Assembly: GCF_000488215.1 (NCBI RefSeq)
Contig: NZ_KI530712.1
Location: 186,001-250,000 of the forward strand
Source: Acinetobacter nectaris CIP 110549
GTDB taxonomy: Bacteria; Pseudomonadota; Gammaproteobacteria; Pseudomonadales; Moraxellaceae
DNA: 64,000 nt
Reading direction: 5' to 3'
Positions within the stretch are counted from its first letter, which is position 1. The number at the start of each line of letters is the position of its first letter. A program made the translations under genes and the position numbers. A model generated the notes under the pieces. The model saw only the letters and a program-made list of their open reading frames with translations, searched no databases and was not told where the DNA came from. Shown in pieces: positions 1 to 64,000 of this stretch.

Positions 1-306
1 TTCACCACCACCTGTAGAATGTCCAATGTGAGTCGCTTTATCAATTTTTAAACCGCTAATCACGGCATCTACATCATCTGCATAGTGTTCCATATCATGC
101 CCATCGGATACTTGTGTAGAGCGTCCATGTCCTCTGCGGTCATGTGCAATAACACGGAAACCTTGACCTACAAAGAAAAGAAGCTGGTTGTCCCAGTCAT
201 CTGAACTTAATGGCCAACCATGATGAAAAAATAGCACAGGTGCATCGCGAGGTCCCCAGTCTTTATAAAAAATTTGTATGTTATCTTTAGTTGTTATATA
301 GCTCAT
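1..306 (-). CDS. alpha/beta hydrolase, non-haem chloroperoxidase/arylesterase type (partial, N-terminal part)
   Basis: The first 102 residues of an alpha/beta-hydrolase-fold enzyme are present; the gene runs off the left edge. The start is the ATG read from 306. An oxyanion-loop motif HHGWPLSSDDW follows at about residues 28-38, then HDRRGHGRS, and the nucleophile elbow GHSTGG appears near residue 96, giving the catalytic serine. These motifs are typical of the cofactor-free haloperoxidase/esterase branch. The catalytic Asp and His would lie beyond the window. Substrate cannot be inferred. Family assignment is firm, function is not. Confidence 0.85.
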   Translation of the reverse strand, partial: MSYITTKDNIQIFYKDWGPRDAPVLFFHHGWPLSSDDWDNQLLFFVGQGFRVIAHDRRGHGRSTQVSDGHDMEHYADDVDAVISGLKIDKATHIGHSTGGGE

Positions 307-416
307 GTTGTACTCCTTCGTTATTTTAACTTTTAAATATTTTTATATAAGGAATAGGTTACAACAAACTTCTTTCAGTTCTCTTTACATCGCCATTATT
401 ATTTTGTGTAGAGGTT

Positions 417-447
417 GTAAAAAGCCGAATCAGTTGATTCGGCTTTT
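417..447. terminator. bidirectional intrinsic terminator
   Basis: A perfect 9-bp stem (AAGCCGAAT / ATTCGGCTT) with a 6-nt loop has an A-run on the left and a T-run on the right, so it can stop transcripts from either side. It lies just past the stop codon of rlmKL (minus strand). Confidence 0.85.
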
Positions 448-455
448 TTTATTAT

Positions 456-2660
456 TTATACAGAGAAATGTCTAATTTTCCATGAGCGATGGATTTTTTG
501 GTTACGTTTGAAATCTTGCCCAATTGTTTCATTGGTAATTTCAACAACATCGAACATACCTTCGATTTCTTCATCCATCTCAAAGCCACGGTAGTTATTT
601 GAGAAATATAACGTACCATCTGTCGTTAAACGATTCATCGCACGTTTAAGTAAAGACAAATGGTCACGTTGTATATCAAATGTGCCGTAGAACTTCTTAG
701 AGTTAGAGAAGGTTGGTGGATCAATAAAGATGAGATCATATTGCTCATGACCTTCTTTGAGCCAATCGAAGCAATCGCTAGCAAAGAACATATGTTGTTC
801 ATCTGCATGGTCTACAGTCAAACCATTTAAAACAAAGTTCTCTTTAGACCAGTTTAAATACGTGTTTGAAAGGTCAACACTGGTTGTACTCGCAGCACCA
901 CCTAAAGCAGCATGTAAGCTAGCTGTGGATGTATAGCTATATAAGTTCAGGAAGTGTTTTCCTTTGGCTTCTTGTGCAATACGTAAACGCATTTGACGAT
1001 GGTCTAAGAACAGACCTGTATCTAGATAGTCTGTTAAGTTGACTAAAAGGTTGGCACGACCTTCTTTAACTACAAAGCGTTTAGATGCAGTGCTTTGTTT
1101 TTCATATTGAGTTTTACCCGATTGGCGCGCACGTGTCTTAATGAATATGGCATCACGGTTAAGACCTGTGACAGCACGAATGGCAGCCAGTGCAAGGTTA
1201 AAACGTTTTTTTGCTTTTTCAGGGTCGATTTGTTTTGGTGGTGCATATTCTTGAACATGTAAACGGTCGCCGTATAGGTCAACTGCAACATTGAAGTCAG
1301 GCAAGTCTGCATCATATAAACGTAGACAATAGATGCCTTCATTCACAGCCCACTTTTTCAAAGCTGTCATATTCTTTTGCAAGCGGTTGGCAAAGTCCTG
1401 CGCACCTTCAATTTCAACAGGTTGACTAGACCATTTAGCAAGGAATGGCTGATTGTTTAGCAGTGGTTTGATTTGCCCAAAACGCGTATAAATTGGTAAT
1501 TTACCATTCATTAAACGTAATGTTTGCGTTGCATCAAATGCCAGTACATCGGCCTGTTCAATTTGTGCAGCAATAACCGCAGCATGTTGGTTAGGGAAAG
1601 CCTTTTGAAGTAAAGCAGAAATACCTAAATATAATGCGCGATTTGATGCTTTGTCACCTAAACGCTCACCGTAAGGTGGGTTGGTCACAATAAATGCTTT
1701 TTCATCGGTTTCTAAATTAAAAGCAGGCCAGTCCGCTAGTGTACGTTCTTCAATTTTAATGTTATCTAAAATACCTTCAAAACCTGCTGCAATAAGGTTT
1801 TGTCGAGTTGCTTTTACAGCATCCCAATCGGCATCATATGCATAGAATTTCGGTAATGGTTTTTCGAGTGCATCATGATGTCTTTGTGTAGCTTCTGCTT
1901 TTAAACTCATCCAAAGCTCATGGTCATGACCATGCCAACCATTGAAACCAAATCGTCTTACTAAACCGGGTGCACGGTCGGTCAGAATCATGAGTGATTC
2001 AATAATAAATGTACCTGAGCCACACATTGGATCGAGTACAAGGTTCGGCTGAAGATCTTTTAATTTTGCTTTGTGTAGAATTGCAGCAGCTAAATTTTCT
2101 TTAATCGGTGCATCTGTCATGACCTGACGGTAGCCACGTTTATGTAGAGAGTCACCCGATAAATCTAAGCAGTAATAATGCTTTGTTTTTCCTGCAAGAA
2201 TGTAGAGTGTAATTTCAGGTTGTTTAATGTCGATGCTTGGACGGCGTCCGACAGTTTCCATAAAACTATCGACCACACCATCTTTGACACGTAGGGTGGC
2301 AAATTGCGTATTTACTTTAATGTCACGCTCTACGTGAAGGCGAATCGCAAATGTACTTTGTGGTGCAAAAATTAAAGACCAGTCAAAGTTAACAGCACCT
2401 TCAAATAGCTCTTCTGCCACATCACGGACGTCATGTGAATGTTCAATTGCATGCTCATAAATTGGCATGACAACGCGAGATGCAAGGCGTGACCACATGC
2501 AAATACGATAAGCAGTCTCTAACGTTCCTTTGAAAATTAAACGACCAGCTTTACGTTCTACATCGGTCGCACCGAATTGAGCAATTTCTTCTTCTAATAA
2601 CAGCTCTAAGCCATCGGCACAAGTAACCCAATAAGTAGATAAACGTTGCGGTGAATTCAT
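456..2660 (-). CDS. rlmL: bifunctional 23S rRNA methyltransferase RlmKL (m2G2445 / m7G2069)
   Basis: A 734-residue protein with two methyltransferase halves. The N-terminal THUMP plus RlmL part carries DPMCGSGTFIIES (SAM-binding motif I) and TNPPYGERLG (motif IV). The C-terminal RlmK part carries LNLYSYT and FIDPPTFS. In the family the enzyme methylates two guanines of 23S rRNA during 50S assembly in the cytoplasm. The open frame extends 41 codons upstream, but the extension is Lys-rich and unlike the family; the ATG at 2660 (MNSPQRLSTYWVTC) fits the usual N terminus. It is transcribed divergently from pyrB and ends at a shared bidirectional terminator. Confidence 0.95.
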   Translation of the reverse strand: MNSPQRLSTYWVTCADGLELLLEEEIAQFGATDVERKAGRLIFKGTLETAYRICMWSRLASRVVMPIYEHAIEHSHDVRDVAEELFEGAVNFDWSLIFAPQSTFAIRLHVERDIKVNTQFATLRVKDGVVDSFMETVGRRPSIDIKQPEITLYILAGKTKHYYCLDLSGDSLHKRGYRQVMTDAPIKENLAAAILHKAKLKDLQPNLVLDPMCGSGTFIIESLMILTDRAPGLVRRFGFNGWHGHDHELWMSLKAEATQRHHDALEKPLPKFYAYDADWDAVKATRQNLIAAGFEGILDNIKIEERTLADWPAFNLETDEKAFIVTNPPYGERLGDKASNRALYLGISALLQKAFPNQHAAVIAAQIEQADVLAFDATQTLRLMNGKLPIYTRFGQIKPLLNNQPFLAKWSSQPVEIEGAQDFANRLQKNMTALKKWAVNEGIYCLRLYDADLPDFNVAVDLYGDRLHVQEYAPPKQIDPEKAKKRFNLALAAIRAVTGLNRDAIFIKTRARQSGKTQYEKQSTASKRFVVKEGRANLLVNLTDYLDTGLFLDHRQMRLRIAQEAKGKHFLNLYSYTSTASLHAALGGAASTTSVDLSNTYLNWSKENFVLNGLTVDHADEQHMFFASDCFDWLKEGHEQYDLIFIDPPTFSNSKKFYGTFDIQRDHLSLLKRAMNRLTTDGTLYFSNNYRGFEMDEEIEGMFDVVEITNETIGQDFKRNQKIHRSWKIRHFSV

Positions 2661-2817
2661 GCAAACTTCCAAACCAAAACAAGCAAACGAGGATTTTAAC
2701 GCATTTTGCCCTACTTTGGCTTGTGTTATTTGTGGCTTTTTTACATGGAGATGACTGCGAATTATTTTTATTTTCCGATACAATATGTCAACTTAGCGCA
2801 AGACAAAGGAATCATTG

Positions 2818-3834
2818 ATGCATTTCGCAAAATTGCATACTCCAAGTCAGATTCAACTTAACCAATATGGTCATTTGAAACACTTTGTAACGATCGAAGG
2901 GCTATCGAAAGAAACCTTGACCAAAATATTGGATACAGCCGAAACTTTTATTAATGATAATAACCAATTAATTACATCTCCCGTTTTAGAAGGTAAAACG
3001 GTGATGAATCTTTTCTTTGAAAATTCTACGAGAACAAGAACAACTTTTGAAGCGGCTGCAAAGCGCCTTTCTGCCAATGTTTTAAATATTGATATTGCCC
3101 GATCAAGTACGTCTAAGGGGGAAACATTACGAGATACCCTCTGGAACTTACAAGCCATGGCAGCTGATATTTTTGTCGTGCGCCACTCCTCATCGGGAGC
3201 GGCGCATTTTATTGCCAAAGATGTTTGTCCGAATGTCGCAATTATTAATGCAGGGGATGGTCGTCATGCGCATCCAACACAAGCCATGCTTGATATGCTG
3301 ACGATTCGTCGAGAAACAAAAAAACCTTTTGAAGAGTTAAGTGTCGCAATTATTGGTGACATTAAACACTCACGTGTCGCACGTTCGGATGTGGCTGCAT
3401 TACAAACGCTTGGATGTCGTGACATTCGTGTGATTGCACCAAATACATTGCTGCCATATGGTTTTGAAGAATATGGGAGTGAAGTGCGTTTATTTAAAGA
3501 TATGAACGAAGGTGTGAAAGACTGTGATGTGATTATGACTTTACGTATTCAAAATGAGCGTATTGACTCGCCCGCACTTGCTTCTCAACTTGAGTTTCAC
3601 AAGATGTATGGTTTGAATGATGCACGATTGGCACTGGCAAAGCCTGATTGTATCGTGATGCATCCGGGGCCTATGAATAGAGGTGTAGAAATTACTTCTA
3701 AGATTGCGGATGGATCACAAGCAGTGATTTTAAATCAGGTAACCAACGGTATTGCTGTGCGTATGGCTGTACTTGCATTGTCTATGCAAGGACAGCTTCA
3801 AGAGCAAGGCCTAATCGATTCAATTGCACTTTAA
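2818..3834 (+). CDS. pyrB: aspartate carbamoyltransferase catalytic subunit
   Basis: The 338-residue protein forms N-carbamoyl-aspartate from carbamoyl phosphate and aspartate, the committed step of pyrimidine synthesis. The carbamoyl-phosphate loop [13 protein letters not shown] lies at about residues 67-79, with the HPTQAMLDM and MHPGPMNRG signatures further on. A TTG three bases upstream is open, but the ATG at 2818 has AAGGA seven bases before it and is preferred. The next gene begins 10 bases after the stop and encodes a dihydroorotase-like protein, the pseudomonad/Acinetobacter arrangement in which ATCase assembles with an inactive dihydroorotase homologue. Confidence 0.96.
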
Positions 3835-3844
3835 GGAATAAAAC

Positions 3845-5086
3845 ATGACAACTGTAAAAATTGAAAATGTACGCATCCTTGATCCTGTTACACAGACAGA
3901 TGCAATTGAAACGGTATATCTTAACAATGGTAAGCGCGTTTCTCACTTAAAAGAAGTTGCACATGTGGTTGATGGGCAGGGCAAATGGCTCATGCCAAGT
4001 ATGGTCGATTTGTGTGCACGTTTAAGAGAACCGGGACAGCAGCAACATGGAACACTTGCTTCGGAAGGCAAAGCCGCACGTTCGGCAGGTATTTTACATA
4101 TTTTAACACCACCAGATTCAAAACCAATCGTGCAAGACAACGGCGCGTTGATTCATGGCTTGGTTGAAAAAGCATGGAATGATGGCAAAATCCACCTTGC
4201 AATTATTGGGGCACAGACCCAAGGCTTACAAGGAAAGCAGCCTGCAAATATGGCAGGGCTTAAAAAAGGAGGGTGTCGTTTTGTATCGAATGCAAATGCA
4301 CCTTTTGCTGATGATGATGTGGTTTTACGTACGCTTGAATATGCAGCAGGGTTAGATTTAACGGTTGTATTTTATGCAGAAGAGCCACAGATTGCGAAAG
4401 ATGGCTGTGTGCATGAAAGCTTTGTTGCGTCGCGTCAGGGTTTGCCCATGATTTCGCCATTGGCTGAAATGGTTGCTGTTGCAAAATATCTATTAATGAT
4501 TGAAGCAACTGGTGTAAAAGCACATTTTAGTTTGTTGTCTTGTGGTGCATCTGCAGATTTAATTCAAGCTGCAAAAGAAAAAGGGTTACCTGTGACCGCA
4601 GATGTGGCAATGCATCAATTGCATCTGACTGACGAGCTAATTGATGGATTTAACGCTTTGGCACATGTGAGACCACCTCTACGTGCATTAAATGATCGTG
4701 AGAAGCTAAGGGAAGCGGTGAAAACGGGTGTCATTGATGCCATTTGTACGCATCATGAACCCTTAAGTGGTTCAGCCAAGCTCGCACCTTTTGCCGAGAC
4801 TGAAGCAGGTATCAGTGCTTTTGATAGTTATTTACCATTAGGCATTCAACTTGTTAAAGAAAATGTACTTACGCCGTTAGAGTGGGTAGAAAAAGTAACA
4901 CTTGCACCTGCAATGGTTTCGAATATGGTTGAACAATGGCAGGCGACTGCTGGTTGGGTTTTGCTTGATCCAGAACAGTCTTGGGAGTTAACCGAAGATT
5001 CAATTCTTTCTCAAGGGAAGAATACGCCGTTACTTGGTCACACCATGACAGGTCGTGTGGTGGAAACTTTCTATCCGCAAGTATAA
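3845..5086 (+). CDS. dihydroorotase-like protein lacking the metal-binding HxH (PyrX / PyrC' type)
   Basis: A 413-residue amidohydrolase-fold protein downstream of pyrB. True class I dihydroorotases have D-x-H-x-H-x-R near residue 60; here the same place reads MVDLCARLREPG, so both zinc-ligand histidines are replaced (C and R). The rest of the fold is kept (TCTHHEP-like region as ICTHHEPL, and GISAFDSYLPL). In Pseudomonas the equivalent PyrC' has no dihydroorotase activity and is needed to build the dodecameric ATCase. By analogy this is probably structural, with the working dihydroorotase encoded elsewhere. It shares an operon and a 10-base spacer with pyrB. Confidence 0.88.
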   Translation: MTTVKIENVRILDPVTQTDAIETVYLNNGKRVSHLKEVAHVVDGQGKWLMPSMVDLCARLREPGQQQHGTLASEGKAARSAGILHILTPPDSKPIVQDNGALIHGLVEKAWNDGKIHLAIIGAQTQGLQGKQPANMAGLKKGGCRFVSNANAPFADDDVVLRTLEYAAGLDLTVVFYAEEPQIAKDGCVHESFVASRQGLPMISPLAEMVAVAKYLLMIEATGVKAHFSLLSCGASADLIQAAKEKGLPVTADVAMHQLHLTDELIDGFNALAHVRPPLRALNDREKLREAVKTGVIDAICTHHEPLSGSAKLAPFAETEAGISAFDSYLPLGIQLVKENVLTPLEWVEKVTLAPAMVSNMVEQWQATAGWVLLDPEQSWELTEDSILSQGKNTPLLGHTMTGRVVETFYPQV

Positions 5087-5092
5087 ATTGCA

Positions 5093-5127
5093 AAAGCCCA
5101 TAGATCTCATCAGGAATATGGGCTTTT
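5093..5127. terminator. bidirectional terminator between pyrX and the LysE-family gene
   Basis: AAAAGCCCATA pairs with TATGGGCTTTT around a 14-nt loop. It lies between two convergent genes, with A and T runs on opposite sides, so it can serve both. Confidence 0.8.
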
Positions 5128-5749
5128 ATTTGTCTAATACTTGATAGCCTGCAAACAATGCAATCACTAAAAATAATAATGGTGGAATATATGAAAGATA
5201 AGGGCTTGAATGGCTAAAACGGCTAAAGTAATGCTGTGCAAGTATAGCCATACTTATATTGACACAGAGCCCACTTAAATTAAAAAGCATACCGTAGCCG
5301 AATAAGTATGGCCATACATGGGTTGCATGCTGTGGGACAAATTGAGGCAGTAAACTGAAGAAGAATAATCCAATTTTAGGGTTTAATAGTGTAATTAGCA
5401 TGGCCTTTAGAAAAACATACTTTGGTTGTGTTCTTATATGATAGGTGTGAGAAGTATGTGCTACTTTTTTTCTAGGCCAAGATTTGAGGGCTAATATCAT
5501 TAAGTACAAAATACCTACGATTTCTAGGCATGTATATATAATTGGAAAGGTCTGAAAGAAGAAAGAGAGACCAAATGCAGTCGCAGCAACATAAAATAAA
5601 ACACCTAGCTCGATACCAAGAGCAGCTTTAATCGCAGATCTTCTACCATTGATAATGCTTTCATTCATAATAAACAGCATGGCAGGGCCAGGCGTTAAAT
5701 TAATGACAAGCGCTGTCGCAAGAAAGTAGAAAAAGTTTAGTGTTATCAT
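5126..5749 (-). CDS. LysE/RhtB-family amino-acid exporter
   Basis: A 207-residue inner-membrane protein with about five to six hydrophobic segments. The N terminus ends its first helix in NLTPGPAMLFIM, the conserved TPGP signature of the LysE/RhtB translocators, and the family NPKIGLFFFSLLPQF motif appears mid-protein. These proteins export amino acids or related small molecules by proton exchange; the substrate cannot be told from sequence. AGGA lies upstream of the ATG at 5749. It stands alone and converges on pyrX. Confidence 0.88.
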   Translation of the reverse strand: MITLNFFYFLATALVINLTPGPAMLFIMNESIINGRRSAIKAALGIELGVLFYVAATAFGLSFFFQTFPIIYTCLEIVGILYLMILALKSWPRKKVAHTSHTYHIRTQPKYVFLKAMLITLLNPKIGLFFFSLLPQFVPQHATHVWPYLFGYGMLFNLSGLCVNISMAILAQHYFSRFSHSSPYLSYIPPLLFLVIALFAGYQVLDK

Positions 5750-5766
5750 GGTGTCCTAAAAGAATA

Positions 5767-5793
5767 AGGGCATTGCTCTTGCACCAATGCCCT
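5767..5793 (-). terminator. hairpin after the Lon-like protease gene
   Basis: AGGGCATTG pairs with CAATGCCCT around a 9-nt loop. On the minus strand it is followed by TTATTCTTTT, a weak U tract, so it could be the terminator of the Lon-like gene. Confidence 0.55.
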
Positions 5794-5806
5794 GATGAGG
5801 TAGTAC

Positions 5807-8401
5807 TTATTTCTTTTTACGCTTTATGCGTTTAAAAACGGTTGAATTGTCAGTTACAGCAGCTTCTTTCGTCTTTGGACTCTTTTTAGATTCTTTTTTC
5901 TTCTTTTTCGGTTTTTCTTCCTCTTCTTCAATTTCACCATCTTCAATGGCTTGCCAATAGTTTAATTGATCCATTACTGCTGCATAAATTGAACCTTTGG
6001 TGTATTCACCTTTTTTATCCAATTGACCAACAGGTTGTGCCATTAAAATTTCAAGTGCTTGGTCAATGGTTTCTATCGCATGCACATGGAATTTACCTGC
6101 TTTCACATCATCAATAATATCTTGACGTAGCATGAGGTGTTGCATATTTTGCCAAGGAATAATGACACCTTGTTTTCCTGTAAATCCTTGTAGACGGCAG
6201 GCATCATAAAAACCTTCAATTTTTGCATTCACACCGCCAATTGGTTGAACTTGCCCAAGTTGGTTCATAGAGCCTGTAATTGCCCATGACTGGTCAATAG
6301 GTAATTGACTAATTGCAGAAATGAGAGCTGAAAGCTCCGCGACGGTAGCGCTGTCACCATCGACTTGTCCATAGCTTTGTTCAAATGCTAAAGCAGCAGA
6401 GAAGTGTAAAATTTGCTCACGTCCAAAATGTGCTTTTAAGAAGCTAGACATGAGTAGTACACCTTTAGCATGCAATGAGCCGCCCAGTTCGACACTGCGC
6501 TCGATATCTAGAATATCTCCACCACCTTGATATACAGATGCTGTTAATCTTGATGGTAGACCAAACTCAACATCTGCATAATGAATGACAGAAAGTGCAT
6601 TAATCTGACCTAAGCGGTGTCCTTGAGTTTCTATAAGCTGTGTACCACGTGTTAAATCTTGCCAGTACAGTTCTCGTAAGTAGCCCAAACGATATTGGCG
6701 ATGTTGCAATGCCATATTAATATGTTCACTGCTTACAGTTTTTTCATTGGCCTGTAAGGCATGATGATGTGATTCTCGAATAAGATCGCCCAAGGTGGAT
6801 GCGTGTAGAGAAAGAGAGCTTTGATCTTCCGCTTGTCGACTCGAGTCTGTTAATAGTGCAGAGAGTGCAGAACGGTCAAAAGGAAGCAATTTGTCGACCT
6901 GTACGTAATCTGCGATGAGTTGCATATATGCTTTTTCATTTTCATCATTACGCTCAAGTGTATCTGTGAAGTCAGCACGTATTTTAAAGACGCTGCCTAA
7001 CTCAGGTTCGGCTTCTAAAATTTCATAGTAAATTTCAGGTTCTGCAAGTAGAACAACTTTAAGCTGTAGTGGAACAGACTCTGGTTCAATAGATATGCTA
7101 CCTGTTAGGGTAAGCATATGTTCTAGTGAAGAAAGTTTGAGTTGTCCTGATTTTAATGCACGTTTTAAACCTTGCCATGCATAAGGTTGTTCGAGCAAAT
7201 GCTCTGCTTCTAAAATGAGAAAGCCACCATTTGCACGGTGTAGTGCACCCGGACGAATCAGTGTAAAGTCAGTGGTAATCGTTCCATTTTGTGTGAGCTG
7301 TTCTACATGACCGAGCAGATTGTAATGTGTCGGAAAGTCTTCAAAGATAACAGGCGCACCGCTATTTGGGGTGTTGCTTACAATCACATTGGCTTGATAG
7401 CGTGAAGGAATTCGGCTGAATTGAGCAGGTGAGAAGTCATCTTCATTCTGCTCTAAAATAAGTTCAACATGATCGATCACATCATTGGCATAATGTTCTA
7501 AATAGTGGTGTAGACCTTCGACATGTTTATGTTTCTTTAAAATTTGCTCAATTTTAGGAATAACAATTTCTTGGGCAACTTCTTTATTTAAGTCTGAAAC
7601 GCGATCTCGTGCATCATCTTCAAGGTCACCTAAGTGTAAGCCTAATCGTTCTAGCTTTTTATCCATATAACGGAGGTTTGTTGAAATTTCTGCACGCTCT
7701 TCGTGGCTAAGTGCATCGATTTCTTCTTGTGTAATTTCATGAACTGCGTTGTCTTTAACATGAACAGGAACAAAGCAATTTTGTTCATTACGTGAAACAA
7801 GCTTTACGCCCATTGTTTCACCTTCTTTGGTGAGTTCTATGAGCGCTTCTTGCTGTTCTTTCCCAGTTTGCTGACGAATTTTTTCGATACATTCACGATA
7901 GTTTTCAGAGCTAAAACGGCGCTCTAAGTGTTTCAACATGGTTTGCCATGTTTCTTCAAGCTGTTTCTGAAACTTATTGGCTTGACCTGCAGGGAAGCGT
8001 AGAACAATAGGTTGTCTAGCATTTACAAAGTTATTTAAATATACCCAGTCATCAGGTGTAGGCATCGTTTTAGCATGTTGTTTGAGTAGGCGCTTAATCA
8101 TTGTACGCTTACCTAGGCCTGCTGTACCTACAGCAAAGATATTATAGCCTGAATAAGGCAAAGCAATTCCTGCCTCAACAGAAGCACGTGCGCGGTCTTG
8201 CCCTAAAAAATTATTTAGAGGCTTAATACGTCGTGTAGAAGCAGGTATTTTATTTAATTTTGGTATATGTGTGAGTTGTTCTGGTTTTAAAGCCGTCTTT
8301 TTTAGTGTTTTTTGAATACTTGATTGATCAAAAGCGGATTTCAAAGGATGTTGGAGTTCTGAGTTTTTTGTCACGGTGTTTACTGGTAATACTGAATTCA
8401 T
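5807..8401 (-). CDS. Lon-like ATP-dependent protease (AAA_32 / Lon_C type)
   Basis: An 864-residue protein with an N-terminal P-loop region and a C-terminal Lon protease domain. Walker A is visible as GTAGLGKRT. The protease Ser-Lys dyad is visible as GQVDGDSATVAEL (Ser) and GGVNAKIEGF (Lys). It lacks the N-terminal LAN domain of housekeeping Lon and fits the shorter AAA_32-Lon_C family annotated as Lon-like or YcbZ/LonB-like. The last 40 residues are very Lys-rich. An open frame starts 11 codons earlier at a TTG; the ATG at 8401 is preferred although neither start has a strong Shine-Dalgarno. Substrates are unknown. Confidence 0.88.
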   Translation of the reverse strand: MNSVLPVNTVTKNSELQHPLKSAFDQSSIQKTLKKTALKPEQLTHIPKLNKIPASTRRIKPLNNFLGQDRARASVEAGIALPYSGYNIFAVGTAGLGKRTMIKRLLKQHAKTMPTPDDWVYLNNFVNARQPIVLRFPAGQANKFQKQLEETWQTMLKHLERRFSSENYRECIEKIRQQTGKEQQEALIELTKEGETMGVKLVSRNEQNCFVPVHVKDNAVHEITQEEIDALSHEERAEISTNLRYMDKKLERLGLHLGDLEDDARDRVSDLNKEVAQEIVIPKIEQILKKHKHVEGLHHYLEHYANDVIDHVELILEQNEDDFSPAQFSRIPSRYQANVIVSNTPNSGAPVIFEDFPTHYNLLGHVEQLTQNGTITTDFTLIRPGALHRANGGFLILEAEHLLEQPYAWQGLKRALKSGQLKLSSLEHMLTLTGSISIEPESVPLQLKVVLLAEPEIYYEILEAEPELGSVFKIRADFTDTLERNDENEKAYMQLIADYVQVDKLLPFDRSALSALLTDSSRQAEDQSSLSLHASTLGDLIRESHHHALQANEKTVSSEHINMALQHRQYRLGYLRELYWQDLTRGTQLIETQGHRLGQINALSVIHYADVEFGLPSRLTASVYQGGGDILDIERSVELGGSLHAKGVLLMSSFLKAHFGREQILHFSAALAFEQSYGQVDGDSATVAELSALISAISQLPIDQSWAITGSMNQLGQVQPIGGVNAKIEGFYDACRLQGFTGKQGVIIPWQNMQHLMLRQDIIDDVKAGKFHVHAIETIDQALEILMAQPVGQLDKKGEYTKGSIYAAVMDQLNYWQAIEDGEIEEEEEKPKKKKKESKKSPKTKEAAVTDNSTVFKRIKRKKK

Positions 8402-8593
8402 CTGATCACATCTATGAGTAAGTAAGAAATCCAAAACTAAACATGAATTGGTTCCATTAAAGGTATACAGATTTTATATTAAAGATCAAGAAAACGAAGT
8501 GAAAAAAATAAATTTAACAATTGTACGGTTGCAACAGTTCAGAGAAAAGTTTTGAATATCAGTTTTATATATTAAATATTACTGACAGATAAG

Positions 8594-10750
8594 ATGAAAA
8601 CTTCTAGCCAAGACTGGGCTCAGGCCTTTCGGGCATTTTTAGATCGCCGTGCTTTGATTATGCTTTTTCTCGGATTTTCAGCAGGCGTTCCAATTTTACT
8701 TATTTTTTCGAGCTTATCGTTGTGGTTGGGAGAGGCAGGGGTAGATAAAAGTGCAGTCACTTTTTTTAGTTGGGCTGCATTAGGTTATTCATTTAAATTT
8801 GTTTGGGCACCATTGATTGATGAGCTTCCTGTACCAATTTTAACAAGAATACTCGGTAGACGTAGAGCATGGTTGCTTATTGCGCAACTATTAATTATTG
8901 CATCTATTGCAATTATGGCATGCTCAGATCCTTCTTTAGGGAGTAGCTATCTCGTTCAGATGGCCGTTGGTGCGGTTTTACTTGGATTTTCAGCAGCAAC
9001 GCAAGACATCGTTATTGATGCATACCGAATAGAGCTTGGTGATGCACAAATGCAAACTGTGCTTGCATCAACCTATAATGCAGGTTATCGAATAGGAATG
9101 ATTGTTGCAGGCGCAGGTGCTTTATTTCTTGCAGGATGGCTAGGTACATCAAAGGGTAATTATATTTATAGTGCTTGGAAATATACTTATTTGGTTATGG
9201 CAGGAGTCATGCTAATTGGTGTACTTACGACGCTATTTATTCGTGAGCCCAATGTGCAAAGAAATCATAAAAACTATCAAACTACCGATTATTTACGTCT
9301 AGTTGTGGTGTTTTTCATTGCAGTTTCTAGTTTTGTTGTGAGTTATATTTATTTTGGACAACTTGTCGAGTCATTAAATAAATTATGGGCTATTCATGAT
9401 GGTGCATTATTATTTTTAATTGAAATGTTTCGGTTTCTTCTTTCTGTGGCAATTTCACTTTGCATAGGTGCATGCCTTGTTAAATTTGGTGTAGTAAAGA
9501 AGAAAATGGCGATAGATACATGGATTACGCCAGTACAAGACTTCTTTCAACGCTATGGCGTTAAGCTTGCGCTTTTCTTACTTTTACTTATCGGGTTTTA
9601 TCGTATATCAGATATTATTGCTGGTGTAATTTCAAATGTATTTTATCAAGATTTAAACTTTACCAAAGAGCAAATTGCTGAAGCAGTGAAAGTTTATGGT
9701 GTTATTTTCTCGTTACTGGGTGGTTTTCTAGGTGGATTGCTTGCGCAACGTTTTAACATTATGAGATTGATGTTCATTGGTGCTATTTTTGCAAGCGCTA
9801 CAAATTTAATGTTTATTGGTCTTGTAAAGTCGGGTCAACCTCTCAGTGATGTACATATTCAACTTGGACAGCAATCTTTTACAGCACAACCTGATGATGT
9901 TGGATATTGGCATGTAGATATTCCAAGCTCTGGCTTCAAAAATGAACATGCAATTTTGGTCGAGGCTGCTTATCAAACAAAGCCTGAAAGTGTTATAAAA
10001 GCATCACTTCCATTTTTATTGAGTGGAGATTCTCAAAAACAAATACAGCTATTGCCCCTTCCACATCAGAATGTTTTAAACCAAAACTCTATTGCTAAAG
10101 AGATTGTCATCAAAGGACAGTATTATATTGGCTCTTCAGATCGTAGTGATAGCCGTATTGTCATTCATATTGGTGAACGTAACTTTCCTGCAAAGTTAGA
10201 CAATCATGGTAATTTTTCTGTGGCAGTTGATGGGCAATACTTAGCATCACAGAATAATCCTGTTATAGAGGCAGCTTTATACAACCAAGCAAATACCGAA
10301 ATTGCAAAAACACAATTACAGTATGAAGTGTCTTCACGAACAAATTCTGATCTTGATGTAGATATTAAGCCACTGAGTGTAGTGAATGTAGACCAAGCGC
10401 AGTCTATTCGAGTTGAAGGGAAAGTTATAAAGTCATATAGCTCTACATGGCTTTACTTTGCAATTATGATTGATAATTTGGCTTCAGGACTTGCAGGTGC
10501 TGCTTTTATTGCATTTTTGTCAAGTTTAACCAGTGTATCTTTTACTGCTGTACAATATGCAATATTCAGCTCATTAATGACACTAACACCCAAAATTTTA
10601 GGTGGCTATTCAGGCACAATAGTGACTCATATCGGTTATCCTAAATTTTTCTTAATGACAGCAGTACTAGGAATTCCTATTCTTGTATTGGTCTTATGGG
10701 TTGCCAAATTGTTAAAAGAGCATGAAGCGATTAAAACTGAAAAAGGATAA
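8594..10750 (+). CDS. ampG: AmpG-family muropeptide permease with a ~200-residue insertion
   Basis: A 718-residue MFS transporter; ordinary AmpG is about 490-550 residues. The N terminus (FSAGVPILLIFSSLSLWL, then WAPLIDELP and LGRRRAWL) and the late part (IDNLASGLAGAAFIAFLSSL) are typical of AmpG, which imports GlcNAc-anhydroMurNAc peptides for cell-wall recycling. Between a membrane segment ending LMFIGLVKSG (about residue 412) and the next one at about 615 lies a soluble segment rich in beta-type residues, which looks like one or two Ig-like modules. gloA follows after 6 bases. Transport role is inferred from family; the role of the insert is unknown. Confidence 0.88.
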   Translation: MKTSSQDWAQAFRAFLDRRALIMLFLGFSAGVPILLIFSSLSLWLGEAGVDKSAVTFFSWAALGYSFKFVWAPLIDELPVPILTRILGRRRAWLLIAQLLIIASIAIMACSDPSLGSSYLVQMAVGAVLLGFSAATQDIVIDAYRIELGDAQMQTVLASTYNAGYRIGMIVAGAGALFLAGWLGTSKGNYIYSAWKYTYLVMAGVMLIGVLTTLFIREPNVQRNHKNYQTTDYLRLVVVFFIAVSSFVVSYIYFGQLVESLNKLWAIHDGALLFLIEMFRFLLSVAISLCIGACLVKFGVVKKKMAIDTWITPVQDFFQRYGVKLALFLLLLIGFYRISDIIAGVISNVFYQDLNFTKEQIAEAVKVYGVIFSLLGGFLGGLLAQRFNIMRLMFIGAIFASATNLMFIGLVKSGQPLSDVHIQLGQQSFTAQPDDVGYWHVDIPSSGFKNEHAILVEAAYQTKPESVIKASLPFLLSGDSQKQIQLLPLPHQNVLNQNSIAKEIVIKGQYYIGSSDRSDSRIVIHIGERNFPAKLDNHGNFSVAVDGQYLASQNNPVIEAALYNQANTEIAKTQLQYEVSSRTNSDLDVDIKPLSVVNVDQAQSIRVEGKVIKSYSSTWLYFAIMIDNLASGLAGAAFIAFLSSLTSVSFTAVQYAIFSSLMTLTPKILGGYSGTIVTHIGYPKFFLMTAVLGIPILVLVLWVAKLLKEHEAIKTEKG

Positions 10751-10756
10751 GCAATT

Positions 10757-11158
10757 ATGCGAATGTTACATACTATGTTACGTGTAGGCAATTTAGAGCG
10801 TTCATTGGCTTTCTATACTGAAGTACTTGGTATGAAACTACTGCGTCAGCGTGATTATGAAGAAGGACGCTTTACTTTGGCATTTGTGGGCTATGGTGAT
10901 GAAGACTCACATACAGTATTAGAACTGACATATAACTGGGATCAGAGCGAGTACACCTTAGGTGATGCATATGGTCACATTGCTATTGGTGTAGATGATG
11001 CATATGTTGCATGTGATGAAATTAAAGCAAAAGGTGGCCGTGTTGTTCGTGAAGCAGGGCCAATGAAAGGTGGCGTAACAGTAATAGCTTTTGTTGAAGA
11101 TCCTGATGGTTATAAAGTTGAATTGATTCAGCAAGATCATAATGCAAGAAATAATTAA
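10757..11158 (+). CDS. gloA: lactoylglutathione lyase (glyoxalase I)
   Basis: A 133-residue enzyme that converts the methylglyoxal-glutathione hemithioacetal to S-lactoylglutathione. The start [17 protein letters not shown], the loop VLELTYNW, the GHIAIGVDD strand and the end [10 protein letters not shown] match GloA closely, including the expected metal ligands His5, Glu near 57, His near 75 and Glu near 123. It begins 6 bases after ampG, suggesting co-transcription. Confidence 0.95.
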
Positions 11159-11188
11159 ATTTTGCACTTTAGAAACTTAGAAATAAAG

Positions 11189-11218
11189 TTAGCTAATGTA
11201 AATAAAAGCGCGTATAAT
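11189..11218 (+). promoter_or_regulatory. candidate sigma-70 promoter for rpmE
   Basis: A perfect TATAAT lies at 11213-11218 with a weak TTAGCT 18 bases upstream. Initiation about 7 bases further on would give a leader of roughly 160 nt before rpmE. Confidence 0.55.
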
Positions 11219-11224
11219 AGTTGC

Positions 11225-11383
11225 ACTTGTTGAGCCTAGCCCTAGCCAAATGTGTTTCGGTGGGCCCAAAAGAATGGTCTGTTATGGTGTTGGCCTGTAT
11301 TCTTTGAATACCTTTCCTCTAATATTAGAGAGCGGTCAATTGCGATGACAGCGTAGCCTTTCTTAACCTAGGAGTAATCGACC
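11225..11383 (+). other. long, structured-looking 5' leader of rpmE
   Basis: About 160 nt lie between the likely start of transcription and the L31 start codon. The stretch holds a GTATTC-TTT-GAATAC hairpin (11297-11311) directly followed by the palindrome CTCTAATATTAGAG (11317-11330), and CCTAG repeats near the 5' end that could pair with CCTAGG just before the start codon. No long reading frame fits. It could be an autoregulatory ribosomal-protein leader or a separate small RNA; neither is shown here. Confidence 0.4.
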
Positions 11384-11608
11384 ATGCGCGCCGGTATTCA
11401 CCCAAAATATGAAAAATTAGTTGCAACTTGTTCATGCGGTAACGTTATTGAAACTAAATCTTCAGTAGGTAAAGATACACTTTACTTAGACGTATGTTCA
11501 GCATGCCACCCATTCTACACTGGTAAGCAAAAGAGTGTTGACACTGGTGGTCGTATTGACAAATTCAAACAACGTTTCTCTGGTATGTCTCGCTCTATCA
11601 AGCGTTAA
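11384..11608 (+). CDS. rpmE: 50S ribosomal protein L31
   Basis: A 74-residue L31 of the zinc-binding (C+) type. CSCG at residues 16-19 and the CSACH stretch near residue 38 supply the zinc cysteines, and the Lys/Arg-rich tail ends in MSRSIKR. It sits on the 50S subunit near the central protuberance. The Shine-Dalgarno is TAGGAG, 13 to 8 bases before the ATG. Confidence 0.96.
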
Positions 11609-11630
11609 TACTTTAGAAATAGAGTTTAAA

Positions 11631-11656
11631 AAACGGGCATATAGCCCGTTTTTTTA
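11631..11656. terminator. terminator between rpmE and the FimX-like gene
   Basis: ACGGGC pairs with GCCCGT around a 5-nt loop, flanked by A6 on the left and T7 on the right. It can terminate rpmE and the convergent gene. Confidence 0.85.
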
Positions 11657-13738
11657 TTAGTCTTGTTTATCGAGTAGTCTATCTAGTTTCTTTTGGAAAT
11701 AGCTTCCTTGTAAGAAGCGAGCATCTACATTCCAAGCATTAGCAAAAGTACTCATGCTATTTAGCTGATTAAGAACAAAGTTTGTTCTTTCACTTCGTTC
11801 AGCGTAATAAGTGAGATGCTCTTGTAGTTTTTCTAAGTCTTCTTCATGATCAAGCGCAAGTGTAAGTTGATCATCTAAGTAACATAGGCTTGGTTGTAAT
11901 TTTTCGAGTAATTGACTATGTGTCTGAATATTCGTCCCAAACTGACGAAGAGCAATTTCAATTCCCATACTTTGTAGTGTCTGCCATATTGAATGTGAGG
12001 CCAAATCTGTGGCAATAATATCTGGTGCACTAAATTTCAGAATGAGAGAATTACTGCTCGCATGGCTAAGCATAGAAAGTATTTTCTTCAATAGGGGAAT
12101 AAGCTGATCACCACCAGATAAAATTTGTGTATTTAGGTTGATAATAAGCTTAGTTTCAGGGTGCTGAACAGAATAATTACTGAGTTGCTTACATGCTTCT
12201 ACAATAACCCAACGGTCTAGAATAACAGACAGTGCTTGAGATTCACGTAGATCATCTAAAGCAATTAAATCTAACCATTCATTTTTATGAATAATTCCGC
12301 TAAATACTTCATAAGTATATAGTTGAGCATCAAGCTTATCATAGAGCTGTTGATATTTTAGATGAATATTTCCATCAGCCAACGACTGTTTAATATTATC
12401 AATAATTTTTTCTTCAACGACAAATGTTGACGATGCAGCTTGGCTAATTTCAGATATTTCGATATCCGCACTAAATTTAATCTCAGAGGTAATTTCTGTA
12501 TTTTCTTTAAATGATAAAGGATTACTTAATGCTTGAATATAATGTTGATTGAACTGCTCTTGTGATTCAATGGGCTTCGTAAGCGTAGTTGCCCCAAGAT
12601 AAAATGAAATAGTGTAATTGTTTTGATTAATTTCAATAAGATTTTCTTTACTAAGATGCTCAATACTCATTAGTTTAGAGTGAAGCTGACTTTCATTACT
12701 TGCTTGTACTAAGCCAATATAAGTAGAGGGTGTAAGCTTTACGACGGCATTCTGAATTTGTTCATGCAAAAAGGTATTGATTGCACTGATATATTTTTCA
12801 ACTTCATTTGTTGGAAGCTGAGACAGATGTATTCTTTCATCAGAAGATATATTTAAAGAAAGAAGAATTAAGGTATTAAATGCTAAATTTTCATTTTTAA
12901 TTTTATGGTTGATAGACTCATAGCTGATATTTGCTGAACTGCTTTCTTTTGTTGCATCTTGTTGGTTGATAATTAGACGTAAACCATCATTTTCATTATT
13001 AGGAATAAAATTTAGATGAAGTTCACGATTATTTAATGCAATATTTTTGGATTGAACAATAAAGCTTTCTGCAGAAGGTTGAGGTTGATTTACTTTCTTA
13101 AAGCTTTGTTTAAATGTCTGAATATCTTCAGGCTGTAGTAAGTCTAATAGTGGAAGACCAATAATTTCATCTTCATTATTTAGATGGAAAAGCTTCAAAT
13201 ACTCTTCATTTGCCTCCATATGAATACCTTCTTGTATGAGGGCAACGGCATTTGAGTTCTCTTTTGCAGTAGTTTTAATCTGAGCATCAAACCGTTCTAG
13301 TTCTTCTTCTAATTTATGTTGAGATTGAATGGTTTTACTAAAAGAAAAAGTACGTAGCAAGCCGACATAAAACCGATCAGGATAATCTAAATTAAATAGA
13401 TCATAAACGCCTTTATTAATATATGAAATGTACTGTTCCGAGCTATAGTCTTCTGGATTTAATAGAAGAAGAGGAACTTGTGGTTGTTGAGAAGCCTGTA
13501 TGAGTGTAATTGCTTGCTCAACTTTAAAGTCATATGCACGACCAAAGAGAATAATGTCCCAAGATAGATTCAGTTTTTTTTCAAAATTCTGAAGATCATC
13601 GAGTAATGTTGCTTCGACAGTATGTTTTTTATCTAAAAGTAATTGAGTAATTTGATTATACCGGATTTGGTTATCATCAATAATGAGCAATCGTATTTCA
13701 GAATGTTTTAGCTTGTTTGGTAAAAAAGAATTTCTCAT
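11657..13738 (-). CDS. FimX-like REC-PAS-degenerate GGDEF-degenerate EAL protein
   Basis: A 693-residue protein, almost the length of Pseudomonas FimX (about 690). The first 120 residues form a receiver-like domain (RLLIIDDNQIRY). Residues about 150-260 resemble PAS (VALIQEGIHMEANEEYLKLF). The last 260 residues are EAL-like, but the catalytic EAL tripeptide is EVF (YTYEVFSGI) and several metal ligands appear absent. Such domains bind c-di-GMP without cleaving it and control type IV pilus activity. The 4-base ATGA overlap with the upstream PilZ-domain gene indicates translational coupling. The FimX role is inferred from architecture and context. Confidence 0.72.
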   Translation of the reverse strand: MRNSFLPNKLKHSEIRLLIIDDNQIRYNQITQLLLDKKHTVEATLLDDLQNFEKKLNLSWDIILFGRAYDFKVEQAITLIQASQQPQVPLLLLNPEDYSSEQYISYINKGVYDLFNLDYPDRFYVGLLRTFSFSKTIQSQHKLEEELERFDAQIKTTAKENSNAVALIQEGIHMEANEEYLKLFHLNNEDEIIGLPLLDLLQPEDIQTFKQSFKKVNQPQPSAESFIVQSKNIALNNRELHLNFIPNNENDGLRLIINQQDATKESSSANISYESINHKIKNENLAFNTLILLSLNISSDERIHLSQLPTNEVEKYISAINTFLHEQIQNAVVKLTPSTYIGLVQASNESQLHSKLMSIEHLSKENLIEINQNNYTISFYLGATTLTKPIESQEQFNQHYIQALSNPLSFKENTEITSEIKFSADIEISEISQAASSTFVVEEKIIDNIKQSLADGNIHLKYQQLYDKLDAQLYTYEVFSGIIHKNEWLDLIALDDLRESQALSVILDRWVIVEACKQLSNYSVQHPETKLIINLNTQILSGGDQLIPLLKKILSMLSHASSNSLILKFSAPDIIATDLASHSIWQTLQSMGIEIALRQFGTNIQTHSQLLEKLQPSLCYLDDQLTLALDHEEDLEKLQEHLTYYAERSERTNFVLNQLNSMSTFANAWNVDARFLQGSYFQKKLDRLLDKQD

Positions 13739-15555
13739 TTAAGACTGTCCCATAAATCCAATTTCTTAATAGATTCAGCATGCCACTGAATAAAAGAGTT
13801 TAATTTAGTTGTATCAAGATCATCGAGTAAATCAAAGTCTAAAAGTGTGAAACTTTGATTAATTAGCTTTGCATTTGTTAAATAAATTTTAATTTCATCT
13901 GTCCCTAGACGTAAAGTAATACTTTGCTGTTCTTTAAAGAGTTGTGATCCAGGAACAATAATTGATAAAGAGGTTTCATTTAAAACATCTTTTTTTACGA
14001 GAAGTGCAGGATGGTAAGATGTAGATGATTTATTTACAAATAATTGAACAGCACATGGAGTAATGTCTTGTGAAAGGATTTCAATACCAAACTCAATGTG
14101 TTGACTATCCACCTGCTTTAACCAACGAATAACACCAGCACGCCAAGGGCTTTGTTTATTCTCTTGAACAAGTATAAGCTCTCCTGTTCGGAGCTGTTTA
14201 GGAATATCTCCTGACCATTTCATACGGTAACCATTGACACTAATATCAATGATGGTACAGCTATAAACCTGTCGTTTATTTTCATCATCTAAAATAGGTT
14301 TTCTAGATTTAGAGCTATGGCTTTTTGGGGATGTAACTTTATCTTCAGGCTTCGATTCAATTTCCCAAGTAGACTGTATATCTGTATGCCAAGAAGATAA
14401 GAATTGAGATTCAGAGGTTGCTTTAAAATCTTTTTCTTTTTGCAGCGTATCTTCAAATGGGGTTGCATTGGAAAGATAGTAATGTGCAGACTGTAGGCTA
14501 AAGGTAATTTGAATACTTGATGTAAAATTATAACGTTCAAAACGTCGTTCTGGTGAGTTATTTAATATATTAAGTATGTGGAATACAAGCGATGGTGTAA
14601 GGTTATCTTTTTCTAGCTTTGACAGAGACTTATGGCCCGGTAGATTGACTAGATTTATGTGTTCATAGAGTGCTTGAGTTTCTAAAAATAATCTTTGATG
14701 ATCACTTTCATTTTGGAAGTTATTAATAATAGGAGGGAAGTCCTTATTCAAATTAATAACATATCTAGATAAAGAACTTTCTTTTGTTGTAACTTTAATA
14801 AGCTTAATCCACTGAAAACTACATTGATAGAGTTCATAGATTTCGACAGGACGGAGTTGATGTGTATTTAATAAATCAAGTAAATTGATCTGTTTATATA
14901 AATCGAGAATTGTATTTGTAGATGAAATACTCGATGTAAATTTACTTTTGTCTTTTATTTCTTGATCTTCAAAGTTATGTTGTCGGGCTAAGTCATATAG
15001 CTGGTGAGCACAGCGCCATTGACCAACTCTTGCACTTTTATAAAGTAATAGCTGCTGATATTTCAGTAGGTTTAATTGCTCAAGTGCTAAATAGAGACTA
15101 ATTAGTCGAATTTGTTGTAAATTTTTCCTTTTAAGCATTGAGAAAATTGAGAAATTTGTATTTTCTAAGATATCACTAAGCTCAAAAGTAATATGATTAT
15201 ATATTCTTGCGAGGTAGCTTCTAAAGAGCTGTGTAAGGTCAGTAACACCTTCTTGATGGCCAGAGTTGACCATATAGCCAGAAATAAAATTTTTCTCTAA
15301 GAAGCTAATCGTTTGTTCTAATAATGGATGTAAAATTTGAATAAGCTGATATTTAATATCAGCTTGGCATTCTAGCTCAGAGATTTCAATAATTGCATTG
15401 AGTAGTGCTTTAGATGAATCTCCCAGTTGTGACGAATTAAGCTGTTCAGCCCATTGCTGTATGCTTTTCATATTTGTGTCACAAAAACTGAGTGTTTCAC
15501 GAGTTATTTTGTTTGATATCGCAAAAAAATCCGGAGATAAATTTTGAGTATCCAT
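13735..15555 (-). CDS. PilZ-domain protein, 606 aa
   Basis: The N-terminal 400 residues are helical and not recognised. A PilZ-like domain lies near residues 425-510: CTIIDISVNGYRMKW contains the D/N-x-S-x-x-G motif, followed by the strands ELILVQENK and GVIRWLKQ. An upstream RxxxR c-di-GMP motif is not obvious; KSRK near 415 is the nearest candidate. The gene lies 11 bases after epmB and overlaps the FimX-like gene by four bases, so the three form one operon. A c-di-GMP-related motility role is inferred. Confidence 0.7.
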   Translation of the reverse strand: MDTQNLSPDFFAISNKITRETLSFCDTNMKSIQQWAEQLNSSQLGDSSKALLNAIIEISELECQADIKYQLIQILHPLLEQTISFLEKNFISGYMVNSGHQEGVTDLTQLFRSYLARIYNHITFELSDILENTNFSIFSMLKRKNLQQIRLISLYLALEQLNLLKYQQLLLYKSARVGQWRCAHQLYDLARQHNFEDQEIKDKSKFTSSISSTNTILDLYKQINLLDLLNTHQLRPVEIYELYQCSFQWIKLIKVTTKESSLSRYVINLNKDFPPIINNFQNESDHQRLFLETQALYEHINLVNLPGHKSLSKLEKDNLTPSLVFHILNILNNSPERRFERYNFTSSIQITFSLQSAHYYLSNATPFEDTLQKEKDFKATSESQFLSSWHTDIQSTWEIESKPEDKVTSPKSHSSKSRKPILDDENKRQVYSCTIIDISVNGYRMKWSGDIPKQLRTGELILVQENKQSPWRAGVIRWLKQVDSQHIEFGIEILSQDITPCAVQLFVNKSSTSYHPALLVKKDVLNETSLSIIVPGSQLFKEQQSITLRLGTDEIKIYLTNAKLINQSFTLLDFDLLDDLDTTKLNSFIQWHAESIKKLDLWDSLK

Positions 15556-15566
15556 ACTTCACCAAC

Positions 15567-16583
15567 TTATGCCATTGAATTCCCATATATAGGGGTCTTA
15601 TTTCGTTCCCCTGCAATTTCACGAACCAGTTTAGGAACCAAGTAGCCTGGTAAATTTGCAAGTACTTCAGTATAGATACTTTCAATATACTCAGAATCTA
15701 AGTCGAAGTGATGAGCGCCTTTAACTTTATCTAGTACGTGAAGGTAATAGGGAATGATATGAGCGTCAAAAAGACGATAACTTAAATTTACCAGTGTTTG
15801 GGCTGAATCATTTACACCTTTTAATATGACAGATTGATTAAACATCATAATATTGGGATGTATGAGAGATTTTAATTGCGAAACTGTAAAGTCATCTAAC
15901 TCATTTTCATGGTTACAGTGTAACACCAGTATAATACGTAGCCTACTATTTTTTAATAAATATGTGAACTCGTTGTCAATTCTTGAGGGAAGAACGATAG
16001 GGGTACGTGAGTGTATTCGTAATATTTTAATCTGCTCAATAGATTCAATACGCTTTAACCATATCGATAATTTTTGATTGGTCAGCGTTAGAGGGTCTCC
16101 ACCACTTAAAATAATTTCATTTATTTCAGGACGAGCCTCAATATATTGTTTGATGTTTTCCCAATCTTGATTTTTAGGTAAGTTTTCTTGATAGGGAAAG
16201 TGTCGGCGAAAGCAGTATCGACAATGAACGGCACAAGCGCCAGTGAGGGTTAGAAGAAATCTAGATTTATACTTATGTAGAACACCTGGAAGTTGGTTTG
16301 CTTCTTCTTCACCGAGAGGGTCTACAACATAACCTGCATGTTCTTCTAACTCTAGATGGTGAGGTAAAATTTGGAGAAGTAACGGGTCATATGCATCGCC
16401 TTTTTTTATTTTTTGAACAAAAGAGCGAGGTACTCGAAGTTTAAATGCTTCTGAGGCGAGGATAGAACCTGATAATAATTGATCTTTTGAGAGCGACAAC
16501 TCATCTAGTAACTCATTTGGGTCTGTAATTAAGTTACTTAGTTCAGTTTTCCAGTTTTGCTCTTGGTACAAATAGTTTATCAT
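15567..16583 (-). CDS. epmB: EF-P beta-lysylation protein EpmB (lysine 2,3-aminomutase family)
   Basis: A 338-residue radical-SAM enzyme that isomerises lysine to beta-lysine for attachment to elongation factor P. The [4Fe-4S] ligands are in CAVHCRYCFRRHF (CxxxCxxC) near residue 115, followed by LSGGDPL, which contacts SAM, and a PLP-lysine region near the C terminus (LVPKLVREI). It is shorter than catabolic lysine aminomutases, as expected for EpmB. It is divergent from efp, its substrate gene, across a 70-base intergenic region, which strongly supports the call. Confidence 0.95.
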   Translation of the reverse strand: MINYLYQEQNWKTELSNLITDPNELLDELSLSKDQLLSGSILASEAFKLRVPRSFVQKIKKGDAYDPLLLQILPHHLELEEHAGYVVDPLGEEEANQLPGVLHKYKSRFLLTLTGACAVHCRYCFRRHFPYQENLPKNQDWENIKQYIEARPEINEIILSGGDPLTLTNQKLSIWLKRIESIEQIKILRIHSRTPIVLPSRIDNEFTYLLKNSRLRIILVLHCNHENELDDFTVSQLKSLIHPNIMMFNQSVILKGVNDSAQTLVNLSYRLFDAHIIPYYLHVLDKVKGAHHFDLDSEYIESIYTEVLANLPGYLVPKLVREIAGERNKTPIYGNSMA

Positions 16584-16653
16584 GCCACTTGCTGAAAAAA
16601 ATGCTAGTCTAGCATTAATTTATTTAAGTTAGTAAGTTTGGAGTGAGCCAGTC

Positions 16654-17223
16654 ATGGCCAATTATTCTACAAATGAATTCAAGCAAGGCTTAAAAGTCAT
16701 GCTTGATGGTAATCCATGTTCAATTATGGAAAATGAATACGTTAAACCTGGTAAAGGTCAGGCATTTAACCGTGTGAAATTACGTAATTTGAAAACAGGA
16801 AAAGTATTAGAAAAAACATTTAAATCTAATGAGTCTTTAGAGTCTGCAGATATTGTAGAAGTAGAAATGGAATACTTATACAATGATGGTGAAATGTGGC
16901 ACTTTATGGATCCTGCATCATTTGAGCAAATTGCCGCAGATAAAACTGCAATGGGCGATGCTGCAAAATGGTTGAAAGACGATTCAAATGAAAAATGCAC
17001 CATTATGTTGTTTAATGGTGTTCCATTAACGGTCAATGCACCAAATTTTGTCATTTTACAAATCGTTGAAACTGATCCAGGTGTGAAAGGCGATACAGCA
17101 GGAACAGGTGGTAAGCCTGCGAAGCTAGAAACTGGTGCAGTTGTACGTGTACCATTATTTGTACAGCAAGAAGAAAAAATTCGTGTTGATACAAGAACAG
17201 GTGACTACTTAGAGCGTGCATAA
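16654..17223 (+). CDS. efp: translation elongation factor P
   Basis: A 189-residue protein that enters the ribosomal E site and relieves stalling at polyproline. The modification site is in the loop [14 protein letters not shown], with Lys34 as the lysine that EpmA/EpmB would beta-lysylate. The C-terminal [13 protein letters not shown] is the family signature. GGAGTGAGCC precedes the ATG. Confidence 0.97.
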
Positions 17224-17251
17224 TTCACACTTCTATTAGAACTTGAGAAAA

Positions 17252-17276
17252 AAGGTGCTTAATGCACCTTTTTTTA
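17252..17276 (+). terminator. efp terminator
   Basis: AAAGGTGC-TTAAT-GCACCTTT hairpin followed by a run of T. Confidence 0.85.
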
Positions 17277-17346
17277 TTATATATATGATTTTGGTATATT
17301 TTTTGCTTCCTTTGGTTACTTTTATTTTAAGAACATAGGGGGAATT

Positions 17347-18240
17347 ATGAATAAGCCAATTACATTTATATTATTATCTATCTTTTTAGGTAGCGTAACT
17401 GCTCAAGCAAATGCAGAGAGTACCTTAGAGCGTATAAAAAACTCTGGAAAAATTGTTGTTGGCTATAGAGATGCTGCGGAGCCGATATCTTATACAGTGA
17501 ATGGCTCACCTAAGGGGTATGCAATTGATGTTTGTAATAATGTTATCAGTGACATTAAAAAAACATTAAATAAACCCAATTTAGGTGTTGAATACCGTAC
17601 TGTGTATCCCATGACACGTGTTCCAGATATTCTTACAGGCCGTATAGATTTAGAATGTGGAACAACAACAAATACGACACAAAGACAAGAGGTTGTTGAC
17701 TTTTCTACAAGTTATTTTATGACTGAAGTTAGAGTAGCAGTAAAAAATAGTGCTCATATAAATACAATTGATGGTTTAGCAGGGAAGGCTGTTGCAACAA
17801 CAAAAGGAACGACTTCAGATCGATATATGGTGGCGTTGAAAAGAAATAACACATTAGATATTAAAAATATTTTTGGCTCTGATAATAATGAAACATTTGC
17901 ATTGTTGGCTTCTGGTAGAGCTACGGGTTTGGCTATGGATGACAATACGCTTGCAGGATTAATTGCAAAATCTGAGCATGAAAGTGATTATAAAATGATA
18001 GGTCCTGTTTTGTCCAAAGAACCTTATGGTGTAATGATTGCAAAGAATAATCCTCAACTTAAAGCGATTGTTGATCATGCAATTACACAGATGTGGACTT
18101 CAGGAAATATGAGTAAACTGTATAAGAAGTGGTTTCAATCACCAATTCCACCTAATAATATGAACTTAAATATGTTACCAAGCTCATCATTTAAAGAGTT
18201 AGAGAAAAAACCAAATGATGATGGAGTAGATTTATCATAG
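17347..18240 (+). CDS. amino-acid ABC transporter periplasmic binding protein (GltI-like)
   Basis: A 297-residue secreted solute-binding protein (SBP_bac_3). The signal peptide ends about residue 23 (GSVTAQANA). The mature part begins with LERIKNSGKIVVGYRD and has the family CGTTTNTTQRQEVVDFS segment, closest in pattern to the glutamate/aspartate-binding protein GltI. AGGGGGAATT is a very strong ribosome-binding site. No permease or ATPase gene lies beside it, so its partner complex must be elsewhere or it acts as an orphan. Ligand is inferred. Confidence 0.85.
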   Translation: MNKPITFILLSIFLGSVTAQANAESTLERIKNSGKIVVGYRDAAEPISYTVNGSPKGYAIDVCNNVISDIKKTLNKPNLGVEYRTVYPMTRVPDILTGRIDLECGTTTNTTQRQEVVDFSTSYFMTEVRVAVKNSAHINTIDGLAGKAVATTKGTTSDRYMVALKRNNTLDIKNIFGSDNNETFALLASGRATGLAMDDNTLAGLIAKSEHESDYKMIGPVLSKEPYGVMIAKNNPQLKAIVDHAITQMWTSGNMSKLYKKWFQSPIPPNNMNLNMLPSSSFKELEKKPNDDGVDLS

Positions 18241-18250
18241 TGCTAATATT

Positions 18251-18279
18251 AAGAATAGTAGTTAGTAACTACTATTCTT
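18251..18279 (+). terminator. long perfect inverted repeat after the binding-protein gene
   Basis: A 14-bp perfect stem with a single-base centre (18265). It lies 10 bases after the stop codon. The T-run is weak, but the position fits a terminator or an mRNA-stabilising hairpin. Confidence 0.6.
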
Positions 18280-18280
18280 A

Positions 18281-18540
18281 ATAAAACATTTTATAAAAAT
18301 AGAATAATAAAAGCACCGAATATTATAAGTTCGGAAATATCAATTATTATGATTTAAATATCCCAATAGCCAAAATACAGAAGTAAGTGTTTAATACCTT
18401 CATAGTTTACTCCACATGATAAAAGATGATGAAATAGAGCTGCTAATTTTAAAATTTGGTGGCTTTTGTCTTTTATTTATCCCTCTATATTTTATTTGCC
18501 ATGAATATCTACTAGAAAGTGATGATATTTGTGAGTAATA
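18281..18540. other. AT-rich intergenic stretch with no gene seen
   Basis: No reading frame of useful length with a ribosome-binding site and no strong hairpin were seen in this 260-base stretch between the binding protein and the small lipoprotein. It may hold the lipoprotein promoter. Confidence 0.4.
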
Positions 18541-18551
18541 AAGGAATAAGT

Positions 18552-18674
18552 ATGAAGTTTTTAAGTATTATCGCAATATTACTTTGTGTAACTGCCTGTA
18601 CAACCACACAAAATGTATCGGATCCTACACATGGGAAAGGTGGTTTAATTCCACATGATAGAAATAGTCCATGA
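18552..18674 (+). CDS. small 40-aa lipoprotein
   Basis: ATG with AAGGAATAAG just upstream. The product begins MKFLSIIAILLCVTAC: a short hydrophobic signal segment with a lipobox (VTAC) that places the lipidated cysteine at residue 16. The mature part is only about 25 residues and ends with DRNSP. Tiny lipoproteins of this kind are common in Acinetobacter and have no assigned function. A terminator follows. Confidence 0.7.
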   Translation: MKFLSIIAILLCVTACTTTQNVSDPTHGKGGLIPHDRNSP

Positions 18675-18700
18675 TAGAAAAGTCTTTTCTATAGATTAGA

Positions 18701-18725
18701 AGGTATCCTAGATGGATACCTTTAT
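18701..18725 (+). terminator. terminator after the small lipoprotein
   Basis: AGGTATCC-TAGAT-GGATACCT stem-loop followed by TTATAT. Confidence 0.7.
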
Positions 18726-19095
18726 ATAAAATAATATAGCCTCATATTATGAGTATTTCATTGATTTAAAGGTTTTAATAGACTTAATTATAATAAATAA
18801 TATTAAGCAAATCTTTATAGTATAGATAATAATGTATAGAAGAACATAAGCTTAATGCTTGACACAATCATAATACAAAATAGGTTTTTTGGGACTATGT
18901 AATGCAACATGGTAAAATTAAAAAATATCTTACAAGTCATTGAAATTGCTTGTAAAACCTTGTTTATATTGGTAGGCATATCCAGATTTGAACTGGAGAC
19001 CTCTACGATGTCAACGTCTAAACAAATGTTTAAAAACAATTACTTATATCTAATTGGCGGAATATTGGCGTAAATTATGTTTTTTATTAAGAGTT
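18726..19095. other. junction region between core and accessory DNA
   Basis: A 370-base stretch with no credible gene. A frame on the minus strand from 18815 to 19039 is an artefact that reads through the tRNA-Val fragment. The only clear content is that fragment (18970-19017) and, further right, the short repeats TTGGCGG / TTGGCG at about 19056-19071. Confidence 0.5.
18970..19017 (-). pseudogene. 3' fragment of tRNA-Val(GAC), candidate attachment-site remnant
   Basis: Read on the minus strand, the sequence gives the anticodon loop TTGACAT, the 3' anticodon stem CGTAG, the variable AGGTC, a T arm TCCAG-TTCAAAT-CTGGA, the acceptor strand TATGCCT, discriminator A and an encoded CCA. The 5' anticodon stem breaks off after ACG (the next bases do not pair), and no D arm or 5' acceptor follows. 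This is what remains of a tRNA 3' end after a tyrosine-integrase element has used it as attB. No intact tRNA-Val is found at the right side of the accessory block. Confidence 0.75.
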
Positions 19096-19731
19096 TTAGC
19101 TTGATCTTTGCCAAACTAGCCACTCATTTGACTCTAAAATTTTCTCTGTTTGAATTTTCAAATCAGGAAACTGTGATGTTCTAAAACATTCAGTCTTTTC
19201 AATACCAGTTAAACAACTTGAAGAGAACTTATGACAATTATTTTCAAATAATTTGTAGTCTAACTTTTTGCCAACCATTTTTTTTGCTCTATCTGCTACA
19301 GCTTTACTACCAACTGGTTTTCCATTTAGACATGAAACATAAATATCTACAGAAAAATTTAGACCGTCTAATCGATTTAAAAACTCTTTAGCAGATACTT
19401 TTTCAATATATCCATCACCATTTAAATGAACAATTTGGTTATAACCAATATATATTCCCGAATGTTTAGCCATTCCAAAAAAGAGTCCACAAAGAACTAC
19501 ACTGCCAACTTTAGGCTGTTCAATTGTTTCATCAAATACTGTATCACATACCGCATCTGCTGCTGCTGTAAAAGGATCTTTAATACCAGTAATATTTTTT
19601 AGTCTTGTTATTGGATCGGTAGGAGGAGGAGTAGGAATAGTTGTAGACTTTAATATTAAATCAAAAAAACTCTTTTTTTTATGTGTGGACGGTGATGGTT
19701 CAGATCCAAATATAATATCAAAAAGTGACAT
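19096..19731 (-). CDS. LRAT-like (NlpC/P60 superfamily) domain protein
   Basis: A 211-residue cytosolic-looking protein. The first 75 residues are Ser/Thr/Pro-rich. An LRAT-type permuted papain-like domain follows: GSVVLCGLFFGMAKHSGIYIG contains the catalytic His, and NNCHKFSS contains the catalytic Cys of the NC motif. In bacteria and phages such domains may be acyltransferases or peptidases; substrate is unknown. It lies nearest the left edge of the prophage, a usual place for cargo. A second LRAT-like protein with the same HxGxYxG and NNCxxF motifs sits at 41703-42254. Confidence 0.72.
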   Translation of the reverse strand: MSLFDIIFGSEPSPSTHKKKSFFDLILKSTTIPTPPPTDPITRLKNITGIKDPFTAAADAVCDTVFDETIEQPKVGSVVLCGLFFGMAKHSGIYIGYNQIVHLNGDGYIEKVSAKEFLNRLDGLNFSVDIYVSCLNGKPVGSKAVADRAKKMVGKKLDYKLFENNCHKFSSSCLTGIEKTECFRTSQFPDLKIQTEKILESNEWLVWQRSS

Positions 19732-19795
19732 TTTAATGTATATCCGTATTTATTATGGTCAAATTAGAATATCATAAGATAATAAAAAAGAGAGG

Positions 19796-20080
19796 TTAAT
19801 TTCCTCTCTTTGGGCCTCTTCTAGATTTAGGTTTTTCCGTTAGAATCTTCTGAGCAGCAGCTAAATTGTATAATGCTTTTCCTGATGAGCCTTGGCTAAT
19901 AACTTCTAACTTTCTTCTAATGGTATCTACAGACATTGAAAATCTTTGTGCTAGATACGCTGCAGATACTAATTCCTGATCCAACTTTTTCATTTCAGTG
20001 ATAATCGCACCTCCAATAGTATCACCAAGCATAATTTTGGGAGGTATAGTACCTTCAACTGTAATCATGTATTTAGTCAT
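19796..20080 (-). CDS. small helix-turn-helix protein (phage early region)
   Basis: A 94-residue basic protein. The middle (LVSAAYLAQRFSMSVDTIRRKLEV) reads as a helix-turn-helix, and the tail KPKSRRGPKRG is positively charged. The ATG at 20080 has GAGGT eight bases upstream and overlaps the end of the previous gene by eight bases, so the pair is coupled. Excisionase- or regulator-like by size and place; no specific function is recognised. Confidence 0.6.
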   Translation of the reverse strand: MTKYMITVEGTIPPKIMLGDTIGGAIITEMKKLDQELVSAAYLAQRFSMSVDTIRRKLEVISQGSSGKALYNLAAAQKILTEKPKSRRGPKRGN

Positions 20081-20321
20081 GCATCTTGACCTCAATATCT
20101 AAGTACTCATCTATTTTCTTAGTTGATTTATATGTGTATGCTTTTGAAACTAAGTAGCCGTTAGCAACGAGATACTTAAGATCTCGTTGAATTGTTCTAA
20201 CAGATATTTGCTCATTCATTATTCTTAAAATGGAGCTTGCACGAATCCAGCACTTCGCTTTTCTAATGATAGATAAGATTGTTAGCAGTCTTTCAAAAGT
20301 TGAAAAGTTTACCTTATTCAT
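20073..20321 (-). CDS. small winged-helix protein (phage early region)
   Basis: An 82-residue protein with a DeoR/wHTH pattern: IRASSILRIMNEQISVRTIQRDLKYLVANGYLV. The frame is open to a GTG at 20348 inside the ATPase gene, but the ATG at 20321 has GGA seven bases before it and is preferred. It lies between the ATPase and the HTH gene in one leftward operon and probably binds DNA. Confidence 0.6.
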   Translation of the reverse strand: MNKVNFSTFERLLTILSIIRKAKCWIRASSILRIMNEQISVRTIQRDLKYLVANGYLVSKAYTYKSTKKIDEYLDIEVKMHD

Positions 20322-20334
20322 AGCAATTCCATAT

Positions 20335-21456
20335 TTAAGCTGCTTCACTCAGAAGCTGTTGCTTTACATCGTTAAAACGTTCACTTGGAATTGCGATTAA
20401 GCTGTCTATGCCCATATTCTCGCAAAATGTCTGAACATCCATGTTTTTCTGATGCAAGATATCTTGAAGCTCATCACGCTGTTCATTTGAAATAGCAATA
20501 AACTCAGGTGGGTTCATCCATTTATTATGTTCTTTGTTGTATGAGCATTTAAGCTTATTTTTGGCGGTACTTAATAAGTACGTACGCATATTTTGGTAGT
20601 ACATGTGACCTTCTTTTTCTTTACTTAAAGCTTCTAGAGAGGCTGTTAAGTCGTTAATATCACCGGCATGCTGTGCTTCATCACAGCTTTGTTGCCAGTT
20701 TTGCCAATCTGCAAAAGCTTTTTGAGCTGCAATCTGCTCAGGTGTAAGTGTATTAATATGATCTTTTGCCTGTTGAATAAGGTCTGCCAAGAATGTAGGA
20801 GATGATTTTAAATCAGGTATCCATACTTCACCTGTACCTTCACCCAATGCACCGCTATTTTTACCATGGTGAGATGGGCTAAAGTTAAGTAGGCGAGCAT
20901 CTTTACCATCATTTGTCTTCACAGTCGTTAGGTAGCCCATAATATCGGCCATACGATATAGCTCATTACGGTTTTTACCACCTAAGTCTGGTCTATAGAT
21001 AATCTGCTCGCCGTTAGTGTCTTCTGAAGCATGGGCAATAAAAACAATGTCTTTACCGAAAGAGATTAGATTTGCGATGAACTGCTTAAATAGATTGTTT
21101 GCTAAACCTTGAGCCTTTAGTTTCAATGTACCATCACTTTGACAGTTTTTACTATTTGCTTGTAAGTGCGATTTAATCGTTTCAAGCATTGCACCCACAG
21201 TATCAATAACGACAGTATTGAAAGAGGCGAGGTCTTGCGCCGTTAGATTGGATACGTCAGTCCATTTCTGCACTTGAACTACTGCGCCACGGCGTAATTC
21301 ACCAGCACGATGAACACCTTTGTCAAAGTCAAAGGAAATGGCATTTTTTGCAGTGAAACCAATGGATGTTTTACCAAGACCGGGATCGGCATAGATATAA
21401 GCGATAATTGAGTTAACTTGCACAGCTTGGTCAGAAGTTACGATATTTAAAGCCAT
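20335..21456 (-). CDS. phage RecA-like P-loop ATPase (AAA_24 type)
   Basis: A 373-residue protein. Walker A is YADPGLGKTS at residues 22-31; Walker B is FNTVVIDTVG near residues 78-87; a third motif DIVFIAHASED follows. The C-terminal third is alpha-helical and Asn/Lys-rich. This resembles the phage ATPases that load or remodel recombination and replication proteins in early operons. AGGAGAT precedes the ATG. It is the second gene behind the PL-type promoter. Confidence 0.75.
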   Translation of the reverse strand: MALNIVTSDQAVQVNSIIAYIYADPGLGKTSIGFTAKNAISFDFDKGVHRAGELRRGAVVQVQKWTDVSNLTAQDLASFNTVVIDTVGAMLETIKSHLQANSKNCQSDGTLKLKAQGLANNLFKQFIANLISFGKDIVFIAHASEDTNGEQIIYRPDLGGKNRNELYRMADIMGYLTTVKTNDGKDARLLNFSPSHHGKNSGALGEGTGEVWIPDLKSSPTFLADLIQQAKDHINTLTPEQIAAQKAFADWQNWQQSCDEAQHAGDINDLTASLEALSKEKEGHMYYQNMRTYLLSTAKNKLKCSYNKEHNKWMNPPEFIAISNEQRDELQDILHQKNMDVQTFCENMGIDSLIAIPSERFNDVKQQLLSEAA

Positions 21457-21458
21457 GA

Positions 21459-21710
21459 TTAGTTATCTCCTTTGTACTGTACTTCTTGGACATTTAATTC
21501 GGCGAGTTGTGCTCGAGCGGTTGCAACGGCTAAGTCATGATTCATTTGCTCACGGTCTGATTGAACAAATGCAAAGTAAATGAATGACACGGCAAGAATA
21601 ACTGAGCAGAGTAGGAGAGCGGCTTTACCTGTGCTTGGTTCTGTTGAAGCCATTTCGGCTTGTGTAGGCTCTCTATATAGCGATTGACTAGTAGAATATG
21701 TTTGTTTCAT
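21459..21710 (-). CDS. small single-membrane-segment protein, first gene of the PL operon
   Basis: An 83-residue protein: a soluble N terminus of 28 residues, one transmembrane helix (ALLLCSVILAVSFIYFAFV) and a short acidic/helical tail. GAGGTAATT precedes the ATG and the ATPase starts two bases after its stop. Function is not recognised; its place as the first leftward gene recalls small inhibitors in other temperate phages, which is inference. Confidence 0.6.
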   Translation of the reverse strand: MKQTYSTSQSLYREPTQAEMASTEPSTGKAALLLCSVILAVSFIYFAFVQSDREQMNHDLAVATARAQLAELNVQEVQYKGDN

Positions 21711-21729
21711 AATTACCTCGTTCCGATGG

Positions 21730-21766
21730 AAAGCCCGTGTTTGATTTGAGAGTCGTCGCGGGCTTT
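21730..21766 (-). promoter_or_regulatory. stem-loop at the 5' end of the PL transcript
   Basis: AAAGCCCG pairs perfectly with CGGGCTTT around a 21-nt loop. On the minus strand it starts about a dozen bases after the predicted PL start site and ends about 20 bases before the first start codon. On the plus strand it is followed by T5 and could also stop rightward transcripts. Confidence 0.5.
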
Positions 21767-21784
21767 TTATTGTCTACGAGATAT

Positions 21785-21813
21785 ATATTAACTTTAGTTA
21801 GTGTTTTGGTCAA
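21785..21813 (-). promoter_or_regulatory. PL-type early promoter with overlapping operator
   Basis: On the minus strand TTGACC and TAATAT are separated by exactly 17 bases. The spacer contains CACTAACTAAAGTTA, which resembles the operator half-sites beside cI (CTAACTTATGTTAA), and a further copy, ACTAACTTTAATTAA, lies just upstream (21822-21836). This fits repressor control of the leftward operon. Confidence 0.7.
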
Positions 21814-21924
21814 TAGTTAAGTTAATTAAAGTTAGTTTTTAGTTAGTGTAATTATTTTTTAAGTTATAATACCCAAAAGAAAGCCCCGCATAGTGCAGGG
21901 CTCTTTCAATTATAAGGTGCGAAT

Positions 21925-22122
21925 ATGCTAGGAATTACACAAGATGGGAAAATAATCCCTATTACTAAAAAATCCTCATCCACAGGCATGCGTTTTATAG
22001 GGGTTGTAATTACAGATCCAAAATTATTATTAGAGCAGTTTCCTCAAATCGCATGCCACTTTATAAGTGGAGATGCTCAATCAAATCTAAAACTTTGCCG
22101 CGAGGTTCTACATATAGATTAA
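21925..22122 (+). CDS. hypothetical 65-aa protein
   Basis: A short rightward gene with a good AAGGTG site before its ATG. The product starts MLGITQDGKIIPITKK and has no recognised domain. It is flanked by two GC-rich hairpins (about 21880-21907 and 22155-22180), the second a possible terminator. It lies between the PL promoter and the toxin-antitoxin genes, on the opposite strand to both. Confidence 0.5.
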   Translation: MLGITQDGKIIPITKKSSSTGMRFIGVVITDPKLLLEQFPQIACHFISGDAQSNLKLCREVLHID

Positions 22123-22202
22123 CACCCTGCATAGAATTAGCTCAATGTATCACTAATAGAAAACCCCGCACAGGGTGAGGTTATTTAAAAATAGAGGTAT
22201 AT

Positions 22203-22517
22203 CTATTTTAGATTTTTAAATAAATTATCTCTATCAGCTTGAATTTTATTTTGTAAGTCAGGATTCTTTAATGTTTCTTCTAGAAAGTTATATAACTCAA
22301 TCAGTGATTTAAGTGGAAGTATAACTGTTTGGCTTTCAACTAATTTCCCAGTATTATGCTCTTGTGTGCCGAATCCAATGCGAGCAGTATCAGAACCAAT
22401 AGCAAAGCTCGACATTTTATCAAAATAATGAGTTTGGTAATTATCTCCTTTTGTTTTTTCGGTAATTGGACCAACTGGTTCAAGATTGATGACTTTTTTA
22501 TGAGTATTGGTGGACAT
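22203..22517 (-). CDS. hypothetical protein, DUF3467-like, third gene of the mqsRA locus
   Basis: A 104-residue protein without membrane segments. The pattern IGSDTARIGFGTQ ... ESQTVILPLKSLIELYNFLEETL resembles the small DUF3467/steric-type family with a strand followed by a C-terminal helix; the match is weak by eye. The start at 22517 overlaps the end of the mqsA-like gene by 20 bases and has its own GAGG site, so it is co-transcribed with the antitoxin. It may be an accessory component of the TA locus. Confidence 0.5.
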   Translation of the reverse strand: MSTNTHKKVINLEPVGPITEKTKGDNYQTHYFDKMSSFAIGSDTARIGFGTQEHNTGKLVESQTVILPLKSLIELYNFLEETLKNPDLQNKIQADRDNLFKNLK

Positions 22518-23115
22518 AAGTATTTACCTCAGAATCTCTAAAATTGTTTGTATTGAAAAATATAGAATCATTTGTTGTTGCTGTATTGTTTCTACTCATA
22601 GAAAGTATTGCTGCAGATGCTTTCACTGGAGTTGGAATCGTTTGATATTGCTCTAATGGCAAGAGGTCCGCAGTTGGATGTGAGAATGCTTTTAGATGAA
22701 TATCTAATTTTTTAGCTTTGATTATATTACCAATAGATTCAGGTGTTGCTAGTCTTAAAGCTGTATCCATGGGTAAGCTTTGGATAAGGTCATTATTTTC
22801 ATATTTAGAAAAAGCTACGGGACCGCCACCAAATAATTTACCGGCTTCTTCAATACTTAAGCCCAAGCCTTTGCGAATCTCACGAATCTCTTTGTGACTT
22901 AAGAGATTATCTACCTCTCTTTTAAACTTAATCATTTCTCTTTTATTCTTTTTTGCTTGCTCTTTGGTTACTGTTTCAGATCCACAGCATGCACATTCAG
23001 AATAGAAAAGCGGTATGCCTTTTTCTTTACCATTATATGTTTGCGATACTCGATCATATTTTTCAAAAAGCTGATTTTCTTCACAAATAGGGCATATACA
23101 AGGACTATTTTTCAT
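22498..23115 (-). CDS. MqsA-like antitoxin (zinc ribbon plus HTH), extended
   Basis: A 205-residue protein. An N-terminal zinc ribbon (CPICEE ... CACCGSE) is followed by an MqsA/XRE-type HTH: IREIRKGLGLSIEEAGKLFGGGPVAFSKYEN. Classical MqsA ends soon after the HTH (131 residues); this one has about 80 extra residues. MqsA binds and neutralises the MqsR RNase and represses its operon. It begins 15 bases after the toxin gene, with AGGAGT before the ATG. Confidence 0.82.
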   Translation of the reverse strand: MKNSPCICPICEENQLFEKYDRVSQTYNGKEKGIPLFYSECACCGSETVTKEQAKKNKREMIKFKREVDNLLSHKEIREIRKGLGLSIEEAGKLFGGGPVAFSKYENNDLIQSLPMDTALRLATPESIGNIIKAKKLDIHLKAFSHPTADLLPLEQYQTIPTPVKASAAILSMSRNNTATTNDSIFFNTNNFRDSEVNTYVHQYS

Positions 23116-23130
23116 TAAAAACTCCTAATA

Positions 23131-23544
23131 TTAGTTGCTTAAGTGGCATGAAAAAGTACACACAATATCGCCTGATTTATGGATACAAAACTTTAAAAAG
23201 TAGTTCATTTCAAATTCTTTCTGCGCAGCATCAACATATTCATTCTTCTTTAATTCGTAGCTGTCACAAGCAAACCATGGACTTTCTGATTTGCTTTGAC
23301 ACCATTCGGAGTCTCTATATTTACCTTTCTCCAAAGCTTCTTTAATTAACCCTTTTAAATCTTCTAGGTCAAAAGAAAGGTGCTGTAGATCAACAATGCT
23401 TTTACGAGTCATTGTTTTTGGTAGACTTTTTTTCAATATAGATAAAACTTCATCTTTAGGATTAATTGGGGCAAGCGTTTTAATCTTTCGATTATCGCCT
23501 GATGGTGGAGTACCTCCGTACTTACTAAGTACTTTACTTACCAT
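23131..23544 (-). CDS. MqsR-like toxin (RelE-fold mRNA interferase)
   Basis: A 137-residue protein. The central part LSFDLEDLKGLIKEALEKGKYRDS and the late part YFLKFCIHKSGDIVCTFSCH match the MqsR layout of helix then beta-sheet, with a Lys in the KFCIHK strand where MqsR cleavage residues lie. MqsR cleaves mRNA at GCU. Toxin-first order with the antitoxin downstream is the mqsRA order. A short frame (23538-23660) overlaps its start. Confidence 0.75.
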   Translation of the reverse strand: MVSKVLSKYGGTPPSGDNRKIKTLAPINPKDEVLSILKKSLPKTMTRKSIVDLQHLSFDLEDLKGLIKEALEKGKYRDSEWCQSKSESPWFACDSYELKKNEYVDAAQKEFEMNYFLKFCIHKSGDIVCTFSCHLSN

Positions 23545-23660
23545 AATGGTAACTCTTGCATAGTAATACCGCTAGTAAAAAATAGTAATTTTTTTGTATG
23601 AGCTACATTCATAAGCCCAACCAAAACTATTACATCGACCTCTGAAGCTAAATTTTTCAT
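23538..23660 (-). CDS. possible 40-aa protein between cI and the mqsR-like gene
   Basis: ATG at 23660 preceded by AGAGGG. The product MKNLASEVDVIVLVGLMNVA... is hydrophobic in its first half. Its stop overlaps the toxin start by seven bases, so it may be a small protein or a leader that couples toxin translation. Weakly supported. Confidence 0.3.
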   Translation of the reverse strand: MKNLASEVDVIVLVGLMNVAHTKKLLFFTSGITMQELPLW

Positions 23661-23684
23661 AAACCCTCTGAGATTTAATTATTC

Positions 23685-24368
23685 TCAATAAGATATATTT
23701 CTGTGGTGTTCAACAATCACGCCAATGATAGATATATCTATCTGATTAGAGTTGTAGGTTGGATAGTCAGGATTTAGTGGGACTAACTCAATAATATCAA
23801 AACCATACTCGTTAACACCTCGTAGTCGATATTTTTTGAAAGTAGTGCTTGCCACACCATCTCGTATTTCTTGAGCTATAACAAGCGCTCCAGGTCTAGG
23901 AGACAAACTTGCATCAACAACAACAACATCACCGGGATTAAATTCTGGTGCCATGCTTTCACCGTTAATTTTTAGTGAGAAGACGGATTTTTCATCACCA
24001 CCTTGATAGCTTGTATGTGACTCACCTCTAGGGTTAAATCCATCATAACAAGTTTCGTGAAATGCACCTGCCTGAACAAAATCTAATAAAGGTATTACTC
24101 TCAATTTATTTTCTGTAGGGCGAACATTAGCCCAGCTCTCTTGAGCTTCTATATTTTTAGTAGATGAGCCTTCTTTACCTGTTAGAAGCCATTCTTCAGA
24201 AACATCCAACAGACTTGCAATGGCTTTTAAGCTTTCAGTTTTAGGGATATTTTCACCACGCATCCACTTAGTAACAGCAACGCTCGATTTTCCTGTTGCT
24301 CTTGATATATCTGCTTGCTTTAAATTTCTTTCGTTAAGTTTCTGCTGTATGCGTTCATGTAGCAACAT
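23685..24368 (-). CDS. phage repressor CI (XRE HTH plus S24/LexA-like peptidase)
   Basis: A 227-residue repressor. The N-terminal HTH (LKQADISRATGKSSVAVTKWMRGE) precedes a linker and an S24 domain with NGESMAPEFNPGDVVVVD, which holds the nucleophilic Ser, and FKKYRL, which holds the general-base Lys. It should repress early promoters and self-cleave when RecA is activated, inducing the phage. An Ala-Gly pair near FVQAGAF is a likely cleavage site. It is divergent from cro across an operator region of about 100 bases. GAGGG precedes the ATG. Confidence 0.9.
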   Translation of the reverse strand: MLLHERIQQKLNERNLKQADISRATGKSSVAVTKWMRGENIPKTESLKAIASLLDVSEEWLLTGKEGSSTKNIEAQESWANVRPTENKLRVIPLLDFVQAGAFHETCYDGFNPRGESHTSYQGGDEKSVFSLKINGESMAPEFNPGDVVVVDASLSPRPGALVIAQEIRDGVASTTFKKYRLRGVNEYGFDIIELVPLNPDYPTYNSNQIDISIIGVIVEHHRNISY

Positions 24369-24388
24369 AGTGATTTTCCCTCAAAACA

Positions 24389-24470
24389 CTAACTTATGTT
24401 AATACAAAGTATTGAAACTTAGGTTAGTTTATGCTAACTTTTATTAGTAAATTTTATTAACTTAGGTTAG
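24389..24470. promoter_or_regulatory. OR-type operator region between cI and cro
   Basis: Four related, partly palindromic sites are seen: CTAACTTATGTTAA (24389-24402), AACTTAGGTTAGTT (24416-24429), TTAGTTTATGCTAA (24424-24437) and TTAACTTAGGTTAG (24457-24470). A TTGAAA at 24412-24417 with a weak TAACTT 17 bases on is a plausible PR. The sites resemble those in the PL promoter near 21800. Confidence 0.7.
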
Positions 24471-24474
24471 TGTT

Positions 24475-24663
24475 GTGAATGTTGATGATTTAAAAAAGTT
24501 TTATAACTGTAGAAGCTACAGGCAAATGTCAAAAATCCTGCAAGTCTCAGATGCTGCTATCTGTAAATGGGGGAAAAATGGAATCCCTATTAGAAGACAA
24601 GCATTGCTGCAAATCCAAACTAATGGCGCATTAAAAGCCGATCTGAAACAAAACGTAGCTTAA
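24475..24663 (+). CDS. Cro-like repressor
   Basis: A 62-residue protein that starts at a GTG and overlaps no other gene. The helix-turn-helix YRQMSKILQVSDAAICKWGKNGIPIRRQALLQIQ is the Cro/YdaS-type pattern. Opposite orientation to cI, first rightward gene after the operators, as in lambda. It should favour lytic growth by blocking cI transcription. Confidence 0.82.
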   Translation: MNVDDLKKFYNCRSYRQMSKILQVSDAAICKWGKNGIPIRRQALLQIQTNGALKADLKQNVA

Positions 24664-24667
24664 ACCC

Positions 24668-25042
24668 ATGAACAAATTATCCACCGAAGTATCTGCAAGA
24701 GCGAGAAATGAAGTTGCAAGAGTATTGCAAGATCTTGCGTCATGTAATCAAGGGCAGATTGCAGAGCAGTTAGGACTTGATCCTAGCACTTTGTCTCGCA
24801 TGAAAAATGATAAGAAAACCAATGGCTTGACGGAAATTGAAAACTGTTTAGTTCTATTGGACATTCTTGGATATAAAACCGTAAACAAAAAATATCGAAT
24901 GATTCGTGAAGAAAAGCTGAATGCACTTTTTGTTATGGCTAAAGCTTGGATGGAGAGTAAGCAGTCAGTAGATGACTTCTTTCAAGATGATATTGAAGAT
25001 TTTGGAATAGGTTTCGACCTTGGTTACAAAGAAAAAGCCTGA
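24668..25042 (+). CDS. CII-like regulator
   Basis: A 124-residue protein with a CII-type start: SARARNEVARVLQDLAS ... QGQIAEQLGLDPSTLSRMKND is a HTH in the place and spacing of lambda CII. The C-terminal half is acidic and helical (tetramerisation in CII). It follows cro by four bases. CII would activate lysogeny promoters; here this is inferred from order and similarity. Confidence 0.75.
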   Translation: MNKLSTEVSARARNEVARVLQDLASCNQGQIAEQLGLDPSTLSRMKNDKKTNGLTEIENCLVLLDILGYKTVNKKYRMIREEKLNALFVMAKAWMESKQSVDDFFQDDIEDFGIGFDLGYKEKA

Positions 25043-25092
25043 TGTACAAGATCAGGCTTTTCAATTCAACTTCACGGTAAGAGAAATTAAAT

Positions 25093-25173
25093 ATGCGAAG
25101 TAATTTAGCACAAGAATCACTGAGTATTCAAGATACAGCAGAAATACATAAGTTTAAGGCGGTGCAAGCATGA
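25093..25173 (+). CDS. 26-aa phage micro-protein
   Basis: ATG with AAGAGAAATT upstream; product MRSNLAQESLSIQDTAEIHK... overlaps the next gene by ATGA, so translation is coupled. Another micro-frame starting MRSN lies at 39247. Function unknown. Confidence 0.5.
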   Translation: MRSNLAQESLSIQDTAEIHKFKAVQA

Positions 25174-25544
25174 GTTTAGATGCAACTATTTGGGCTTGGA
25201 AAACTCGCCAAAAGAAAACAATTGGCGGTGCAAGTAAGCCACTTAAAAAGCTAGTTTTGCTTGCTTTAGCAGATCGTGCTGCTGAAGATCATAGCTGTTT
25301 TCCTAGTGTAAGCCGTTTGGTTGATGATACGGAAATGGATCGTAAAACAATTCTAAAGATCATTGATGAGCTGATTTTTGATGGTCTAATTCAAGATACT
25401 GGAGAGCGAAAAGGGCGTACAAAACAGGTTAAAGTTTATCGTTTAATCGGTGTAAATGGTCGTGAAATTGTTCTAGAAATAGACAATTTTGAGGGTGAAA
25501 ATATAGGTTTAAACAGTCCCAAATATGGAACAGTTCCAAATTAA
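25170..25544 (+). CDS. phage replication initiator-like HTH protein, C-terminally truncated
   Basis: A 124-residue protein with a winged helix typical of phage O / DnaD-like initiators: LVLLALADRAAEDHSCFPSVSRLVDDTEMDRKTILKIIDELIFDGLI. Homologues are usually longer and continue through a low-complexity NSPKxGTVP-type linker into a C-terminal domain. Here the frame stops inside that linker (SPKYGTVPN), after which no phage replication gene follows. This is probably where the foreign defence module replaced the rest of the replication region. Confidence 0.7.
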   Translation: MSLDATIWAWKTRQKKTIGGASKPLKKLVLLALADRAAEDHSCFPSVSRLVDDTEMDRKTILKIIDELIFDGLIQDTGERKGRTKQVKVYRLIGVNGREIVLEIDNFEGENIGLNSPKYGTVPN

Positions 25545-26050
25545 GCAGCTTGAGCATCTAGAGGTGTATCAAAATGAATTCTGGACTTGGTGACACTTCT
25601 ATTTTGAATTTTTAAGATATGCTTTTTATTGTATATCTCATTTTTATATTGTTCAAAATTCAATGGTCAGTCCTATTTAGCCGATCCGCAAGGGCTTGTG
25701 TCGCGTCTTACGTTACGCCCTTACGGAGTCTTTAAACTTTGATCTGAAAATGTTCTTACTTTCTCAAATCCAGCACTAATTTTACCGAAAAACAGCTTCG
25801 GAGAACGCATTAACTTAATATGCTATACTATTGGAGCTAGTATGATGAACAACTGTATAATGATACTATTGGAACAACTAACAACCTTGATGGTTCAGTT
25901 CTTTATTACAATATTTCTCAATAAACTGCTGGACAGTTCAAACTGCATTCCTCTGCGAGCTGGATAATCCACTCCAAAGGCATAGTAAATTTACACAAAA
26001 AAATTATTAAAATCAATACATAGTTTTATCAATATCTTCTGAGAATACCA
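25545..26050. other. non-coding junction between phage replication gene and inserted operon
   Basis: A 506-base stretch without a credible gene. It holds an AAGGGC/GCCCTT hairpin (about 25690-25723) and stop codons in all frames. It could be the scar of a deleted phage segment plus the 3' flank of the leftward operon that ends at 26051. Confidence 0.45.
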
Positions 26051-26965
26051 CTATCTTAACTCAATCTCTTTCTTAAACTTATTGTATTGATAACACATGA
26101 TCTGCCCATTTACTAATAACTCAACGGCTTGCTGAATTACTTCTAAAGGCGCAATAAACCACTCTTTTGGTTGATGATTTTTGCCATCTTTATCTGCGAC
26201 CAATAAATCAAGGCAAGATTCACCAAAAAAGGCATGTAGATAATATTCAAATTTTTGAGGATTAATATTGAAAGCTTGATATTCAGCAATGACTTCAACT
26301 TCAGCCATCAAATAGGTAGGCTCTTTTTTTGCATTCGCAATACGTTTATCAACAGTTGTTGTGGCGAAACCAATTTTATAAAGATGATCGTATGATTGGA
26401 TACGTGGATCTGTACTTTTAGATTTTAAAATATAAATATAGCCTGTCGATGTATCATTATCAGTGATACCGCCAAAATTAGTGTAGAAATTGGAATTTGC
26501 TTGTTCATTAGTTTCTGAAACAATACGTCCATCTTTATACAATGCTTTAGCTAATGAACGGTACAGCATGGTTGATTCAGTACCATTCTCAAAGATAGTG
26601 CGTGTTCTACCATCTTTACGGAAACGTTTACCCTCAACTGTTTTAGCTTCAGAAGTAAAATTAATATCTGCGAGATAGACTAACAATCCGCTTAAAACAT
26701 AATAACTCCCTTGAACTAGTTGATATCCCTTATCATTGAAAGGCAACAGGTTACGTTTACCTTCTCGAAGCTCTCTATGAACGTCTTTAAATAAATGCTC
26801 AAACTGATCAAAGTCCTTACAGCGTTTCCGTTTAGCAACTTCATCTGCTGCTGCACGTTGGACAGGCACATGCTTAATTTTAAAGATGTCACCATCTTTA
26901 CCATCATCTAATAGACCAAGATCATCATCATTAAAAATATCTTCAAGTGACTTAATATCTGACAT
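26051..26965 (-). CDS. GIY-YIG (T5orf172-type) nuclease-domain protein
   Basis: A 304-residue protein. The first 20 residues contain LEDIFNDDDLGLLDD, a motif shared with the next protein upstream in the operon. A T5orf172/MUG113 GIY-YIG domain begins near residue 174 with GYIYILKSKS, then LYKIGFATTTVDKRIANA, and a late Glu (FEYYLHAFFGE) as the expected metal ligand. This places a nuclease as the last gene of the methyltransferase-helicase operon, 3 bases after the small gene. The role as the cutting subunit is inferred. Confidence 0.78.
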   Translation of the reverse strand: MSDIKSLEDIFNDDDLGLLDDGKDGDIFKIKHVPVQRAAADEVAKRKRCKDFDQFEHLFKDVHRELREGKRNLLPFNDKGYQLVQGSYYVLSGLLVYLADINFTSEAKTVEGKRFRKDGRTRTIFENGTESTMLYRSLAKALYKDGRIVSETNEQANSNFYTNFGGITDNDTSTGYIYILKSKSTDPRIQSYDHLYKIGFATTTVDKRIANAKKEPTYLMAEVEVIAEYQAFNINPQKFEYYLHAFFGESCLDLLVADKDGKNHQPKEWFIAPLEVIQQAVELLVNGQIMCYQYNKFKKEIELR

Positions 26966-26968
26966 ATT

Positions 26969-27256
26969 TTAGTCCTGATGCGGTGGGAGTAAATTATGTT
27001 CATCATAATCCGCCAAAGCCATGTATTGCTTAGGATTAGTCTTAATCGCTTCTAAACGGCTCGCAAGCATAAACTCCGAAATGTTTTTCATATCCTTAGC
27101 AGGTACACGCCCATGCTGTGCCACAAAATTATTAATTTCGTTAAATTTTGAGACTAGTTGTTCATCAGCAGTGAGGGCAGATGTCTTTTTCTTTACGTTT
27201 AAAAGCCCTAAATCATCATCAGTAATCATATCTTGAAGCCAGCTAAAATCTTCCAT
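26969..27256 (-). CDS. 95-aa acidic protein sharing the DDDLGLL motif
   Basis: No known domain is certain. The N terminus FSWLQDMITDDDLGLLNV echoes the start of the GIY-YIG protein encoded next. The rest (DEQLVSKFNEINNFVAQHGRVP ... RLEAIKTNPKQYMAL) is helical. GGAGTG precedes the ATG; spacing to both neighbours is 3 bases. It may be an adaptor that binds the same partner as the nuclease, or a duplicated N-terminal part of it. Confidence 0.6.
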   Translation of the reverse strand: MEDFSWLQDMITDDDLGLLNVKKKTSALTADEQLVSKFNEINNFVAQHGRVPAKDMKNISEFMLASRLEAIKTNPKQYMALADYDEHNLLPPHQD

Positions 27257-27259
27257 GTT

Positions 27260-29194
27260 TTACACTCCAGCTCGTCTACGTTGCTCACGGATATAGATTA
27301 GGCATTCAGCTAATCGTTTTTCAATTAAGTTATTTGATTCTAGACTAGGCTCACGACCAAACTGAACTTTGAAGGCTTTTAACTTAGGCCATAGCTCAAT
27401 GGCTTCTTCTTGAGTCATACTAATCTTAGTTGCTTCAATTGCTTCCTTAATCAATTTGAGCACATTGACTGTGACTTCTTTTGATAGAATTTCAAACGCT
27501 TTTTGGAATGGATTCACAGATTGAATTAAATCAATATTCAGGTCTTCAATATTGATAAATTTATCTGCCATTCGAATAAACTTTTTATCACCGACTTCTT
27601 TGACTTCTGCTGTGCTAATCACTGAGTCAACGACTAAATATTGACTTACTTCTTCAAGTTCAGCTTTTGTTAAGTCAGGATATTTGGTTTGGATAATCTT
27701 AGGGATAAGGACTTTATTCACTACTTCAGGCTCAACCTTACCTGCTGAACCTGCAATCACCTTAGCATCTTGAAGAATCGCTGCTTTTAGATCCACAAGA
27801 TCATTTTCAATAATTACCTTTGTTTTTACTGTGCTTGGTTCTTTAAACCCTTTGATTGTGAGTGTACCCGGTGGAACAATATCTTCATCATCACGTTTAG
27901 TTTTAAACTTGAAGTTTGGTGCTAGTATTTGTTCCATTAATAAAGATGCAGTAATAGCTTTCAGCATATTATTTACTGCAAATTTTACCTCTGTATCTTG
28001 TGCATCTGGTTGAGCAATAAGATTGGTAAATTGCGCATGTGATTTGTTCGAACTATCTCGTGTACAACGTCCCACAATCTGCACAATTTCAGTCAAAGAT
28101 CCACGGTAACCAATTGTTAAAGCATGCTCACAGAATTGCCAGTCAAAGCCTTCTTTTGCCATACCAATTGCGATAATAAGATCAAGATCATCTACAGTTT
28201 TAATATTACGCAGATATTCAACAACTTTATCACGTCCATCTTCTTCAACTAGATCTGCAACTTTTAAAAGTTTTCCATCTGACCGTTTTATCGTAATAAT
28301 TCCAGTTTGATCATCTTTAATAATGAACTCACCAATAATTTCAAGGATGGCGTCAACTTCATCATATTTATCTTTACTTGATTCACCTGAATTAGGATGG
28401 GGAATATGAATGATCGTCTTTTTGTCAGTATCAAGAACTTTTTTTAGAGCAATAATCCCTTCGTCATCTTCTTTAAAGTAACGTCCTTTATAAAAGTGGT
28501 AGCCAATACCTAATGACTTTAAATAGGTATAGCCATTGAGTTGTTCGTAATAGTTAAAAGAAACTTTATCAAATTTTGCTTCATCTTCAGGCGTAAGTAC
28601 AGGAACACTATCACCACGGAAATATGATCCTGTCATCGCAACAATATGAGCCGAGGTATTGTTCATTAAGGATTTAAGAACATTACCTAAAATATTATCA
28701 GCATCTGCTGAAACATGGTGGAATTCATCAATTGCCACTAATGTATTATCAAATACATGATCTTCAAGCTCTTCAAAAGCAAATCTTAACGTGGCATGTG
28801 TACATACTAAAATTTGATCCGTGCCTTCCATAAAGCGTTTAAAGGCTTTTACTTTGCTTTTATCACCACCAGCAGTACATAAGTTATTTTCAGGTTTGAT
28901 ATCCCAATCTGCAAAAAAGCCACTTTCGCTCAGCTTGGTGCTGGCAAATGAACCACCAATAGAGCGTTCAGGTACGGCTACAATGACTTTACTCAACCCT
29001 TGGTTATGTATCTTATCTAAACCCAAAAACATTAATGCACGAGACTTACCTGATGCGGGTGGGGCTTTTAAGAGTAGATACTGACTATTACGAGATTGAA
29101 AGGCACGAGCTTGCATCGCTCTCATGCCCATATTATTTATTGAAGTGGATTTACCTGTTTGATTATACTCAATATTTATAATATCTATTGTCAT
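27260..29194 (-). CDS. superfamily 2 DEAD/DEAH-type helicase
   Basis: A 644-residue protein with motif I APPASGKSRA (residues 44-53), motif II as DEFHH (about 154-158), motif III-like AMTGSY, and motif VI QIVGRCTRDS near residue 375. The C-terminal 250 residues are helical and specific to this family. It starts one base after the methyltransferase stop. In type I and III restriction and in related systems such a motor translocates on or remodels DNA. The partner nuclease is presumably the GIY-YIG protein. Confidence 0.85.
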   Translation of the reverse strand: MTIDIINIEYNQTGKSTSINNMGMRAMQARAFQSRNSQYLLLKAPPASGKSRALMFLGLDKIHNQGLSKVIVAVPERSIGGSFASTKLSESGFFADWDIKPENNLCTAGGDKSKVKAFKRFMEGTDQILVCTHATLRFAFEELEDHVFDNTLVAIDEFHHVSADADNILGNVLKSLMNNTSAHIVAMTGSYFRGDSVPVLTPEDEAKFDKVSFNYYEQLNGYTYLKSLGIGYHFYKGRYFKEDDEGIIALKKVLDTDKKTIIHIPHPNSGESSKDKYDEVDAILEIIGEFIIKDDQTGIITIKRSDGKLLKVADLVEEDGRDKVVEYLRNIKTVDDLDLIIAIGMAKEGFDWQFCEHALTIGYRGSLTEIVQIVGRCTRDSSNKSHAQFTNLIAQPDAQDTEVKFAVNNMLKAITASLLMEQILAPNFKFKTKRDDEDIVPPGTLTIKGFKEPSTVKTKVIIENDLVDLKAAILQDAKVIAGSAGKVEPEVVNKVLIPKIIQTKYPDLTKAELEEVSQYLVVDSVISTAEVKEVGDKKFIRMADKFINIEDLNIDLIQSVNPFQKAFEILSKEVTVNVLKLIKEAIEATKISMTQEEAIELWPKLKAFKVQFGREPSLESNNLIEKRLAECLIYIREQRRRAGV

Positions 29195-29195
29195 A

Positions 29196-31886
29196 TTAAT
29201 CCCTTACTGCATGATCGTATAATTGAAATAAAACTTTTAATCTTTCACTATCGTCTTTAAATAGAGTTTTATTAAAGATAGAATCTACTGCAAGATCTAG
29301 TTGATTATGTTTTTCACGTAATTTGATTGGCATATCATCAGAGTACAAATCACCAAGTTTTTTGTTAAAATATTGCTCTCTTTCCTCAATAATCTCCAAA
29401 CTTAATATTCTTATTCTATCCACTAAATCATTAGATATTTTATTCGGAAATGGAAATGTATTGTAACAAATCTTAGATGAATATCTGATTCCATTGCCGA
29501 AGCGGCCAGAAACAGCAGCAGCCCAAACCATATGTATTCGCGAGGACAATACTCCAAAGTAAAAAATATCTGAGCTAGAAACAACATTAAGTAAATCACT
29601 TGAAATAATTGATTTATCAAAATATGCTACAGGGAAATACTCTATATCAGCAGGAGAAACCTTAGGGATTACTATATAGTCACTATTTGGAAAGTTTTCC
29701 ACGTGGAACTTTTTGGGTGTTTCAGCCAAACGTATGGTTGGTGTGCTTGAACTTGCTAGTCGAAAATTTCTGACTTTTTGGATACGCTCTAAAGTCTTTG
29801 GCAATTTGTTAAGCATATCTACAGGAATATCTTTTACAACTAAACAATATCTAGGATTTCCATTCTTTAATTCTTGTGTTCCATACCATAGTCTAAAAAA
29901 AGATTCAGATGCTGGTTCTTCTCTAATAAATTCATTTTTTTCTTCTAGAGAAAAAAGATAATTACCATCATCAATAGGTTTATTCCCTATTCCCATTGTA
30001 GGTAAATTTCCTGATAAAGGTTTTGATCTACTCTTCACAAAACTTATTGCAGAATCAGTTAAATATGGGCTTATTCGATTCACTGTCTGCCAGAGGTTTT
30101 CTCTTAATATTTTTTTCGTATTACTATAATCTTTTGAAATTCCAATAATTACACAATATACCCCAGCTTGTCTTTTTGCATTATTACTCCATTTAAAAGA
30201 TGGAATAGTAAAGATTATTTCCGATTCTTCTAAAAGGGTTGGCCATAAGCTATTTATTTGCTCACCTTGACAAATTGAACTAGTAGAAACAAAGGAAAAC
30301 CTCTGAGACCCTCTTATATATTCACATGCTTTATAGAACCATCCAGAAATATAGTCAACACTAGCATACGGTATATTCGTGTCGCTAAAAAGTTGCTTCA
30401 ACTCGTTTTTTTGATTTTCTGTTTGCTTTCGAGCTCCATAATAAGGAGGATTCCCTAAAATATAGATTTCTTCGCCATTATTGCTTAGTACTTTATTCCA
30501 ATCGTATGTCAAGGCATTAGCACATATGATAGTTCCAGAAGATTTCAATGGTAATAAAGGAATTACTTCTCCAAATTCATCTTTGAAAACTGAATTCATT
30601 TGATGTTCAGCTAACCAAAGCGAAAGAATGGCTACTTCGTGAGCAAAATCATCAATTTCTATCCCATAAAATTGAGAAACCTGAATCACTGAGAAAGGTT
30701 TTGAAAATTGACCTGTTTTTTCTAGTTCTAACTCTTGAATACGTTTTAATAGCTCCATTTCAAATTTACGAAGCTCTTTATACGCAATAATAAGAAAGTT
30801 TCCTGAACCACAAGCAGGATCAAAAATTTTAAGTTGTCCCAAGCGTTGCTGTAGTTTTAATAGTTTACTAACACTGTCTTGGTTTTTCTCTAATTCTTCA
30901 TAAAGATCATTTAAGAATAAAGGTTCAATTACCTTCATTATATTTGGAACAGATGTATAGTGCTGTCCCATCTTGCTACGTTGCTCGGTATGAACAACCG
31001 CTTGGAACATAGAGCCAAAAATATCAGGGTTAATATCAGACCAATCTAATTCACCACCACACTCAATTAAAATCTGACGTGATTTACGTGTAAATGTTGG
31101 AACTTGAATATCGTCTTTAAACAAACCACCGTTTACATAGGGAAAATCTGATAAGTAATCAGGTAAATCTGTTTCACGATCTTCAGCAGATTGGTTTAAC
31201 ACTTTGAATAATCTACCAATCAAAGATGATAAATCTGATCCATCTTCATTGCTCTTAGATATTGCCGAAGTGAACTGTTTATCTTGAAAAATTTCAGTAT
31301 CTTCAGCAAAATAACAAAATAAAAGTCTAGATAAGAAAATATTGAGTTGATGTAAGTTCTCTTTATTATTTAAGTCATCTTCATCGAAATTATCTGCTTT
31401 AATTTCATCAAATAGCTTTGCTAGTTTCTCAGCAGCCTTAACATCAGCAGGGTTTTCACCTTGATATACTGCTTTTTCCATGCCTGCCCATGGTAGGAAG
31501 AAATCAAATTTCTTTGCTAAATCATTAAATGGAACATCCAAAGTATCTTGTGTTTTAGTATCAACAGCCAAAAGAGTTTTAAAGTCCGTCACGATCAAGA
31601 AACGAACCTTATTACTCTTAGTGCGTTTTTCTTTCCTTATCTGATCTATGAGACTGTGTAGATCATGTTGTTCTGCAATTTTGAAGTATATTTGGCGCTT
31701 CCAAAAAACGGTGTTTTCCTTATCCTCAGCTAAATTACGCTCACCATTACGCACTCGTCCAATAGATTGGCTACGATGTCCATAAGCTAAAAGCAACTCA
31801 TAGATAAAGTCTTGTTTATTTAGCTCATCTTGAGCAATTTTATAGATGAGCTGTTTAACATTTTCTTCGATTTGGACAATATTCAT
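29196..31886 (-). CDS. N6-adenine DNA methyltransferase, MmeI/Eco57I-like architecture without an obvious nuclease motif
   Basis: An 896-residue protein. The N-terminal region and helical spacer (FLSRLLFCYFAEDTEIF, about residue 205) are MmeI-like. The methyltransferase core has motif I DPACGSGNF near residue 358 and motif IV ILGNPPYYGA near 475, the NPPY type that methylates adenine. A TRD-like region follows and the C terminus has GNGIRYSSKICYNTFPFP. Type IIG enzymes carry a D-ExK nuclease at the N terminus; none is clear here, which fits a separate nuclease in the operon. First gene of the four-gene unit. Confidence 0.85.
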   Translation of the reverse strand: MNIVQIEENVKQLIYKIAQDELNKQDFIYELLLAYGHRSQSIGRVRNGERNLAEDKENTVFWKRQIYFKIAEQHDLHSLIDQIRKEKRTKSNKVRFLIVTDFKTLLAVDTKTQDTLDVPFNDLAKKFDFFLPWAGMEKAVYQGENPADVKAAEKLAKLFDEIKADNFDEDDLNNKENLHQLNIFLSRLLFCYFAEDTEIFQDKQFTSAISKSNEDGSDLSSLIGRLFKVLNQSAEDRETDLPDYLSDFPYVNGGLFKDDIQVPTFTRKSRQILIECGGELDWSDINPDIFGSMFQAVVHTEQRSKMGQHYTSVPNIMKVIEPLFLNDLYEELEKNQDSVSKLLKLQQRLGQLKIFDPACGSGNFLIIAYKELRKFEMELLKRIQELELEKTGQFSKPFSVIQVSQFYGIEIDDFAHEVAILSLWLAEHQMNSVFKDEFGEVIPLLPLKSSGTIICANALTYDWNKVLSNNGEEIYILGNPPYYGARKQTENQKNELKQLFSDTNIPYASVDYISGWFYKACEYIRGSQRFSFVSTSSICQGEQINSLWPTLLEESEIIFTIPSFKWSNNAKRQAGVYCVIIGISKDYSNTKKILRENLWQTVNRISPYLTDSAISFVKSRSKPLSGNLPTMGIGNKPIDDGNYLFSLEEKNEFIREEPASESFFRLWYGTQELKNGNPRYCLVVKDIPVDMLNKLPKTLERIQKVRNFRLASSSTPTIRLAETPKKFHVENFPNSDYIVIPKVSPADIEYFPVAYFDKSIISSDLLNVVSSSDIFYFGVLSSRIHMVWAAAVSGRFGNGIRYSSKICYNTFPFPNKISNDLVDRIRILSLEIIEEREQYFNKKLGDLYSDDMPIKLREKHNQLDLAVDSIFNKTLFKDDSERLKVLFQLYDHAVRD

Positions 31887-31985
31887 TTGTATAGATGACC
31901 GTATTAAAGCTAATAATTAGTTTATAGAAACACTAATTTAAATTAAATGAAATTTCTTATGTACACGACACATAATGACGTAGTG

Positions 31986-32999
31986 CTAATCAAAATCAAT
32001 AGGGTGTTTAATGTGAAACTCTGAATCATTCAAAATATTTTGAATATATTTTTTTTCATTAAAATCCTGAATAAGTCGTGATCTAAGTGAATCAAACCCA
32101 TCCCAGTAGTGGTCATCTAACAAACGATTTGGCAGTTTATCTGCTAAATCATCCATCCATGGTATAAAATGTAGCCGATCAATTAACGGCAAAGGATGAA
32201 CCATTGAAGACTCAATTAATTTTGAAGATTCTGCTGATAATAAAAAACTATAAATATTGGGGTGATTGCTAGAACTATTATATTTCTCCAAAGTTTTAAA
32301 CAGTAAGCATAAATAAAGTAATGAATTATAACCTCCAACCCCATTCACATCACTAATATGATATGGGGTATGAAAACACTCTAAATATCTATTAGAGTAT
32401 AGCTTAGCTATAAATAGAGAGCCTTCAGTATTCATGCTACGAATAAACTTAACTTCGGTTACTGATTGATCTTTTAGAAAATCTTTTTCAGGGTTAGATG
32501 TTAACAACCTTTTTAGATCTTTATCTAAATACTCATCGAAACGAAAGCTTTCAATTTTAAATGGCTTTTCTTTCCCAAATAGTAACCAATTGGAATTTGC
32601 TGATAAAAAATTTGAAATTTTTTCTAGTTGATTAAAAGTTGGCTCCATTTCTGCTCTGAACCATGACTCCGCACTATCTGCCGAATCTTCACCGATTTTA
32701 TATGCCAATTCTGCAATCGTAAGCTCAGAAAAAAATTTACTTTTTTTAATTTCACTGAATAAAAATTGAAGTCGTTCAGCTACATCTTTCTTTCGTTGTG
32801 TCGGTGTTCTTGATTGCAAAAAGTTTTCAATAACTTTAGCTGCTTCAAGATGGACATTATTATCCATCACAAACGAATCATATAGACGAGACATTGTCTC
32901 AGAATTGATGGATCTTTGATTTATCTTAGCGACTTCATCAATTTTTAACTTTAAATCTTCTGGAATTCGAAGATTAAACTGAATATCTTTTTTTTTCAT
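31986..32999 (-). CDS. Arc-type ribbon-helix-helix protein with a long C-terminal domain
   Basis: A 337-residue protein. The first 50 residues are RHH (IQFNLRIPEDLKLKIDEVAKINQRSINSE). Residues about 60-150 look like a HTH/XRE-type region (ELTIAELAYKIGEDSADSAESWFRAE). The remaining 190 residues are unrecognised. The ATG at 32999 has GGA before it; an upstream GTG at 33008 is also open. It lies upstream of and on the same strand as the methyltransferase, and divergent from a mini-RHH gene, so it is the likely operon regulator. It may do more, given its size. Confidence 0.65.
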   Translation of the reverse strand: MKKKDIQFNLRIPEDLKLKIDEVAKINQRSINSETMSRLYDSFVMDNNVHLEAAKVIENFLQSRTPTQRKKDVAERLQFLFSEIKKSKFFSELTIAELAYKIGEDSADSAESWFRAEMEPTFNQLEKISNFLSANSNWLLFGKEKPFKIESFRFDEYLDKDLKRLLTSNPEKDFLKDQSVTEVKFIRSMNTEGSLFIAKLYSNRYLECFHTPYHISDVNGVGGYNSLLYLCLLFKTLEKYNSSSNHPNIYSFLLSAESSKLIESSMVHPLPLIDRLHFIPWMDDLADKLPNRLLDDHYWDGFDSLRSRLIQDFNEKKYIQNILNDSEFHIKHPIDFD

Positions 33000-33008
33000 G
33001 GATTCCAC

Positions 33009-33114
33009 GGACAGTAGGAATTGGCAATAGTAGCATTATGATGCAAAAAAACTATTGCGCATATAGAATCATTTCACTACTATAGAATCAAAATACTACT
33101 ATCGAGCAATAATC
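33009..33114. promoter_or_regulatory. divergent control region between two RHH genes
   Basis: The 106 bases contain repeated ACTAT-type words: GCAATAGTAGCAT, AACTATTGCGCATATAGAATC, ACTACTATAGAATC and ATACTACTATCGAGCAATA. They form inverted and direct repeats such as GCAATAGT/ACTATTGC, as expected for RHH operators between divergent promoters. Confidence 0.5.
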
Positions 33115-33267
33115 ATGCAAGCAACTAAACAATTAAATTTAAGATTGCCTGAAGAGTTAGTAATTTGGGTAAGAAAAATGGCAAAGAAAAGACATCAATC
33201 AATGAATTCTTATATGTTGACTGAACTTGAACGAATGCAAAAGGAGGCTAGAAATGAGCTAAATTAA
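33115..33267 (+). CDS. mini Arc-like ribbon-helix-helix protein (50 aa)
   Basis: MQATKQLNLRLPEELVIWVR begins with the RHH strand and continues with a helix and turn (KKRHQSMNSYMLTELE). It is essentially Arc-sized. It diverges from the RHH-fusion gene and echoes the Arc/Mnt pair of P22 immI. A classical Shine-Dalgarno is weak. Confidence 0.7.
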   Translation: MQATKQLNLRLPEELVIWVRKMAKKRHQSMNSYMLTELERMQKEARNELN

Positions 33268-33446
33268 TTTTAATTTTCACCTTGTGGAGAAAGATCAATG
33301 ACCCATGCGGGAACATGAGCCATTGAAAGGTGTCTTTGACTATGGACACACCTAGCATTTTCTTTAATTACTTCTTGAAAGTCAATAAAGCAAAATGCTT
33401 ACATCTTTCTTCCTTAATTCATTGATATGGTTTTGGGAGTTTTTAA

Positions 33447-34991
33447 ATGAAAATACCTGTTGTTATACAAAGAAAAATTGTTGAATTTTTAGCACAAGGG
33501 CATACACATCGACAAATCGCTAAGCGAGTGAGGGTATCCCCGACAACCGTTGGTGTTGTTGCTAAAAAATTAAATGAAATTCAAATATCAGCTACTGAGG
33601 TATTAAATACATCTAATCAAGAATTTATAGACATCGTACAAACTGGTGTCGTGAAAAATGTCGAAAAGTGTAAACCCTTGCCAGATTTCACATATATTCA
33701 TGATCAAATGAAGATCAGAGATATGACATTCAAGCAATTATGGCTTGAATTTAAAGAAGTGCAACCTGATGGCATTTCTTATTCTCGCTTTGCAAGATTA
33801 TATAAAGAATGGGCTAAAAAATTACATCCGTCAATGCGGCAACATTTTACTGCTGGACAGACATTATTAGTAGATTTTTGTGGAAAAACTATGCCTGTCT
33901 ACGATGCTAATTCAGGCAAGGTGAGAAATGTTCAGATCTTTGTAGGTGTGTTAGGGGCTTCAAGTTTAATCACTGTGATTGCAGTTGAAACTCAACAGAC
34001 ACATGATTGGTTGAAATGTTTTACAGCAACTTTTGATCGGATTAGTGGTGTTCCAAAAGAAGTGATCACTGATAACCTGAAAGCAGCAGTGATTAAAACA
34101 GGACGAAATGGCACAGAGTTTAATAAGACATTTGAGCAATTTGCTGAATATCATGATTTCGCAATATTAAATACTCGTCCTAGAACCCCACAGGACAAAG
34201 GCCTAGCTGAAGTATCTGTTCAAATTGTTCAGCGCTCAATTTTAGTCAAGCTGAGAGATCGAAATTTTTTCTCACTTGATGAATTACAAAAAGCTCTTGA
34301 TGTTGAAGTTGATAAAATCAATCGAGCCATGACAAAACGTTTTCCTGAAAGTCGTTGGGATCGTTTTAATCGTTTTGAGAAAAGAGAATTATTAGCGCTG
34401 CCTGCACACCCATACCCATTTTCAAAATGGATATTTCAACAAACAGTCTCTGAATTTTATCAATTTACAGTTGATGGGAATATTTATTCTATTCCCTATA
34501 CTCTAATTGGTAAGAAGTTGGATATTGGCATTACAAGCCGTGAAGTACAATTTTTTTATGAAAATGAAATAATTGCTTCACACGACTTACTGACAGGCTA
34601 TGGTGAAGCAAGTATTCTAGAAGAGCATATGCCAGCTAACCACAGACTTTATAATACTTTAAGCCCAGCGAGCATTAAGCAATGGGCAAAATCTGTTGGA
34701 AATTATGTTTATAAGTTTGTTGAACAAGTTTTAAATAAGTCCAAACATCTCGCTCGAAATATTAAATCCTTGAATAAACTGAGAGATTATATTTTAGAAA
34801 ATAAGCTTGATTCTGTAATCAATCAAGCCTGTGAATATGCATTAAAATATAATCTATTAGCAGTTACAGACCTATTGTATGTACTCAAAAATAGAAAATA
34901 TATCCACTCCATGAGTGCCCATAAAACAATCAATCTTTCAGCTCATGCAAATCTTCGGGGTGCTGATTATTTTGGAGGTGATGCAAGATGA
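33447..34991 (+). CDS. istA: IS21-family transposase IstA
   Basis: A 514-residue transposase. The N-terminal HTH (HTHRQIAKRVRVSPTTVGVVAKKL) is followed by a DDE core: LLVDFCGK holds the first Asp, EVITDNLKAA the second, and DKGLAEVSVQ holds the Glu. The length matches IstA (about 500). It acts with the ATPase IstB. Confidence 0.92.
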   Translation: MKIPVVIQRKIVEFLAQGHTHRQIAKRVRVSPTTVGVVAKKLNEIQISATEVLNTSNQEFIDIVQTGVVKNVEKCKPLPDFTYIHDQMKIRDMTFKQLWLEFKEVQPDGISYSRFARLYKEWAKKLHPSMRQHFTAGQTLLVDFCGKTMPVYDANSGKVRNVQIFVGVLGASSLITVIAVETQQTHDWLKCFTATFDRISGVPKEVITDNLKAAVIKTGRNGTEFNKTFEQFAEYHDFAILNTRPRTPQDKGLAEVSVQIVQRSILVKLRDRNFFSLDELQKALDVEVDKINRAMTKRFPESRWDRFNRFEKRELLALPAHPYPFSKWIFQQTVSEFYQFTVDGNIYSIPYTLIGKKLDIGITSREVQFFYENEIIASHDLLTGYGEASILEEHMPANHRLYNTLSPASIKQWAKSVGNYVYKFVEQVLNKSKHLARNIKSLNKLRDYILENKLDSVINQACEYALKYNLLAVTDLLYVLKNRKYIHSMSAHKTINLSAHANLRGADYFGGDAR

Positions 34992-35734
34992 CTACAAAAA
35001 GTATTGTTGCACAAAAAATGCAAGAGCTAAAGCTCCATGGTTGTCTAGACTGCTTTGTGGATCATTATGATGAAATGATCCATAGCAAAAAAACTTCTCT
35101 GGAGATCTTAAATGAGTTACTAATAGCTGAACAAAATGCTGTTAGTAATCGAAAGGTTTTGGCACTATTGACTAAGTCTAATATACGATATCCAACAAGC
35201 AGCCTAACTGAAATTGATTGTTCTAATAAACATGGACTTACAGATGATATTTTGCAAAGCCTTGCTGATTGCAATTGGATTAGATCCAAACATAATTTAG
35301 TTTTTACTGGTGCAACTGGCATTGGTAAAACTTGGTTGGCCTCAGCTTTTGGGACAAATGCATGTAAATCAGGCTTTAAAGTTTTATTTTATAATACTAC
35401 AGAGCTGTTTGAAGAGTTTAATACTGCTGTACATCTAGGAACTATCACTACCTTAAAAAAGAAATTACTGTCTAGTAGGTTATTAATTTTAGATGACTTT
35501 GGTTTATCACAAATTAATAATGGTTGGATGGCTCATTTTATTACTGTGATTGACAAACATAGTGATAATGGTTCATTACTCATTACAAGCCAGTATGAGA
35601 CGAATATGTGGCTAAACCACTTTGAAGATCAAACCATTGGAGAGGCATTATTAGATCGTATTGTGCATCGATCCCATATATTCAATCTAGAGGGTGAGTC
35701 TATGCGAAAAAAACGAGGTAAAAAAAACATTTAA
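34988..35734 (+). CDS. istB: IS21-family helper ATPase IstB
   Basis: A 248-residue AAA+ ATPase with Walker A TGATGIGKTWLA (about residue 104) and Walker B LLILDDFGL (about 160), and the arginine region LLDRIVHRSH. It starts inside the istA stop codon (ATGA overlap). It is needed for target selection and activation of IstA. Confidence 0.93.
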   Translation: MTTKSIVAQKMQELKLHGCLDCFVDHYDEMIHSKKTSLEILNELLIAEQNAVSNRKVLALLTKSNIRYPTSSLTEIDCSNKHGLTDDILQSLADCNWIRSKHNLVFTGATGIGKTWLASAFGTNACKSGFKVLFYNTTELFEEFNTAVHLGTITTLKKKLLSSRLLILDDFGLSQINNGWMAHFITVIDKHSDNGSLLITSQYETNMWLNHFEDQTIGEALLDRIVHRSHIFNLEGESMRKKRGKKNI

Positions 35735-35872
35735 TTTAAAGAGCCATTCAAATTGTTTGATTGGCTCTTTTTTGATTATTGGGTAAATAACTTGTCCAAG
35801 TAAAATAATATTCTAATTTGTAAATACACTTATGACAGTGTCCAAGTTAGGTAAGAATAGGTGTTCAAGTGA

Positions 35873-36631
35873 TTGTTGATTTTGCACATAGAGGGTAAGG
35901 ATGTTGATCAGCTGGATGTAGAGTTGAAATTTAATGGAGCAATGAGAGTTTTGCAGGATTCCATAGATAAGAATTTACTAGATCTTGAATCATGCCAAAA
36001 AATAATACAAAGTGATAATTTTTCAAATATTATAAAAAATGCGGAAGAAAAAATTCAAAATTTAGAAGCTGCCAAAAGAGCATTTGAAGGTGAACATACT
36101 AGAACTGTTTATACAGAAGCATTTGAAAAATACTCAGATCTTGCCAAGAGGTACGAACGTGCTTTCTATGCATTAATCTATCTGTCTATAATGTCTACCT
36201 TTATTGCCTGTGCAATAGTCTATCGCCGTAGTGATTTGCTTTATGATGTTTTAATTGTCAAAGCTGTAATAGCTGTAGCAGTTATTACTTTACTCACGCT
36301 GTGGATACGCCGTGCTAGTCATTATCGAAAGCTAGCAGAACAAGCAGAACAGACGGCTTTAGAGTTAAGAGCAATTCCATCATTTTTAAAGGAAGTAAGG
36401 GAAGAAGATCAGCGTTTAATTTATAGAGATTTAGCTGGTAAATACTTTGGAAAGACTCTTGACCAAACCCAGCATGATAAAATTGGTGATCTTATGCAAG
36501 ATCAAATTAAAAATACAATTGAACTGACCAAAGCAACAGTTGATGCTGCTAAAGGTTATAAGGATATTGTTAGTGCAAAAGATGAAGCTAAAGATAGTAA
36601 CTCTAGTAATAATAAAGAAGATAAATCATGA
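35873..36631 (+). CDS. two-transmembrane coiled-coil protein of unknown function, 5' end probably cut by the IS
   Basis: About 250 residues. A long N-terminal coiled coil (EKIQNLEAAKRAFEGEHTR) leads to two membrane helices (AFYALIYLSIMSTFIACAIV and VLIVKAVIAVAVITLLTLWI), then a basic stretch and a cytosolic helical tail rich in Lys and Asp. The frame begins at TTG codons just after the IS21 right end, with no ribosome-binding site, so its true start is unclear. It is coupled to the next gene by ATGA. No domain is recognised. Confidence 0.6.
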   Translation: MLILHIEGKDVDQLDVELKFNGAMRVLQDSIDKNLLDLESCQKIIQSDNFSNIIKNAEEKIQNLEAAKRAFEGEHTRTVYTEAFEKYSDLAKRYERAFYALIYLSIMSTFIACAIVYRRSDLLYDVLIVKAVIAVAVITLLTLWIRRASHYRKLAEQAEQTALELRAIPSFLKEVREEDQRLIYRDLAGKYFGKTLDQTQHDKIGDLMQDQIKNTIELTKATVDAAKGYKDIVSAKDEAKDSNSSNNKEDKS

Positions 36632-37095
36632 AAATTAGAGAAGCATTTACGTATTTGATAAAAAATTATAAACACTTATCTGAAAATGAAGAAAGTATTA
36701 TTGGCATGGAATATATTCCCAAAGCCAGTGATGGAGAGTTTCAAATATTTAGCTTAGGATTAGATGAGGATGGTTTAGAAGAAGGAAACTACTTTATTGC
36801 TATTCATTTTAGTGCGGGAAATATCGGAGCATTTGATGGTGTTGATGATAGCTTTTCTGGAGATTACGCAGAAATAGAAGATATTATTAATGAAATACCT
36901 GAAGTTGAGCAGATCAATTTTAATATTTATCCTTTAGAGTACGCACCATTTGGTGTGATTAGTGAATATGCACTGACAGAAATCTTCCCAGAACTCCCTA
37001 ATCCTGATAATGAAACAGATTTCGATATACCAAAATTTAGAAAAGAGGCCATTGATTTAATCAAGCAGGTAAATAAGCCCCAGCTTTATCACTAA
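36628..37095 (+). CDS. acidic 155-aa cytosolic protein paired with the membrane protein
   Basis: An unrecognised soluble protein, strongly acidic in its centre (DGVDDSFSGDYAEIEDIINEIPEVEQ). The ATG overlaps the previous stop, so the two genes form one unit. A terminator follows about 40 bases later. A membrane anchor plus soluble partner is a common layout in phage-exclusion and effector pairs; here that is only a hypothesis. Confidence 0.55.
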   Translation: MKIREAFTYLIKNYKHLSENEESIIGMEYIPKASDGEFQIFSLGLDEDGLEEGNYFIAIHFSAGNIGAFDGVDDSFSGDYAEIEDIINEIPEVEQINFNIYPLEYAPFGVISEYALTEIFPELPNPDNETDFDIPKFRKEAIDLIKQVNKPQLYH

Positions 37096-37133
37096 TAACA
37101 CCCAACAAACTTAATTAAACTATTTCGTATATT

Positions 37134-37161
37134 AGCCCTTATTCATTATGAGGGCTTTTTT
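37134..37161 (+). terminator. terminator abutting the Q-like gene
   Basis: AGCCCT pairs with AGGGCT around an 11-nt loop and is followed by T6. The last T's touch the GTG start of the next gene. Confidence 0.7.
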
Positions 37162-37695
37162 GTGTCTGCAGAAAAGTATCCAGTAAGCCATGGAACATCA
37201 GAGGGTAAAGCCATTAAACAAAATATTATGCAAGCAACTCAGTGGAGTAAATACACTTTTGAAGAATGGTGTCGTCAACTTGGTGCATGGATTAACGGCG
37301 ACAGTGAACGAATGATTAAAATTGTTAAATTTATGCCAACAAAGCGCATTACACAAAAGCAAAGGGAAAAACTCCTTGCGATGTATATGGGCGATAAAAA
37401 TTTAATTGATATGATCTTTAATCATAAAAAAGGTACTTGTTGCAATATGGATTGTAATGAGGCTAGAGCAATACATCGTATATTCATAGATATTAGTGTA
37501 ATTGATGATGAAATTTTAAATGATTGGATATCCTCCGTCTGGTCACATCATGTATTAGGTAACTCGTTTCGCCGTATAGCAGAGGCTAGTGATACAAGTG
37601 TTAATCAGATCCGTCAGGATGTGAAATGCGGTCTTGCTTATATTAAGAGTAGATATCCTAGTTTTAGTTTTGAAACTTTCCAAAAAAACACTTGA
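37162..37695 (+). CDS. Q-like late-gene regulator (inferred)
   Basis: 177 residues. The C terminus has a sigma-region-4-like HTH (NSFRRIAEASDTSVNQIRQDVKCGLAYIKSRYPSF-type), and the middle holds Cys/His (KKGTCCNMDCNEARAIH) like the zinc-containing antiterminator Q proteins. The frame starts at a GTG that directly follows the T-run of a terminator; an internal ATG at 37228 is an alternative. It lies before the late-region genes, as Q does. Antitermination is inferred from order and motif. Confidence 0.6.
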   Translation: MSAEKYPVSHGTSEGKAIKQNIMQATQWSKYTFEEWCRQLGAWINGDSERMIKIVKFMPTKRITQKQREKLLAMYMGDKNLIDMIFNHKKGTCCNMDCNEARAIHRIFIDISVIDDEILNDWISSVWSHHVLGNSFRRIAEASDTSVNQIRQDVKCGLAYIKSRYPSFSFETFQKNT

Positions 37696-37769
37696 GTGTG
37701 CGCACGGGTTATGGCATATTTGTGTAAAAGTAGACAAGCTATATTTAGATGTTTACTGATCTTTATTAA

Positions 37770-37800
37770 AGCTCGCCGTATGGTGGGCTTTTTTATTTTT
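37770..37800 (+). terminator. terminator after the Q-like gene
   Basis: AGCTCGCC-GTAT-GGTGGGCT with a T-run. It could be the late-promoter terminator on which a Q protein acts. Confidence 0.7.
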
Positions 37801-37895
37801 CAAAAATTAACGTCTCTTTAAAAATTTTATTATTAATAATGCAATGATATTCATTTAAGCTTAAACCTTAATTTTAAAAAAATTGGTTTAGTTTA

Positions 37896-38333
37896 ATGAT
37901 CATTTTAAAAGAAGGTTATGAGGCTTTTGATAAATTTCTTAAAACTACACTATCGCAGGTAGTTTTAAGTGGTACATGTTTATTATTTTTATATAAAGCA
38001 ACGACTATGGGGTTTACTGTACAGGCCAGTACCGTATTTATAAGTGCAATATTATCTATTTTTATAGCAATATTTTGGATTATAGGAAATATTCAAAACT
38101 TCTGGAATAGTTTTTTCAATGTATGCTTATCTGAAAGAGTTGACTGTGTTAGTTATAACTCGAATGGAGAAAAATTCTTTGATATTAAGGACATTAGAAA
38201 GATTTGGAAGGTAAGCAAACGATTAGTATTAGAAATTATATTTGTTATAATAACTATTTATTTTATGCTTGTCATATTGTTTTTTCAGATATTTATTTAT
38301 ATTAATCAAATGAGTATAGCTCTGCATATTTAG
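37896..38333 (+). CDS. membrane protein of unknown function (145 aa)
   Basis: Three or so hydrophobic helices: SQVVLSGTCLLFLYKATTM, STVFISAILSIFIAIFWIIG and LEIIFVIITIYFMLVILFFQ. A soluble loop of about 45 residues lies between the second and third. No family recognised and no clear ribosome-binding site. One of a run of membrane proteins between the Q-like gene and terminase. Confidence 0.5.
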   Translation: MIILKEGYEAFDKFLKTTLSQVVLSGTCLLFLYKATTMGFTVQASTVFISAILSIFIAIFWIIGNIQNFWNSFFNVCLSERVDCVSYNSNGEKFFDIKDIRKIWKVSKRLVLEIIFVIITIYFMLVILFFQIFIYINQMSIALHI

Positions 38334-38454
38334 ATGAAAATAAAATTAGGGATAGGTATATCAGAAGATACGGGTAATAATGCTATCAGTTTTTGTAGAG
38401 CGGTTTTCTGATTGATGTATAATTGAGATAATGTATTTTTATCAATAAAAATAG

Positions 38455-39168
38455 ATGAAAAATATACTTAAATTTTTTCGATCAAAAGCTTTATATCTAG
38501 TAATCTCATTCTACATAGCTTACTTAGTTATTATCTTTGCTTTACTAGCAAATAATTTATCTTCTCTTATTGGTCCGTTAATAGCTCCAATGACATTAGT
38601 AGTTGGTATTTTTATTTGGAAATGGCAAGAAGATCAAAAAAATAAAACTGCTCGTAATGAGGAGCATTTTAAGAAGTGTAGAGAAAGAGCTGAAAAACTA
38701 TTTAATGCTTATATTAAGTATGAAAGCTCAATACAGAGATTACATAGGGTATATACAGATTTTTGCCGCTGCTCTGATGATGTGAAGAAGTTTAACTTTC
38801 TCTCCGATATTGGTACAGAAATAACATTGAATAAATCTTTGCAGGATGATGTCTACTTTGAAAGCGTTTTATATTATTTTCTCATAGAGAAAAAATCCAA
38901 ATTAGAAGTTTATCAGGATGCTACAACACTAAATAATCATTTCACTGGATTTTGGTACTTTGTCGACAACCTAGAAAAATTGGTGGATGCTTATAACGAT
39001 TGTAAAGGTAGTGAATCTGAAAAGAGAAATGCTTGTAAGTTAAAGTTATTTAATATCTCAGGTAATATTAAACATTTAGATTTTGGTTACTCTGAAGATA
39101 GAAACAAAGTAATTTACACAAAACCTAGAGAAAAGATAATAAATATTTGTGGAGAATATTTTATATAA
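38455..39168 (+). CDS. two-TM N-terminal membrane protein with long cytosolic domain (237 aa)
   Basis: Two hydrophobic segments occupy the first 60 residues (ALYLVISFYIAYLVIIFALL and IAPMTLVVGIFIWKW). About 175 helical, charged residues follow (DQKNKTARNEEHFKKCRERAEKL...). This layout recalls membrane-anchored sensor or effector proteins, but no domain is recognised. Confidence 0.5.
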   Translation: MKNILKFFRSKALYLVISFYIAYLVIIFALLANNLSSLIGPLIAPMTLVVGIFIWKWQEDQKNKTARNEEHFKKCRERAEKLFNAYIKYESSIQRLHRVYTDFCRCSDDVKKFNFLSDIGTEITLNKSLQDDVYFESVLYYFLIEKKSKLEVYQDATTLNNHFTGFWYFVDNLEKLVDAYNDCKGSESEKRNACKLKLFNISGNIKHLDFGYSEDRNKVIYTKPREKIINICGEYFI

Positions 39169-39246
39169 ATATTGAGATTTGATACTTACTTATTCTTAAA
39201 CTTGTCATTAAGTTTCTTTAATCCAGCAGCTCAAGGATGAGCAACT

Positions 39247-39333
39247 ATGCGAAGTAATCAATATGTAAACGCGCATCCTAGAATTCGTGTTATAGTGAAC
39301 GAAGTTATAATTATAATTAATCCACTCGATTAA
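39247..39333 (+). CDS. possible 28-aa micro-protein
   Basis: ATG with AAGGA 10 bases upstream; product MRSNQYVNAHPRIRVIVNEV... The first 12 bases of coding sequence equal those of the micro-gene at 25093. A terminator follows immediately. Confidence 0.35.
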   Translation: MRSNQYVNAHPRIRVIVNEVIIIINPLD

Positions 39334-39334
39334 T

Positions 39335-39366
39335 AAGCCTGATATTTAATTGTTGGGCTTTTTTAT
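39335..39366 (+). terminator. terminator
   Basis: AAGCC pairs with GGCTT around an imperfect, 16-nt interior, followed by T6. Confidence 0.55.
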
Positions 39367-39409
39367 TGTTTTTGGTAAGATTTAAAATTAATCTTATGGT
39401 TAAACACTA

Positions 39410-40236
39410 ATGAAAAATAAAGAGTTTCAAGAATTGATATACTTGATGCAAAGTTTAGCTAATAAAGCTCAAATATATTATAAAAATCACGAAAAAGAAT
39501 TTGTGCTTATTGGAAGTAAAATACAAAATTTTTTAGAACACTCGCTTAAACAGAAAATTATAGCTTCTAATATGAGTAAAGAGGGTTGGTTCCCGTCATC
39601 ATTTGTATTTCGTACAAGTATTAATGATGGAGAATCAAACGAGAGCTTTATGCGAAGAGTTATAAAAAACCATTATGAGCAGATACAAGAAACTCTCTAT
39701 TCTGGATATCCTAATAGGGCAGAAATTTTCACTGAAATGTTTGAAAGCCTAGAATGTGGTAGATACCGCTATTTTATGATGGAGTGCTTTGCTCAAATTG
39801 ATGGAATATGTACAGATAGTGGATACTCCCCATTTTTTTCTAAAGAGTATGATAAAAAAATGAACTTAAAGGAAATCCTGTAGTAGATAAAAGCCTTAAG
39901 TTTGAAAAGTTCACAGTATTTTTAGATGAAATGATTCAGAGTAAAAAGTACGACGCCATTTTTTTGAATTATTATAAAGAAATAATTTCATTTACTAAAG
40001 ATTGCTTTATTGGTCAATCAACTCATAATCTGGATTATACAAATGAAAACTTTCTATTAAATCGTCATGGAATTTTACATGGAGATAGTACTCATCTAAA
40101 AGCTGGTACAGAGTTGAATGCATTAAAGATACTATCACTTTTATTATTTGTTGATTTTTTAATACGTGGAGTTGAAACATATAAAATTGAAGTAGCTAAA
40201 CAGTCACTTATTGTAGGAAATGATAAAAATAATTAG
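39410..40236 (+). pseudogene. frameshifted HEPN-like protein gene
   Basis: Two frames abut: 39410-39883 (157 residues) and a second frame entered from about 39860 to 40236. The first ends soon after a run of seven A's (39854-39860) and a stop. Losing one A from an ancestral eight restores one protein of about 275 residues, continuing KNELKGNPVVDKSLKFEKF. The C-terminal half holds NRHGILHGDSTH, the R-x4-HG-type pattern of HEPN and abortive-infection families. Either an inactivated gene, phase variation at the A-run, or a sequencing error. An internal ATG at 39931 could still express the C-terminal part. Confidence 0.65.
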
Positions 40237-40355
40237 CTTGATAGATATTATTCTAGTTTGTACATTTTTATGCACTATTCGATTTTTGAGTAAAATCTTA
40301 ATTATTTAGAATTTTTCTGTTACCCTGATTTTAAATTAAACTTAAATAATCTGGT

Positions 40356-40907
40356 ATGGTAATAATGATACAGCATTCAAATTGGATTATATTTTTTTCC
40401 AATGGTACTTTTGAAGCGACTTTCACTACTCCTATAGGAAGCAAGAATATATCTTATATGCTTGCGTGGTTATATTTAACGTTTAACCAAGGGAAAGTTA
40501 TTAAAGATGGGTTTAATGTTTCTATTAGGCATAGTGATAAGGCCTTAAAAGTCGAAGTACTTGATGATATATCTCAAAATAAAATTAATGAGATTTGGAA
40601 GAATGCAGTAGGACAAGATGATAAATATCACTTTAGTCATCCTATCGTAAATATTAATAACAATGGAAAAATTTCAAACTCTTCAAATGATAATATAACT
40701 TCAGGATTTCAAGGTCTTATAGATCCATTTAATTCGAGAAATACGCCAAAAAATATGGTTGATGTAATTGAGGGTATGAAAATAAAGTATCAGGACCACA
40801 CAAAATTTATGCAAAAAGTATTAGATGAAGTCTTTGAAGATAAAAATATTAAGAAAAAGTATAATAACTCTGATGGTATGATTGAAGATTATGATGAATA
40901 TGAATAA
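40356..40907 (+). CDS. hypothetical protein (183 aa)
   Basis: No membrane segment, no recognised domain. The first 80 residues are beta/alpha mixed (WIIFFSNGTFEATFTTPIGSK), the middle is Asn-rich, and the tail is charged and acidic. The start codon is uncertain (ATG at 40356 or 40365). It is followed by its own terminator, as expected for an independently acquired cargo gene. Confidence 0.5.
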   Translation: MVIMIQHSNWIIFFSNGTFEATFTTPIGSKNISYMLAWLYLTFNQGKVIKDGFNVSIRHSDKALKVEVLDDISQNKINEIWKNAVGQDDKYHFSHPIVNINNNGKISNSSNDNITSGFQGLIDPFNSRNTPKNMVDVIEGMKIKYQDHTKFMQKVLDEVFEDKNIKKKYNNSDGMIEDYDEYE

Positions 40908-40922
40908 AATAAACTGATATTG

Positions 40923-40942
40923 AACCACCTTTGGGTGGTTTT
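40923..40942 (+). terminator. terminator, first of three CACC-GGTG copies
   Basis: AACCACC-TTTG-GGTGGTT followed by TTTC. Nearly identical hairpins occur at 41631 and 42281. Confidence 0.75.
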
Positions 40943-40994
40943 TCATCATAAAAGGTTCTATCTTATAAAAATTATTGTTGGAGGTCAGCCTCGT

Positions 40995-41612
40995 ATGATT
41001 GAACTTTTAATTCCTTTTTTTATCGCTATTTGTGTTTTAACAATTACACCGGGCTTAGACACAACTTTAATTATTCGAACTGCTAGTTTAGAAACAAAAT
41101 CAAAAGCAATAAAAACTGCTGCAGGAATTAGTTTTGGTTGTATCGTTTGGGGACTGATTGTTGCTTGCGGTCTTGGTGCATTACTTGCGACTTCTGAAAT
41201 TGCATTTAGTATTCTAAAGTGGACAGGTGCTATTTACCTAGCTTGGCTAGGTATAAAAATGATCCTTAATCCAAGAAACTCTCTTGAATCCGCAAATGAT
41301 GTAGCAGATAAAGGAAAACAAAATTGGTTTATAAAAGGATTTCTAACTAATATCTTGAACCCTAAGGTTGGAATATTTTATATTTCTTTCCTACCACAGT
41401 TCATTCCAAAAGGTGGACAAACTGAAGTTTGGGTAATGTCATTAGTTTTGATTCATGTTGTTATTGGATTCGCTTGGTCTTTTACACTTATTACTTTAAT
41501 GAAACCTATTGCAAAATATTTAAAGCAACCTCGCGTTATTCAAAACCTAGATAGAATGACTGGATCCATATTCTTATTATTTGCAATTAAGTTAGCACTT
41601 ACCAAACGCTAA
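40995..41612 (+). CDS. LysE/RhtB-family exporter carried in the prophage
   Basis: 205 residues, six hydrophobic segments. The first helix ends CVLTITPGLDTTLIIRT (TPG signature of the family) and NPKVGIFYISFLPQF appears mid-protein. The frame is open upstream, but ATG 40995 preceded by GGAGG gives the family N terminus. Such genes are ordinary chromosomal genes; its place between phage genes, with terminators on both sides, marks it as cargo. Substrate unknown. Confidence 0.85.
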   Translation: MIELLIPFFIAICVLTITPGLDTTLIIRTASLETKSKAIKTAAGISFGCIVWGLIVACGLGALLATSEIAFSILKWTGAIYLAWLGIKMILNPRNSLESANDVADKGKQNWFIKGFLTNILNPKVGIFYISFLPQFIPKGGQTEVWVMSLVLIHVVIGFAWSFTLITLMKPIAKYLKQPRVIQNLDRMTGSIFLLFAIKLALTKR

Positions 41613-41630
41613 GATATTAAATATTTTGGA

Positions 41631-41650
41631 GCCACCTTCGGGTGGTTTTT
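41631..41650 (+). terminator. terminator, second copy
   Basis: GCCACC-TTCG-GGTGGTTTTT hairpin following the exporter gene. Confidence 0.8.
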
Positions 41651-41702
41651 ATGTCTGTAAAACTAATATAATGAGTCAATATAAATTTGAGAAAATCAAA
41701 TA

Positions 41703-42254
41703 ATGAATTATCCAATAGTAGCTGGTGACATTTTAAGAATTTACAGAGAAGAAGAATTTATTTCTTATTGGCATTGGGGAGTATACGTTGGTGACTCTCA
41801 AGTAATTCACTTCTCAAATGCAAAAAGTGATACATCATCTGATAATGAAATTATTAACACTCATTTAAAAAAATTTTTCCGTAATGCAAAAAAATTTCAA
41901 GTCGTAGATTTCTCACCAAAGGGTTATAAAGAAAAATATATTACAAAGGATATCAAAATTGATCCATGGAATAGATTTATATCTAATCCAAGCTTAGGAC
42001 TTTCTGGAATAATGGATCTCTATGATAAAATATCAGGAAGGAATGTTTCGGATTATAAAATATATAGTCCTAAAGAGGTTGTAGAGCGAGCACGTAGCAG
42101 ACTAGGTGAAAAAAACTATAGCTTATTAACAAACAACTGTGAGCATTTTGCAGTTTGGTGTAAGACTGGGGTTAAAGGATCTAAACAAGTTGAAGGTATT
42201 CTCGAAACAATATTTGGTGCAGATAGTAATAAAAAATCTATTTATATTGAGTAG
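41703..42254 (+). CDS. LRAT-like (NlpC/P60 superfamily) domain protein
   Basis: 183 residues. The N terminus is the LRAT His motif: YWHWGVYVGDSQVIHFSN. The Cys motif NNCEHFAVWCKTG is near residue 142. These match the family of permuted papain-like enzymes that includes LRAT and phospholipase/acyltransferases. It shares both motifs with the protein at 19096 but little else, so they are not simple duplicates. Substrate unknown; flanked by terminators as a single-gene unit. Confidence 0.75.
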   Translation: MNYPIVAGDILRIYREEEFISYWHWGVYVGDSQVIHFSNAKSDTSSDNEIINTHLKKFFRNAKKFQVVDFSPKGYKEKYITKDIKIDPWNRFISNPSLGLSGIMDLYDKISGRNVSDYKIYSPKEVVERARSRLGEKNYSLLTNNCEHFAVWCKTGVKGSKQVEGILETIFGADSNKKSIYIE

Positions 42255-42280
42255 CAGTCATAAATTGAGAAAATCAATAT

Positions 42281-42300
42281 ACCACCTTCGGGTGGTTTTT
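42281..42300 (+). terminator. terminator, third copy
   Basis: ACCACC-TTCG-GGTGGTTTTT hairpin, almost the same 20 bases as the copy at 41631. Confidence 0.8.
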
Positions 42301-42315
42301 TAATGGGTGAAAAAG

Positions 42316-42957
42316 ATGGAACAAATTAGACCATTCCCACCAACAGACTTTATAGACCAAGCCGAGCAAGAAGAAACCATACGCTTAATTCCTGCACCTG
42401 ATTTAAAACAATGGGCTGTAAAGAACTATCTTACATCCGATGGTCAACTTTATAACCCTGACCATGATCATATTGCTGAAATTTTAGATAATGATGAAAC
42501 CTTTTTAGCCTTTGCATGGGCATCATCTGCCGCCGTGTCTAAAAAGCGTATGGTGCTTGGCCAATGTGAAAAAGTCATGTTTAACGTTGGTGGTTGGAAA
42601 AAGGCAAGACAAGAACAACAAATGCGAGATTGGTTTGGATACATTCCTGTATATCTGATTACCATTGATGCAAGCTTCTGTGAACGTGCAAATGACAGAG
42701 AGTTTTGTGCCTTAATAGAACATGAGCTATATCACATCGCCGTAGAACGTGATGAGGACGGTGATCCAATTTGTAGCAATATGACTGGATTGCCTAAACA
42801 TTACTTAGGTGGACACGATGTAGAGGAGTTTGTCGGCGTGGTAAAACGTTGGGGTGCAAACAAAGACATAAAACGATTGGTTGAGGTTGCAAATAATCCG
42901 CCGTTTGTTTCAGATTTAGATATATCAAAGTGCTGTGGAAACTGTGTGATTAATTGA
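42316..42957 (+). CDS. putative phage metallopeptidase
   Basis: 213 residues. The HEXXH zinc motif is in EHELYHIAVERDEDGDP near residue 138, and the C-terminal region has HDVEEFVGVVKRWG. This is the putative phage metallopeptidase family found next to terminase genes; its target is unknown. Start taken at ATG 42316 because GTG 42307 is less well supported. The next frame opens inside its stop codon, but its gene begins at 43032. Confidence 0.78.
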   Translation: MEQIRPFPPTDFIDQAEQEETIRLIPAPDLKQWAVKNYLTSDGQLYNPDHDHIAEILDNDETFLAFAWASSAAVSKKRMVLGQCEKVMFNVGGWKKARQEQQMRDWFGYIPVYLITIDASFCERANDREFCALIEHELYHIAVERDEDGDPICSNMTGLPKHYLGGHDVEEFVGVVKRWGANKDIKRLVEVANNPPFVSDLDISKCCGNCVIN

Positions 42958-43031
42958 TGTTCAAAAAGGATCATATTTTTACTTTCATTTATTCGGCTAA
43001 TCACATAACTTTGATTGTAGGAGAAATAAAT

Positions 43032-43244
43032 ATGGCAACTTATAAGCAAATTCAAGAATTCTTGAAAAATGAACATGGCCGAACTTTTAAGTCTTGTTGG
43101 ATCGCTCATGTTAAGAGCGATCATGGCTTAACTAAAAGGCAGGCACCAAATAGGTATGAACCAGATAAAAGAGTACATCCATGTCCACATGAATATCGTC
43201 AACATGTAGAAAATGCATTGAAGCACTTTAAGATGATCCCCTAA
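43032..43244 (+). CDS. small phage protein (70 aa)
   Basis: ATG preceded by TAGGAG. MATYKQIQEFLKNEHGRTFKSCWIAHV... contains two Cys and several His but no recognised domain. Located just upstream of terminase, as small helper proteins are in related Acinetobacter prophages. Confidence 0.6.
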   Translation: MATYKQIQEFLKNEHGRTFKSCWIAHVKSDHGLTKRQAPNRYEPDKRVHPCPHEYRQHVENALKHFKMIP

Positions 43245-43260
43245 ATTGGGGATTTTTTTT
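43236..43260 (+). terminator. terminator overlapping the end of the 70-aa gene
   Basis: ATCCCC-TAAATT-GGGGAT followed by T8; the stop codon lies in the loop. Confidence 0.8.
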
Positions 43261-43298
43261 ACTTACTTTGTTTGACGTAGTATGACAAAGGGGGAGGT

Positions 43299-43763
43299 AT
43301 GGCTACACTCAAGGAACCTGTTAAAATATTTATAGTTCAATCACTTGCATGTATGAAGACACCACAACAGGTCGCAGATGCTGTCAAACAAGAATTTGGA
43401 CTAGGATTGGATCGCCGTCAGTGTGCGAGTTATGATCCAACAAAGCATGCAGGAAAAAACTTAAGTAAAAAGCTAAAGCTACTATTTGAAGAAACACGGC
43501 GCGATTTCCAAGACAATATTTTAGATATTCCGATTGCAAATAAGGCATTTAGACTCAGAGAGCTGCAAGAGATGTATGAATCTTGGGGTAAAAATAGAGT
43601 CATGAAACAGCAAGTACTTAAACAAGCTTTTCAAGAAACAGATGGCAGAGTCACACGACAAGAGATTACAGGCAAAGATGGCCAGCCGATGGAAACTAAT
43701 GTGGTCTATGCAACTCAAAAACAAGTTGAGGAAGCCGTAGCAAAAGCACAAAGCGAGTATTAG
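43299..43763 (+). CDS. terminase small subunit (DUF2280 type)
   Basis: 154 residues, full length for the family. The N-terminal HTH (TPQQVADAVKQEFGLGLDRRQCASYDP) recognises the packaging site; the middle and C terminus are helical. GGGGGAGGT precedes the ATG. It is followed after two bases by the terminase large subunit fragment. With no capsid genes left it has no packaging role. Confidence 0.85.
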   Translation: MATLKEPVKIFIVQSLACMKTPQQVADAVKQEFGLGLDRRQCASYDPTKHAGKNLSKKLKLLFEETRRDFQDNILDIPIANKAFRLRELQEMYESWGKNRVMKQQVLKQAFQETDGRVTRQEITGKDGQPMETNVVYATQKQVEEAVAKAQSEY

Positions 43764-43765
43764 AA

Positions 43766-44689
43766 ATGTTGAGTCTTCAAGAGCATGTCGAAAAGCGGAT
43801 GTGTGAAGACGATCATTTGTTTTTTACACGCCGTTTCTTTAAGCCCCGAATGGGCTTTAAATTTATGGTGAACTGGCATCATATTTATATTGCATACCTG
43901 ATTGATGAAGTCATCAAAGGCCATATAGATAACCTCGTCATTAACGTACCACCGGGTGCTGGTAAAACTGAGATGACAACCAACCTGATACCAAGAGGAA
44001 TTGCACGTAATCCACGTTCAAGATTTCTTTACTTATCATTTTCTCAGTCATTGGTTGAAGAAGTTGCCTCAACGGCGCGTAATATTGTGAAGTCAGAGGA
44101 CTTTCAAAAACTATGGCCAGTAAATATCTCAAAAAGTAGTGATGCGAAGTCCAATTGGAAAACTACAGTAGACGGTTACGATGCTGGTCATGTATACGGC
44201 GCATCTATGGGTGGTCAGGTCACTGGTCGCCGTGCAGGGACATTGGCAGATGAGGGTTTTACCTCAAAACCTGTTCGTCCAACGCAGGGGGATGTCCCAA
44301 CTATTGGTCACGGCACCACAGTCTATCCAAACGGCAAAGCAGTCACCATGCATGATAAACCAATTTCAAGACAGACTGCAGACTACTACTTAAAAGACCA
44401 CATCTCAAAAGTAGAGAAGCAATTCAAGCACTCAATTCCGAACGTGAAACTCGCTCAAAGTGAGTATGACGCTTACATCGATTTTGTATATCAATTCGGT
44501 ATTGGCACTTTCAATCAGTCATCGATCAGAATAAATCTGCTTCAGGGCAATTACGTCCAAGCCTGTAAAGCACTTCTGAAATATAAATATACGGCAGGGC
44601 GTGACTGTTCAATTCGATCTAACAACTGCTATGGCGTGTATGTACGTCAAAATAACCGCTATGAGAAATGCATGGAGGCAAACCAATGA
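43766..44689 (+). CDS. chimeric protein: terminase large subunit N-terminus fused in frame to GH24 endolysin
   Basis: A 307-residue frame. Residues 1 to about 158 are the TerL ATPase start: VNWHHIYIAYLIDEVI, Walker A VPPGAGKTEM (residues 61-70), and VYGASMGGQVTGRRAG. From about residue 163 the sequence is a GH24 phage lysozyme: EGFTSKPVRPTQGDVPTIGHGTT with the catalytic Glu, then SEYDAYIDFVYQFGIGTFN and the Cys pair near the end. The junction is about 44231-44255. TerL lacks its nuclease domain; the endolysin lacks its N-terminal export segment. A deletion of the whole head-tail region is the simple explanation. Confidence 0.85.
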   Translation: MLSLQEHVEKRMCEDDHLFFTRRFFKPRMGFKFMVNWHHIYIAYLIDEVIKGHIDNLVINVPPGAGKTEMTTNLIPRGIARNPRSRFLYLSFSQSLVEEVASTARNIVKSEDFQKLWPVNISKSSDAKSNWKTTVDGYDAGHVYGASMGGQVTGRRAGTLADEGFTSKPVRPTQGDVPTIGHGTTVYPNGKAVTMHDKPISRQTADYYLKDHISKVEKQFKHSIPNVKLAQSEYDAYIDFVYQFGIGTFNQSSIRINLLQGNYVQACKALLKYKYTAGRDCSIRSNNCYGVYVRQNNRYEKCMEANQ

Positions 44690-45072
44690 CTTATTTATTA
44701 CTGGCTCTGAAATACTGGCGAGAGTGCTTCATTGCATTACTCGCTTTTTTAATCCTGTGCTTACTTATGATCTTGAGTCACAAAGATGAAGTGATCGAGA
44801 AACAGAAGCAAGAGCATATTGCTTATGTACAGGAACAAAAACAGAAATATTTAGAAGCTGCTCAACAACAGCAAATTGAAATGAATAAGGTGAGTGCAGA
44901 CTATGAAAAACTTAAAGCTGAGCAAGCAACAAAAGTTGAATATGTCACTAGGACAATCAATAAATACATTGATCGCCCTGTCTATCATAATGTGTGCATC
45001 GATGACGATGGTCGGGTGCAGCTCAATGATCTCATCAAATCAAGTCAAACCACCAGTACAGATACCAAGTAA
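44686..45072 (+). CDS. Rz-like i-spanin
   Basis: 128 residues starting at the ATG that overlaps the endolysin stop (ATGA). One N-terminal transmembrane helix (CFIALLAFLILCLLMIL) is followed by a long coiled coil (EVIEKQKQEHIAYVQEQKQKYLEAAQQQQ). This is the layout of inner-membrane spanins that fuse inner and outer membranes at lysis. The partner is embedded in another frame. Confidence 0.85.
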   Translation: MTYLLLALKYWRECFIALLAFLILCLLMILSHKDEVIEKQKQEHIAYVQEQKQKYLEAAQQQQIEMNKVSADYEKLKAEQATKVEYVTRTINKYIDRPVYHNVCIDDDGRVQLNDLIKSSQTTSTDTK

Positions 45073-45241
45073 CTTATTGCAGCCTTGTCCTGATCTTCAA
45101 ACGTTAGATGAAAATACAGGCCAGGCATGGATTCTTTGGTCGGTGGATACTGTGAAGAAATATAATGAATGTAAATTTAAGCAAAAAGCCATAGTTGATG
45201 TACTAGAGCAACCCGTATTAACTACTCAGTATATTCCATAA
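44942..45241 (+). CDS. Rz1-like o-spanin lipoprotein, nested in Rz
   Basis: 99 residues in a different frame, overlapping the Rz gene by 131 bases. The signal and lipobox are IALSIIMCASMTMVGC, with Cys as the lipidation site, followed by a Pro-rich VKPPVQIPSNLLQPCP. The frame is open further upstream, but ATG 44942 gives a normal-length signal peptide. Overlapping Rz/Rz1 is standard in lambdoid lysis cassettes. Confidence 0.8.
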   Translation: MSLGQSINTLIALSIIMCASMTMVGCSSMISSNQVKPPVQIPSNLLQPCPDLQTLDENTGQAWILWSVDTVKKYNECKFKQKAIVDVLEQPVLTTQYIP

Positions 45242-45992
45242 TTTTACTTTGCTCTGACTTTAATATATTTTGAAAACTCTGCTTTATTTCAAAATATATA
45301 TTATCTAAGTTATTATGTTGATAATATTCAAGTATTTTTTCCTGAAGACCTTCCGAAGAGAGATTAAAATCTATATTGAAGTCTTTATGGTGTAAAAATA
45401 CAACTCTTATATATTCTTTAATTTTCTGAATAATCTCGTTATTGTCTTCTTCATGAAGATTGAGAATTAACTCAATGTCTGTAGTAAGAGTAGACATATT
45501 TTTGTATAGGAGATCTTTCTTTTTAACTAATTGAAGATACTTGTCAGTATCATCAGTATCATCAATAGACTTATAAATGGAAAGTGTTTCTAGTTGAATA
45601 TCGGAGACAGTAGTTCTTAAGCTTACCATCTCAACGAGTAAATCTCGGATATGAACTTGTAAACTATTTATCCTCTCTTGGCGCAACTTGGAAACAAACT
45701 CAGCTTTTTGTCTAGATATTAATCTTTCCTGTTGATCTTGTTGCGCTTTAAATGTGCGCTCTTGCTGATTTTGTTGTTCAATGAAATTTTGGATTTGTTG
45801 ACTTTCTTGAGCATTAATTAATTCTGATTGTCTGGCATTTTGATATTTATTATTGATTACTAAAGTTGTAATCAGGGTGGTTATTGTTACACCAGATGCA
45901 ATAATAGGAAGCCAGTCTTTTATGGACCAACCAGTTTCTATATTCTTAGATATATCTAAGGCTGGCGGTAAAAATTGAATAATAAAGTCCAC
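45222..45992 (-). CDS. single-TM coiled-coil protein of unknown function (256 aa)
   Basis: Starts at a GTG with AAGGA six bases upstream. One membrane helix (DWLPIIASGVTITTLITTLVI) is followed by a Gln/Glu-rich coiled coil (QQIQNFIEQQNQQERTFKAQQDQQERL) and a helical domain. Opposite strand to the lysis genes and overlapping the Rz1 end by 20 bases. In prophages, genes here between lysis and integrase, read the other way, are usually expressed from the lysogen. No family recognised. Confidence 0.55.
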   Translation of the reverse strand: MDFIIQFLPPALDISKNIETGWSIKDWLPIIASGVTITTLITTLVINNKYQNARQSELINAQESQQIQNFIEQQNQQERTFKAQQDQQERLISRQKAEFVSKLRQERINSLQVHIRDLLVEMVSLRTTVSDIQLETLSIYKSIDDTDDTDKYLQLVKKKDLLYKNMSTLTTDIELILNLHEEDNNEIIQKIKEYIRVVFLHHKDFNIDFNLSSEGLQEKILEYYQHNNLDNIYFEIKQSFQNILKSEQSKIMEYTE

Positions 45993-46110
45993 TCATATTC
46001 CTTTTATTTGTTTAGTTGATTTTTCACTTTTAAGATTAATTAATTTTAAGAAGCATTACTGCTTTTAATCCAACATATCTGCAATGTCATCGACGTCAGG
46101 ATTATAGTAA

Positions 46111-46989
46111 CTATTTACTAGAACCTAAAAATTTAATATTTTTTGCTTCTTGAAGCTGAACATTTCTATTCAGATCGGTAATTAGACAAGATCCCTTAAA
46201 GCAAATTTCAGTAGAAAATAATACATTGTTTTTTGAGTTTGATAACTCAATACGTGGATAAGTGTTATGAGTATTTTCCTTTTTGCTGTAGTAGCTTAGT
46301 ACGGAATTTTGAAATTGAGTTTCAGCATTTTGTTTTCCTTTATCAAAGAGGCCTTGGGCAAAACTAAATAATAAAAAGAATCCAAATATTAAAAGAATTA
46401 AACTTAAATAATGAGCTAAAAAAACTAAATCAAAGTTTGAACTATTTGGACACTCATTCTTAATTCTTTTTAGTTCTATAGGGGATAACTTAGCATTTTT
46501 TAGCCCTAGATATGTTTCTACCTTGAGTCTTCTATTCTCATATAAGAAGCATTTGTAAACTCTGCGTATACAGCGAGGTGTTATATCTTTAAATAATTTT
46601 TTAGTTTTAGGTTTGTAAAAAAATTTAACTAGAACGATAAATGGAGATAACAAACAGAAAAGGATAAAAGATATTGGTTTAAATCTAAAGAAAATGATTA
46701 TAAAATTTAGAAAAACTGCAGCTAATTTGTTGTATACATACTTAAAGCGGTTTTTTAGTGAATGCTGGAAAAAAGAGTATATTACAATAAGACCAATAAA
46801 ATACATATATTCTTTGAAGCCGTAAGTAATGCCATATAGAATTACGGTAGGTAATGGTATATCGAAAGTATCTATATTGTAATGAAAGTAATTAGCCATA
46901 CCTGATAGGTAAAAATAACCACACCAATATAAAAATAGTGTAAAAATGGAAGTAAAAAAAGCCCAATTAAATTCTATATTAATCTTCAT
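46111..46989 (-). CDS. multi-pass membrane protein of unknown function (292 aa)
   Basis: Four or more hydrophobic helices (FFTSIFTLFLYWCGYFYLSG, YMYFIGLIVIYSFFQ, LSLILLIFGFFLLFSFAQG among them), a basic cytosolic loop with Lys/Arg/Cys, and a 90-residue C-terminal soluble domain with two Cys (STEICFKGSCLITD) that may lie outside. Its start overlaps the integrase stop by 11 bases, so it is probably expressed with the integrase from the lysogen. No family recognised. Confidence 0.55.
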   Translation of the reverse strand: MKINIEFNWAFFTSIFTLFLYWCGYFYLSGMANYFHYNIDTFDIPLPTVILYGITYGFKEYMYFIGLIVIYSFFQHSLKNRFKYVYNKLAAVFLNFIIIFFRFKPISFILFCLLSPFIVLVKFFYKPKTKKLFKDITPRCIRRVYKCFLYENRRLKVETYLGLKNAKLSPIELKRIKNECPNSSNFDLVFLAHYLSLILLIFGFFLLFSFAQGLFDKGKQNAETQFQNSVLSYYSKKENTHNTYPRIELSNSKNNVLFSTEICFKGSCLITDLNRNVQLQEAKNIKFLGSSK

Positions 46990-48214
46990 ACTGTCTCTTG
47001 CTAAGGATTAATCCTTCAATCTCATTCATAGCTTCACGCAACTTCTTATCACTCACTTGTACATATCCAGCAGTCACATCACGTTCATCTTCTTCACGAT
47101 GATTGAGTAACTTCTTAATGGTATATTTTCCATAGTCTAAGCTTTCAGCGATAGATCCGAACGTTCTACGCAGATCATGGAAAGTGAACTCAATACCACA
47201 AGACTTATTTATTTTTGCACGTACCTTAGAGATATTTGTAATGTGACCAGAGACGGATTTAGCAGAAGGGAACACCCACTTACTATCTACAATATGTCTT
47301 TTTCTTTTCCGCATTAACTCCCAAAGAAAATCTCCCATAGGCAAAGTATGTGGATCTCCATTTTTAGGATCAACAGAAGTAATAAAACCATATTTTAAGT
47401 CTACATCTGCCCAAGCTATAGACTCACACTCATTTCTACGAAAGCCTGTCAAAATCAATGTAAGTAGAAAGTCTTTATTCGTTTCTAAGACTTGACCACG
47501 ATCTTTGTATGCTAAAACTGCGTTAACCCAATCAGGTAGCTTATCTTCATTAATGTAAGTTTTACGTCTTTTAATCTTATTCCATGCACGTTTAGCATTT
47601 AGAGTATTTACTGGATTGATTAAGGGCAGAATGGGTTCTTCTTTATCATCAAGGTAATGTTCAACAGAAAAGTTATAAATAGCTCTAAAGACGCGCATAG
47701 CCATATTAGCCTGAGCCTTAGAGTTTGTAGATAACTCTTGGTGACGTTGTTGAATCATGGTTCTAGTAATAGAGGCAAGCTTTAAATCTTTCCAATCAGC
47801 AAGATATTTACTTAAGACTATTTCATAATCAGAAAGCGTGCGATCTTTTAAAGCTCTCTCATTTATATAAGCTTCAAAAGCAATTTGTAGGGTAGGCTGC
47901 TGTCTAATTAAATTATCTTGATTTTCTATATCAGCTCTTTGTTGTCTTTTTTGCTCGTTGGGATTAATACCTTTAGACATTTGCACTAAAACTTCTTGTG
48001 CAAGTACACGAGCTTGAGCAAGAGTAATTTGGCCATGTATACCCAGAGTAGACCGAGTAGACTTTCCATTTACCTTTTTTTCTACAATATAAGTTTTATA
48101 GGATGTATTTACTCGAAGAGCAAAACCGATAAGTTCACTATCTCTATAAATGGCTGGTTCTAATGCGAGACTATCAATAAAAGACTTGGTTAACTTTACT
48201 CTTGATGTGCTCAT
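46979..48214 (-). CDS. tyrosine recombinase integrase (DUF4102 arm-binding type)
   Basis: 411 residues. The N-terminal 90 residues are the DUF4102-type arm-binding domain (SELIGFALRVNTSYKTYIVEKK). The catalytic domain shows the first Arg in LTGFRRNECESI, the HDLRRTF box near residue 345, a His in NHREED and the nucleophilic Tyr in TAGYVQVS. The ATG at 48214 is chosen over an upstream frame. It is the site-specific recombinase of the prophage and reads inward from the right end. Confidence 0.92.
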   Translation of the reverse strand: MSTSRVKLTKSFIDSLALEPAIYRDSELIGFALRVNTSYKTYIVEKKVNGKSTRSTLGIHGQITLAQARVLAQEVLVQMSKGINPNEQKRQQRADIENQDNLIRQQPTLQIAFEAYINERALKDRTLSDYEIVLSKYLADWKDLKLASITRTMIQQRHQELSTNSKAQANMAMRVFRAIYNFSVEHYLDDKEEPILPLINPVNTLNAKRAWNKIKRRKTYINEDKLPDWVNAVLAYKDRGQVLETNKDFLLTLILTGFRRNECESIAWADVDLKYGFITSVDPKNGDPHTLPMGDFLWELMRKRKRHIVDSKWVFPSAKSVSGHITNISKVRAKINKSCGIEFTFHDLRRTFGSIAESLDYGKYTIKKLLNHREEDERDVTAGYVQVSDKKLREAMNEIEGLILSKRQYED

Positions 48215-48235
48215 GTTGTAGAATTCCCATGTTTT

Positions 48236-48289
48236 GCAATATATTACAACATATAGCAATATATTTTATAGTCTACTATGCGTCTACTT
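48236..48289. repeat. short direct repeats upstream of the integrase
   Basis: GCAATATATT occurs at 48236-48245 and 48256-48265 (20-base period), and GTCTACT at 48271 and 48282 (11-base period). Helical phasing suits binding sites for the integrase or an excisionase; the function is inferred. Confidence 0.4.
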
Positions 48290-48377
48290 GATAAAAAAAG
48301 CTTGCAAAGCGTATTAAGTTTGGATAGTATACCTTTCATAGCGAAATCTTGTAAATACAAGTAGTTGAAACGCTTAA

Positions 48378-48454
<77 letters not shown>

Positions 48455-48460
48455 TTTATT

Positions 48461-48494
48461 AAACCTCGTAACTATTTGAGTTGTGAGGTTTTTT
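48461..48494 (+). terminator. tRNA terminator
   Basis: AACCTC-GT-AACT / AGTT-GT-GAGGTT long hairpin with T6 follows the tRNA by eight bases. Confidence 0.85.
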
Positions 48495-48873
48495 AGTCTC
48501 TAAATCTCCAGTTTTTATGCTTTTTTCACGGACCGTAAAGTGGTCCATCTTACAAAAGATCCGTTGGTCTATTCTATGTAAGCAAATCCATCTAATTCTC
48601 AGTAGTTTCAAGCTTTCAAAAATCCCCTTGTAATTTCTGCTTTATACAACTTTTAGAGCTCATTTAAATCGTGAAGACTCACAACTAAAAACTCGGATCG
48701 ACTGTGACGAAGTTGAAATCTTTAGAAAAATGGAAATGTAGGTTTTTTCCCTAGTTTTAGTGGAGAAAATGTCTTTTAAGGTGTAGTTTTACCAAAGAAT
48801 TGTATTTATGATTGCCCTTGAAAGTGATTCTAACTTTAGACAAGGGCTATGTATTATTGAAATTGCTGTTTGT
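48495..48873. other. intergenic stretch before the type I operon remnant
   Basis: About 380 bases without a credible gene. It contains GGACCGTAAAGTGGTCC (a short inverted repeat) and GCCCTTGAAAG...GACAAGGGC, a hairpin near 48812-48847 that may terminate hsdR. Otherwise nothing recognised. Confidence 0.45.
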
Positions 48874-51744
48874 TTATAATCCTTTGTAAAACTTTTCAAT
48901 AAACGATTTTGTTTTAATGACTAAATTGGTTAATACAGATAGCCGTTCTTTGAGATTTGGTGATTTAGTTGGTAATTTTAAGATGTCATTGCGTTCAGGC
49001 ATTCTTTTTGTATACTCGTACTGTTCTAGTACTTTCTCAAACTCATCAGCTTTTAGGTTTTCTTCTTTACAAATGTGTTGATAGGCTTGCTCTTTTTCTA
49101 TATCCCAGAAAGACTTAAAAGCATCTTCGACCTTTTGCCCTGTAATGAGTTTAGGGATGTTCTGATCGATAAACTTTTTAATCAATTCTTGTTTGTCATG
49201 TAGACTCACTTCACCTTCAATGAGGTCATTGACCTGAGCTTGGTATTGCTATCTTTTTTCTACACTCGGATTATCAATTGCAAGTTGTAGTAAGCTGATG
49301 ATGTATCCCACGTTAATGCGGTCACTGTGTAGTAGTTCCAGTTGAAAATCAACTTCATCTAAAATGGATACTTTTTCTTTACTTGGTGTTTTACGGACTT
49401 GATGACACAAATCTTTGTACTTTGATGCAAAATCAGCAAAGCTTTGTTTGTCTAAGGTTGTATTGTCTTGATTGTATTCGACAAAGGTTTCTAATTGAGC
49501 ATTGGTACGCATGACTTCACGAAAGGCTTTAATAAATTCCAGTTGATCGTCTTCTGTCAGTAAATCATCAACGTCTTGGCAGTTGGGTGTTAGGTCATAT
49601 AGTTTTTGAACTGAAGTCTCATAGTTTTGCTGAATCTCTGCAAATTCAGGGACTAAAACCACTTGAGGTGTTTCTTTGTTAGAGAAGATTTTAAGGGCTT
49701 CGTCTGTGGCTTGTTTTAGGTTTCTGAAACAAATGATATTGCCAAAGGGTTTATTGCTGTTAAACACGCGGTTAGTACGTGAAAAAGCCTGTATGAGTCC
49801 ATGATGCTTTAAGTTTTTGTCTACGTACAACGTATTAAGCCGTTTTGAGTCAAAGCCTGTGAGGAACATGTTCACTACCAGTAATATGTCAACTTCACAG
49901 TTTTTTACACGTTTAGCAATGTCTCTATAGTAATCGTAGAACTGATCACCTGAGTTGTAATTGGTTTTAAACTGTTGGTTATATTGGGCAATGTAATGAT
50001 CGAGTTTATCTCGTTTAGATGGATTGACTGTACTTGGAATGTCAGTATTTTCTTCATCCAGTAAACCATTTGCATCATCGTTGACTGCTTCGTTGGCTGA
50101 GTATGAGAAAATGGTGGCAATGGTAAGTGGTTTAAACAAACGCCCATGTTCAGCATCTTGCTGTTGCTTTTGACTTTGTAAGCGTTCAAAGATGTCGTAG
50201 TATTTTATGAGGGTGTCTACTGAACTGACACAGAACATAGCTGTAAATTCACGTTTTTTGGTTTTTGTATCGTGGTTATCCAAAATGTACTGTGCAATTT
50301 GTTCTAAGCGTTTTGGGTCTTCCAATAACTCTTGTGTATCTATGCCTTCAACCTGATCTATGGATTGATGTGATGAATGAGTTTTCAAACTGTACTGTCC
50401 ACGGTAGTCAATTTGAAAGGGGAGTACGTTTTTATCTCGAATGGCATCTACAATGACGTATTGGTGTAATAGTTCATCAAATAGATGACTTGTGGTGAAT
50501 TTCAATCCTGCTATTGTTTTTGCATTGTCATCTAAAATAGGCGTACCTGTAAAACCAAACATTTGGGCTTTTTGGAAGAAATTTTTAATTTTTAGGTGAG
50601 TTTCACCAAATTAGCTACGGTGGCATTCATCAAAAATGAATACGACTTTTTTATCGCGTAGGTGTTCAATATCTTGGCTGTATTTTTCTTTTCCAATGGC
50701 ATTGTTGAGCTTTTGAATGGTAGTCACAATCAGCTTGTCATGCGGTAGGTTTATTTGTTCGATGAGTTTCTTTGTATTGGTGGTACTGTCTACACTGTCT
50801 TTTTTAAACGCATTAAATTCTTTCGCTGTTTGTGTATCTAAGTCATTGCGGTCTACCACAAACAGTACTTTTTCAACATCAGGCATGTTCATAATAATTT
50901 GACTGGCTTTAAATGAGGTCAGTGTTTTACCTGATCCTGTCGTATGCCAAATGTAGCCGTTTTTGTTACTGTGTTTTACTTGCTGCGTAATTTGTTGTAC
51001 AGCATAAACTTGATAAGGGCGTAGTGCCATTAACACTTGGGAATCTTTAAGCAAGACCATGTATTCATTAAGCATCTTTGTTAAAAAGTCAGGTGTTAAG
51101 AAACTGCTTGTAAATGCTGAAATGTCATTAATCTGTTTATTCTTGCTGTCTGTCCAAGGAAAGGCAAAGGCATCATTGGTTGTACCATGTGCAAAGTAAC
51201 GTGTATTTACGCCATTGCTCATAATGAAAAGTTGTACAAAGTTAAATAGCCCATAGCCTGTATGGTACGTTTCTCGTTTGTAACGTTGTATCTGGTTAAA
51301 GGCTTCAGCCATTTCAGTACCACGTTTTTTGAGTTCAATTTGAACCAATGGTAAACCATTAATGAGAAGCGTAACATCAAAACGGTAGGTTCGTTTATTG
51401 TAATACTTAGGGTCAATGGTCACTTGATTGGTGACTTGAAATCTATTTTTATGGGGCTCTTTAAACAGTAGGTCGATATGGAGACTTGTGCCATCATCTA
51501 GTTTAATTGGGAGTTTATTTCTGAGTTTGGTTGCACGCTCGAAAACGTTGCCTTGACTAATTTGGTGAAAGACTTGTTTCCACTCTGTATCAGACAAAGT
51601 TGGAATACCATTAGCTCGTTCTAACTGTAGTTTTAGATTGCTCATCAGTTGGGCTTCATTATGAATGCTGACACGTTCGTAATGAAGTTGATTGAGTTGT
51701 TCTAATAGTTGATTTTCGAGTTGGTACTCGCTTTGTGTAGTCAT
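48874..51744 (-). pseudogene. hsdR: type I restriction endonuclease subunit HsdR with two in-frame stop codons
   Basis: One continuous frame of 957 codons is broken by TAA at 50611-50613 and TAG at 49249-49251. Before the first stop: the nuclease domain (VQIELKKRG, the E-x-K motif), Walker A WHTTGSGKTL and DECHRS. After it: FGETHLKIKNFF, MFGFTGTPILDD, and motif VI (HGLIQAFSRTNRVF). After the second stop: a C-terminal helical piece. Each stop is one C-to-T change from a Gln codon. The protein would be cut at the DECH box, removing motor activity. Start at ATG 51744 with AGAGAG. Confidence 0.92.
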
Positions 51745-51757
51745 GTTTCTCTCTAAA

Positions 51758-52588
51758 TTATTTATTATTTGAAGATTGATAAAGCATTTTAAGCTTTTCA
51801 ATCGTCATTTGAGTACCATTAATGGTTTTATGAAGCATTGCATGGCAGTTAGGGCAGACAGGAATTAAGTCATGAATTGGATCAACTTCATATTCATCAG
51901 ATATTTTATGTAAAGGCGTAATATGGTGAACATGTATAAAGCCTTGAGCAAATGCACCATAGGTTTTTGCAAATTCCATCTCACAAATTTGGCAAGATAA
52001 ACCATAATGTTGAATACACTTAGATCGTGCTTCAGGGTTTCGCTCGTAACGATTAACCTGAACTATCTGTTTTGCACCTTCAGGAAATTTCTTATCATTA
52101 AGATTTGCTTCATCAGGATAATCAAAATCAATCATTTCATCATTAAATTGAGATGTAATATAATTTAATAGTACAGAGATTTCATGGTCTTGTGACTTAC
52201 CTCTGTCTGTTCTTAGACCTTGCAAAGTGTCGCTATTTTTAATGTAATTTTGTTCTATAAGTGACTGACGAGTTAATGTCTTATTATCTACTTTTTTCAA
52301 TTTTTTGAACACTGAAAAATTGCCACCATACTTTTTAAGCTCTGTAAGATTGTTCCAAAACAAAAGTTGGGCGTTTGGATATCGGTTATTTTGTGTATGT
52401 TCAATGACTTTGAATTGATAAACAATCTTTGATATTGGTGCTGTAATATAGACATATACAATATCTCCAACTTGGAAGCCTTTATCTGTATTGGTAACGT
52501 CATTTTTCCAATATATTTCAGAGAGTTCATCGTATGCTTTTTCAAGATTGAATGTTTGATAGTTGCAGGTAATTAACCAATTTGCCAT
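51758..52588 (-). CDS. EVE-domain / HNH endonuclease (candidate modification-dependent nuclease)
   Basis: 276 residues. The N-terminal 110 residues look EVE/ASCH-like (ANWLITCNYQTFNLEKAYDEL ... FQVGDIVYVYIT), a fold that reads modified bases. The C terminus is HNH: CQICEME, FIHVHHITPL, DLIPVCPNCHAMLH (two CxxC pairs and HH). EVE-HNH fusions are predicted type IV restriction enzymes. It lies in the type I operon between the GIY-YIG gene and hsdR with 13- to 21-base gaps and has an open frame. Confidence 0.75.
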   Translation of the reverse strand: MANWLITCNYQTFNLEKAYDELSEIYWKNDVTNTDKGFQVGDIVYVYITAPISKIVYQFKVIEHTQNNRYPNAQLLFWNNLTELKKYGGNFSVFKKLKKVDNKTLTRQSLIEQNYIKNSDTLQGLRTDRGKSQDHEISVLLNYITSQFNDEMIDFDYPDEANLNDKKFPEGAKQIVQVNRYERNPEARSKCIQHYGLSCQICEMEFAKTYGAFAQGFIHVHHITPLHKISDEYEVDPIHDLIPVCPNCHAMLHKTINGTQMTIEKLKMLYQSSNNK

Positions 52589-52609
52589 TATTTTCTCTAT
52601 ATTTGCAGA

Positions 52610-53893
52610 TTAAAAGTCAGCAAGGTTTTTTACAATGCTTGTAATGTACTCAAGGTCATTATTACTTGTTGCCGTGTAAAAGGGATGTTTTTGTGCTGTA
52701 TTGTACTCTAAAAGCCCCGATTCATCTTTTAAGATACCTTCTCGTTGTTGAAGGTTAATATGAATTTTTGATGGGAATACATAGATAACAGCTACATTGA
52801 AATCATTCTTTTTAAAAGCAATGTATTTCTTTTTAATGACTTTTTCTAAACCAACATCTAAATTTAGAAAAGCATCTTTAAACTGATGGTACAGGTTTTG
52901 TATTTGTGAAGTTTTGGTTTCAAGATGAAGAATTTCTTCATACTCTCCATTCACCTGATCTTCGTTCCACTCACCAAAAGTTAAGTCTGTACCGACTTGT
53001 TTCCATTCCTTACGCCCATTACTTGCACGCCCAGTGATCACCGCACCTGCTGCTGATGGACTTTTAAACAAATAGTCTTTGGTAAAAGTAAATGTTAATG
53101 GGTCGATGGTTCCATTATCTAACAAGTTTGGTCTGAGGTTAACCATGTAACTATGTTCTGGCTGACTCACATCTTGCCTAACTTGTGAGCCTTTGAGTAC
53201 ATAAAATTCACCATCGATGACTTTAGCTTTCGCTTCAATTCCTTTTACACTGAGGTAAAATTCAGCAGGTTGTTCTATTAAGCCTTCCATTGCAGAAGAA
53301 TACATATTTTCAGATACCTGAGGTGTAGGTGGGATAATAGTTGATGTTTTAAGTTCACTTGGTCGTTTTTGTTCTTTTAAAAACTCATAACCTAAAACAG
53401 GCAAAATGACTTGTATTTGCTCTAAAAAATACTCCATATCTGCAATATCTGACTCAGGTAGTCTATTGTAGATGTGTGCTGTACCATTTTTGAGCTGAGA
53501 TTGACCATTTGAAAGGGCAATGTCTATTAAACGACTTTCTAAGTATTTGATATGGGCTTTAGTAATGTTTTGATCTTTGCCTGTGACCACACACACTTTA
53601 TTCCAAAAGTCTTTACCACCACTTTCTTCTGTTCGGTTGTGCTGTGCTAAACGCTGAGCAATATTGTCAGACTCACCAATATAGACCAGTGGATAGGTAG
53701 AATTACTTTCATCAGAGCCGACTAGAAAGTAAATACCTGTACTTTGCTGACATTCTTCTCGTTGTATCAGATCTTTTAATTTACTGCGTGGCGCAGAAAG
53801 AATATGACCTGTCCAATTTATAATTTCTGCGGTAAGAATGCCGTTTGGTGTACCATCGACCAAGAACAGTTTAACGCTTTTACCATGTGCCAT
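52610..53893 (-). CDS. GIY-YIG nuclease with DUF4357 and DUF5655-like domain
   Basis: 427 residues. The GIY-YIG domain begins STGIYFLVGS ... YPLVYIGESDNIAQRLAQHN, with a Glu (YLESRLI) as metal ligand. A DUF4357-like stretch follows (SPSAAGAVITGRASNGRKEWK), and the end resembles DUF5655 (KKYIAFKKNDFNVAVIYVFPSKIHINL). It is inserted between hsdS and the EVE-HNH gene. A nuclease is likely; whether it works with the type I complex or alone is unknown. Confidence 0.78.
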   Translation of the reverse strand: MAHGKSVKLFLVDGTPNGILTAEIINWTGHILSAPRSKLKDLIQREECQQSTGIYFLVGSDESNSTYPLVYIGESDNIAQRLAQHNRTEESGGKDFWNKVCVVTGKDQNITKAHIKYLESRLIDIALSNGQSQLKNGTAHIYNRLPESDIADMEYFLEQIQVILPVLGYEFLKEQKRPSELKTSTIIPPTPQVSENMYSSAMEGLIEQPAEFYLSVKGIEAKAKVIDGEFYVLKGSQVRQDVSQPEHSYMVNLRPNLLDNGTIDPLTFTFTKDYLFKSPSAAGAVITGRASNGRKEWKQVGTDLTFGEWNEDQVNGEYEEILHLETKTSQIQNLYHQFKDAFLNLDVGLEKVIKKKYIAFKKNDFNVAVIYVFPSKIHINLQQREGILKDESGLLEYNTAQKHPFYTATSNNDLEYITSIVKNLADF

Positions 53894-53903
53894 TTTCTAA
53901 ATC

Positions 53904-55091
53904 CTAGACAAACATTTGTTGTAGCAAGCCTTTTTTCCATTGTTTGGCTTGTTCGAGTTGTTGAGTGGTGAGGTCTATTTTTTGGTCGATGGCTGATAAA
54001 AAGTTAGCGATTTTGGTTTGTTCGGGGAGGGTTGGAATCGGAATGTCTATATTTTTTATGATTTGAGCTGATAAGTTACCTTGTCCACCTTGTAAATAAG
54101 TTGAAATAATATCATCCTTAGCTGAAATAAAAAAATTATATAAAAAAGTATTATTCTGTTCACTTCTAATACAAAGTACAGCTTGATTTATAGCCCCATG
54201 TATTTGACTAATAGCGACTTGACCACTTGTAGCACCATATAAGGCATATAACAAATCACCTTGATTAACCATCTTAGCACTAGAGTTATTTAAACCTTTT
54301 TCATTTATAAATTGATTAGTAAAACTTAAAGATATTTCACCTGATTTTATAAATGGAATATCCCCATTGTAATAGTCTTTATTTGAACTAGTAGGTGTTC
54401 CACCTGAAAAAGTCATAGCGAATGTACCTAACTTTTTCTCCTCCCACTCCTCAAACTCACTCCCATCATCTGCTTTAAAGCGAATTTGTTGGCTAAAGAG
54501 CTTTTGCATCATGCTTTTTTTGTATTGGCTAAGCAGTGCTTGCTTTTGGCTAAGTTGACTAATCTTTTCATCGATTGCGGTGAAGAATGTAGCGATTTTG
54601 GTTTGTTCTTTAAGCTTAGGTAAATCAATTTTAAGTTCATTAAAATTTGCCTGTCCCAATGTTTTATTACGACCAGCACCACCTGGAGAAGCTAGCTCTA
54701 AATAGTTTTTACCTTTGTCAGTAATGAATAAATATTTCAAAAATAGTACAGAGGATAAATTATTTTTAGGTAAATACATTGGAAAACGATGTGAAGCAAC
54801 CATTCCTTCTTCTGCTTTTGATGTGACAGCAACGGCTCTTTCCCATGCAAATACAATATTAACAATTAAGGAATTTGGTTCAATCCAAAATACTTTTTTA
54901 GTTCCTAATTGATAGCCTTCGATAGGCTCTTTATAAAAAATTCCTTTACCATGTGAGCGAATTCCTATCTGGGTATACAATTCATTTTGAATAACACTAA
55001 CTGGATTAGATTTTCTTTGTAAAAAGCTATCTAACCTCTTATTATTCCAATCCCCACCAAACTCCTTAAACCTTAACTTAGGCGCACTCAT
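53904..55091 (-). CDS. hsdS: type I restriction specificity subunit HsdS
   Basis: 395 residues, normal length, with two target-recognition halves: one after MSAPKLRFKEFGGDW, the other after EEWEEKKLGTFAMTFSGGTPTSSNKDYYNGDIPFIKSGEIS. Conserved helical spacers (LPKLKEQTKIATFFTAIDEKISQL and LPEQTKIANFLSAIDQKIDL) follow each. The start overlaps the hsdM stop by ATGA. Open throughout, although both partners are damaged. Confidence 0.93.
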   Translation of the reverse strand: MSAPKLRFKEFGGDWNNKRLDSFLQRKSNPVSVIQNELYTQIGIRSHGKGIFYKEPIEGYQLGTKKVFWIEPNSLIVNIVFAWERAVAVTSKAEEGMVASHRFPMYLPKNNLSSVLFLKYLFITDKGKNYLELASPGGAGRNKTLGQANFNELKIDLPKLKEQTKIATFFTAIDEKISQLSQKQALLSQYKKSMMQKLFSQQIRFKADDGSEFEEWEEKKLGTFAMTFSGGTPTSSNKDYYNGDIPFIKSGEISLSFTNQFINEKGLNNSSAKMVNQGDLLYALYGATSGQVAISQIHGAINQAVLCIRSEQNNTFLYNFFISAKDDIISTYLQGGQGNLSAQIIKNIDIPIPTLPEQTKIANFLSAIDQKIDLTTQQLEQAKQWKKGLLQQMFV

Positions 55092-56649
55092 GACTTCACC
55101 TCCGCAAAAAGTGAGTCAATGCCTAACTCTGCACAAAATGCGTTAATGGTTTGGTCTGTTTGTTGGCTTTGTTGTTCTAAATCTTGCAGTTGCTTAGCAA
55201 CCTCAGCTAAATCAATTTCTGCTTCAGCTTCAAAGGTATCTACATAGCGAGGAATGTTTAAATTAAAATCGTTGTCTTGTATATCTTGCAGTGTTACGAC
55301 TTGTGCAAACTTTTCTACATTCTCACGAGTGTGGTAACACTCAATAATTTTAGCGATGTGTTCAGGGTTTAAGTAGTTTTGTGTTTTTTGCTTTTCAAAT
55401 TCTTTACTTGCATCAATAAATAAAATCTTATCATCGTTACTACGGTTTTTCTTAAGTACTAAAACACAGGTTGGAATACTTGTACCGTAAAAGATGTTTG
55501 AAGGAAGTCCAATCACAGCATCAATCACATTCATTTTTTCAATGAGGTGCTGACGAATCGTACCTTCACTTGAGCCTCGGAACAATACACCATGTGGAAG
55601 AACCACTGCCATCGTGCCATCTTCATCAAGTTGATACAGCATGTGCTGTACAAAAGCCATATCTGCTTTGGTTTTTGGGGCAAGTTTACCGTAAGGTGAA
55701 AAACGATCATCCTGTAAAAACAAAGGATCGGCTGACCAATGGGCAGAGAAGGGCGGATTTGCGACCACAGCTTCAAACTTTTGGTCAGGGTATTGTCTTG
55801 CTTAATATCAAACTTAGAAAAATGCACATCATGAAGAATCATGTTCATACGTGCCAAGTTATATGTTGTACGATTCATCTCTTGACCGTAAATCATATCG
55901 ACATCTTTCACTTCACGTTTTACACGCAACAGTAAAGAACCTGAACCACATGTTGGATCGTAGACTGAACGCAGTTGTGTTTTACCATGAGTCACAATCT
56001 TAGCGAGTAAGGTTGAAACAGCTTGCGGTGTATAAAATTCACCTGCTTTTTTACCTGCACCACTGGCAAACTCGCCAATTAAGTACTCGTAAGCATCACC
56101 TAAAACATCAGATTCGGTATTACTTAAATCGAAATCAATTTTATCTAAATGAGAGAGCACTTTAGTGACTAAAGTATTTCGATCTGTCGCATTACTTCCT
56201 AGTTTTGTTGAATTGAGATCTAAATCTTCAAACAAATTTGCAAAGTCATTTTCTGAATCTGTCCCTGCGGTACTTTGTTCAATGGCTTTAAATGTATTGG
56301 TTAAATCATCAAGAATGAAACCATCTGCCTGACGACCACGCTCAGCAAGCGTATGAAACAGTTGTTTTGGTGCAAGTGCAAACCCAACATCTTCAATGCC
56401 ATTGTCTTGAATTGCTTCAATAAACTCTAAATGCTCAGCATTACTTTCATCAAGTTGGTAATACGGTTCGTTGATGCCTTCTTCTTGAAGTAAAGCATTG
56501 GCAAAGTTAACGGTTTTTTCAGAAAGGTACTTATAAAAAATGAATCCTAAAATGTAGTCTCGAAACTCATCTGCACCCATCGTGCCACGAAGATCATTGG
56601 CAATATTCCAAAGATGCTTTTTAAGTTCTTGTAGTTGGGCTTGAGACAT
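55088..56649 (-). pseudogene. hsdM: type I methyltransferase subunit HsdM, frameshifted
   Basis: Two frames together make one HsdM. The upstream frame carries the N-terminal HsdM domain and motif I DPTCGSGSLL. It shifts at about 55781-55787, after DIKQDNTLT, into the frame KFEAVVANPPFSAHWSADPLF, which holds motif IV NPPF. One or two bases were lost or gained. The start is ATG 56649 (AGAGAAG site). Both motifs are needed for methylation, so the enzyme is probably inactive unless the shift is an assembly error. Confidence 0.9.
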
Positions 56650-56888
56650 GGGTAACGCTTCTCTAATCATTTTAAATTTGGTCTATTGTACAAAAAAAAG
56701 AGGGCTTTGTAGCGACTTTGGTATTTAAAACGACAGCTTTTGTCGTCCCCATAAAGAAAGGTGTTTCAAATAGATATTATTTCTATGAAAACAATAGGGT
56801 AAATAGAAAATAGAGAGATATTTAATATTCAATAGACCTTAAAGTTATCTATCAAATCAGTGGTCACTCAGTCTGAGAATTATTAAAA

Positions 56889-57878
56889 TTATGAGCGTTC
56901 ATAAATACACATTTTTGCAAATTTATTAATTTCTTTTTCTTCTAATATAAGGTTATCCCATTTGCACATTTGTTTGATAATCCATTCAAAATCAAATGCT
57001 TTAGGCTTAGTGGTGTCTGATAAGTTTTTGATTACTTCAATGAGTTTGTAATAAGATTCAACATGAATACTCTCTGAGCACTCAAATTGAATAATGCCAT
57101 AATCTTGTAATAGTTCCCATGCTTCAGTAAGTTTTGTCAGAGAATTTAATTCACTTTGTGCTTTTATAATGGCTTGAGTGAGTGCATTTAATGTAGCTGG
57201 ATTATCTTTAGCCCAAAGGTTTGTAATTGCTAAGACTTTATCTGCAACGTCAGGAATTATTTGCTTACTATCAACTATAACCTGTGAATAACCATGTATT
57301 TGTGATTGGGTATTCCAAGGCTCACCTGCACAGAAACCATCAATTTCCCGCTTTTTTAGTGTTTGAATTAAATAGGCAGGTGAGCATGTTGTATATTGTA
57401 GTTCTTTAGCGATTTTGGGATCTGCTAAAGATAACCATTCCTTGAGGCAATAATGATGAATTGAATGATTAAAGACATGTGCAAGGTTTAAATGTCCTTT
57501 TTCTTTTATTGCTTTTATCGCTTTTTCTGCATTATCTAAAGCGGAGTTAGAAGCGGACAGTTTATATTCAAAACAAAGATTTTGATTTAGACTTAGAAAA
57601 GCTCTATTTGTACTCAGTGTTAGAGAGGTTTGTAATGGAATTCCAATTTGGTCTAAACCGATAGCAGCAGCAGGTAACATTGCCGATAAACAATGCGCTG
57701 CATCTAATACACCGAATGCTAATCGGTCTCTCAGGCTTGCCCAAGATGTCTCTTTAATCAGAGTAACATCTAAACCTAACTCTTCAAAAAATCCACGATG
57801 TTTAGCCCAAAGTATTGCAATACAATCAATTAAAGGGATATAGCCTAACTTAATTGATTGCTTTTCTAGAGATGGCAT
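56889..57878 (-). CDS. nasS: nitrate/nitrite sensor NasS (NrtA-like)
   Basis: 329 residues. The NrtA/NMT1-like fold starts KLGYIPLIDCIAILWAKHRGFFEELGLDV and continues with FCAGEPWNTQSQ, typical of nitrate-binding proteins. No signal peptide, so it is cytoplasmic. NasS holds NasT inactive until nitrate or nitrite binds. It lies two bases after nasT in one operon, with AAGGAATAATT upstream of the ATG. Divergent from the nitrate transporter. Confidence 0.85.
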   Translation of the reverse strand: MPSLEKQSIKLGYIPLIDCIAILWAKHRGFFEELGLDVTLIKETSWASLRDRLAFGVLDAAHCLSAMLPAAAIGLDQIGIPLQTSLTLSTNRAFLSLNQNLCFEYKLSASNSALDNAEKAIKAIKEKGHLNLAHVFNHSIHHYCLKEWLSLADPKIAKELQYTTCSPAYLIQTLKKREIDGFCAGEPWNTQSQIHGYSQVIVDSKQIIPDVADKVLAITNLWAKDNPATLNALTQAIIKAQSELNSLTKLTEAWELLQDYGIIQFECSESIHVESYYKLIEVIKNLSDTTKPKAFDFEWIIKQMCKWDNLILEEKEINKFAKMCIYERS

Positions 57879-57880
57879 AA

Positions 57881-58468
57881 TTATTCCTTTGGCTGAAATT
57901 GTAGTAATTTTTGAGTGTCAATTAATCTACGGGCCATTTCTCCAATAGTAATCCTTGAACTCATTGCATTATTTCGCAGTAATTGAAAAGATTTTTCTTC
58001 TGAAATATTATGAATTTGCATGAGAAATGCTTTAGCTTTTTCAATGTCTTTTCTATCAGCAAGCTTACTCTTCGTATCTTCTAAATCATTAACGAGCTTC
58101 TTATATTTTTTATATTGTTCAATCGAAATCTCTAAAATACTTTCTAATTTTTCAGGGTTAATACCATCAACAATATATGCAGTGACCCCTGCATCTATGG
58201 CATTTCTGATTACATCTTTATTTGTATTTTTTGTGAATAATACGGTGGGTAGATCAAATTGGCTTACACAATTTTCTATAATATCTCTATGTGGGTTAGC
58301 CATGTCGAGCAAAATTACATCGGCATGTAATTCTTCAAGCTTGACAGTACTTAAATGTGTGATGTCTATACATGCGACAACATTTAAACCATGCTCTAAT
58401 AAAGAGCATTGAATCAAGTTTGCACGGTCAAGATTGTCATCAATTAGGGCAATTTTTAGAGCTGACAT
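57881..58468 (-). CDS. nasT: ANTAR-domain antiterminator NasT
   Basis: 195 residues. A pseudo-receiver domain (LKIALIDDNLDRANLIQ, DVILLDMANPH) leads to an ANTAR RNA-binding domain near residues 130-190 (KLADRKDIEKAKAFLMQIHNISEEKSFQLLRNNAMSSR-type). NasT binds hexaloop hairpins in leader RNA and prevents termination ahead of nitrate assimilation genes. A matching hairpin stands in the leader of the divergent transporter gene. Start chosen at ATG 58468. Confidence 0.88.
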   Translation of the reverse strand: MSALKIALIDDNLDRANLIQCSLLEHGLNVVACIDITHLSTVKLEELHADVILLDMANPHRDIIENCVSQFDLPTVLFTKNTNKDVIRNAIDAGVTAYIVDGINPEKLESILEISIEQYKKYKKLVNDLEDTKSKLADRKDIEKAKAFLMQIHNISEEKSFQLLRNNAMSSRITIGEMARRLIDTQKLLQFQPKE

Positions 58469-58638
58469 AAAGGCAAACTGAAATAAAAATAACTGTCTAT
58501 TAATAAGCAAGCCTTATACCAATAGATAGTTATTTTTTATAAAATTTTACAATTAAATGTAAAACCAATAAGAACAGTGATATAAAAAATCAAATTTTCA
58601 CTGAAAAAAGTCACTTTATTTTCTAGTTCTAAAAAAAC

Positions 58639-58654
58639 TGGCATTATTTATGCA
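58639..58654 (+). promoter_or_regulatory. sigma-54 promoter of the nitrate assimilation operon
   Basis: TGGCATTATTTATGCA: GG and GC elements are separated by 10 bases, the -24/-12 geometry of RpoN promoters. Transcription should start about 58665, directly at the hexaloop hairpin. NtrC-type nitrogen control is inferred. Confidence 0.65.
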
Positions 58655-58665
58655 TTATATACTTT

Positions 58666-58740
58666 GAGTCAAAGAAGACTCCTAAAATTTATATGACGGT
58701 CAATGGCGCCCGTTCTGATACATTTTTTATTACGAAAGTA
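58666..58740 (+). promoter_or_regulatory. NasT-responsive leader with ANTAR hexaloop hairpin
   Basis: GAGTC-AAAGAA-GACTC (58666-58681) has a five-base stem and a six-base loop with A at position 1 and G at position 4, the ANTAR recognition pattern. Further on, ACGG...CCGT (58696-58713) precedes T6, a weak candidate attenuator. Together they fit NasT antitermination. Confidence 0.6.
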
Positions 58741-58750
58741 ATAGAAAGTG

Positions 58751-60121
58751 ATGAATACGTTAGCTCAAAAGAGTAATGCCATGTCTATAAATTTGAATGC
58801 TAAAAAAGCCAATAAAATCCAGTTATTCAGTTTTAAAACCGCAGCAATGCGAGCCTTTCACATGAGTTGGCTTGCCTTCTTTGTTTGTTTCTTTGCATGG
58901 TTTGCCTGTGCACCTTTAATGCCTGTAATCTCGGGTGAGTTCCATTTAACGAAGAATCAAATTGCCAATATTAATATTGCTGCAGTTGCTATTACTATTT
59001 TGGTGCGTCTTGTTGTAGGGCCATTGTGTGATAAGTATGGTCCTCGAAAAACATATACAGTATTACTTTTGGTTGGCAGTATTCCTGTATTTGGTGTGGC
59101 AGCATCAAATAGTTATGAAACATTTTTATTCTTTAGGTTACTCATTGGTGCAATTGGCGCCAGCTTTGTAATTACCCAATACCATACCAGTATTATGTTT
59201 GCTCCAAATATAGTAGGCACAGCAAATGCAGCATCCGCTGGTTGGGGAAATGCAGGGGGGGGAGCAACGCAAGCAATCATGCCATTATTACTGTCTGCTA
59301 TGGTTATGTTTGGAGTTGAGCAAACTTTCGGCTGGAGATTTGCGCTGATCGTGCCAGGTATCATGATGCTCATTGTAGGCATGATGTATTGGAAATACAC
59401 TCAAGATTGTCCACAAGGGGATTTTAAAGCACTTAGAAGTGAAGGCATTCATGTAGGGAGTGATAAAAAAGGTGGTATAGCAATATTGTTACATGCTGCA
59501 AAAAACTATCGGGTATGGGTTCTTTTCATCTCTTATGCTGCTTGCTTTGGCATTGAAATATTTATTCATAATATCGTAGCTATGTACTACGTTGACCATT
59601 TTAATTTTGGATTAAAAGAGGCTGGGTTGACAGCTGGCATATTTGGTTTATTGGCATTATTTGCTCGTGCATTAGGCGGTATTATTTCTGATCGTATTGC
59701 TATAAAAAAAGGATTGGATGGCAGAACCAAAATATTATTTTTAATGGTTTTTTTAGAGGGATTATTTTTAGTCGCATTTTCTCAAATGCAGACACCTATG
59801 CTTGCTATTTTAGGTATGACAGCTTTTGCATTATTTACACACATGGCATGTGGAGCAACGTATGCTTTGGTTCCATTTATTGATCGCGATGCACTAGGTG
59901 GTGTAGCCGGGATTATTGGTGCTGGTGGTAATGTTGGTGCAGTGGCAGCAGGATTTTTACTTAAAGGTGTATTAGATATTCAAACCTGTTTAATGACTTT
60001 GGGTGGCTTAGTTATTTTGGCTGCAGTTTGTGTGTTAAGTATACGTTTTTCAGTTGAACACAAAGAAAAAGAACAACGCTTATATGATCAGGCTGTGCTA
60101 GATCGAGACGCCGTAGTGTAA
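58751..60121 (+). CDS. MFS nitrate/nitrite transporter (NarK/NasA family)
   Basis: 456 residues with 12 hydrophobic segments. The nitrate signatures are SAGWGNAGGGATQ near residue 160 and GAGGNVGAVAAGF in the second half. The first is the NNP-family glycine-rich loop. Gene order with nasST and nirB supports assimilatory uptake. The start may be ATG 58751 or 58781. nirB follows after 34 bases. Confidence 0.9.
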   Translation: MNTLAQKSNAMSINLNAKKANKIQLFSFKTAAMRAFHMSWLAFFVCFFAWFACAPLMPVISGEFHLTKNQIANINIAAVAITILVRLVVGPLCDKYGPRKTYTVLLLVGSIPVFGVAASNSYETFLFFRLLIGAIGASFVITQYHTSIMFAPNIVGTANAASAGWGNAGGGATQAIMPLLLSAMVMFGVEQTFGWRFALIVPGIMMLIVGMMYWKYTQDCPQGDFKALRSEGIHVGSDKKGGIAILLHAAKNYRVWVLFISYAACFGIEIFIHNIVAMYYVDHFNFGLKEAGLTAGIFGLLALFARALGGIISDRIAIKKGLDGRTKILFLMVFLEGLFLVAFSQMQTPMLAILGMTAFALFTHMACGATYALVPFIDRDALGGVAGIIGAGGNVGAVAAGFLLKGVLDIQTCLMTLGGLVILAAVCVLSIRFSVEHKEKEQRLYDQAVLDRDAVV

Positions 60122-60155
60122 CACAACACACAACTTACTTCTTAGGAGAACAAAA

Positions 60156-62696
60156 ATGAAAATAGTGATGATTGGTTACGGTATGGTGGGACATAAGTTT
60201 ATCGAAACACTACTTGAAAAAGCAGATGATAAGCTTGAATTGACGATTATTGCCGAAGAGCCTCATTTAGCTTATGACAGAGTACATCTAAGTGAATATT
60301 TTGCAGGTAAATCGCTTAAAGATCTATCTTTAGCCCGAGCTGACTTTGCTGATGCTTATGGAATAGATTTGCAGCTAAAAACGAAAGCAGTTGAAATTGA
60401 TACATTGAATAAAACGATTACAACCGATGCCGGCGATATCATTCGCTACGATAAATTGGTGCTTGCCACTGGGTCTTACGCCTTTGTACCACCGATTACA
60501 GGTCATAATCGAAAAAACTGCTTTGTTTATCGTACTATTGATGATTTAGATGCCATTCGAAAAGCGAGCCATGATGCAAAAATTGGTGTTGTAATTGGTG
60601 GTGGATTATTGGGACTTGAAGCTGCAAAGGCTTTAATGGACTTAAAGCTAAAAACGCATGTTGTTGAATTTTCTCCACGTCTAATGGCTGTACAAGTCGA
60701 TGATTTAGGAGGAAAAATATTACGCTCAAAAATTGAAGATTTAGGTGTTGAAGTACATACCCAAAAATTAACTTCCATTATTGAGGATGGTATTGATTCA
60801 ACACATACATTGAAGTTTGCAGATGGGTCAGATTTAGAAACAGATATTGTATTATTTTCCGCAGGTATTCGCCCACGTGATGAGTTAGCTCGTCAAAGTG
60901 GTTTAGCAATCGGTGAAAGAGGTGGAATAGTCATTAATGACTATTGTCAAACATCTTCTCCTGATATTTATGCTATAGGCGAGTGTGCGCTTTGGAAAAG
61001 TAAGATTTATGGTTTAGTTGCACCCGGATATGATATGGCAAGGCTAACAGCCAAGCATATTTTAGATGAGCAAACACAAGGGTTCAGCGGTGCGGATATG
61101 AGCACTAAACTCAAACTCATGGGAGTGGATGTTGCATCAATTGGTGATGCACATGCCGTTACACCTCAGAGTTTGAGTTATTTTTATGCAGATGAAGATG
61201 CCAAAATATATAAAAAAATTGTGGTAAACCAGAAAAAGAATAAATTACTTGGTGCTGTATTGGTTGGATGTGCTAAAGAATATAACGACTTATTACAAAT
61301 GATGTTGAATGGCTCTCCCATTCCTGAGCATCCAGAAAGCTTAATCATGCCTGGATATCAAACTTCTGTAAATAAATCAGGTGCAAGTGGAATTGATTTA
61401 TTGCCAGATACAGCCGTTATTTGCTCATGTAATAATGTTTCTAAAGCAGAGATTTGTACGGCGATTGGAGATGGATCAACCTCTCTTGCTGCACTAAAAA
61501 AATGTACGAAAGCAGCAACTGCATGCGGTGGGTGTACTACGCTTGTAACGCAGGTATTGAAATCTGAGTTACAAAGACAAGGTGTAAGTGTAAATAATAA
61601 TCTTTGTGAGCATTTTGCTTATTCAAGACAAGAGCTATATCACCTTATACGTGTAAATGAGATCCAAACATTTGATGATTTGCTTGCAGCATATGGACAC
61701 GGTTTAGGTTGTGATATTTGCAAGCCGACAGTGGCTAACATATTGGCATCATGCTGGAATGATTTTGTGCTCAAACCTTCACATGCGGGCTTACAAGACA
61801 GTAATGATTATTATCTTGGCAATATTCAAAAAGATGGATCTTATTCTATTGTGCCTCGTATTGCAGGTGGAGAAATTAGCCCAGATGGATTAATTACGAT
61901 TGGTCAAATTGCTAAAGAATATCAACTTTATACCAAAATCACAGGCGGTCAGCGTATCGATTTATTTGGTGCGCAAGTACATCAGCTACCTGAAATTTGG
62001 GAAAAGTTAGTTGATGCAGGATTTGAATCAGGTCATGCATATGGAAAGTCATTACGTACGGTCAAATCTTGTGTAGGTAGCACATGGTGCCGGTATGGAG
62101 TAGATGATTCTGTTGCTTTGGCAATTTTTTTAGAGAATAGATATAAAGGTTTACGTTCACCACATAAGCTAAAAATGGCTGTATCAGGTTGTACCCGTGA
62201 ATGTGCCGAGGCGCAAGGCAAAGATGTAGGCGTGATTGCTACAGAAAAGGGTTGGAACTTATATGTCTGTGGTAATGGAGGGATGAAACCACGCCATGCT
62301 GAGTTATTGGCTTCTGATTTAGATACACAAACTTTGGTTCGGTATATCGATCGATTCTTTATGTTTTATATTCAAACCGCAGATCGGTTACAGAGAACCA
62401 GTGTATGGCGCGATAATTTAGAGGGTGGCTTAGCCTATTTAAAATCGGTGATTGTAGATGATGGTTTAGGATTGGCAAGTGAACTTGAGCATCGTATGCA
62501 ACACGTCGTTGGCACATATCAAGATGAATGGCGAACAGCAATAGAAACACCTGAAATCCGCCAACGCTTTAAAACATTTATTAATGCACCTGAGCAAAGT
62601 GATCCAAATATTCAATTTACCTCAGTACGCGGACAAATTAGACCTAAAACGCAAATTGAACGTGATGAAAGTCGCATTCTAGTAGTAGAGGCATAA
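60156..62696 (+). CDS. nirB: assimilatory nitrite reductase [NAD(P)H] large subunit
   Basis: 846 residues that reduce nitrite to ammonium. An FAD/NAD module occupies the first 400 residues (VMIGYGMVGHKF and VVIGGGLLGLEAA dinucleotide motifs). A BFD-like [2Fe-2S] site follows (CSCNNVSKAEICTAIG ... ACGGC). The C-terminal nitrite/sulfite reductase module has KSCVGSTWCRYG and SGCTRECAEAQ, which bind the siroheme-[4Fe-4S] centre. Cytoplasmic. TTAGGAG precedes the ATG; the next gene starts three bases after the stop. Confidence 0.94.
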   Translation: MKIVMIGYGMVGHKFIETLLEKADDKLELTIIAEEPHLAYDRVHLSEYFAGKSLKDLSLARADFADAYGIDLQLKTKAVEIDTLNKTITTDAGDIIRYDKLVLATGSYAFVPPITGHNRKNCFVYRTIDDLDAIRKASHDAKIGVVIGGGLLGLEAAKALMDLKLKTHVVEFSPRLMAVQVDDLGGKILRSKIEDLGVEVHTQKLTSIIEDGIDSTHTLKFADGSDLETDIVLFSAGIRPRDELARQSGLAIGERGGIVINDYCQTSSPDIYAIGECALWKSKIYGLVAPGYDMARLTAKHILDEQTQGFSGADMSTKLKLMGVDVASIGDAHAVTPQSLSYFYADEDAKIYKKIVVNQKKNKLLGAVLVGCAKEYNDLLQMMLNGSPIPEHPESLIMPGYQTSVNKSGASGIDLLPDTAVICSCNNVSKAEICTAIGDGSTSLAALKKCTKAATACGGCTTLVTQVLKSELQRQGVSVNNNLCEHFAYSRQELYHLIRVNEIQTFDDLLAAYGHGLGCDICKPTVANILASCWNDFVLKPSHAGLQDSNDYYLGNIQKDGSYSIVPRIAGGEISPDGLITIGQIAKEYQLYTKITGGQRIDLFGAQVHQLPEIWEKLVDAGFESGHAYGKSLRTVKSCVGSTWCRYGVDDSVALAIFLENRYKGLRSPHKLKMAVSGCTRECAEAQGKDVGVIATEKGWNLYVCGNGGMKPRHAELLASDLDTQTLVRYIDRFFMFYIQTADRLQRTSVWRDNLEGGLAYLKSVIVDDGLGLASELEHRMQHVVGTYQDEWRTAIETPEIRQRFKTFINAPEQSDPNIQFTSVRGQIRPKTQIERDESRILVVEA

Positions 62697-62699
62697 ATA

Positions 62700-64000
62700 A
62701 TGAATAAACTAAAAATTCAGGAAACTACGGATTGGATTGATGTCTGTGCTTTGGATGAAATTACACCAAATACGGGTGTGGGCATTTTGGTAGATCAACA
62801 ACAAATTGCTATTTTTCGTGTGGGACATGAGCACAGAGTATATGCACTAAGTAACCAAGATCCTTTTAGTCAATCCTTTGTGATGTCACGCGGAATTATT
62901 GGTGATATACAAGGGGAGCGTGTTGTGGCTTCTCCTATCTATAAGCAGCATTTTAGCTTAGTGACAGGGCGTTGTTTAGAAGATGGGCAACATAGCTTGA
63001 AGTCATTTGCCACAAAAGTAGAGCATGGTCGCGTGTTTGTGAATCGTGTACCGAAGAAGGCATATCTGACCAACATAAGCTCGGTACAACATAAACTAAA
63101 GTTGGTGTTAGTTGGAAATGGCTTGGCAGGTATGCGCTGCCTTGAAGATTTATTAGATATGGCACCAGATCGCTATGATATTACTGTAATTGGTGCAGAA
63201 CCAAGAGGTAACTATAATCGAATTATGTTATCACCTGTACTTTCAGGCGATAAAACACTCGATGATATTATGCTGCATCAACCCTCATGGTATCGCCAAA
63301 ATGGTATTTGCTTGATTACGGGAGACCCCGTCGTTCAAGTTGATCGAGTAAGAAAACAGCTACATACCCAAAATGGGGTAGTGGTTGATTATGACCGTAT
63401 GATTTTGGCAACGGGTTCAACGCCGTTCATTCCGCATATAGAAGGTACTGGTTTAAAAGGAGTTATGAGCTTTCGTGATATTGATGATGTGAATCAAATG
63501 TTGCAATACGCTAAAACTTATAAAAATGCAGTTGTGATTGGAGCGGGGCTTTTAGGTTTAGAAGCAGCCTATGGTCTTAAACAACAAGGTATGAATGTTA
63601 CAGTCGTACATTTAAGTGACCGCATTATGAATCGCCAATTAGATACACGTGCGAGTGCTTTATTACAAAAAAGTATAGAAGCAAAAGGCATTCAAGTCAT
63701 GACAAATGCTTCTACAGAGTATTTAGAAGGTGAGGATGGACATGTGAAATCAGTACATCTCGCATCTGGTGAAGTTATTTCGGCAGACTTGGTTATTTTC
63801 GCAGTGGGTATTAGACCAAATATTCGCTTAGCCAAGCAGGCAGGCTTGCATTGTAATCGAGGAATAATTGTAAATGATACGATGCAAACATTTGATCCGA
63901 GTATATATGCTGTAGGTGAGTGTATTGAGCATCGTCAGCAAACATTTGGCTTAGTTGAACCATTGTGGGGGCAAGCATTTATTTGTGCAAATCAATTAGC
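62700..64000 (+). CDS. NirD-like domain fused to FAD/NAD(P)H oxidoreductase (NasC-like), partial
   Basis: At least 433 residues, running off the window. The first 105 residues are a NirD Rieske-like domain (WIDVCALDEITPNTGVGILV, VMSRGIIGD) in which the four Rieske ligands are not present, as in NirD. From about residue 120 a pyridine-nucleotide oxidoreductase begins (KLVLVGNGLAGMRC, NAVVIGAGLLGLEAAYGL), like the reductase subunit of assimilatory nitrate reductase. It probably brings electrons to nitrite or nitrate reductase; nasA may follow beyond the window. Confidence 0.85.
   Translation, partial: MNKLKIQETTDWIDVCALDEITPNTGVGILVDQQQIAIFRVGHEHRVYALSNQDPFSQSFVMSRGIIGDIQGERVVASPIYKQHFSLVTGRCLEDGQHSLKSFATKVEHGRVFVNRVPKKAYLTNISSVQHKLKLVLVGNGLAGMRCLEDLLDMAPDRYDITVIGAEPRGNYNRIMLSPVLSGDKTLDDIMLHQPSWYRQNGICLITGDPVVQVDRVRKQLHTQNGVVVDYDRMILATGSTPFIPHIEGTGLKGVMSFRDIDDVNQMLQYAKTYKNAVVIGAGLLGLEAAYGLKQQGMNVTVVHLSDRIMNRQLDTRASALLQKSIEAKGIQVMTNASTEYLEGEDGHVKSVHLASGEVISADLVIFAVGIRPNIRLAKQAGLHCNRGIIVNDTMQTFDPSIYAVGECIEHRQQTFGLVEPLWGQAFICANQL

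Follow-up and report, generated by a model that had tools for sequence, protein, structure and literature searches.

The open reading frame at positions 43766-44689 of the window (the whole stretch of 64,000 nucleotides analysed here) encodes a chimera that passes in frame from residues 1-166 of a phage terminase large subunit (TerL) into a GH24 endolysin. Its 307 aa are read without interruption from the ATG at 43766 to the stop codon ending at 44689. With a probability of roughly 0.86, we attribute it to one microhomology-mediated deletion in a decaying prophage, which would have yielded an in-frame chimera with no selected function; the ORF is most likely a tidy scar of virus decay that does no work. 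The chimera, its parts and its neighbours are as follows.

37162-37695, plus strand: antitermination Q-like gene of the same provirus (phrog_79)
42307-42957, plus strand: phage metallopeptidase-like gene (PF18894; phrog_513, labelled transposase in PHROGs)
43299-43763, plus strand: DUF2280/phrog_546 gene at the place expected of a small terminase subunit (family matches)
43766-44689, plus strand: chimeric ORF, TerL and GH24 endolysin, 307 aa (ORF, profile and genome searches)
43766-44248, plus strand: TerL part with the presumed Walker A motif PPGAGKTE (99% identity to A. pollinis TerL over residues 1-167)
44249-44262, plus strand: junction microhomology, 14 bp, read as DEGFT in both parents and holding the conserved endolysin Glu
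44263-44689, plus strand: GH24 endolysin part without N-terminal hydrophobic segment (97% and 94% protein identity to two endolysins of the same genome)
44668-45072, plus strand: Rz-like inner-membrane spanin (phrog_1152)
44894-45241, plus strand: Rz1-like spanin overlapping Rz, which may in fact start further downstream (phrog_2425, without an assigned function; phrog_456, spanin; PF23793, below cut-off)
46979-48259, minus strand: tyrosine integrase with Arm-DNA-bind_3, adjoining tRNA-Met (48378-48454)

The initial annotation had read a TerL start and a GH24 lysozyme in one frame, and the profile searches confirm that the fusion is real and in frame. Residues 8-160 match TerL phrog_38 (E-value 3.4e-36) and residues 3-160 the large terminase phrog_4758 (7.5e-35), while Phage_lysozyme PF00959 covers residues 163-280 (3.4e-21, passing its curated cut-off) and the endolysin family phrog_7 residues 147-305. 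A chance resemblance is excluded by the DNA alignments: window 43254-44262 aligns without gaps to the terminase region of Acinetobacter pollinis (92.2% identity over 1009 bp), and window 44249-45174 aligns to the prophage of the same genome that carries the 97% endolysin copy (93.1% over 926 bp). In the PDB, the endolysin half has 12 lysozyme-like matches, of which 6et6 is the best (8e-13); the intact TerL found no PDB match at E ≤ 0.1. The G+C content of the chimera is 43%, against about 36-37% in the outer flanks.

The TerL part retains PPGAGKTE and breaks off just upstream of where Walker B lies in the intact gene. In the intact 513-aa TerL, DEGFT is followed by GCIILDDP, and at this point the chimera passes into the endolysin, with loss of the ILDDP segment, which we take to be Walker B, and of the C-terminal half, presumably the nuclease domain. 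On the endolysin side, E163, D176 and T179 of the chimera correspond to E26, D39 and T42 of the endolysins, which are invariant in all nine rows of the alignment and which we assume, by reference to T4 lysozyme, to be the catalytic residues.

Each half aligns to an intact parent gene; the initial annotation had proposed aligning both halves to intact Acinetobacter prophages. For the TerL half, a scan of genome contigs confirmed five relatives, all of them matching this half only, with A. pollinis SCC477 (NZ_VTDQ01000049.1, a contig of 15,226 bp) as the best; a closest-phage DNA search with the locus gave no match. Compared with this Acinetobacter prophage TerL (phrog_38), the chimera is 99% identical over residues 1-167 and is preceded by the same two genes, but it ends before Walker B and has no nuclease half. 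The endolysin half finds its relatives in its own genome (assembly of 2.67 Mb in 29 contigs), where two more endolysins match chimera residues 158-307 at 97% and 94%. Both have a holin-like gene upstream and a hydrophobic, SAR-like stretch before DEGFTSKP. Compared with such SAR-like GH24 endolysins (phrog_7, PF00959), the last 146 residues of the chimera differ from a same-genome copy by two amino-acid changes, but the N-terminal hydrophobic export segment is missing.

The junction lies within 44249-44262, the only overlap of the two parental alignments; the initial placement at 44231-44255 holds at its right end, which overlaps this interval. The 14-bp overlap, GATGAGGGTTTTAC, is identical to TerL and one mismatch away from each endolysin copy, and is the only 14-mer that the A. 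pollinis TerL gene shares with either copy at up to one mismatch. It stands in equal codon phase in the two genes, and the reading frame was preserved because both read DEGFT there. In codon-shuffled controls such a 14-mer was absent from 10 of 12, with one found in one control and two in another; since 2/12 controls contain such words, the shared word, taken alone, supports the mechanism only modestly. The breakpoint thus fell on the best shared word of this length. We also considered the microhomology as a general hot spot and rejected this, as among 16 TerL rows (several of them identical) DEGFT occurs in A. pollinis only, which makes the shared word an apparent coincidence of this pair of genes.

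The gene order in relatives gives the scale of the event. In four genomes picked among the matches listed in the genus search, TerL and endolysin lie on one contig and one strand, separated by 22,978 bp (G047), 23,560 bp (G092), 26,293 bp (G043) and 24,367 bp (G103). The one interval that was annotated, that of G092 (ten proteins scanned), contains portal, head morphogenesis, protease, major head, tape-measure, tail and holin genes. A further genome has both genes on one contig, about 667 kb apart and on opposite strands, and thus not as one prophage. The ten A. pollinis proteins comprise, in order, a metallopeptidase-like protein, phrog_546, TerL, portal, minor head, protease, major head, connector and major tail proteins, together with one protein of unknown family, and the contig ends before the lysis genes. 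In the genome of the chimera, the 513-aa TerL query matches residues 1-167 only, so that the C-terminal part was not found in the assembly, and queries with the A. pollinis portal and major head proteins gave no match there, in searches run without a positive control. Structural genes are thus missing between two retained flanks, as in defective prophages.

The claim that a single deletion removed the portal, capsid, tail and holin genes stands as the simplest account, given the same order and strand in the four relatives, the structural genes in G092, the 14-bp word and the failure to find the remainder of TerL. A decaying prophage would have undergone one microhomology-mediated (illegitimate) deletion from about TerL codon 162 to about endolysin codon 25, whose size, to judge from the relatives, would be around 20 kb or more. 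The 14 bp shared in the same frame (DEGFT) would have made the product an in-frame chimera, in which a P-loop deprived of the remaining motor and the nuclease precedes a GH24 domain that lacks its export helix. We infer the single event, its size and the lack of packaging, of lysis and of any selected function. Defective ('grounded') prophages that have lost structural genes and kept integrase and regulatory genes are described in PMC6379469, but in the present case the ends of the deletion form an in-frame fusion; the words terminase, endolysin, chimer- and fusion are absent from that main text, and no TerL-endolysin fusion was found among the titles and abstract openings of the papers listed.

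Alternatively, an illegitimate or phage-recombinase-driven crossover between two prophages, or between a prophage and an infecting phage, might have left the chimera as the scar of an exchange, which we regard as improbable. The genome has endolysins of 97% and 94% identity at two other loci, the A. pollinis contig stops short of the lysis genes and so leaves room for a crossover of two prophages, and recombinase-driven exchange between phages and defective prophages has been reported (PMC3945230). The region is also a mosaic, as its divergence from A. pollinis varies along its length (dS 0.08 in the TerL part versus 0.48 in the preceding DUF2280 gene). However, the order and orientation of the genes agree with a simple deletion, and the silent-site divergence of the endolysin part from the two same-genome copies (dS 0.54 and 0.61) means that neither served as a recent donor. 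As an observation in its own right, the step in dS between the DUF2280 gene (43299-43763) and the TerL part is a sign of a recombination edge nearby.

An artefact of assembly or of a strain mixture is a very remote prospect. The genome is a draft in 29 contigs, but the junction lies some 230 kb into a contig of 1.25 Mb, and assemblers usually require longer shared words than these 14 bp. Moreover, the endolysin part differs in DNA from both other copies, and the missing part of TerL was not found in the assembly.

A chimera retained as a working protein, e.g. as a decoy against the terminase of related phages or as a cytoplasmic muramidase, is highly doubtful. The initial annotation had held the export segment to be lost and lysis to be unlikely, and the first point is borne out: both intact copies in the same genome start with a SAR-like stretch, while the chimera has none (best 15-residue mean hydrophobicity 1.79 in intact copy L002 versus -0.19 around the chimera junction). 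SAR endolysins reach their active form in the periplasm (PMC12642591). Without an export helix, a Walker B motif and a nuclease half, the chimera seems unlikely to carry out either packaging or lysis. Translation from the former start codon of TerL may still occur; to our knowledge, the cytoplasm offers no peptidoglycan substrate to a muramidase. The open frame with its conserved Glu163, Asp176 and Thr179, the open DUF2280 gene next to it and the few amino-acid changes in either half would fit a working protein, but the chimera is found in one genome only and the scan of 41500-45400 gave no excess of promoter-like sites (10 found, 13.7 expected). In the structural model of the chimera (mean pLDDT 45.4 on 26 rows, a shallow alignment), the TerL part scores 19-46 per block, which also argues against a working protein, while several helix blocks of the endolysin part reach 70-91. 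The control model of an intact endolysin (mean pLDDT 63.6, 9 rows) falls below 50 at residues 26-47, around the conserved segment, and the models are therefore silent on damage to that lobe. Overall, both models are of poor quality and decide nothing.

The substitution counts bear on the same question. The TerL part differs from A. pollinis by 8 synonymous and 1 amino-acid changes over 165 codons, and the endolysin part from the 97% copy by 36 synonymous and 2 amino-acid changes over 147 codons (stop included). Since these distances are measured against other prophages, they represent mostly time before the fusion, and the scarcity of amino-acid changes in both halves must be mostly history of that period; the counts say only that too little time has passed since the fusion for decay to be visible. 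A translated chimera that together with its DUF2280 neighbour poisons the terminase assembly of related phages, so that the deletion created a packaging-interference locus, is an extremely improbable idea.

The distribution of the chimera was examined in genome collections that contained one genome per species. In the genus search, 131 of 175 genomes match the chimera at E ≤ 0.001, and among the matches listed only its own genome covers residues 1-307. At E ≤ 1e-60, 36 of 348 genomes of the family match, one of them (its own) at full length. A degenerate pattern of the junction matches one IMG/VR contig of 31,467 bp, which is also the only full-length match among 21 loci in the IMG/VR protein search; the part of it that was retrieved is identical to window 35766-50562 at every base, which by subtraction places the provirus call at window 19096-50562, and the contig is the same genome or a twin. 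Not one of the 1436 phage records or the 168 plasmid records with a match spans 80% of the chimera. The same junction in related genomes, a point raised in the initial annotation, was thus not found among the 348 family genomes or in IMG/VR, phage and plasmid records beyond the genome itself or its twin.

Eleven endolysin loci of the genus were followed upstream in their reading frame; nine had been chosen for a long open frame in the genus search and two (L076 and L077) for their gene order. Ten are ordinary endolysins and one is another prophage chimera. At eight of the nine long-frame loci the frame given by the genus search exceeds the stop-to-stop reading; each has 69-138 further open codons in the same frame directly after the endolysin stop(s), and no N-terminal fusion was found. 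The other chimera (L072; G009:C11:253300-255000, minus strand) is an in-frame fusion in a 300-residue stop-to-stop frame, in which residues 1-214 match a phrog_6128 protein and residues 204-293 an endolysin.

At the level of single bases, the present fusion clearly illustrates that an in-frame chimeric gene can arise by chance when a prophage decays. It is also a warning for annotation, as the ORF scores both as terminase and as endolysin and automatic surveys could count it as either. Should the chimera be expressed, it would offer a natural experiment on whether a truncated TerL acts as a dominant negative; otherwise it is ordinary.

The neighbours had been described as intact, and the spanin and DUF2280 genes are indeed open and match their families, but the DUF2280 gene can be called a putative small terminase subunit by position only. 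Its place before TerL, next to which a phrog_546 gene also stands in L023 and G092, suggests this role; PHROGs gives phrog_546 no function. Both genes upstream of TerL are the same as in A. pollinis. Downstream follow the Rz/Rz1-like spanins, two minus-strand genes, the tyrosine integrase and tRNA-Met. At the insertion site, no repeat of at least 13 bp was found between 48181-48620 and 1-36000 or 50000-64000. The scan of 41500-45400 gave four terminator-like sites against 2.3 expected, including one at 43235-43254, upstream of the DUF2280 gene. A defence-model search with ten neighbouring proteins left nine without a match and gave a weak match for one (35873-36631).

The provirus span called in IMG/VR includes MmeI-like restriction-modification, DEAD-like helicase, T5orf172 and Arc-like genes (window 26051-33008) and an IS21-type pair (IstA/IstB-like; 33447-35734). 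Window 35900-42300 forms a block of 30% G+C, against about 36-37% in the outer flanks, with several genes that match no family; one of its genes (40356-40907) has no IMG/VR relative except the provirus itself. A 19-base word, CCACCTTCGGGTGGTTTTT or one variant of it, recurs in near-identical form at 40925-40943, 41632-41650 and 42282-42300; the first two are partly covered by the scan report, and the third scored as terminator-like.
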